From a virus, in the IMG/VR virus record IMGVR_UViG_3300030419_004621, positions 1 to 27,853 of that record: a stretch of DNA of 27,853 nt; one strand, 5' to 3'. The notes under the pieces are model-generated. The model was not told the DNA's origin, made no database searches, and saw nothing but the letters and a program-made list of their open reading frames with translations. Positions 1 to 27,853 of the stretch are shown here, one piece after another. Position numbers and translations under genes: made by a program. Numbering within the stretch: the stretch's first letter is position 1; every line of letters begins with the position of its first letter.

Positions 1-1
1 A

Positions 2-139
2 TTAGAATCCGTTACTGATAATTACTATGCACAATTAGAAGCACAAGATGTTAACCTAAGAACATCAATTTCTGACGAAGTTGATGTGAATTATGCAGAA
101 TGTGTAGACCATTTAGTTAACACAATGGGAGGCAATTAG
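2..139 (+). CDS. C-terminal end of an unidentified protein (5' truncated by window)
   Basis: An open frame enters from the left edge and ends at TAG 137-139, giving the last 45 residues of a protein whose start lies outside the window. The fragment is acidic and soluble-looking, with no recognisable motif or membrane segment. Its last codons contain GGGAGG (127-132), which is also a good Shine-Dalgarno sequence for the next small frame at 141, so the two are probably translated together. Function unknown. I am fairly sure it is coding, because the frame is open to the edge and is followed by a coupled frame, but 45 codons is little evidence. Confidence 0.6.
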   Translation, partial: LESVTDNYYAQLEAQDVNLRTSISDEVDVNYAECVDHLVNTMGGN

Positions 140-140
140 T

Positions 141-227
141 GTGTTTAATGTTATAAGAAGGGTTGGTAATTTCTTCTTCTTTATTATACTTGGGAGGGTG
201 CTATTTGCCTTACTGTTTAACAACTAG
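141..227 (+). CDS. 28-residue putative membrane peptide
   Basis: A short GTG-started frame of 28 codons ends at TAG 225-227. GGGAGG at 127-132 sits 8 bases before the start, which is nearly ideal. The peptide has a basic N-terminus (two adjacent Arg near residue 6) followed by about 18 mostly hydrophobic residues, including a run of four Phe. This suggests one membrane span with the N-terminus in the cytoplasm. It lies one base after the previous stop codon, so translational coupling is likely. No family is recognised. Its stop codon overlaps the left arm of the inverted repeat at 226-263. Such tiny membrane peptides are common in T4-like phages, but the short length makes this tentative. Confidence 0.5.
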   Translation: MFNVIRRVGNFFFFIILGRVLFALLFNN

Positions 228-263
228 TTTTCCACAGTTATTGATACTTTTCTGTGGAAAACT
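226..263. repeat. Perfect 12-bp inverted repeat formed by two opposed DnaA-box-like sites
   Basis: AGTTTTCCACAG at 226-237 is exactly complementary to CTGTGGAAAACT at 252-263, with a 14-base AT-rich loop. Each arm contains one TTTTCCACA 9-mer, and the sites face each other with 25-bp spacing. The arrangement could be a cooperative protein-binding site. As RNA it would also be a strong hairpin directly after the stop of the small gene at 141-227. No T-run follows the right arm, so it is not a standard intrinsic terminator. Confidence 0.75.
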
Positions 264-287
264 CTAAGAATTGAGTTAAAAAACGTT

Positions 288-295
288 TATAAATA
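288..295 (+). promoter_or_regulatory. T4-type late promoter motif TATAAATA
   Basis: An exact TATAAATA lies at 288-295. This octamer is the T4 late promoter element, recognised by the phage sigma factor gp55 with the sliding clamp, and T4-like cyanophages use closely related sequences. The nearest downstream gene starts at 568, so a transcript from here would have a leader of about 265 bases across the DnaA-box region. The AT-rich surroundings raise the chance of an accidental match. Confidence 0.4.
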
Positions 296-446
296 GCAAA
301 TTAAATGTATATGAGCGATTTAAACGTTTTCCACAATGTTGTATAAAAGTGGTTGTAATCTGTGGAATAAGTGTTAATTTCCTTGTGATCTTAGCGAGCG
401 TATTATAACACGAACGCCCGTAAGATTGCAACCCCCTCGGTAATAC

Positions 447-474
447 TTTGTAACCCTTAATCGTCCGTTACAAA
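447..474. repeat. Perfect 8-bp inverted repeat
   Basis: TTTGTAAC (447-454) and GTTACAAA (467-474) are exact reverse complements around a 12-base spacer. No T-tract follows, so terminator function is unlikely. It lies 16 bases before the late motif at 490 and about 36 bases before the early promoter -35. It may be an operator or a structural element of the possible origin. Confidence 0.55.
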
Positions 475-489
475 ATATGAACAAACCAG

Positions 490-497
490 TATAAATA
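490..497 (+). promoter_or_regulatory. T4-type late promoter motif TATAAATA
   Basis: A second exact TATAAATA lies at 490-497, about 70 bases before the gene at 568 and just upstream of the sigma-70 promoter at 510-538. If real, the downstream small genes could be read by host-type sigma early and by the phage late sigma afterwards. Confidence 0.45.
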
Positions 498-509
498 ACA
501 CCAATATTC

Positions 510-538
510 TTGACATTTTCCACAGGTGATTCTATAAT
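510..538 (+). promoter_or_regulatory. Consensus sigma-70 (early) promoter with DnaA box in its spacer
   Basis: TTGACA (510-515) and TATAAT (533-538) are both exact consensus, separated by the optimal 17 bp. Transcription should start near 545, giving a leader of about 23 bases for the gene at 568. The first nine bases of the spacer (516-524) are an exact TTTTCCACA. A protein bound there would cover the promoter and compete with RNA polymerase. Confidence 0.85.
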
Positions 539-567
539 ACAAACAGTTACTCCCAGGGTCTAATCCT

Positions 568-741
568 ATGCCAGTTACTTACACAAACCGTAATCGTAGT
601 AAATGTAGAATAACGCTAGAATTAGATGTCCACGATGACTTTAATCCCCGACAGATTGACTGGGAGAAAATGTTTGAATTACAAGAAGATGAGTCCGTAG
701 TTAGTTACATTGAAGAAGAAAAGTATGCAGACAGTTGGTAA
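568..741 (+). CDS. Small acidic protein of unknown function (57 aa)
   Basis: ATG 568 to TAA 739-741, 57 codons. The start follows AGGG (555-558) by 9 bases and is the first ATG downstream of the consensus promoter at 510-538. The first 15 residues are basic and polar; the rest is strongly acidic with many Glu and Asp. There is no membrane segment and no recognised family. Its 3' end overlaps the next gene by 17 bases in another frame. Position directly behind a perfect host-type promoter suggests an early-expressed protein, possibly acting on the host, but that is inference from position only. Confidence 0.65.
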   Translation: MPVTYTNRNRSKCRITLELDVHDDFNPRQIDWEKMFELQEDESVVSYIEEEKYADSW

Positions 742-904
742 CACTCAGTACACGTTAATTCCCCCTGCTATTTTACAACAACAGTGTGAGACTAATAATA
801 AGGGGGAACCTCTAAAGTGTCCCTATGATGTAGTTAACAACTCGCCTATGATTACCCACTCCTTCGATTATAGTGAGATCATCGAATTTTACAACTGGCG
901 ATGA
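725..904 (+). CDS. Small protein of unknown function (59 aa)
   Basis: ATG 725 to TGA 902-904, 59 codons. An in-frame TTG at 710 could extend it by five residues. I prefer ATG 725 because purine-rich GAAGAAGAAAAG lies just before it and the overlap with the preceding gene shrinks to 17 bases. The product is polar, contains two Cys and a Pro-rich segment near residues 12-15, and ends with aromatic residues. No family is recognised and no membrane segment is seen. The overlap suggests co-translation with the gene at 568. Confidence 0.6.
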   Translation: MQTVGNTQYTLIPPAILQQQCETNNKGEPLKCPYDVVNNSPMITHSFDYSEIIEFYNWR

Positions 905-971
905 TACAAATGGGAATGAGATTGCGCCTTAATTAAAGACACTCAGCAAACCCTAATTTACTTCCTTAATT

Positions 972-1100
972 ATGTCTAACAGTGCTGCACAGTTTGTATC
1001 ATCTAACTTCGCACATTTCCTTCTGGACAGTGCAAACAATGGTAATGAAATCCTTGCCGTATTAGATGATCTTTATGAGGTGCAATCGTCCCCACTCTAA
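972..1100 (+). CDS. Small conserved-type phage protein of unknown function (42 aa)
   Basis: ATG 972 to TAA 1098-1100, 42 codons. No clear Shine-Dalgarno sequence precedes the start. The product begins with a Ser/Asn/Ala-rich N-terminus, then a hydrophobic-aromatic stretch, and ends in a short amphipathic segment with a Leu-Asp-Asp-Leu core. Small proteins of this style occur in cyanomyovirus early regions; I recognise the style, not a function. The terminator-like hairpin at 1149-1179 is probably the end of the transcript carrying genes 568-1100. Confidence 0.6.
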   Translation: MSNSAAQFVSSNFAHFLLDSANNGNEILAVLDDLYEVQSSPL

Positions 1101-1148
1101 GTAACACACAAGAAGCGTAATTATAAGCACGTAAATGTAACAAACTGT

Positions 1149-1179
1149 GAGGCAGGGTTATTGACACTCTGCCTCTTTT
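1149..1179 (+). terminator. Rho-independent terminator-like hairpin
   Basis: GAGGCAG (1149-1155) is perfectly complementary to CTGCCTC (1169-1175), with a 13-base loop, and TTTT (1176-1179) follows directly. The GC-rich stem plus T-run, 49 bases after the stop at 1100, fits termination of the upstream transcript. The T-run is short and the loop long, so strength is uncertain. The loop holds the -35 box of the next promoter. Confidence 0.65.
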
Positions 1180-1189
1180 ATTGTATAAT
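1161..1189 (+). promoter_or_regulatory. Consensus sigma-70 promoter nested in the terminator
   Basis: TTGACA (1161-1166) and TATAAT (1184-1189) are exact and 17 bp apart. The -35 box lies in the hairpin loop, and the spacer contains the right arm and T-run of the terminator. The predicted start is near 1196. The next gene is at 1404. Confidence 0.8.
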
Positions 1190-1223
1190 GGTTTATAACA
1201 CTTAGTGAGGTTATGAGTTTCTA

Positions 1224-1243
1224 ACAGTGATTTGACAGTGATT
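1224..1243. repeat. Direct repeat ACAGTGATT x2, 11-bp period
   Basis: ACAGTGATT occurs at 1224-1232 and again at 1235-1243. Spacing of about one helical turn puts both copies on the same DNA face, as in tandem operator half-sites. It lies about 30-50 bases downstream of the predicted start at 1196, so it could be a roadblock-type operator or part of the leader RNA. Evidence is the repeat alone. Confidence 0.4.
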
Positions 1244-1282
1244 AGCGCCCTTGTGTGTTAGCGTGCCGCGTCGCGTTGCCCG

Positions 1283-1389
1283 TATATAAAAAAGATAGAG
1301 ACCCTAACCTACAGACGTGACAAATCGAGATGTATATAAAAAAACCGCGAAAATTTTTCCAGACCCCATAACCTTTCCTATATAAAAAA
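1283..1389. repeat. Three copies of TATATAAAAAA at 46-50 bp spacing
   Basis: TATATAAAAAA occurs exactly at 1283-1293, 1333-1343 and 1379-1389. Between the copies lie related strings, AGACCCTAACCT (1299-1310) and AGACCCCATAACCT (1361-1374), so the array looks like a degenerate tandem repeat of roughly 50 bp. Each copy resembles an extended -10 or TATA element and includes an A-tract that would bend DNA. No good -35 box is found at proper spacing. The last copy ends 14 bases before the ATG at 1404. Confidence 0.6.
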
Positions 1390-1403
1390 ATCGCCCATAA
1401 AAA

Positions 1404-1622
1404 ATGCAGGATCAGACTCTTTACCATATCTACGCAAAAGATAAGTGTCTATATCCGTGTTTAAAAGAAGAAGAGTTCGAAGTAAAATGGATGGAACTCA
1501 AAGCAATGGTTGGTTTAATGAAGACAGATTATACAGAAGAAGATTTATCATTTGAAAGACTTCCAGCAACAAGTGGCGGCGCTGGGGGTTCTTTTGATGA
1601 TAACTTAGAACCATCCTATTAA
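1404..1622 (+). CDS. Small cyanophage-type protein of unknown function (72 aa)
   Basis: ATG 1404 to the stop ending at 1622, 72 codons. There is no Shine-Dalgarno sequence; the start is preceded by A-rich sequence, so the reading frame itself is the evidence. The N-terminal two thirds is a compact mixed charged segment with two Cys (residues 15 and 19) and many Glu, Lys and aromatics. The C-terminus has a Gly/Ser-rich linker followed by an acidic tail. It resembles a small conserved protein of marine T4-like cyanophages, from memory rather than search. It is the only gene between two promoters (1161 and 1646), so it may be its own transcription unit with a long leader. Confidence 0.75.
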   Translation: MQDQTLYHIYAKDKCLYPCLKEEEFEVKWMELKAMVGLMKTDYTEEDLSFERLPATSGGAGGSFDDNLEPSY

Positions 1623-1628
1623 TAACCG

Positions 1629-1670
1629 TACACTGAAAGTTTTCGTTGACACTATACATATATCAGTGTA
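1629..1670. repeat. 8-bp inverted repeat spanning the promoter at 1646
   Basis: TACACTGA (1629-1636) and TCAGTGTA (1663-1670) are exact reverse complements, centred 34 bp apart (about three helical turns). The left arm is upstream of the -35 and the right arm overlaps the end of the spacer and the start of the -10. This geometry fits a dimeric repressor or paired operator sites, but no regulator is identified here. Confidence 0.5.
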
Positions 1671-1674
1671 TAAT
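1646..1674 (+). promoter_or_regulatory. Consensus sigma-70 promoter for the glycosyltransferase operon
   Basis: TTGACA (1646-1651) and TATAAT (1669-1674), both exact, 17-bp spacer. Transcription should start near 1681, so the leader for the gene at 1698 is only about 17 bases and its GAAGG (1681-1685) would lie at the very 5' end of the mRNA. It is the third perfect promoter within 1.2 kb. Confidence 0.85.
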
Positions 1675-1697
1675 TGAATTGAAGGTATTAAAAAACT

Positions 1698-2486
1698 ATG
1701 GCAAAAGGATTTACTGTTAAAGCCAATGCTCCCAAGAAGAAAGCACCTGATTGGGACTATGATGCTATTAAAGCAAGAATGAAAGGAAAGACAATTGTAT
1801 TTTGTCTTCCAGGTCGTGGATGTTCATTCATATTCCTGAAGAACTTTGTGCAGTTATGCTTTGATATGGTTCAGAATGGAATGTCAATCCAAATTTCACA
1901 GGATTACTCATCTATGGTGAACTTTGCACGTTGTAAGTGTTTAGGTGCAAATGTATTGAGAGGTCCTGATCAGATACCTTGGGATGGAAAACTCAAGTAT
2001 GATTATCAACTATGGATTGACTCGGATATTGTCTTTGATACTAACAAGTTCTGGCAATTATGTGATATGGCAATTCCTGCTCAAGTAGAAGGTGAAGAAG
2101 TAAAAGAAAGAGATATTGTTGGTGGATGGTATGCTACAGAGGATGGACACACAACTTCTGTCGCTCATTGGTTAGATGAAGAAGACTTCCGTAAGAATGG
2201 CGGAGTTATGAATCACGAAACCGTTGAATCCATTGGTAAGCGTCGTAAGCCATTTACAGTAGACTATACTGGTTTTGGTTGGTTATTAATTAAGAACGGC
2301 GTATTTGAACATAAAGAAATGTCTTATCCTTGGTTTGCTCCTAAGATGCAAGTCTTTGAGTCTGGTCAGGTTCAAGATATGTGCGGCGAAGACGTATCCT
2401 TCTGCTTAGATGCAAAAGAAGCAGGATGGGATATCTGGTGCGATCCTCGGATTAGAGTAGGTCACGAAAAAACTCGTATTATTTAA
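1698..2486 (+). CDS. Glycosyltransferase-like protein, GT-A fold type (262 aa)
   Basis: Probably transfers a sugar from a nucleotide-sugar donor; acceptor unknown. After a basic, disordered-looking N-terminus (residues 1-28), a beta strand with FCLPGRG (35-41) is followed by a helix region. Then comes WIDSD at 106-110, whose Asp-Ser-Asp matches the metal-binding DxD motif of GT-A enzymes. GWYATEDG lies in the middle. GEDVSFC at 230-236 supplies the Glu-Asp acidic pair typical of the catalytic end of such folds, and a conserved-looking His is at 256. Length fits a single catalytic domain without membrane anchor. GAAGG lies before ATG 1698. Its own promoter and position upstream of small genes suggest early or middle expression. 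Possible roles are modification of the host envelope or of phage structural proteins; the sequence does not decide. Confidence 0.7.
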   Translation: MAKGFTVKANAPKKKAPDWDYDAIKARMKGKTIVFCLPGRGCSFIFLKNFVQLCFDMVQNGMSIQISQDYSSMVNFARCKCLGANVLRGPDQIPWDGKLKYDYQLWIDSDIVFDTNKFWQLCDMAIPAQVEGEEVKERDIVGGWYATEDGHTTSVAHWLDEEDFRKNGGVMNHETVESIGKRRKPFTVDYTGFGWLLIKNGVFEHKEMSYPWFAPKMQVFESGQVQDMCGEDVSFCLDAKEAGWDIWCDPRIRVGHEKTRII

Positions 2487-2487
2487 A

Positions 2488-2667
2488 ATGGCAGATCCGT
2501 ATCCAGCGGTTGGTAGTAACTATCGACCCAATATAGAACCTTCAACCACCAATAGGGGGTTAACACTAACAAAAGAAGAAGTAGGAGCACTAAGGGATAT
2601 ACTTTCTCATATTCCTGATCCTAGTAAAGAAGTTGTTTCAATTTACGATAAAGTAAAACTTTTATAA
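2488..2667 (+). CDS. Small hypothetical protein (59 aa)
   Basis: ATG 2488 lies one base after the previous stop (2484-2486); the frame ends at TAA 2665-2667, 59 codons. The N-terminal half is rich in Pro, Asn and Thr and likely disordered. The C-terminal half looks like one amphipathic helix with charged residues, followed by a Lys-Leu tail. No Shine-Dalgarno sequence is evident, so it is probably translated by coupling to the glycosyltransferase gene. Function unknown. Confidence 0.65.
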   Translation: MADPYPAVGSNYRPNIEPSTTNRGLTLTKEEVGALRDILSHIPDPSKEVVSIYDKVKLL

Positions 2668-2669
2668 CA

Positions 2670-2840
2670 ATGGGACTATTTGGAAGTAAACCTGTGTTTT
2701 CTCATAAAACTGATGAGCAACTCTGGTATGAAATATCAGAGAATCTCAGCGAACTCTCTCGTAGAGATAAAGTTGCTTATAGAGTCCGTGCGACTCGTGA
2801 CTCGGTTAAAGAAAAATTAAAAGATTTAAATTTATTATGA
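2670..2840 (+). CDS. Small charged hypothetical protein (56 aa)
   Basis: ATG 2670 to TGA 2838-2840, 56 codons, two bases after the preceding stop. The product starts with a Met-Gly-Leu-Phe-Gly stretch and then becomes almost entirely charged and helical, with many Arg, Lys and Glu, typical of a small coiled or protein-binding helix. Its stop overlaps the next start as ATGA (2837-2840). No family recognised. Confidence rests on tight packing with neighbours on both sides. Confidence 0.65.
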   Translation: MGLFGSKPVFSHKTDEQLWYEISENLSELSRRDKVAYRVRATRDSVKEKLKDLNLL

Positions 2841-2920
2841 TGTATTCTATTGGTGCGCTGTTTGTTATTGCTTTTATTACTTTCATATACTTAATGTATA
2901 GGTATAATCCTCACGCATGA
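2837..2920 (+). CDS. 27-residue single-span membrane peptide
   Basis: ATG 2837 to TGA 2918-2920, with ATGA overlaps at both ends (2837-2840 and 2917-2920). The peptide is dominated by one hydrophobic stretch of about 17 residues (Ile, Leu, Phe, Val, Ala), followed by a short basic and polar tail, so it should be a single transmembrane helix. Function unknown. The double 4-base overlap is the strongest sign that this is a translated gene. Confidence 0.6.
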   Translation: MMYSIGALFVIAFITFIYLMYRYNPHA

Positions 2921-3099
2921 CTAAATTATACAAAATTAAATACAAGACAGACGTATTACATGATAGACTCACTGCAGAAGAGTGTAGTGAAAAGTTACAG
3001 GACTATGTGGACCGCTTTTTCTCGGCAGAAGAGGATCCTAATGCATGGCCTTTTAACCCAAATGACCTAAAATTGGAGGAAATCATCGATGCCAGTTAA
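2917..3099 (+). CDS. Small hypothetical protein (60 aa)
   Basis: ATG 2917 to the stop at 3097-3099, 60 codons, starting inside the preceding stop (ATGA). An AGG lies about 15 bases upstream. The N-terminus is Lys/Tyr-rich and beta-like; the middle is an acidic helix (Ala-Glu-Glu-Cys); the end contains a Pro/Asn-rich turn and an acidic helix. The last 11 bases overlap the next gene, whose Shine-Dalgarno sequence lies inside this frame. No family recognised. Confidence 0.75.
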   Translation: MTKLYKIKYKTDVLHDRLTAEECSEKLQDYVDRFFSAEEDPNAWPFNPNDLKLEEIIDAS

Positions 3100-3241
3100 A
3101 ACTAAGAGTGGAACGTGGGGATCTTTACAGTTTGTAGAGACAATTCCTAAAAAAACTCGCCAAGGACACGGCAAACATACAAAATACGCCGCGAGTTCTC
3201 GTAATGGTGCTAAAAAAAGACCCCGTGGACAAGGAAAATGA
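3089..3241 (+). CDS. Small strongly basic protein (50 aa), cyanophage-type
   Basis: ATG 3089 to TGA 3239-3241, 50 codons. A perfect GGAGGA (3075-3080) lies 8 bases upstream, so expression should be strong. The product is very basic: many Lys and Arg, several His and Gly, almost no acidic residues, ending in a Lys/Arg/Gly-rich tail. This suggests nucleic-acid binding or association with a negatively charged surface. I recall closely similar small basic proteins in marine T4-like cyanophages, annotated only as hypothetical. It overlaps both neighbours (11 bases upstream, ATGA at 3238-3241 downstream). Confidence 0.75.
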   Translation: MPVKTKSGTWGSLQFVETIPKKTRQGHGKHTKYAASSRNGAKKRPRGQGK

Positions 3242-3741
3242 TAAATTATGAAGTCTTTGATGACTTTTTAGATCAACAAGACTTTGATAATCTATCTAAT
3301 ACACTACTTTCTTCCGAATTTCCACTATTTTTACAAAAAAGTATCAATTCTTACAACAAAAAGGGGATTTACTTCACTTATGTTTTTAAGCATTGGGATA
3401 AAGATGGCATAAATTGCAATAATAACCTCTTTAATCTCCTTAAACCCGTCTTAACCAAGTTAAATTGTAAAAAATTACATAGAGCACAACTAAATTTACA
3501 TCCAAAGACATTTTTTAAGAGGTATCACGCATATCATCGTGATCATCCACTACCTCATAAAGGATGTCTTCTTTATTTGAACACTAATAATGGTAATACA
3601 ATTATAAAAAACGGAATTATTGGCAAAAAATTCCAATCAGTTGCTAATCGTGCTTTAATTTTCGATCCTTCAATAGTACATAAGAGCACAACTTGTACAG
3701 ATATGGATTTTAGAGCTGTATTAGTGATAAATTACTCCTAA
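3238..3741 (+). CDS. 2-oxoglutarate/Fe(II)-dependent oxygenase-like protein (167 aa)
   Basis: Expected to use Fe(II), O2 and 2-oxoglutarate to hydroxylate or otherwise oxidise an unknown substrate. The metal triad is visible as His100-Arg-Asp102 (HxD) on one strand and His148 in IVHKS. Arg159 lies 11 residues later, where this superfamily places the residue that binds the 2-oxoglutarate carboxylate. Between them are the typical strands LLYLN (111-115) and ALIFDP (139-144). Length, about 170 residues, fits a minimal double-stranded beta-helix enzyme. AAGGA (3231-3235) precedes the ATG, which overlaps the previous stop. Such enzymes are frequent in cyanomyoviruses, with unproven substrates; baseplate or tail proteins encoded downstream are one possibility. 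Confidence 0.7.
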   Translation: MINYEVFDDFLDQQDFDNLSNTLLSSEFPLFLQKSINSYNKKGIYFTYVFKHWDKDGINCNNNLFNLLKPVLTKLNCKKLHRAQLNLHPKTFFKRYHAYHRDHPLPHKGCLLYLNTNNGNTIIKNGIIGKKFQSVANRALIFDPSIVHKSTTCTDMDFRAVLVINYS

Positions 3742-3762
3742 ATATCAGAAAAAGGTAAGACA

Positions 3763-3921
3763 ATGGACTCGAAAATGCTTAGAGAAATTGCAAATGATGC
3801 AATTACACCTAAAAAACGTGACCAAAAAGTCCAAAATGACCTTTATGAGAAGGTAGAAGACGCTGATTTTTACGAAGGATTGGATTATGATGACCAAATG
3901 ATCCCTTCTGCAGAATTTTAG
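3763..3921 (+). CDS. Small acidic hypothetical protein (52 aa)
   Basis: ATG 3763 to TAG 3919-3921, 52 codons, 21 bases after the oxygenase stop. AAGG about 9 bases upstream is a usable ribosome site. The N-terminal half is a charged helix of mixed sign, the C-terminal half is strongly acidic with several Asp, Glu and Tyr. No membrane segment or known motif. It is the last gene before the late-type promoter of the baseplate cassette. Confidence 0.65.
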   Translation: MDSKMLREIANDAITPKKRDQKVQNDLYEKVEDADFYEGLDYDDQMIPSAEF

Positions 3922-3933
3922 TGATAAATCCTT

Positions 3934-3941
3934 AATAAATA
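3934..3941 (+). promoter_or_regulatory. Late-type promoter motif before gp25
   Basis: AATAAATA at 3934-3941 differs at one base from the T4 late element TATAAATA. It sits 22 bases before the GTG start of gp25. A TATAAT at 3945-3950 has no -35 partner at proper distance. A late motif directly before a baseplate gene is what T4-type regulation predicts. Confidence 0.45.
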
Positions 3942-3962
3942 AAATATAATCGCTGTATTTAA

Positions 3963-4364
3963 GTGCCTCTAGAACGGGTTAGTCCAGGTTTCAAAGATAT
4001 TAGTATGACTTTTCAGGCAAATCCCCTGAATTTAGATCTTATTGGGCTTAAAAATGAAAATGCAATTGCTCGTTCTGTAAGAAATATTGTATTTACACTT
4101 CCAGGAGAGCGATTTTTTAATGAAAATTTTGGATCTAGAATTTCTGCTTCTCTTTTTGAAAATCTTGATGATATAACAGCAAATATTATTGTTGATGAAA
4201 TTACAGAATCAATTGATAACTTTGAACCCAGAGTTGAATTAATTGATGTAGAAGCATTTCCTGATTTTGATAATAATTCTTTTGATGTAATTATAAGATA
4301 TGACATCATAGGAGCAGATGTTCCTCCACAAGAACTTCAATTCGCCTTGCAATCAACAAGATAA
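3963..4364 (+). CDS. 25: Baseplate wedge/sheath-initiator protein gp25 (133 aa)
   Basis: Homologue of T4 gp25, the small lysozyme-fold-like protein at the inner baseplate that nucleates sheath polymerisation, related to TssE of type VI secretion systems. The length (133) matches T4 gp25 (132). Visible family marks are PGER at 47-50, the following NFGSR at 55-59, and the EPR motif at 88-90 followed by a hydrophobic strand. The start is GTG 3963: the upstream in-frame sequence gives no better candidate, and the next in-frame ATG at 4005 would remove 14 residues that look family-conserved. There is no Shine-Dalgarno sequence. The stop TAA (4362-4364) is followed directly by the gp6 ATG. Confidence 0.93.
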   Translation: MPLERVSPGFKDISMTFQANPLNLDLIGLKNENAIARSVRNIVFTLPGERFFNENFGSRISASLFENLDDITANIIVDEITESIDNFEPRVELIDVEAFPDFDNNSFDVIIRYDIIGADVPPQELQFALQSTR

Positions 4365-6290
4365 ATGCCATTAGTCAATTTTTCAAACCTTGATTTTGAT
4401 CAGGTTAAAACGTCACTTAAAGATTATTTAAAGGCAAATTCCACCTTTACTGACTATGATTTTGAAGGATCTAATATTTCTTCTATAATTGATCTTTTAG
4501 CATACAATACTTACATTACTTCATACAATGCCAACATGGTATCTAATGAAGTTTTTATTGATAGTGCTACTTTAAGAGAAAATGTCGTCTCTTTGGCAAG
4601 AAATATTGGATATTTACCAAAATCTAGAAAGGCAGCAAGTGCAACTATAAGTTTTTTCGTTGATTGTACTAATATTGTCCCAACTCCTGCATCAATAACC
4701 CTTAATAAAGGTCCTGTTACATCAACTTCGGGTACTTTTGGCAATCAATCGTTCATTTTTAGTATTGTAAGTGATATAACAGTCCCTGTTGTAGATGGAA
4801 TTGCTAATTTTGATGAAATTACTGTTTATCAAGGGTCTCTTTTAACATCTAATTTCACTTATAGTGTTAGAACACCAAATCAGAAGTTTATTTTACCAAA
4901 TTCGGGAATTGACACCTCTTTAATTAGTGTAAATGTAAGAGGAACCGAACAATCCACTACTAAAGTTAATTACGCAGTTCAAGATAGTCTTTTTAACATT
5001 GATGGAGATTCTAAAGTCTATTATTTACAAGAAATTGAAGATGAAAGGTATCAATTAATATTTGGTGATGGTATTTTTGGAAAAGCACTTGAAGAAGGTA
5101 ATTTTATCACTGCAGATTATATTGTATGTAATGGAGATAGTGCAAATGGCGTAAATCAGTTTGAATTTGCAGGAAGACTGTCATATGTTAGAAATGCTTC
5201 GGATTATTCTGTTACTTCTGGTATTTCTTTAATTACTACCGACGTAGGATCAAGAGGAGGCGAAACAATTGAGTCAGTGGACTCTATTAAGAAGTTTGCA
5301 CCTCGAATTTATGCTTCTCAGAACCGTGCATTAACTGCAAATGATTATGAGACACTAATTCCAGCAAAAATTTATCCAGAAACAGAATCTATTTCAGTTT
5401 TTGGTGGTGAGGAGTTAATTCCACCTCAATATGGAAAAGTTTTTATTAGTATTAAACCAAAAACAGGTGATTTCTTACCTAATCTCATAAAAGAGAATAT
5501 TAGGATGAAATTGAAGAAATATGCTGTTGCTGGTATCGTACCTGAAATTCTAGATCTAAAATATCTTTATATTGAAGTTGATTCGAAGATTTATTATAAT
5601 AGTAATCTTGCTCCAACTGCTGCAGCAATTTCAAGCGTAGTTTCGGCAAATGCTCTTAAGTATTCCGAATCTTCTGAAATGAATAAGTATGGTGCAAGAT
5701 TTAAATACAGTAAATTCTTAAATATTATCGATCAAAGTGATGAAGCGGTAACTTCTAATATTACTACAGTCAATATGAGAAGGGATTTGAGAGTAGCATT
5801 AAATACTTATGCGGAATATTCAATTGGATTTGGAAATAAATTCCATATTAGAAGTATGGATGGTTATAATATTAAATCCACTTCTTTTAGAATAAGTGGA
5901 GTTAGTGATGAGGTTTATATTTCAGATATTCCTAATACTAATAGAACTGACGGATCTCTCTTCCTTTTCACACTTCCTTCTCCATCTTCAACTGATCCAA
6001 CAATTGTTAGAAGAAATATTGGAACCATTAATTATGATAAGGGAATTATAACCATTAATCCCATTAATATTGTATCTGGGAAATTAAAAGATGGTCAAAC
6101 CATTGTTGAATTGTCGGTATGTCCATCATCTAATGATGTTATCGGATTACAGGATTTATATTTGCAACTAGATATTAGTACAAGTAATTTTGAGACTGTT
6201 GTAGATGAAATTTCTTCTGGATTGGATCCATCTGCATCTGAATACGTTGTTACTTCAAGTTATGCAAACGGGAACCTTGTAAGATCTTAA
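4365..6290 (+). CDS. 6: Baseplate wedge protein gp6 (641 aa)
   Basis: Homologue of T4 gp6 (660 aa), the wedge component whose dimers form the continuous ring around the hub, related to the Baseplate_J family. Visible marks include the N-terminal region with NFSNLDFDQV near residue 5 and a helix-rich domain (about 10-100), FGDGIFGK at 233-240 followed by the strand that leads to CNGDSANG, and FAPRIYASQNRALTANDYE starting at 311, which is the most characteristic segment. The C-terminal third is beta-rich. ATG 4365 touches the gp25 stop without a gap, and the next gene starts one base after its stop, so gp25, gp6 and the giant protein should be made from one mRNA. Confidence 0.92.
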   Translation: MPLVNFSNLDFDQVKTSLKDYLKANSTFTDYDFEGSNISSIIDLLAYNTYITSYNANMVSNEVFIDSATLRENVVSLARNIGYLPKSRKAASATISFFVDCTNIVPTPASITLNKGPVTSTSGTFGNQSFIFSIVSDITVPVVDGIANFDEITVYQGSLLTSNFTYSVRTPNQKFILPNSGIDTSLISVNVRGTEQSTTKVNYAVQDSLFNIDGDSKVYYLQEIEDERYQLIFGDGIFGKALEEGNFITADYIVCNGDSANGVNQFEFAGRLSYVRNASDYSVTSGISLITTDVGSRGGETIESVDSIKKFAPRIYASQNRALTANDYETLIPAKIYPETESISVFGGEELIPPQYGKVFISIKPKTGDFLPNLIKENIRMKLKKYAVAGIVPEILDLKYLYIEVDSKIYYNSNLAPTAAAISSVVSANALKYSESSEMNKYGARFKYSKFLNIIDQSDEAVTSNITTVNMRRDLRVALNTYAEYSIGFGNKFHIRSMDGYNIKSTSFRISGVSDEVYISDIPNTNRTDGSLFLFTLPSPSSTDPTIVRRNIGTINYDKGIITINPINIVSGKLKDGQTIVELSVCPSSNDVIGLQDLYLQLDISTSNFETVVDEISSGLDPSASEYVVTSSYANGNLVRS

Positions 6291-6291
6291 G

Positions 6292-9200
6292 ATGGCAGAA
6301 AAGAGAATACAATTTAGTAACATAGTTCAGAATCAGCTTCCTGCCTTCACGAAGACTGAGTTTCCTTTAGTTTCTGATTTTTTAAAGCAATATTACCTTG
6401 GACAGGAATTTCAAGGTGGTCCTATTGATTTAATTCAGAATATTGATCAATATGTAAAAATTGCAGAGCAAACTAATTTAACTGAAGCAGTTGAATTGTC
6501 TTATGCTGTTGATACTTTTACTGATGTCATTCCTGTTGACATGGTAGAGAATCCTGCAGGAACTTATGGATTTCCTGATTCTTATGGATTGTTAAAAATT
6601 GACAATGAGATTATTACATATACAGGAACTGCAACCACTTGTTTTACTGGTTGTGTGCGCGGATTTTGCGGTATAACCTCATATAAAGCAGAGAATAACC
6701 CAGATGTACTAAAGTTTAGTTCAACGACCTCACAGGAGCACGTAGCGGGGTCTAAGATAGAGAATTTAAGTTGTCTCTTTCTTAAAGAATTTTTACTTAA
6801 GACAAAACATCAACTTTTACCTGGTTTAGAGAATAGAAAATTACATAAAGATCTAAATCAAGATCTTTTTATAAAACAAGCAAAAGATTTTTATTTAAGT
6901 AAGGGTACAGATAAATCTTTTGAAATTTTATTTAAAGCATTATATAATGAAGATGTAAGAATTATAAAACCTAGAGATTTTCTCTTTACTCCTTCAAATG
7001 CCAATTATAGAATTACAAAGGACTTTGTAGTTGAATCTATTGAAGGTGAAGGTAATCCGGTAGATCTTGAGCAATCTACTTTATTCCAAGATGTATTTCA
7101 GTATGGAAATTATGAAAAAGCATATGCTCCTATTACTTCAGTAGAACCTATTAATACTGGAGAGACTGGTATAGGGCAAACATTTTATAAACTTAGTATT
7201 GATGCTGGATATGATAGGGACGTTAGGGTTGATGGATCAATATATGGTAAATTTAAGGTTCATCCAAAAACCAGGGTAATAGGGCAAGTATCTGCTGGAA
7301 ATACTTTTATTGATGTTGATTCCACAGTTGGTTTCCCTACTAGTGGTGAATTATATGCCAATTATAGTGATGGGTCAGTAGGAATTGTTTCTTATAGCTC
7401 TAAAAATACAACCCAATTTTTTGAGTGTACTAATATATCTTCACTTATTGATGATGCTACTAATATTGGAATTAATACTTATGTTTATGGAAGTTCTTTT
7501 GTAGATAGCACTAAAAATGTTAAAGTAAGAATTAATGCAGTATTAGAAGATTTTGAATCTCCTGAAAATGCGGTAGAATTTGAAAAAAATGATACTGCTC
7601 AAATTAAAACTTTAGGAATTTCTGACGGTAGTTTTAAAGGAAAAAATTGGTTCTATAATATTTCACCAATTTATAAAATGAGGATTATTCGCCTCATTGA
7701 TAGCTCAGATTGGACTTATCAAGTTGCATTAAATGTAGATCATTGTTTTGTTGTAGGAGATCTCTGTTCTGTACTACTAGGTACTGATGTTAGACAAACT
7801 TCTCTTGTAATTAAAGTTAATTCGGATCAATCTCTTGAAATTAAGGGTCAGGGACAACTTATTGATCAACCCGAAAACACTTATCATCTTAAGAGACTTG
7901 TTTTAAAGACAGAATCTAATAATTTTCCAGATTCTTCAATTTATTCGACTAATGTACAGAATGTTTATAAGAAAGGAGATGATTACTTAGTTGCTTCTGC
8001 TTCTATTCCTTCTTATAATGCTCAACCACTTGATGTTTATGGACAAACAGTTACTTTCTCTGGAACTTTTATTGGGTCAGAATTTTTAATTAATCCATTA
8101 ACTGAGGATCATGGATTCTATACTGGAGATGCTGTTTATTATTCTCCAGAAAGAATAACTGAAGAATATTATGATGCTTTTGGAAATAAAAAGAGTAGGG
8201 TAATTAATGGACCTGCATTAATTACAGAAGGACTTTATTTTATTAAAAGAGTTAGTAATTCAAGAATAAAACTTGCTACTAGTAGAACAAATCTTTCTAA
8301 TGAAACTTATGTTACTCTTACAGAAGATACTACAGTTTCAAAGAGTAGAATAGAACCTTACGATTTCAGATTTAAAACTTTACAGTCACAAAATCTTTTA
8401 AGAGAGATTTCTCCTCCAGAAGAAGATGATAATAATATTGTTCCTACGGCACCTGGTTTTACTGGTATCTTAATAAATGGTGTTGAGATTTTAAATTATA
8501 AAGCTGGAGATGTTATTAAATACGGGCAACTTGATGAAATTGAAGTTAGTAGTCCCGGATCAGATTATGATGTAATTAATCCTCCACTTCTTCATATTTC
8601 AGATAATGTTGGAACAGGTGCAACTGGATTTGCTGCTGTTGAGGGATCTTTATCAGCACTTAGGATTTTAAGTCCAGGTTTTGATTATGAAGAGACTCCT
8701 ACGGTAACAATTAGTGGTGGTAATGGTAAAGGTGCAAAAGTTGATGTAAATATGAAGCAAATTAATCATTCAGTTGATTTCTTTGCTGATGCTAATATTC
8801 ATGGTGGTCAAACTGCTGCTTGGGTTAGTCTTACAGATAATACTATTGGATTTAATACTTATCATAAATTCAGAAATTCTGAACAAGTAATTTATGAAAC
8901 TTATGGCCAAACTCCAATTGGAGGAATTAGTACCAATTCGAAGTATTTCATTACCCCAGTAAATAACACCACAATTAAACTTCACTCAACAGAAGCAGAA
9001 GCATTTGCTGGAATTAATACTATCTCTTTAACATCTCATGGTGTTGGAAAACAATCTATGAGAGCAGTTAATAAAAAGTTTGTAGTAGATGTTCTTAATG
9101 TAATTAATGGTGGATCTGGTTATGCAAATAAAAAGAGAAGTACTCCTACTGAAGCGGGAAGTGGAATTAATACTGCGGTAAATTATGTTACTATTCCTAA

Positions 9201-12200
9201 TCACGGATATAATTCTGGTGAGATAGTTCAATATACTGCTGAAGGGACTCCTCTTGGTGGACTTACTAGTGGATCTGATTATTATTTGACAAAAATTAAT
9301 AATGATAGATTTAAATTATCTCAAATTGGAGCAGGATCTACTCTAAAAACATTTTTCTATGATACAGAACAATATATTAATTTTACTTCGGTTGGTGTAG
9401 GCACCCATACTTTTAATTACCAACCCATTACTGTTAATATAACAGGAAAAGTTGGAATATCCTCAATAGCAGGGGATACTTTCCAATGTGAAGTTCAACC
9501 TATTATTAGAGGTCATATAGATTCAGTTCATGTATCTAAAAATGGTGTTGGATATGGATCATCTGAGATTATTAATTTTGATAGACAACCTAATGTTACA
9601 TTAATTGCCGGATCTGGTGCACAATTAAAACCAATTATCAATGATGGAGCAATTACAGAAGTATTAGTACAAGCTACTGGAATAAACTATAATTCACCTC
9701 CAGATATAATAATTGATGGGGATGGAGAAGGAGCAGTACTTACACCTGTTCTAGAAGATAATACAATAACTTCTATTAAAGTAATTGAAAAGGGTGAAGG
9801 ATATACGGCGGCAAATACTAGTATTACTGTTCTTGTTCCTGGAGAAGGAGCAGAGTTTAGAGCAGACATTCAAAATTGGAGATTAAATTTATTCCAAAGA
9901 CATATTGATAATTTTAGTACTGATGATGGAATTATTGCTGATCAATTTAATATAGATCGAGGACTTCAATATTCTCATTTATATGCACCTAGAAAACTAA
10001 GAGAAGCAGTATTTGGTACTGATCAAGAAGGAAATACTTTATATGGTAAGAGTGATTTACAAAGGGTTAATAGTTTAGAAGTAGCATCTACAGACCATTC
10101 ACCAATAATTGGTTGGGCATATGATGGAAATCCCATTTATGGTCCATATGGTTATTCTACCCAGACGGGTGGTGTAGTGGCACAGATGAAGTCTGGTTAT
10201 AGCGTTGATTTAAAGGCAAGTAGACCACCTCAAAATGAATTTCCCGTAGGATTCTTTATTGAAGACTTTAGTTATAAAAAAGTAAGTGACCAAACAATTC
10301 TTGATGAAAATAATGGAAGATTCTGTATCACTCCAGAATATCCAAATGGAACCTATGCTTACTTTGCAACTATTGAAGAAGGAAATGCAGATTCTGCAGG
10401 ACCATTTGCAGGATATAAGAGACCAAAATTCCCCTATATGGTTGGTGAGAGTTATCATTCTACTCCTAATAAATTTAATTTTAGTTCTTATTCTAATCAA
10501 GAACAATATCTATTAGATGATACTGGATGGTCTAGAAATACTTATTATTATAATTTCATCGAGGGTAATTTAGAGTATCCATATGTTTATATTCCTGATA
10601 ATTTAAAACAAACTGTTGATGTTACAACTGGAAAGCCTGGTGCTATTAATGAAATAGGAATTACAACATCTGGTAATTTCTATAAGGTTGGAGATAAAGT
10701 ATTATTTGATAATGCTGGTACTCAGGGAACTAGAGCTGCTGCTAAAGTTTCTTGGATTGATGGTAAGCCATTAAGTAATATAAGTGTTGCTACAAGTAGT
10801 ATAACTGGTGTTGAAGTATATCCTGGAACTCAAAAAGGTGAATATATTCTTTGGTCTACAAAACCTCATCAATTCCAAACTAATGATCTTGTTAAAGTTT
10901 CTGGATTATCTACAACATCTTCTAAAATTGGTGGTGATTATAAGGTCGGAATTACAACTGATACTTTTGCATTAACTGGTGTTGGATCTACCCCTACAGG
11001 TATTGGGTCAATTCCTCATACTGGAATAGTTACTTATTTTGATGTTAGTGGAAATCTTGGATATCCTCACATTAAAGTAAATGATATTCTCAGTATAAAT
11101 TCTGAAAAAATTCAAGTCTTAAATATTGAACCAGAATTTTCACGAATAAGAGCACTTAGAGCTGTTGAAGGTACAACAGGAGCAGCACATACTGTAACTA
11201 CAGTTCTTTATGAAAATCCAAGAAAATTAATTGTAAATTCTGGGTTTAGGACTACTTATGATTGTAAGGTAAATACTCAAATTTATTTTAATCCAAATGA
11301 ATCTGTTGCAGTAGGAACTGCTTCTGGTGTTGGTATTGGTACAACTATTCAATTCTATTCACAACCAGGTTATCCTAATCCAATTGGTGCAGGAGAAACA
11401 CAAGTCTTTATTCCAACAAAAACAATTTGGATTAAAAATCATGGTTTGGTAACAGGAGATAAATTAACATATTCACCTAATGTTGGTGATGGGGTAGCAA
11501 TCCATACTGGAGGAGGTCTAGATGTTCAAAATGCTGGTGGTGGTATATCAACTTTAACTGATGGGCAAACTGTCTATGCTTATAAGCACAGTGATAATTT
11601 AATTGGAATTGCTACCGTTCATGTTGGACTTAATACTGCTGGTGATGGAATAGTTGGTATTGCAACTACATTTAGAAGTTCTTCAACTTTATTCTTCTCT
11701 GGAATTGGAACAGGAACTTGGCATAGTTTTAAAACTAATTATGCACCAATTACTGCAGAAATTAGTAGAAATCTTGTAACAGTTTCTACGGGAAGCAGTC
11801 ACGGATTAGAAAGTGGTGATACTGCTGATATTAATGTAAGTCCAGGGAATATTTCAACAACCTTTACTGTTAAGTATAATGATTATAATAGGGTTATTAT
11901 AGTTGATCCAAAAGATTTTGTTGCAGGTGGAGTAAATACCACAACAAATGCTATTAGCATTACTAATCATGGTTTTGTAACAGGTCAAAAAATTATTCAC
12001 ACCGCATCTGTTCCTTGTGGCGGTCTTTCAAATGATGGAATATATTATGTGGTTAGAATTGATGATAATACAATAAAATTATCAAATAATTCTTATAATT
12101 CCAATTTACTAAAACCAGTTATTGTTGGAATTACTAGTGTTTCTGCAGGAACAATTAATCCTATAAATCCACCAGTAAGGGCATATAAAGATCAACAGGC

Positions 12201-15200
12201 TATATTTGATCTTTCAGATTCTTCTTTAGGTTATGTTAGTCAGGGAACATCATATCCTGCATTCCAATTAAATTTCTATAGTGATAAAAATCTTCTTAAA
12301 ATATGGGATACTAATCAGCTTACGCAAAACTTTAATGTTGTAAGATCTGGAGATGCTGGAGTAGATTCAGATGCTAAAGTTACTGTCGAAGTTAATAAGG
12401 ATATACCTGGAACTTTATATTATACCTTAGATCCTTTATATGAAGGTACTCTTCCTCCTGTTAAAGAACAAATAACCAGAAATGATGCTGTTATTTCTGC
12501 AAATGAATTTCAGATTGATGATAGTGGTTATAATGGAAAACAAGTTATTTCGGTTGGCGCAACAAATACATTTACTTACACATTAACTAAGTTACCAGAA
12601 AAGGGATCTTATTTGTCAACAGATTCTGTTCTTAAGTATAAAACAGATTCTGCAACAGCATCTGGACCTATAGCAGATATTACTGTATTTGATGGAGGTC
12701 AGAATTATTATTCTCTTCCTGGTATTACTACTATTAGTTCCACTGATGGAGTTAATGCTGAAGTTAAGATTTCTAGTAAAGATATAGGTAAAATTGGAAA
12801 AGTAAAAATTAAAGATATTGGATATAATTTCCCTTCTGACAATACTCTTAGACCTAGTGTTAATTTACCACAAAGTGTCACTATTGAGGAGATGGCACGT
12901 ATTGAGTCTATTGGAATAAGTTCTGTTGGAAGAGGTTATAATGTAGCTCCTACACTTTTAGTGTTTGATGGAATAACCAATAAGAGAGATGAGGATATTA
13001 AACTTGAATATAAACTTGGAGAACAGCAAGTAACTATTCTTAAGGAATCTAAGGGAATTAATAATGTTCCACCAATTATTCTTCCTACGGATAATACTAA
13101 TGGTGTAGGAATTAAAACTGTTGGATTTAATACAACTACAAAAGATGTATCTGTTACTTTATCTGTTGGATTTAGTACTGATGGTTCATTCCCATTTACA
13201 GTTGGAGATAAGGTATTAGTTGAAAATGTTAGCGTTGGTGTTGGTACAACTGCTAGAGGATATAATTCTGCTGAATATAATTATAAATTATTCGAATTAA
13301 CTGAAGTTGATTCAAATATTGGTGGTTTGGGGATTGTCACTTTTAGTCTTTATGATTATTATAATGATTTGGATCCTAGTGTAACTCCAGGTCAATATGA
13401 TGCTGTTAATTCTGTTGGAAGAATTATACCAGAGAAATATTTCCCAATATTTGATGTTAAGTTAGGAATAAATGATTTCCTTGAGGGTGAGGTTGTTAAA
13501 TCAGATTCTGCTACTGGTACTGTTGAAACTTGGAATAAAAAGCAAGGAGTTTTAAAGATTGCAAGTGGCGAGAATTTTAAAGTTAATGATGTTATTAGAG
13601 GACAAACTTCAGGAACTCAAGGAGTTGCTGCTTCTATAACTTCATATGAATCCAAATTTAAATTGGGTCCATTCTCTGAGGTAGAGAAGGGATGGGAAAC
13701 TGATTCTGGTATTCTTAATACCAATATGCAGAGAATACAAGATAGTTTCTATTATCAAAACTTCTCTTATGCATTAAGATCTAAAGTGTCTATGGATACT
13801 TGGGATGATGTTGTAAGTGCATTAAATCATACTTTAGGTCATATTAAGTTCTCTGATATGCAAGTGGATTCATTGAATGAAAATTCAATGAGAGTGGGTT
13901 TATCAACTGAAGTAACTTCATATGAAATTGTAAACCATTTAGTTGGACATGGTAATTTAAATACAGTATATGATTTTGATTTGGTAAAAGAAAATTCTTT
14001 AAATGCTGCAGGAAGAGTTATTTCTGATGAAATAATATTCAGTAATAGAATTCTTTTCGATTATGATGAATCTGTTGGTAATAGGGTTCTTTCAATTGAT
14101 GATATTGCAAGTCAGTTTAATAGTAACCCAAGGTCAACACCATTTAGCATTGCTGCTGAATTTGATCTTGCCACTGCACGAGCAGTAAAATATTTTGTTT
14201 TTGTTAAAGATAACAGATATATTCAACATAGACAACTTCAGGTTGTTGATTTAGTTCATAATAATTCTGACATTTATTTACAACAATATGGTCGGATAGA
14301 AAGTGTTTATAACTTAGGATCATTTGATGCTAACATTCTGGGAGGTACTGGAAGGTTACTTTGGTATCCAATAGATTATAAGGTAAATGATTATAACCTT
14401 ACTGCAATTTCTTATCATATAGATGATGATTTATTGAGTGTAGGTAGTACTAGTTTTGGTGTTACAAGAATAGATTCTACTAGTACAAATGTTGCTACTG
14501 CAGTTACTACTGGACATAATATTGTAAGTATTGGTGTTACTTATCGCTCTGCTAAGATTTTAGTTAATATTAGAGGAGATAATGGAGTAGCAAGTGGTGG
14601 TGAATTTGAATTTGAAGAAATGAATCTCATTCATAATGGAACTACTGTTGATGTTTCAGAATGGGGTAATCTTCTTACTGAAGTTGAACCTACTGATGAT
14701 GCGGGAGCAGGTCTTGGAACTTATTCTGCTTATATTGATGGTGCTAATGTAAAACTTGATTGGTTCCCTGATCAAACACATGCTGGAATTGGAACCACTG
14801 CAGTTGTTAATACTATTCAAGTTGCAATGGCAGCAACTGGTAGTTTAGGTGCACAAGGAACAATTGATTTAAAACATGGAAGATTCCAGTCAACTCCTAC
14901 AGGAATAGCATCTACAGCATCTCCTTCGGTAAATGTAATTGGAGAATATGTTACTCAAGCTTCTTCTACTGTAGATGGATATGATGCTGCTTATTTTGTA
15001 GTACAACTTACAGATACAAATCAAACAGGAACATCTGAGATGTTTGAGGGTCTTGTTATCGATGATTATCGTCTTGATGAAGATTCAGGTGATAGTTATG
15101 AAACTTGGTATGGAGAAGTAGGTACTTCTGGAATAGGAACTGTAGGAACTAGAGTAGTTTCTGATAGTACTGCTGGAATTGCAACCGTACAGTTATTATG

Positions 15201-18200
15201 CACTCCTACTGCCAATATTGCAGTTCAGGCTGATGTTTATATGAATGCAATAAAAGTTACTGATGATGATAAGGATAATATTTCCTTTAATAATTCATCT
15301 ATAATGACAGAATATGGATTGTACGAAGGAACAGAGAATAGTCTTAAGAAATCCTTTATGCTAACGCATAAAACTGAAAGAGTTTTTGAAAGAAGTTTTG
15401 AAGGAGATAATTCTGATATTGTAAGTGTTTCTGCCAATACAATTAAGGTTCCAAATCACTTCTTTGTTACTGGTGAAAAAATTAGTTATGTTCATGAAGG
15501 AACTGGTACTTATGGCGCAGTTGGAATTGCTGAAACTGATGGATTTGTTGGAATTGGATCAACTACTCTTCTACCTTCCCATGCATATGTCGTTAAAGTT
15601 AATGAGGATTTAATTAAATTATCAGAAACTGCTGAAAAATCTTTAAGAAAGATTCCTGAAGTAGTAGATATAACAAGTGTTGGTATCGGTACTTCTCATA
15701 GATTTGTTTCTACTAACCCTAATGCAAAAGTTATCCTTAGTCTGGATAATATTATTCAATCACCTGTTGTATCTACAGCAGTTACAACTCAATTAGCTAA
15801 ATCTGTAACTACTACTGATGATTTAATTTACTTTACTGGAATCACTTCATTTACAGGTTCTGATTTATTCAGAGTTAATAATGAAATTATGAAGATTGAA
15901 TCTGTTGGTGTTGGTAGCACTAATGTATTCAGAGTTAAGAGACAATGGTTAGGGACATCTCTTGCAGGACATTCTACTAATGCCCTAGTAACTAAAGTTA
16001 GTGGTAATTATAATATTATTGATAATACGCTTAATTTTGCTGAGGCTCCATATGGTAATATACCTTTAAGTAGTACTACCAATCCACCTGATTCTAGAGA
16101 TTGGGTTGGTGTAGCAACAGGATCACACTTTAATGGAAGAGTATTCCTACGTTCTGGAGTAGAAGGAGCATCTAACGAAACATATTATCAAAATTATGTT
16201 TTTGATGATCTTTCTGCTGAATTTAATGGTGTTACAGATAATTTTAATCTTACTGGCAGTAATCACATTTACGGTGAAGGGTCTAATATAACAGGAATTG
16301 CTACTGAAAATGCTGTAATTTTAATTAATGATGTATTCCAAGGACCTAGTAAAAATTATAATTTAGGGCAAATATCAGGAATTACTAGTATTACATTTAC
16401 TGGTACTGCATCATCCGTATCTTCGGATATTAATCTTTCAACTCTTCCTATTGGTGGAGTCATTCTATCTGTAGGATCAACTGAAGGACACGGATATCAA
16501 CCATTAGTTGCTGCAGGAGGAACTGCAGTTGTATCAACCGCAGGAACTATTCAATCAGTTAGTATTGGATATAGTGGATCTGGATATAGATCTGGTATTG
16601 GTCAAACTGTTAATGTTGGCGTTGGAACAACAAGTTTAGGAGTTCCTAATACCCAATGGGTAGGAACTGCTACTATTGGATCTAATGGTACTTTGACTGG
16701 TGTAGCAATTACAATTTCGAAAGGTGGATATAGTCAAACAGATCCTCCATTTGTTATTATTGATTCTCCACTTTCATATACTAATATTCCTTTAGAATAT
16801 AGTTCTGAAAGTGTATCTGGAGTTGGAACTAATGCAACTGTTGATATTGTTGTTGGTCAAGGATCAAGTGTAATTGATTTCAGTCTTAATTGTACTGGAA
16901 GTGCTTATCGTGAAGGTGAAATATTAACCATTCCTTATGGTGGAACAACAGGTATTCCGACTGATACAAGTACTTATTATAATGAATTCCAGTTAACAGT
17001 TGATGAACAATTTAGTGATAAATTTAGTGGATGGTCAGTTGGAGAATTAGAAGCTTTAGATGATTGGAATAGTCAATTTGATGGAGAGACTGTTAGTTTC
17101 CAATTAAGAAGAGCAGGTGATTTAGTTTCTATTAGAACATCTAAAGGATCTAAAATCGACATTGAATATGTTCTTTTAGTCTTTATTAATGATATTCTTC
17201 AAGTTCCTAATAAGGGATATACATTTGATGGTGGTAGCGTTGTTACAATGACTGAGGCACCTAAAGTGGGAGATACCTCAAAGGTAATCTTCTACAAAGG
17301 AAGTGGCTCAGCTGACGTTAAATCTAAAGAAATTCTTGAGACTGTTAAACGAGGTGATGATTTACTTATTAATCATGGATCACAACCTGCTTATCTACAG
17401 GAAACTTCAAGAGGTGTTACAACAGTAACTTCTACAAGTACAGTCAAAACTATACCATACTTTGGTCCTGGAAATACTCAAGATGAAAATCTTGAAAGAC
17501 CTGTTGTTTGGACTAGGCAGACTGAAGATAAAATTATAAACGAAGAACCAGTAGGAAAGGATAGAGAACTGTATAATGCTAACATTAGTCCAGGTTCTTA
17601 TATTATTAAATCCGTTGGTATTGGTTCTACAGTAATTTTTGTAGAAAGTGTAAGACCCTTCTTTGATCCTGACAATGAGATGTCAGATTCCACTAAACGT
17701 GATACTCTTCAGAATAATATTACTATTATTTCACAAGATTCTAAGGTTGGTGCTGTTGCGACATGTCTTGTAACAACTGCTGGTATTGTTACGTCTGTAG
17801 ATATTACTGATGGTGGTTCTGGATATACTTCTGCACCAAGTATAGTATTTGGTCAAACTGGTGTTGGGACTACCGCACTTGGTAGATCCTTTATTAATCC
17901 TGTTGGTGTTGTTACTGGAATTGAAATTACTAATAGTGGAACAGAGTACTTACAAACAGATGTTCCATCTTGTCTTATTCAACCACCTGCATTAATTGCA
18001 GAATCTGATGAGGTTGGTTCCTATATTGGGGATTCTGGACATATTGTTGGATTTGGAACAGAAGGTGGTGCTGCATCAGTTGATAAGAGTTTGATCTTTG
18101 ATATACATATTCCATATGATTCTTATTTGAGGAATGCCAATATTGTTGGTACTGCTATTACTCTAAGTAGTATTGGTGTTGGTGATTATTTTGTAATTAG

Positions 18201-18669
18201 GAATACTTATGTTGGATTTGCTGATACGTCTATTAGGTCATTAGATATTGCTGGTGATACTATTGGTATTGGAACAATTTTTGTTGATAACATTTATCAG
18301 GTAGATACTGCTGCAAATCATATAACAGGTGCTCTTACTGGAATAGGAACCACTACTTTCAGAAGGATTACTGGAAAAATTGCTGGTGTATCCACTATTA
18401 CATTTGCTGCAACTAAAGCAGGATTTAGTAGTGAAACTTATGACTTCTCTTCTGCTGGTCAAGGTGCAGGTTCGGGATGGAGTGGAGCATTTACTACTTC
18501 TTATTATATCGGCGACTTTAGTTGGGGTAAAATTAACCTTGCATCTAGAAATGAATCTAATGAATATAATGCATATACTCGTGATGGAGTTACTGGAATT
18601 TCAACTGGTGGATTCGTTAGAAGGACTAAACCTCTTAAGTCCAAAAATTATGATGGACAAATCATCTAA
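6292..18669 (+). CDS. Giant modular baseplate/tail structural protein (4125 aa), gp7-position, with YHYH-type domain
   Basis: One uninterrupted frame of 12.4 kb. It occupies the place of T4 gene 7 (between 6 and 8), so the N-terminal part may be the wedge gp7 equivalent; T4 gp7 is only 1,032 residues, and similarity is not obvious by eye. Residues 1-240 form a helix-containing domain that looks like the docking end. From about 340 on the chain is almost all beta. One module has the pattern Gly-x-Gly-Tyr, Pro-Pro, beta strand and Gly-x-Gly-Ala, in at least a dozen copies. A second module begins NHG-x-x-TG and ends in a strand like DNTIKL. Residues 1274-1288 (GWAYDGNPIYGPYGY) mark a YHYH-type domain. 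DSFYYQNFSYALRSKV starts at 2484. The C-terminal 500 residues include INDILQVPNKGY and FVESVRPFFDPDNE. No signal peptide or membrane span. Similar giant proteins occur in marine cyanomyoviruses as virion structural proteins. Confidence 0.85.
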   Translation: MAEKRIQFSNIVQNQLPAFTKTEFPLVSDFLKQYYLGQEFQGGPIDLIQNIDQYVKIAEQTNLTEAVELSYAVDTFTDVIPVDMVENPAGTYGFPDSYGLLKIDNEIITYTGTATTCFTGCVRGFCGITSYKAENNPDVLKFSSTTSQEHVAGSKIENLSCLFLKEFLLKTKHQLLPGLENRKLHKDLNQDLFIKQAKDFYLSKGTDKSFEILFKALYNEDVRIIKPRDFLFTPSNANYRITKDFVVESIEGEGNPVDLEQSTLFQDVFQYGNYEKAYAPITSVEPINTGETGIGQTFYKLSIDAGYDRDVRVDGSIYGKFKVHPKTRVIGQVSAGNTFIDVDSTVGFPTSGELYANYSDGSVGIVSYSSKNTTQFFECTNISSLIDDATNIGINTYVYGSSFVDSTKNVKVRINAVLEDFESPENAVEFEKNDTAQIKTLGISDGSFKGKNWFYNISPIYKMRIIRLIDSSDWTYQVALNVDHCFVVGDLCSVLLGTDVRQTSLVIKVNSDQSLEIKGQGQLIDQPENTYHLKRLVLKTESNNFPDSSIYSTNVQNVYKKGDDYLVASASIPSYNAQPLDVYGQTVTFSGTFIGSEFLINPLTEDHGFYTGDAVYYSPERITEEYYDAFGNKKSRVINGPALITEGLYFIKRVSNSRIKLATSRTNLSNETYVTLTEDTTVSKSRIEPYDFRFKTLQSQNLLREISPPEEDDNNIVPTAPGFTGILINGVEILNYKAGDVIKYGQLDEIEVSSPGSDYDVINPPLLHISDNVGTGATGFAAVEGSLSALRILSPGFDYEETPTVTISGGNGKGAKVDVNMKQINHSVDFFADANIHGGQTAAWVSLTDNTIGFNTYHKFRNSEQVIYETYGQTPIGGISTNSKYFITPVNNTTIKLHSTEAEAFAGINTISLTSHGVGKQSMRAVNKKFVVDVLNVINGGSGYANKKRSTPTEAGSGINTAVNYVTIPNHGYNSGEIVQYTAEGTPLGGLTSGSDYYLTKINNDRFKLSQIGAGSTLKTFFYDTEQYINFTSVGVGTHTFNYQPITVNITGKVGISSIAGDTFQCEVQPIIRGHIDSVHVSKNGVGYGSSEIINFDRQPNVTLIAGSGAQLKPIINDGAITEVLVQATGINYNSPPDIIIDGDGEGAVLTPVLEDNTITSIKVIEKGEGYTAANTSITVLVPGEGAEFRADIQNWRLNLFQRHIDNFSTDDGIIADQFNIDRGLQYSHLYAPRKLREAVFGTDQEGNTLYGKSDLQRVNSLEVASTDHSPIIGWAYDGNPIYGPYGYSTQTGGVVAQMKSGYSVDLKASRPPQNEFPVGFFIEDFSYKKVSDQTILDENNGRFCITPEYPNGTYAYFATIEEGNADSAGPFAGYKRPKFPYMVGESYHSTPNKFNFSSYSNQEQYLLDDTGWSRNTYYYNFIEGNLEYPYVYIPDNLKQTVDVTTGKPGAINEIGITTSGNFYKVGDKVLFDNAGTQGTRAAAKVSWIDGKPLSNISVATSSITGVEVYPGTQKGEYILWSTKPHQFQTNDLVKVSGLSTTSSKIGGDYKVGITTDTFALTGVGSTPTGIGSIPHTGIVTYFDVSGNLGYPHIKVNDILSINSEKIQVLNIEPEFSRIRALRAVEGTTGAAHTVTTVLYENPRKLIVNSGFRTTYDCKVNTQIYFNPNESVAVGTASGVGIGTTIQFYSQPGYPNPIGAGETQVFIPTKTIWIKNHGLVTGDKLTYSPNVGDGVAIHTGGGLDVQNAGGGISTLTDGQTVYAYKHSDNLIGIATVHVGLNTAGDGIVGIATTFRSSSTLFFSGIGTGTWHSFKTNYAPITAEISRNLVTVSTGSSHGLESGDTADINVSPGNISTTFTVKYNDYNRVIIVDPKDFVAGGVNTTTNAISITNHGFVTGQKIIHTASVPCGGLSNDGIYYVVRIDDNTIKLSNNSYNSNLLKPVIVGITSVSAGTINPINPPVRAYKDQQAIFDLSDSSLGYVSQGTSYPAFQLNFYSDKNLLKIWDTNQLTQNFNVVRSGDAGVDSDAKVTVEVNKDIPGTLYYTLDPLYEGTLPPVKEQITRNDAVISANEFQIDDSGYNGKQVISVGATNTFTYTLTKLPEKGSYLSTDSVLKYKTDSATASGPIADITVFDGGQNYYSLPGITTISSTDGVNAEVKISSKDIGKIGKVKIKDIGYNFPSDNTLRPSVNLPQSVTIEEMARIESIGISSVGRGYNVAPTLLVFDGITNKRDEDIKLEYKLGEQQVTILKESKGINNVPPIILPTDNTNGVGIKTVGFNTTTKDVSVTLSVGFSTDGSFPFTVGDKVLVENVSVGVGTTARGYNSAEYNYKLFELTEVDSNIGGLGIVTFSLYDYYNDLDPSVTPGQYDAVNSVGRIIPEKYFPIFDVKLGINDFLEGEVVKSDSATGTVETWNKKQGVLKIASGENFKVNDVIRGQTSGTQGVAASITSYESKFKLGPFSEVEKGWETDSGILNTNMQRIQDSFYYQNFSYALRSKVSMDTWDDVVSALNHTLGHIKFSDMQVDSLNENSMRVGLSTEVTSYEIVNHLVGHGNLNTVYDFDLVKENSLNAAGRVISDEIIFSNRILFDYDESVGNRVLSIDDIASQFNSNPRSTPFSIAAEFDLATARAVKYFVFVKDNRYIQHRQLQVVDLVHNNSDIYLQQYGRIESVYNLGSFDANILGGTGRLLWYPIDYKVNDYNLTAISYHIDDDLLSVGSTSFGVTRIDSTSTNVATAVTTGHNIVSIGVTYRSAKILVNIRGDNGVASGGEFEFEEMNLIHNGTTVDVSEWGNLLTEVEPTDDAGAGLGTYSAYIDGANVKLDWFPDQTHAGIGTTAVVNTIQVAMAATGSLGAQGTIDLKHGRFQSTPTGIASTASPSVNVIGEYVTQASSTVDGYDAAYFVVQLTDTNQTGTSEMFEGLVIDDYRLDEDSGDSYETWYGEVGTSGIGTVGTRVVSDSTAGIATVQLLCTPTANIAVQADVYMNAIKVTDDDKDNISFNNSSIMTEYGLYEGTENSLKKSFMLTHKTERVFERSFEGDNSDIVSVSANTIKVPNHFFVTGEKISYVHEGTGTYGAVGIAETDGFVGIGSTTLLPSHAYVVKVNEDLIKLSETAEKSLRKIPEVVDITSVGIGTSHRFVSTNPNAKVILSLDNIIQSPVVSTAVTTQLAKSVTTTDDLIYFTGITSFTGSDLFRVNNEIMKIESVGVGSTNVFRVKRQWLGTSLAGHSTNALVTKVSGNYNIIDNTLNFAEAPYGNIPLSSTTNPPDSRDWVGVATGSHFNGRVFLRSGVEGASNETYYQNYVFDDLSAEFNGVTDNFNLTGSNHIYGEGSNITGIATENAVILINDVFQGPSKNYNLGQISGITSITFTGTASSVSSDINLSTLPIGGVILSVGSTEGHGYQPLVAAGGTAVVSTAGTIQSVSIGYSGSGYRSGIGQTVNVGVGTTSLGVPNTQWVGTATIGSNGTLTGVAITISKGGYSQTDPPFVIIDSPLSYTNIPLEYSSESVSGVGTNATVDIVVGQGSSVIDFSLNCTGSAYREGEILTIPYGGTTGIPTDTSTYYNEFQLTVDEQFSDKFSGWSVGELEALDDWNSQFDGETVSFQLRRAGDLVSIRTSKGSKIDIEYVLLVFINDILQVPNKGYTFDGGSVVTMTEAPKVGDTSKVIFYKGSGSADVKSKEILETVKRGDDLLINHGSQPAYLQETSRGVTTVTSTSTVKTIPYFGPGNTQDENLERPVVWTRQTEDKIINEEPVGKDRELYNANISPGSYIIKSVGIGSTVIFVESVRPFFDPDNEMSDSTKRDTLQNNITIISQDSKVGAVATCLVTTAGIVTSVDITDGGSGYTSAPSIVFGQTGVGTTALGRSFINPVGVVTGIEITNSGTEYLQTDVPSCLIQPPALIAESDEVGSYIGDSGHIVGFGTEGGAASVDKSLIFDIHIPYDSYLRNANIVGTAITLSSIGVGDYFVIRNTYVGFADTSIRSLDIAGDTIGIGTIFVDNIYQVDTAANHITGALTGIGTTTFRRITGKIAGVSTITFAATKAGFSSETYDFSSAGQGAGSGWSGAFTTSYYIGDFSWGKINLASRNESNEYNAYTRDGVTGISTGGFVRRTKPLKSKNYDGQII
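8108..15490 (+). repeat. NHG-x-x-TG module repeats within the giant gene
   Basis: Recurring protein module with an opening like DHGFYTGD, NHGYNSGE, NHGLVTGDK, SHGLESGD, NHGFVTGQK or NHFFVTGEK at about 8108, 9196, 11437, 11797, 11965 and 15454. In several copies a YYL/YVV strand and a closing strand of type NTIKL follow. Two copies are nearly identical as DNA: 11437-11456 and 11965-11984 match at 19 of 20 bases. This suggests growth by duplication, with selection for the beta pattern. Confidence 0.65.
8533..17990 (+). repeat. GxGY / PP / GxGA beta-module repeats within the giant gene
   Basis: At least a dozen copies of a roughly 30-45 residue beta module. Each has a strand, a Gly-x-Gly-Tyr or Gly-x-x-Tyr turn, often Pro-Pro, a strand such as VTISG or IIIDG, then Gly-x-Gly-Ala and another strand. 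Copies are seen near 8540, 8660, 9100, 9530, 9660, 9780, 12670, 12800, 12910, 16555, 16700, 17800 and 17920. They come in clusters of two or three in a row, separated by other domains, which fits a long rod or shell of stacked beta units. The boundaries are by eye. Confidence 0.65.
10090..10260 (+). other. YHYH-type domain signature inside the giant protein
   Basis: Codons for GWAYDGNPIYGPYGY (residues 1274-1288, from 10111) match the core of the YHYH domain family (DG-x-PIYGP). The family is found in secreted or surface proteins of unknown function and repeatedly in giant cyanophage structural proteins. The aromatic and Gly-rich stretch could be a carbohydrate or ligand-binding site, but this is not established. 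Confidence 0.7.
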
Positions 18670-18696
18670 ATACTTTCACACCCTAGTGTCTCAATA

Positions 18697-20487
18697 ATGG
18701 CTTTAGTAGGAATAAACACGGGAACAGCAGCAAACGCGGGAGATGGTAGTACTCTCCGGCAGGGTGCTAATATTGTTAACGCTAATTTTACTGAAATATA
18801 TGATTATTTTGGTGACGGAACTAACCTAACCTTTACGGGTGGTAAATGGATAGAAGTTGCAACAGGAATTAATACTCTTTCTTATGTTGGTATCGGAACT
18901 ACAAATCCGACAGATGCTTTAACTGTATTGGGTGGTGTTAATGCAACTGGTGTTATAACTGGATCTAAGTTTAGTGGAATTCTTAGTGCTACAGATGCAG
19001 TTGTCTCTGGTGTTGGATCATTTAATGGTAATGTTTTAGTAGGTGCTGGTATTACGCTGTATGCCAACAGTGGATTTATGAGTGCTACCAAATATTTTGG
19101 AGATGGATCTGCGTTACTTAGTGTTCCTTCTGGATTAGGAACTGCATTAAGTGAAGATACTGGTAGTGCATTAAACAAGATTTATTATATAAACTCTACA
19201 CTTAGTGTTGGTTCAACGATTACGGTTGATCCTCCTGATACATCACAAGTTGCATTTACAAACCATCCTAATGTTGTAGTTGATAGTACTTATGATTTAA
19301 TTGTTGCAGATGGCGATGATTTTATTCCAGATATTCTTGGAATTGGTAGTACAGGGGTAGGTGGAGTTCTTTCTGGTGGGGGAGGAAGAGTTCGAGCAGA
19401 CAACTATAGTGATAAAGGAGGAGCTGGTGCACCTACTTTCCCTCATGGTATTAATATTAGTGGTATTGGTACTGTCACTGACACTCTTAGAGTTGGAACT
19501 GCTGTTACCAGTAATTCTTCTGGTGTCAATGTAACAGGTGTTGTAACTGCTACTGGTGGATTTGTTGGTGCATTAACAGGTGATGTTAATGGAGATGTAA
19601 CTGGTGCTCTAACGGGTACAGCATCGTCTGCAACAGTTGCTGTTAGTGCATATGGATTACTAGCCAAACCTAATATAACTGTTGATCTTATTACTGCTGA
19701 TGACATAGTTGTTGGCGGAGCATTGACTGTCACGGGTAATATGACAGTTGATGGTACTCAAACCATTGTTAATACTAGTACTTTAGATATCGCTGACAAG
19801 ACAGTAGGTATTGCATCAACAACTGCCGCAACTAATGTAACTGCGAATAATTCTGGTATTGAAATCTATGCAAGTTCTTCCACCGCGAATAATAACAAAA
19901 CCATTCTTTGGAAAAATGATAATAATGCATTTACATTCAGTAACCCTGTAAGATTTAAGGGGGTACAAGAAACTGTTAGTGCTGCTACAACTTATACTGA
20001 TGCTAGTGGAAATGTTGTATTGGAATTGGACTTAGAAGCTGCATCTGTATACACCTATACAATGCCATCAGTATGGTCTAGTGGTCGTGGATCTAACATT
20101 GGAATTGTATCCTTTAAGAATATGCCAGGGGGAACTGCGGGTGGAATGACGTTGACTTTATTGACTACTCAGGGAGCCGCTCATGGTGGCGGAACTGGAT
20201 ATGCTAATACTAACCCACAGAATGGTATTGGTGTTACTTGTATGATTATTCCCAAATCAAATGATGCAAGTGTGGCGGGTATTCAAACAAGAGCTCAGGC
20301 AGGTGGAACTGGATTATTACAATCTCCTGCAGGAATAACTACTGTAACGTTATCACCAGGTAAGAGTGTTACAGATTTTATTTCATTCTTTATACATTAT
20401 GATGGTGCATCACTTACTACTTTAAGCAGTTACAAAGTTTATGTTACCAAGAATGGTGGATTTGGTTGGGGTAGCGTTGGTATCTAA
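18697..20487 (+). CDS. Tail-fibre-like structural protein (596 aa)
   Basis: Likely a trimeric fibre or fibre-like baseplate appendage. Residues 8-30 (GTAANAGDGSTLR, then NANFTEIYDYFG) match the attachment motif often seen at the N-terminus of phage fibre and structural proteins. A long shaft follows with repeats such as VGIGTTNPTDALTV and DVNGDVTGALTGTA, and frequent Thr-Gly-Val and Gly-Thr-Val triplets typical of beta-structured trimeric shafts. One Gly-rich loop (GGGGRVRADNYS) lies mid-chain. The C-terminal 200 residues form a different, more hydrophobic domain ending in DFISFFIHYDG and VTKNGGFGWGS; this end also looks conserved in cyanophage virion proteins. It starts 27 bases after the giant gene with no Shine-Dalgarno sequence. 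No intramolecular chaperone peptidase is visible. A direct receptor-binding role is inference. Confidence 0.75.
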   Translation: MALVGINTGTAANAGDGSTLRQGANIVNANFTEIYDYFGDGTNLTFTGGKWIEVATGINTLSYVGIGTTNPTDALTVLGGVNATGVITGSKFSGILSATDAVVSGVGSFNGNVLVGAGITLYANSGFMSATKYFGDGSALLSVPSGLGTALSEDTGSALNKIYYINSTLSVGSTITVDPPDTSQVAFTNHPNVVVDSTYDLIVADGDDFIPDILGIGSTGVGGVLSGGGGRVRADNYSDKGGAGAPTFPHGINISGIGTVTDTLRVGTAVTSNSSGVNVTGVVTATGGFVGALTGDVNGDVTGALTGTASSATVAVSAYGLLAKPNITVDLITADDIVVGGALTVTGNMTVDGTQTIVNTSTLDIADKTVGIASTTAATNVTANNSGIEIYASSSTANNNKTILWKNDNNAFTFSNPVRFKGVQETVSAATTYTDASGNVVLELDLEAASVYTYTMPSVWSSGRGSNIGIVSFKNMPGGTAGGMTLTLLTTQGAAHGGGTGYANTNPQNGIGVTCMIIPKSNDASVAGIQTRAQAGGTGLLQSPAGITTVTLSPGKSVTDFISFFIHYDGASLTTLSSYKVYVTKNGGFGWGSVGI

Positions 20488-20504
20488 TGATTTTCATAAC
20501 CTTT

Positions 20505-20516
20505 AATAAATAAATA
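20505..20516 (+). promoter_or_regulatory. Late-type promoter motif before gp8
   Basis: Two overlapping AATAAATA-type octamers (20505-20512 and 20509-20516) lie in the 43-base gap before gp8. Each has one difference from TATAAATA. This is the largest intergenic gap inside the baseplate cassette, and the position matches the motif before gp25. It would start a second late transcript for gp8 and the DUF4815 gene. Confidence 0.45.
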
Positions 20517-20530
20517 AAAAGTTCTAAAAA

Positions 20531-22081
20531 ATGGCTGCAATTATAACTGATCAAATAAGGATTTTAAATGCAAAGAACTTTCTTTCCGGAGTAAGTACTG
20601 CAACTAACGCATATTATTCCTTTATTGGTTTACCTAATCCATCAGATATAGAATCTGATTGGGATACTAATCCTCCTTCACCAAAGGATAACTTTAGTGA
20701 AGAAGATGATTATTGGGATACTATGATTGCATTGAAAAAGATTAATTCTTCAGATGTTAGGCAAGTAGTTTCAAGAAGAGTATGGACATCTGGAACCACC
20801 TACGATATGTATCGTGGGGATTATAGTCGTACCAATACTGCTAAAGTTTCTGGTGCAACCAATTTATATGCTGCTACTTATTATGTTTTGAATAGTGATT
20901 ATAGGGTCTATATTTGTCTTCATAATGGAATGGATCCAGATAACCCAAATGGTAGACCATCTTTGGATGAACCTACATTTACAGATTTAGAACCAAAAGT
21001 TGCTGGTACTAGTGGAGATGGTTATATTTGGAAATATCTTTATACAATTAAACCCAGTGATATTGTAAAATTCGAATCTACAGATTTTATTCCCGTCCCT
21101 CTCGATTGGTCTACAAGTTCTGATACTGCTGCAGTTAGAGATAATGCAGTAGATGGATCTATTAAAATTGTAACTATTACTGATCGTGGTGTTGGATTAG
21201 GAACTGCAAATAGTACTTATACTAAAGTTCCTATTAAAGGCGATGGTACTGGAGCAGAATGTACTATTGTTATTAATAATGATCAAAAGGTTGATACAGT
21301 AACTGTTTCTGCTCAGGGACAGGATTATACTTATGGAAATGTAGATTTGGAAGCAGGAGGTGTTCCTACAGGAACTACAAGACCTACTTTTAATGTTATT
21401 CAATCTCCACCAGGTGGACATGGAGATGATATCTATAGAGAATTGGGAGCATATAATGTTCTTTTATATTCTAGAATTGAAAATGATGTTGAAAATCCTG
21501 ATTTTATAACAGGAAATCAAGTGGCAAGAGTTGGTGTTGTTGAGAATCCTAAGGCAACTAGTGGAGCACTTTTATCAGCAGATAAAGCTACGGCATTAGG
21601 TGCTTTAAGGTTAACTGGAACAGGATATAGTACTGCTGCATTTGATGGTGATTCATTCATTACACAAACTGTTTCTACTGGATCTACTGCTGTTGGTAGA
21701 GTTGTTAGTTATGATACTAATACTGGTGTATTAAAGTTCTGGCAAGACAGAACTATGGCTGGATTTAATACGGTGGGAACTGCTAAAACAAATCCAACCT
21801 ATGGATATGAATTGAAAGAATTCACTAGTTCTCCAGGAACAGGTGGAAATTTGACTATTGTACCAACAAGTGGATCTAATTTGGCGATTGATACTGCCTT
21901 TACGGGTCTGTCTACCGTAATAAATAGTCGTACATATTATCTTGGTCAAAGTTTTACCAATGGTGTTGCGACTCCTGAAGTCAAAAAGTATTCAGGTAAT
22001 ATAGTTTATGTTGATAATAGACCTTCAATTACTAGGTCTACCAATCAAAAAGAAGATATCAAAGTTATTTTGCAGTTCTAA
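20531..22081 (+). CDS. 8: Baseplate wedge protein gp8, enlarged (516 aa)
   Basis: Homologue of T4 gp8, a wedge component that dimerises at the baseplate periphery. The C-terminal end YVDNRPSITRSTNQKEDIKV, followed by ILQF, aligns well with the last residues of T4 gp8 (MENRPPI ... QTEEINILFTF). GDGYIWKYLYTI (about 162-173) corresponds to GDGYVWEYLFEI of T4. The N-terminal WDTMIALKKI and VVSRRVW (about 57-85) also fit. T4 gp8 has 334 residues; the extra roughly 180 sit in the middle and C-terminal half. They contain GVGLG, GDGTGAEC and QGQDYTYGNV, which resemble the beta modules of the giant protein. The ATG follows A-rich sequence with no Shine-Dalgarno sequence. Confidence 0.9.
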   Translation: MAAIITDQIRILNAKNFLSGVSTATNAYYSFIGLPNPSDIESDWDTNPPSPKDNFSEEDDYWDTMIALKKINSSDVRQVVSRRVWTSGTTYDMYRGDYSRTNTAKVSGATNLYAATYYVLNSDYRVYICLHNGMDPDNPNGRPSLDEPTFTDLEPKVAGTSGDGYIWKYLYTIKPSDIVKFESTDFIPVPLDWSTSSDTAAVRDNAVDGSIKIVTITDRGVGLGTANSTYTKVPIKGDGTGAECTIVINNDQKVDTVTVSAQGQDYTYGNVDLEAGGVPTGTTRPTFNVIQSPPGGHGDDIYRELGAYNVLLYSRIENDVENPDFITGNQVARVGVVENPKATSGALLSADKATALGALRLTGTGYSTAAFDGDSFITQTVSTGSTAVGRVVSYDTNTGVLKFWQDRTMAGFNTVGTAKTNPTYGYELKEFTSSPGTGGNLTIVPTSGSNLAIDTAFTGLSTVINSRTYYLGQSFTNGVATPEVKKYSGNIVYVDNRPSITRSTNQKEDIKVILQF

Positions 22082-22087
22082 GTAATC

Positions 22088-25000
22088 ATGCCACAGCAAA
22101 CGAATTTAAACGTATCCCCATACTTTGACGACTTTGATCCGGCTGATGATTATCATAAGGTGCTGTTTAAGCCTGGATATCCTGTTCAGGCAAGGGAATT
22201 AACCAATCTCCAATCTATACTACAGAATCAGATTGAGAAATTTGGTCAACATTTTTTTAAAGAAGGTGCTAAAGTAATACCTGGAAATACTGGATATACT
22301 CAATTATACTATTGTGTACAACTACAAAATAATTTTCAAGGAATTCCCGTATCTGCTTATATTGATCAACTAATAGGTACAAAAATTACTGGAGAAACAT
22401 CTGGTGTAACAGCAGTTGTTGATAAGGTTCTACTTGCTGAGGATTCTGAAAGAAATAATTTAACTCTTTATATTAATTACTTAACATCGAATACTAATAA
22501 TAATTCAACTCAAATATTCTCTGATGGAGAAAACTTAACTACTACAGTAACTATTGCTTCAGGATTACTTGGAAATACTACTATTGCAGCAGGAAGTCCA
22601 TTTGCAGTAACTGTTGCTAATAATGCAGCTGCAACTGGATCTGCTTTCCAAATTCAAGAAGGTGTATATTTCATCCATGGAAACTTTGTTACTGTAGAAT
22701 CTGAAACTCTTATTTTAGATCAGTATACTAATACTCCTAGTTATAGAGTTGGTTTAAATGTACAGGAACAAATAATTACTGCTGATTTAGATGAGACTTT
22801 AAGTGATAATTCTCAAGGATATAACAACTATGCTGCTCCGGGTGCAGATCGTTTAAAGATTACTACTAATCTTTTCAAAAAACCTTTAGATAATTTTGAT
22901 GATGATAATTTTATAGAATTAGGGACAGTTAATGCAGGGGTATTAAAGTCATCTAGTAAATCTGGATTTGGTGTTGGACCAAATGGTGGAGTATTTTATG
23001 AAGATTTGACTAATGTTCTTGCAAGAAGAACATATGCTGAATCTGGAGATTACTACACTAATCCCTTTGATATTACTGTTTTAAATTCTTTAAATGATAA
23101 TTTAGGAAATAGAGGGATATTTCAGCAAGGTCAATTTACTCCAGGAGGAGAAACTCCATCTGAAGATTTAGCACTATATAAAATTTCTCCAGGTAAAGCA
23201 TTTGTTAGGGGTTATGAGATTGAAACAATAAACCCAACTTTTTTAAATGTACCAAAAACTAGAGCAATTAGAACAAGCGATAGTCAGCAAATTATATACA
23301 ATACTGGACCAACTTTAAAATTAAATAATGTTTATGGTGCTCCAACTATAGGTATTGGTAATACTTATACTGTAAGTCTTAGGGATGCTCGATGTGGAGT
23401 TAATACTAGAACTCCTGCAGGAAATGAAATAGGAGTTGCTAGAGTCTATGATATGGCATTGGAATCTGGATCATATGATTCATCAAATCCTCCTTTAAAT
23501 GAATGGGATATTGCTCTCTATGATATACAGACAGTAACTAATATTACTTTAAATCAACCAACTACTTTATCTACTCCTACCTATATTAAAGGTGCTAATA
23601 GTGGTGCAACTGCTTTCCTTAAGGATTCTGTTAGTGCTGGATTAGGATTAACTGTTTATGAAACAGAAGGTACTTTTGTTAAGAATGAAGCACTTATATT
23701 TAATGGAGAGTTGAATGGAAGAATTGCAATAGCAATTACTGCAGAGAATTTAAAGAACGTACAATCTATATTTGGATCTAATGATAAAGCTGTTGGAACT
23801 GCCAACACTTTTGCTGCAGATGTGATGCAGGATATAGAGTGGCATGTTGGATTAGCAACTATTTCTGGTCAAAAGAATGGTATATGTACAGTAACAACTG
23901 CAAATCCTGATTTCATAGGAATAGTAACTACTGGTAATTTGATATGCTTTAATGATCCCGTTAAGTCTAATTTCCCAGTATATGGAAAAATTACTGCGGT
24001 TAATGCTACTACTGCAGAATTCCAAGGAGTTTCTACCGTAACTTCATTTGTAAGTGGTGATTTACCAACTGTAGCTAGTACAGAAATAAATGATTTTAAA
24101 TTATTAACAACAAAATTACAATCATCTTCTGATAATACTTTATATACAGTACTCCCTAAAACTAGCATTTCTGATGTTGACTTAACAGATGCATCTATTT
24201 CAATTAGAAAAACATTTACAGTTAATATCTCAGGTAATAAGTTATCTTCTGCTGTTTCTTGTGGATCAAGTGAGACTTTCTTATCTTTTGATGAAGAAAG
24301 ATATTCTTTAATTAGAAATGATGGTCAAACTGAAGCATTAAGTGAAGGGGATTTAATTTTCACCGATGGTACTTCTTTACAGATTTATAATTTAGGTGCT
24401 GATGATGAGAATGCTACTCTTGTTACCACAGTTAAAAAATTAAAACCAAAGGCAAAGGAAAAGTTAAAGAATAGAGTTAATTCTGTAATTGTTTCCAAAT
24501 CGAAGTATGAAGGATCTGGTATTGGAACAACGACTTTCAATGATGGATTAACTTATGGAAGTTATCCTTGGGGTACTAGAGTTCAAGATGAGATAATATC
24601 TTTGAACGTTCCTGATATTGTTCAACTTCACGGGATTTATGAATCAGTAGATACGGGAGCTCCTTCTGCACCTAAGATGATTCTTTCTGCACTTACTAGT
24701 GCATCTACAACAACTGCTGAATTGATTGTTGGTGAGATATTAATAGGACAGGTTACAGGTGCTGTTGCAATTGTAGCAGAGAAAGTATCTAATTCTTCTT
24801 CTCAGATTGTTTATATCTATAAGAATGATATTACCTTCAAAGAAGGGGAAATAGTTGTATTCCAAGAATCTAATGTACAAGGGGAGATTACTACTTTAGA
24901 TACACCAAGTTTTGATATATCTTCTGATTATAGCTTTAATATTGGGCAAGAAGGTACTTTCTATGATTATGGAACTATAAAGAGAAAAGTTGATGCGGAT

Positions 25001-27853
25001 GCTCCAACAAGACAGATTAAAGTTTACTTTATGAGTGCATATTATGCATCTACTGATACTGGAGATCTCACAACAGTAAATTCATATAATGATTTTGATT
25101 ATGCTAGTGAAATTAAGGATGTAAATAACACATTTACTGCAGATATACTTGATATTAGACCTAGAGTATCTGATTACACTGTTGCTGAAAGCACTAGATC
25201 ACCATTAGAATTTTATGGAAGATCTTTTAATGGAGCAGGACAGTCAGCAGGAAATGTATTAGCATCAGATGAGTCTATTCAAATTACTTATTCTCATTAT
25301 TTGGGAAGAATTGATAGAATTTTCTTAACTAAAGATGGTAAATTCCAGGTTGCTTATGGAACTCCTGCAGATAGACCAGAAAAGCCAAGTCCAGTTGATG
25401 AAGCTTTAGAAGTTGCCACTATTACTCTACCTCCATTCTTATATTATCCTTCTCAAGCAGGGATTCAATATATGGATCATAAGAGATATAGAATGGTTGA
25501 TATTAAGAAACTTGATGATAGAATTAAGAATCTTGAATATTATACAGCATTGTCTACATTAGAAACATCCACCGCTAATATGTTTATTGCGGATGCTGAT
25601 GGTCTAAACAGATTCAAATCAGGGTTCTTTGTTGATAATTTTACAGGATTCTTAGCACAAGAAGATCAAATAATTGGTGGAGTTAAGAATAGTCTTGATA
25701 GGAAATATAAGCAACTTAGACCAAAGCATTATACAAATTCAGTTGATTTAATGTTTGGTCCTGTAACAAATACAGATCCAACAGATGATTTAAATTTCAG
25801 TGCAATTGAAGGAATTAATGTAAGAAAACAGAATGATATTGTAACTTTGGATTATTCTGAAGTTGAGTATATTAAGCAGTCATTTGGTACAAGAACTGAA
25901 AGTGTAACACCTTTCCTAATCAGTTTCTGGCAAGGAACTCTTGAATTAACACCTGCATCGGATACTTGGGTAGATACAGTAAGATTAGAAGCTAAGATTA
26001 TTGAGATAGAAGGTGATTATGAGCGTACAATGGAGGAAGCAGCGCGAACTATGAATGTAGATCCTCAAACTGGATTTGCACCTACAGTTTGGAATTCTTG
26101 GGAAACTAATTGGACTGGTAGTGATATTGTAGAAACAACAAGAACTAGAACCACTAGTAGTGGTGGTGAATGGGTAGGTTGGGCAGGAAGACCTGGTGGT
26201 GGTGTAAGACCTGCACATGGAACTAGAGTTACTGAAACAATTGAAGAAACCGTTAGATCTGGTAGAAGAACGGGTATAGAGTCTAGAACTGGATTGAGAA
26301 CAGTTGTCAGTGAGCAGTGGGATAGAACTTCTGTAGGTGATAGAACTGTAAGTAGAGATCTTATTCCTTTCTGTAGATCTAGGAATATTGAATTTGTTTC
26401 TAAGAGGATGAAGCCTCTTACAAGAATGTATGCATTCTTTGATGGTGAAGATGTTACACGATTCTGTGTACCAAAACTTCTTGAAATTAGTATGTCTACT
26501 GGGGCTTTCCAGGTAGGAGAAGTTGTTAAGGGTTATATGAGACCAACTGGTCTTAATCCTGTTGGTCCTTGGAGTCAAGGTATGAAGCCAACAATAACCT
26601 TTAGAGCTGCACAGTCAAACCATAAAGAAGGACCATATAATGCTCCAACAACAGTTTTCCCTCAAAGTCCTTATGAAGGAACTCCATTATCAGCATCTTA
26701 TGCATCTACTTCTACTATTTTAAATATAGATACTTATTCCCTTTCACAAGAAGCACAAGGTGATTATTATGGTTGGGTTGAAACTGGAATGGTTCTTAAG
26801 GGAGTATCATCTGGCGCACAAGCAACTATTACAGATGTAAGACTTATTTCTGATATCGGAGCAGATCTTTTAGGAAGTTTCTATATTCCTAATCCAAATA
26901 ATATTGATCATCCACGATTTGAAGTGGGTACTAAGGTATTCACATTAGTCAATGATCAGGACAATGATCAAGATAATGCAACAACTATTGCTGAGGAAGC
27001 ATATACAGCATCAGGAACTTTAGAAACAGTTCAAGAAAACATCGTTGCTGTTAGAAATGCAAGAATTGAACAGAAACAAGAATTCCAAGATAGGAATGTT
27101 TCAGAAGTACTGGATGGAGAAGTTGTTGCAAGTAGAGTAGTTAATAGAACATCAGAACAGGTTGTAATTGGATGGTATGACCCTCTTGCACAATCTTTCT
27201 TGGTGGAAGATGAAACTGGAGTATATTTGACCAAATGTGACGTATTCTTCCGTTCTAAGGATGACATGGATGTTCCATGTGTATTCCAAATCAGAACAAT
27301 GGAGAATGGATTCCCAACACAACATATTCTTCCTTTCTCAGAAATTGTTTTATCTCCTGATGATATTGAAACTTCAAGTGATGGATCTGTTGCAACTACT
27401 GTTGAATTTAGATCTCCAGTTTATTGTGAACCAGGAAAAGAGTATGCAATTGCTTTAGCATCTAACTCAACTAAGTATAGTGTTTATATTTCAAGGATTG
27501 GGGAGCAAGATCTTATTACTCAAACCTTTATTTCTAACCAGCCTTATTTGGGATCACTATTTAAGTCTCAAAATGCTTCTACTTGGGAAGCAAGTCAGTG
27601 GGAAGACCTTAAGTTTACTCTCTATAGAGCAGACTTTGTAGAGTCAGGAAGTGTAGAATTATATAATCCTGATCTTACAGAAGGTAATAATCAAGTTCCA
27701 CAGTTAATGCCCAATGCTTTAGTATTAAATTCTAAAGAAATAAGAGTAGGATTAGGTACTACAGTATTTGATAGCGGACTTCAACCTGGATGTGTTGTTT
27801 ATGAGATGGGAACTCAGGCAACAGCTAATTTAACAGGAACTGCAGGAAGTATA
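22088..27853 (+). CDS. DUF4815-type virion structural protein (3' truncated by window, >=1922 aa)
   Basis: ATG 22088 is six bases after the gp8 stop. I read the frame as open for all 1,922 codons to the window edge, so the stop lies outside. The N-terminus (SPYFDDFDPADDYHKVLFKP, then GYPVQARELTNLQS and GQHFFKEGAKVIPG) is the characteristic start of DUF4815 proteins, which are virion components of T4-like cyanophages and other marine myophages. The middle is beta-rich. Residues about 1343-1428 form an Arg/Thr/Gly-rich segment. SRNIEFVSKRMKPLTRMYAF (about 1430-1450, followed by FDG) and WYDPLAQSFLVEDETGVYLT (about 1696) are conserved-looking C-terminal motifs. By position it follows gp8, where T4 has genes 9-12, so it may replace gp9/gp10-type peripheral functions. 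That replacement is inference. Confidence 0.85.
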   Translation, partial: MPQQTNLNVSPYFDDFDPADDYHKVLFKPGYPVQARELTNLQSILQNQIEKFGQHFFKEGAKVIPGNTGYTQLYYCVQLQNNFQGIPVSAYIDQLIGTKITGETSGVTAVVDKVLLAEDSERNNLTLYINYLTSNTNNNSTQIFSDGENLTTTVTIASGLLGNTTIAAGSPFAVTVANNAAATGSAFQIQEGVYFIHGNFVTVESETLILDQYTNTPSYRVGLNVQEQIITADLDETLSDNSQGYNNYAAPGADRLKITTNLFKKPLDNFDDDNFIELGTVNAGVLKSSSKSGFGVGPNGGVFYEDLTNVLARRTYAESGDYYTNPFDITVLNSLNDNLGNRGIFQQGQFTPGGETPSEDLALYKISPGKAFVRGYEIETINPTFLNVPKTRAIRTSDSQQIIYNTGPTLKLNNVYGAPTIGIGNTYTVSLRDARCGVNTRTPAGNEIGVARVYDMALESGSYDSSNPPLNEWDIALYDIQTVTNITLNQPTTLSTPTYIKGANSGATAFLKDSVSAGLGLTVYETEGTFVKNEALIFNGELNGRIAIAITAENLKNVQSIFGSNDKAVGTANTFAADVMQDIEWHVGLATISGQKNGICTVTTANPDFIGIVTTGNLICFNDPVKSNFPVYGKITAVNATTAEFQGVSTVTSFVSGDLPTVASTEINDFKLLTTKLQSSSDNTLYTVLPKTSISDVDLTDASISIRKTFTVNISGNKLSSAVSCGSSETFLSFDEERYSLIRNDGQTEALSEGDLIFTDGTSLQIYNLGADDENATLVTTVKKLKPKAKEKLKNRVNSVIVSKSKYEGSGIGTTTFNDGLTYGSYPWGTRVQDEIISLNVPDIVQLHGIYESVDTGAPSAPKMILSALTSASTTTAELIVGEILIGQVTGAVAIVAEKVSNSSSQIVYIYKNDITFKEGEIVVFQESNVQGEITTLDTPSFDISSDYSFNIGQEGTFYDYGTIKRKVDADAPTRQIKVYFMSAYYASTDTGDLTTVNSYNDFDYASEIKDVNNTFTADILDIRPRVSDYTVAESTRSPLEFYGRSFNGAGQSAGNVLASDESIQITYSHYLGRIDRIFLTKDGKFQVAYGTPADRPEKPSPVDEALEVATITLPPFLYYPSQAGIQYMDHKRYRMVDIKKLDDRIKNLEYYTALSTLETSTANMFIADADGLNRFKSGFFVDNFTGFLAQEDQIIGGVKNSLDRKYKQLRPKHYTNSVDLMFGPVTNTDPTDDLNFSAIEGINVRKQNDIVTLDYSEVEYIKQSFGTRTESVTPFLISFWQGTLELTPASDTWVDTVRLEAKIIEIEGDYERTMEEAARTMNVDPQTGFAPTVWNSWETNWTGSDIVETTRTRTTSSGGEWVGWAGRPGGGVRPAHGTRVTETIEETVRSGRRTGIESRTGLRTVVSEQWDRTSVGDRTVSRDLIPFCRSRNIEFVSKRMKPLTRMYAFFDGEDVTRFCVPKLLEISMSTGAFQVGEVVKGYMRPTGLNPVGPWSQGMKPTITFRAAQSNHKEGPYNAPTTVFPQSPYEGTPLSASYASTSTILNIDTYSLSQEAQGDYYGWVETGMVLKGVSSGAQATITDVRLISDIGADLLGSFYIPNPNNIDHPRFEVGTKVFTLVNDQDNDQDNATTIAEEAYTASGTLETVQENIVAVRNARIEQKQEFQDRNVSEVLDGEVVASRVVNRTSEQVVIGWYDPLAQSFLVEDETGVYLTKCDVFFRSKDDMDVPCVFQIRTMENGFPTQHILPFSEIVLSPDDIETSSDGSVATTVEFRSPVYCEPGKEYAIALASNSTKYSVYISRIGEQDLITQTFISNQPYLGSLFKSQNASTWEASQWEDLKFTLYRADFVESGSVELYNPDLTEGNNQVPQLMPNALVLNSKEIRVGLGTTVFDSGLQPGCVVYEMGTQATANLTGTAGSI

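Follow-up and report, generated by a model that had tools for sequence, protein, structure and literature searches.

A helically phased array of cyanobacterial DnaA boxes recurs at a syntenic place in T4-like cyanophages (Kyanoviridae), together with a conserved sequence block and a predicted early promoter. We read the three as a conserved control region of the family, whose most likely function is that of a phage origin of replication comparable to T4 oriE, with a probability of roughly 45%. The region would comprise an array of high-affinity host DnaA boxes, a block of ~40–60 bp and an early host sigma-70 promoter, to which some members of the family add a late one. According to a review, a theta origin has been predicted for Syn9 only, and where replication starts in other T4-like cyanophages is not known (PMC2984593). 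A family-wide, syntenic and helically phased array offers a precise place for origin tests in cultured phages. A search of the open-access literature (subscription papers lay outside it) found no prior description of DnaA boxes in cyanophages.

The box cluster in the window

The stretch analysed here, referred to as the window, is a 27,853-bp (27.9-kb) genome fragment of a T4-like cyanophage, as seen from gp25, gp6, gp7 and other baseplate genes; because it is a fragment, whole-genome box counts were taken from relatives. It contains four exact copies of TTTTCCACA, the 9-mer named as the DnaA box of cyanobacteria (PMC4674748), and no fifth exact copy anywhere in its length (Table 1). Only 0.45 copies (sd 0.64) are expected, and four were reached in none of 100 dinucleotide shuffles of the window. 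One-mismatch copies across the whole window number 13 against 13.0 expected, which is the level of chance, and the signal of the cluster thus resides in the exact boxes. The initial annotation had singled out the four copies and the near copy at 361 on the minus strand, and no other cluster of this kind exists in the window. The site matching the near copy is an exact box in the nearest relatives (L019, L021, L215 and L275), which also keep the 34-bp spacing to the box at 327.

The boxes had also been placed outside any confident gene, which holds: they occupy the gap between the TAG of a 28-codon ORF and the ATG at 568, and the minus-strand ORFs that span the region (276–431 and 374–523) are without support. 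The AT-rich stretch and the hairpin described beside the boxes are likewise real. The former, a candidate unwinding region, is richer in AT than the window as a whole (Table 1), with a family average of 63–68%. The latter is a 12-bp perfect inverted repeat (226–237/252–263), which is nothing more than boxes 1 and 2 standing head to head. An Rfam search returned no match.

Table 1. Features of the window, by position and strand.
Feature	Position	Strand	Remarks
DnaA box 1	228–236	+	Exact TTTTCCACA; immediately 3' of the TAG (225–227) of the 28-codon ORF
DnaA box 2	253–261	−	Exact TTTTCCACA; faces box 1, start-to-start 25 bp
AT-rich stretch	262–326		75% AT against 66% in the window; between boxes 2 and 3
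Late-promoter match	288–295	+	TATAAATA; cyanophage/T4 late promoter NATAAATA (motif: PMC2984593)
DnaA box 3	327–335	+	Exact TTTTCCACA
Near box	361–369	−	TATTCCACA; one mismatch, 34 bp from box 3
Conserved block	381–419	+	TTGTGATCTTAGCGAGCGTATTATAACACG; never more than one copy in a complete genome examined; found across the family; adjoins the box array
Second late-promoter match	490–497	+	TATAAATA; position retained in relatives
Perfect sigma-70 promoter, early type	510–538	+	TTGACA-17-TATAAT; sequence match
DnaA box 5	516–524	+	Exact TTTTCCACA; between the two hexamers of the early promoter (17-bp spacer)
ORF, 57 aa	568–741	+	phrog_12516 (unknown function); first gene after the promoter
Second motif	1303–1313	+	CCTAACCTACA; at most one per complete genome, array-linked
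Marker gene	1698–2486	+	T4-GC 102, phrog_1574; annotated as glycosyltransferase in some relatives
gp25 and gp6 (baseplate wedge)	3963–6290	+	Conserved downstream flank

Conservation and spacing in Kyanoviridae

With the marker gene as bait, the best 80 IMG/VR matches were fetched. When five isolates and the window are added to these, the sequence upstream of the marker gene (163 kb) contains 72 exact boxes and that downstream of it (398 kb) one. A Gp96 alignment (PF23790, Kyano_Gp96), a bait independent of both the marker gene and the boxes, gave a best 80 loci, 77 of them non-redundant. The 126 exact boxes in these 77 loci rank the 9-mer first among 1260 distinct letter arrangements (median 8), the runner-up, at 67, consisting of coding-type repeats, and nearly all of them fall between −2.5 and +2.5 kb around Gp96. 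Where a Gp96 locus had enough flank, a box was present in 24 of 27 cases and a box pair within 60 bp in 15. In box-pair scans of all viral contigs, cyanomyoviruses, recognised by flanking genes or the block, made up 120 of 213 loci among the matches listed. Some of the module statistics given below take in loci that were found through their boxes; the Gp96- and marker-gene-based counts are free of this bias.

The array is located near the Gp96 gene, upstream of gp25–gp6, and complete genomes of 174–252 kb each hold 0–8 exact boxes. Boxes are grouped at this place in S-SM2, P-TIM68, S-PM2, Syn9, Syn1, P-SSM7, S-SM1, Syn19 and S-SKS1; the genome coordinate of the array is 52.6 kb in Syn9, 19.2 kb in S-PM2, 58.7 kb in Syn1 and 46.0 kb in P-SSM7. 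The S-SKS1 array combines TTTTCCACA with two copies of TTATCCACA at exact 21-bp steps (TTTT/TTAT/TTAT-CCACA). The bacterial consensus has W where these copies differ, and the exchange leaves the phase intact, which counts in favour of DnaA boxes; in a count of TTWTCCACA, TTATCCACA outside this array occurs as single copies dispersed over the genomes. S-SCSM1 has its sole exact box at the array locus, with a near box 12 bp off. No exact box group was found in Bellamy, SynMITS9220M01, P-SSM2, P-SSM4, P-HM2, S-CRM01 or S-SRM01, nor in Pelagibacter phage HTVC008M, T4 or P-SSP7. With several isolates lacking an exact array, two of them while retaining the block, the boxes cannot be essential to all members. 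The concern that the 9-mer might be equally common elsewhere is answered by its rarity away from the array in the genomes of relatives. Conservation at the syntenic place stands for most kin, which keep the cluster, and fails for SynMITS9220M01 and Bellamy, which lost it despite the same flanking genes. When the clustering of 9-mers was compared within each of six genomes, coding repeats dominated and the DnaA box was not the top 9-mer in any of them, so that it stands out through synteny only.

Spacing within the arrays follows the helical repeat. Across 114 non-redundant modules, neighbours on the same strand are 11–12, 20–22 or 42–43 bp apart and almost never 13–19 or 23–30 bp, while those on opposite strands are separated by 13–14, 23–25 or 33–35 bp. 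The Rayleigh R at 10.5 bp is 0.86 for the same strand (n = 93) and 0.83 for opposite strands (n = 82), values whose significance is inflated by shared descent, and the rule is common to arrays of differing composition. Such phasing indicates a protein-binding array and fits cooperative binding on one face of the helix, not an RNA hairpin.

Directly adjoining the array is a previously unnoticed conserved block with the core TTGTnnTCTTAGCrnGC. A profile search of 400 sequences gave 157 matches in 156 of them and never more than one in a complete genome: S-SM2, S-PM2, Syn9, Syn1 and P-SSM7 have one each, and P-TIM68 has none. Most exact boxes are situated 0–100 bp ahead of the block. It persists without exact boxes in Bellamy (L390, 13316–13379) and SynMITS9220M01 (L396, 9595–9657) and may therefore act independently of them; host dnaN regions contain no copy. 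A sigma-70 promoter is found 100–150 bp past the block start in 43% of the 114 modules, against 0–2% in upstream bins, and in part of the family late-promoter matches (TATAAATA) precede it by a short distance. The main array is usually situated 150–250 bp upstream of the −35 hexamer. A box falls within the TTGACA–TATAAT spacer in the window (box 516) and in one relative (L247), and overlaps the late-promoter motif in two others (L086 and L232); overlap of boxes with the promoter is not family-wide, being restricted to part of the window's kin.

Host DnaA and the function of the array

Identification of the 9-mer with the cyanobacterial DnaA box, as first proposed from the window, and its occurrence beyond chance are strongly supported by Kyanoviridae synteny, helical phasing and enrichment in host oriC. 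In 59 genomes of Cyanobiaceae, the 450 bp preceding dnaN contain 36 exact copies of TTTTCCACA versus 0.6 expected, most of them in genomes that are AT-rich (Prochlorococcus-like), and these regions also carry the forms ATTT-, AATT-, TATT- and GTTT-CCACA. Six host genomes hold 5 to 25 exact boxes each. Phage boxes are at consensus, whereas those of host oriC are often degenerate. Within the phage clusters, substitutions are tolerated at positions 1–3 and are absent or nearly so at positions 4, 8 and 9. The near-box profiles of phage and host show no significant correlation (Spearman 0.27, permutation p 0.08), and the match to the host box is consequently support rather than proof. DnaA domain IV (PF08299) is absent from 23 phage records. 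Judged from sequence, host DnaA very probably binds the array, and we infer that binding in the cell would be of high affinity.

A CTA repeat (CTACTACTA), which we take to be the DnaA-trio, the bacterial unwinding element, is present upstream of dnaN in 43 of the 59 Cyanobiaceae regions (L477, L478, L498–L555), often directly after a DnaA box, so that the DnaA-trio of these hosts looks standard. It was found beside none of 458 phage boxes, and CTACTACTA occurs anywhere in the module in one of 114 cases. A GC-skew turning point at the array, which the initial annotation had proposed for comparison, is not seen in six complete genomes. In three of these the detrended maximum precedes the array by 8–13 kb, in the others it is nowhere close to it, and GC skew was set aside as an origin test.

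T4 oriE is driven by an early promoter and has evenly spaced repeats (PMC3016281); its annotated position, 79355, precedes gene 6 by 1.7 kb. The cyanophage array resembles it in lying upstream of gp6, in keeping evenly spaced repeats at a syntenic place and in having an early sigma-70 promoter, assigned in the cyanophages by sequence match alone. In contrast to the cyanophage boxes, the oriE repeats lie inside gene 5, are 24 bp apart and are unrelated to DnaA boxes, and T4 iterons were rejected as homologues because the sequences are unrelated. Whereas oriE is a known origin, the cyanophage array is likened to it by position, promoter type and repeats, and its replication activity is putative. 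At the chromosomal oriC of S. elongatus, Cyanothece 51142 and Anabaena, TTTTCCACA boxes stand beside dnaN (PMC4674748). The phage array shares with these the same 9-mer, its clustering, an intergenic location and AT-rich surroundings; unlike them, it is carried by a virus, keeps an 11–12/21/42-bp phase, is not beside dnaN or dnaA, and lacks both a DnaA-trio and a GC-skew turn. Plasmid and temperate-phage origins such as those of P1, pSC101 and R6K combine DnaA boxes with iterons and their own Rep protein, with host DnaA as a helper. A helper role for host DnaA at an extrachromosomal origin is likewise proposed for the cyanophages, but the array differs from those origins, which have a Rep protein and iterons of their own; the present analysis identified no Rep for the array.

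In the proposed mechanism, host DnaA, bound cooperatively to the array, would shape or unwind the AT-rich DNA, and the early-promoter transcript would provide a primer or R-loop on which the helicase, loader and primase of the phage itself would assemble; we infer that replication would start at the array. T4-type replisomes normally need no DnaA, and cyanophages carry gp59-type loaders. A bolder form of the proposal, which we advance tentatively and with some doubt, is that these strictly lytic phages have a single origin licensed by host DnaA without a DnaA-trio, so that a T4-type replisome would come under host cell-cycle and circadian control. The array would link infection to the cell-cycle state of the host and offer a natural system in which DnaA binding is separated from DnaA-trio unwinding.

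Other accounts of the array concern both what binds it and what it does. Were the repeats bound not by DnaA but by some other, unknown protein of phage or host that prefers TTTTCCACA, the uncorrelated near-box profiles and the absent DnaA-trio would be accommodated, but this is very improbable in view of the exact identity to the cyanobacterial box (PMC4674748), the enrichment of the same 9-mer in host oriC and the phase-preserving swap of T and A at the W position. An RNA hairpin or terminator in place of a DNA-binding array is scarcely tenable. Boxes 1 and 2 do form a perfect inverted repeat and the strand folds better than its shuffles (z −3.9), yet many relatives (L078, L201 and L070) have only direct repeats in the same helical phase, which largely refutes this account, and a terminator scan of the window found none at the boxes.

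Array-bound host DnaA might instead activate or repress the early promoter, linking early expression to the DnaA state of the host with no start of replication. The coupling of array and block to the sigma-70 promoter, the boxes within the promoter spacer or on the late-promoter motif, and the absence of a DnaA-trio, as expected for a regulatory site, agree with such control; the main array is, however, far from the −35 hexamer for direct action by DnaA, and boxes in the promoter are limited to some of the window's kin, so that we regard promoter control as unlikely. E. coli datA and DARS, the DnaA titration and reactivation loci, are clusters of DnaA-binding boxes away from oriC; they are chromosomal and require other host factors such as IHF. 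The cyanophage cluster, with its putative DnaA binding, similarly lies away from oriC, and unlike these loci it is linked to a phage early promoter. As a putative datA-like decoy it would titrate host DnaA and halt host initiation, with an effect that grows with phage copies. Consensus phage boxes facing degenerate host ones, the few exact boxes per host genome and the missing DnaA-trio are consistent with titration. Fixed position, helical phase, adjacent block and promoter are all conserved, although a decoy would require none of the four, and one entering phage genome supplies only 2 to 5 boxes; we consider a decoy decidedly unlikely. The origin reading thus leads over promoter control and decoy as a prediction. 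As to the origin or decoy initially suggested, where the array lies and how it is tied to the block and the early promoter speak for an origin or control region rather than for a free-floating decoy, and the missing DnaA-trio and GC-skew turn count against an origin.

Further observations in the window and its relatives

Of six complete genomes, four have a single copy of the second motif, CCTAACCTACA (in fuller form CCCTAACCTACAGAGGTGACAA), always within ~1 kb of the box array (S-SM2 58851, Syn9 53505, P-SSM7 46552 and P-TIM68 58337); the motif is also present in 127 fetched loci. Three perfect TTGACA-17-TATAAT promoters lie inside 1.2 kb of the window (510, 1161 and 1646), that at 1161 overlapping a terminator-like stem (1149–1175). 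The 28-codon ORF (141–227), which ends right before box 1, possibly encodes a small membrane peptide; by eye, a similar reading is present in L019 and L275. In the S-PM2 record (NC_006820), tRNA-Asn and tRNA-Leu are annotated on top of the box cluster (19177–19333); ARAGORN detects no tRNA there, and the coordinates look wrong.

A 167-aa ORF (3238–3741) matches phrog_274, 'DNA endonuclease V' (6.7e-38), and has no Pfam match. Homologues of T4 denV are absent from cyanophages according to a review (PMC2984593), and the name may be loose. In the position of gp7, the baseplate wedge initiator, the window has a single ORF of 4125 aa (6292–18669), far longer than T4 gp7, and similar giants are present in S-SM2 and P-TIM68.
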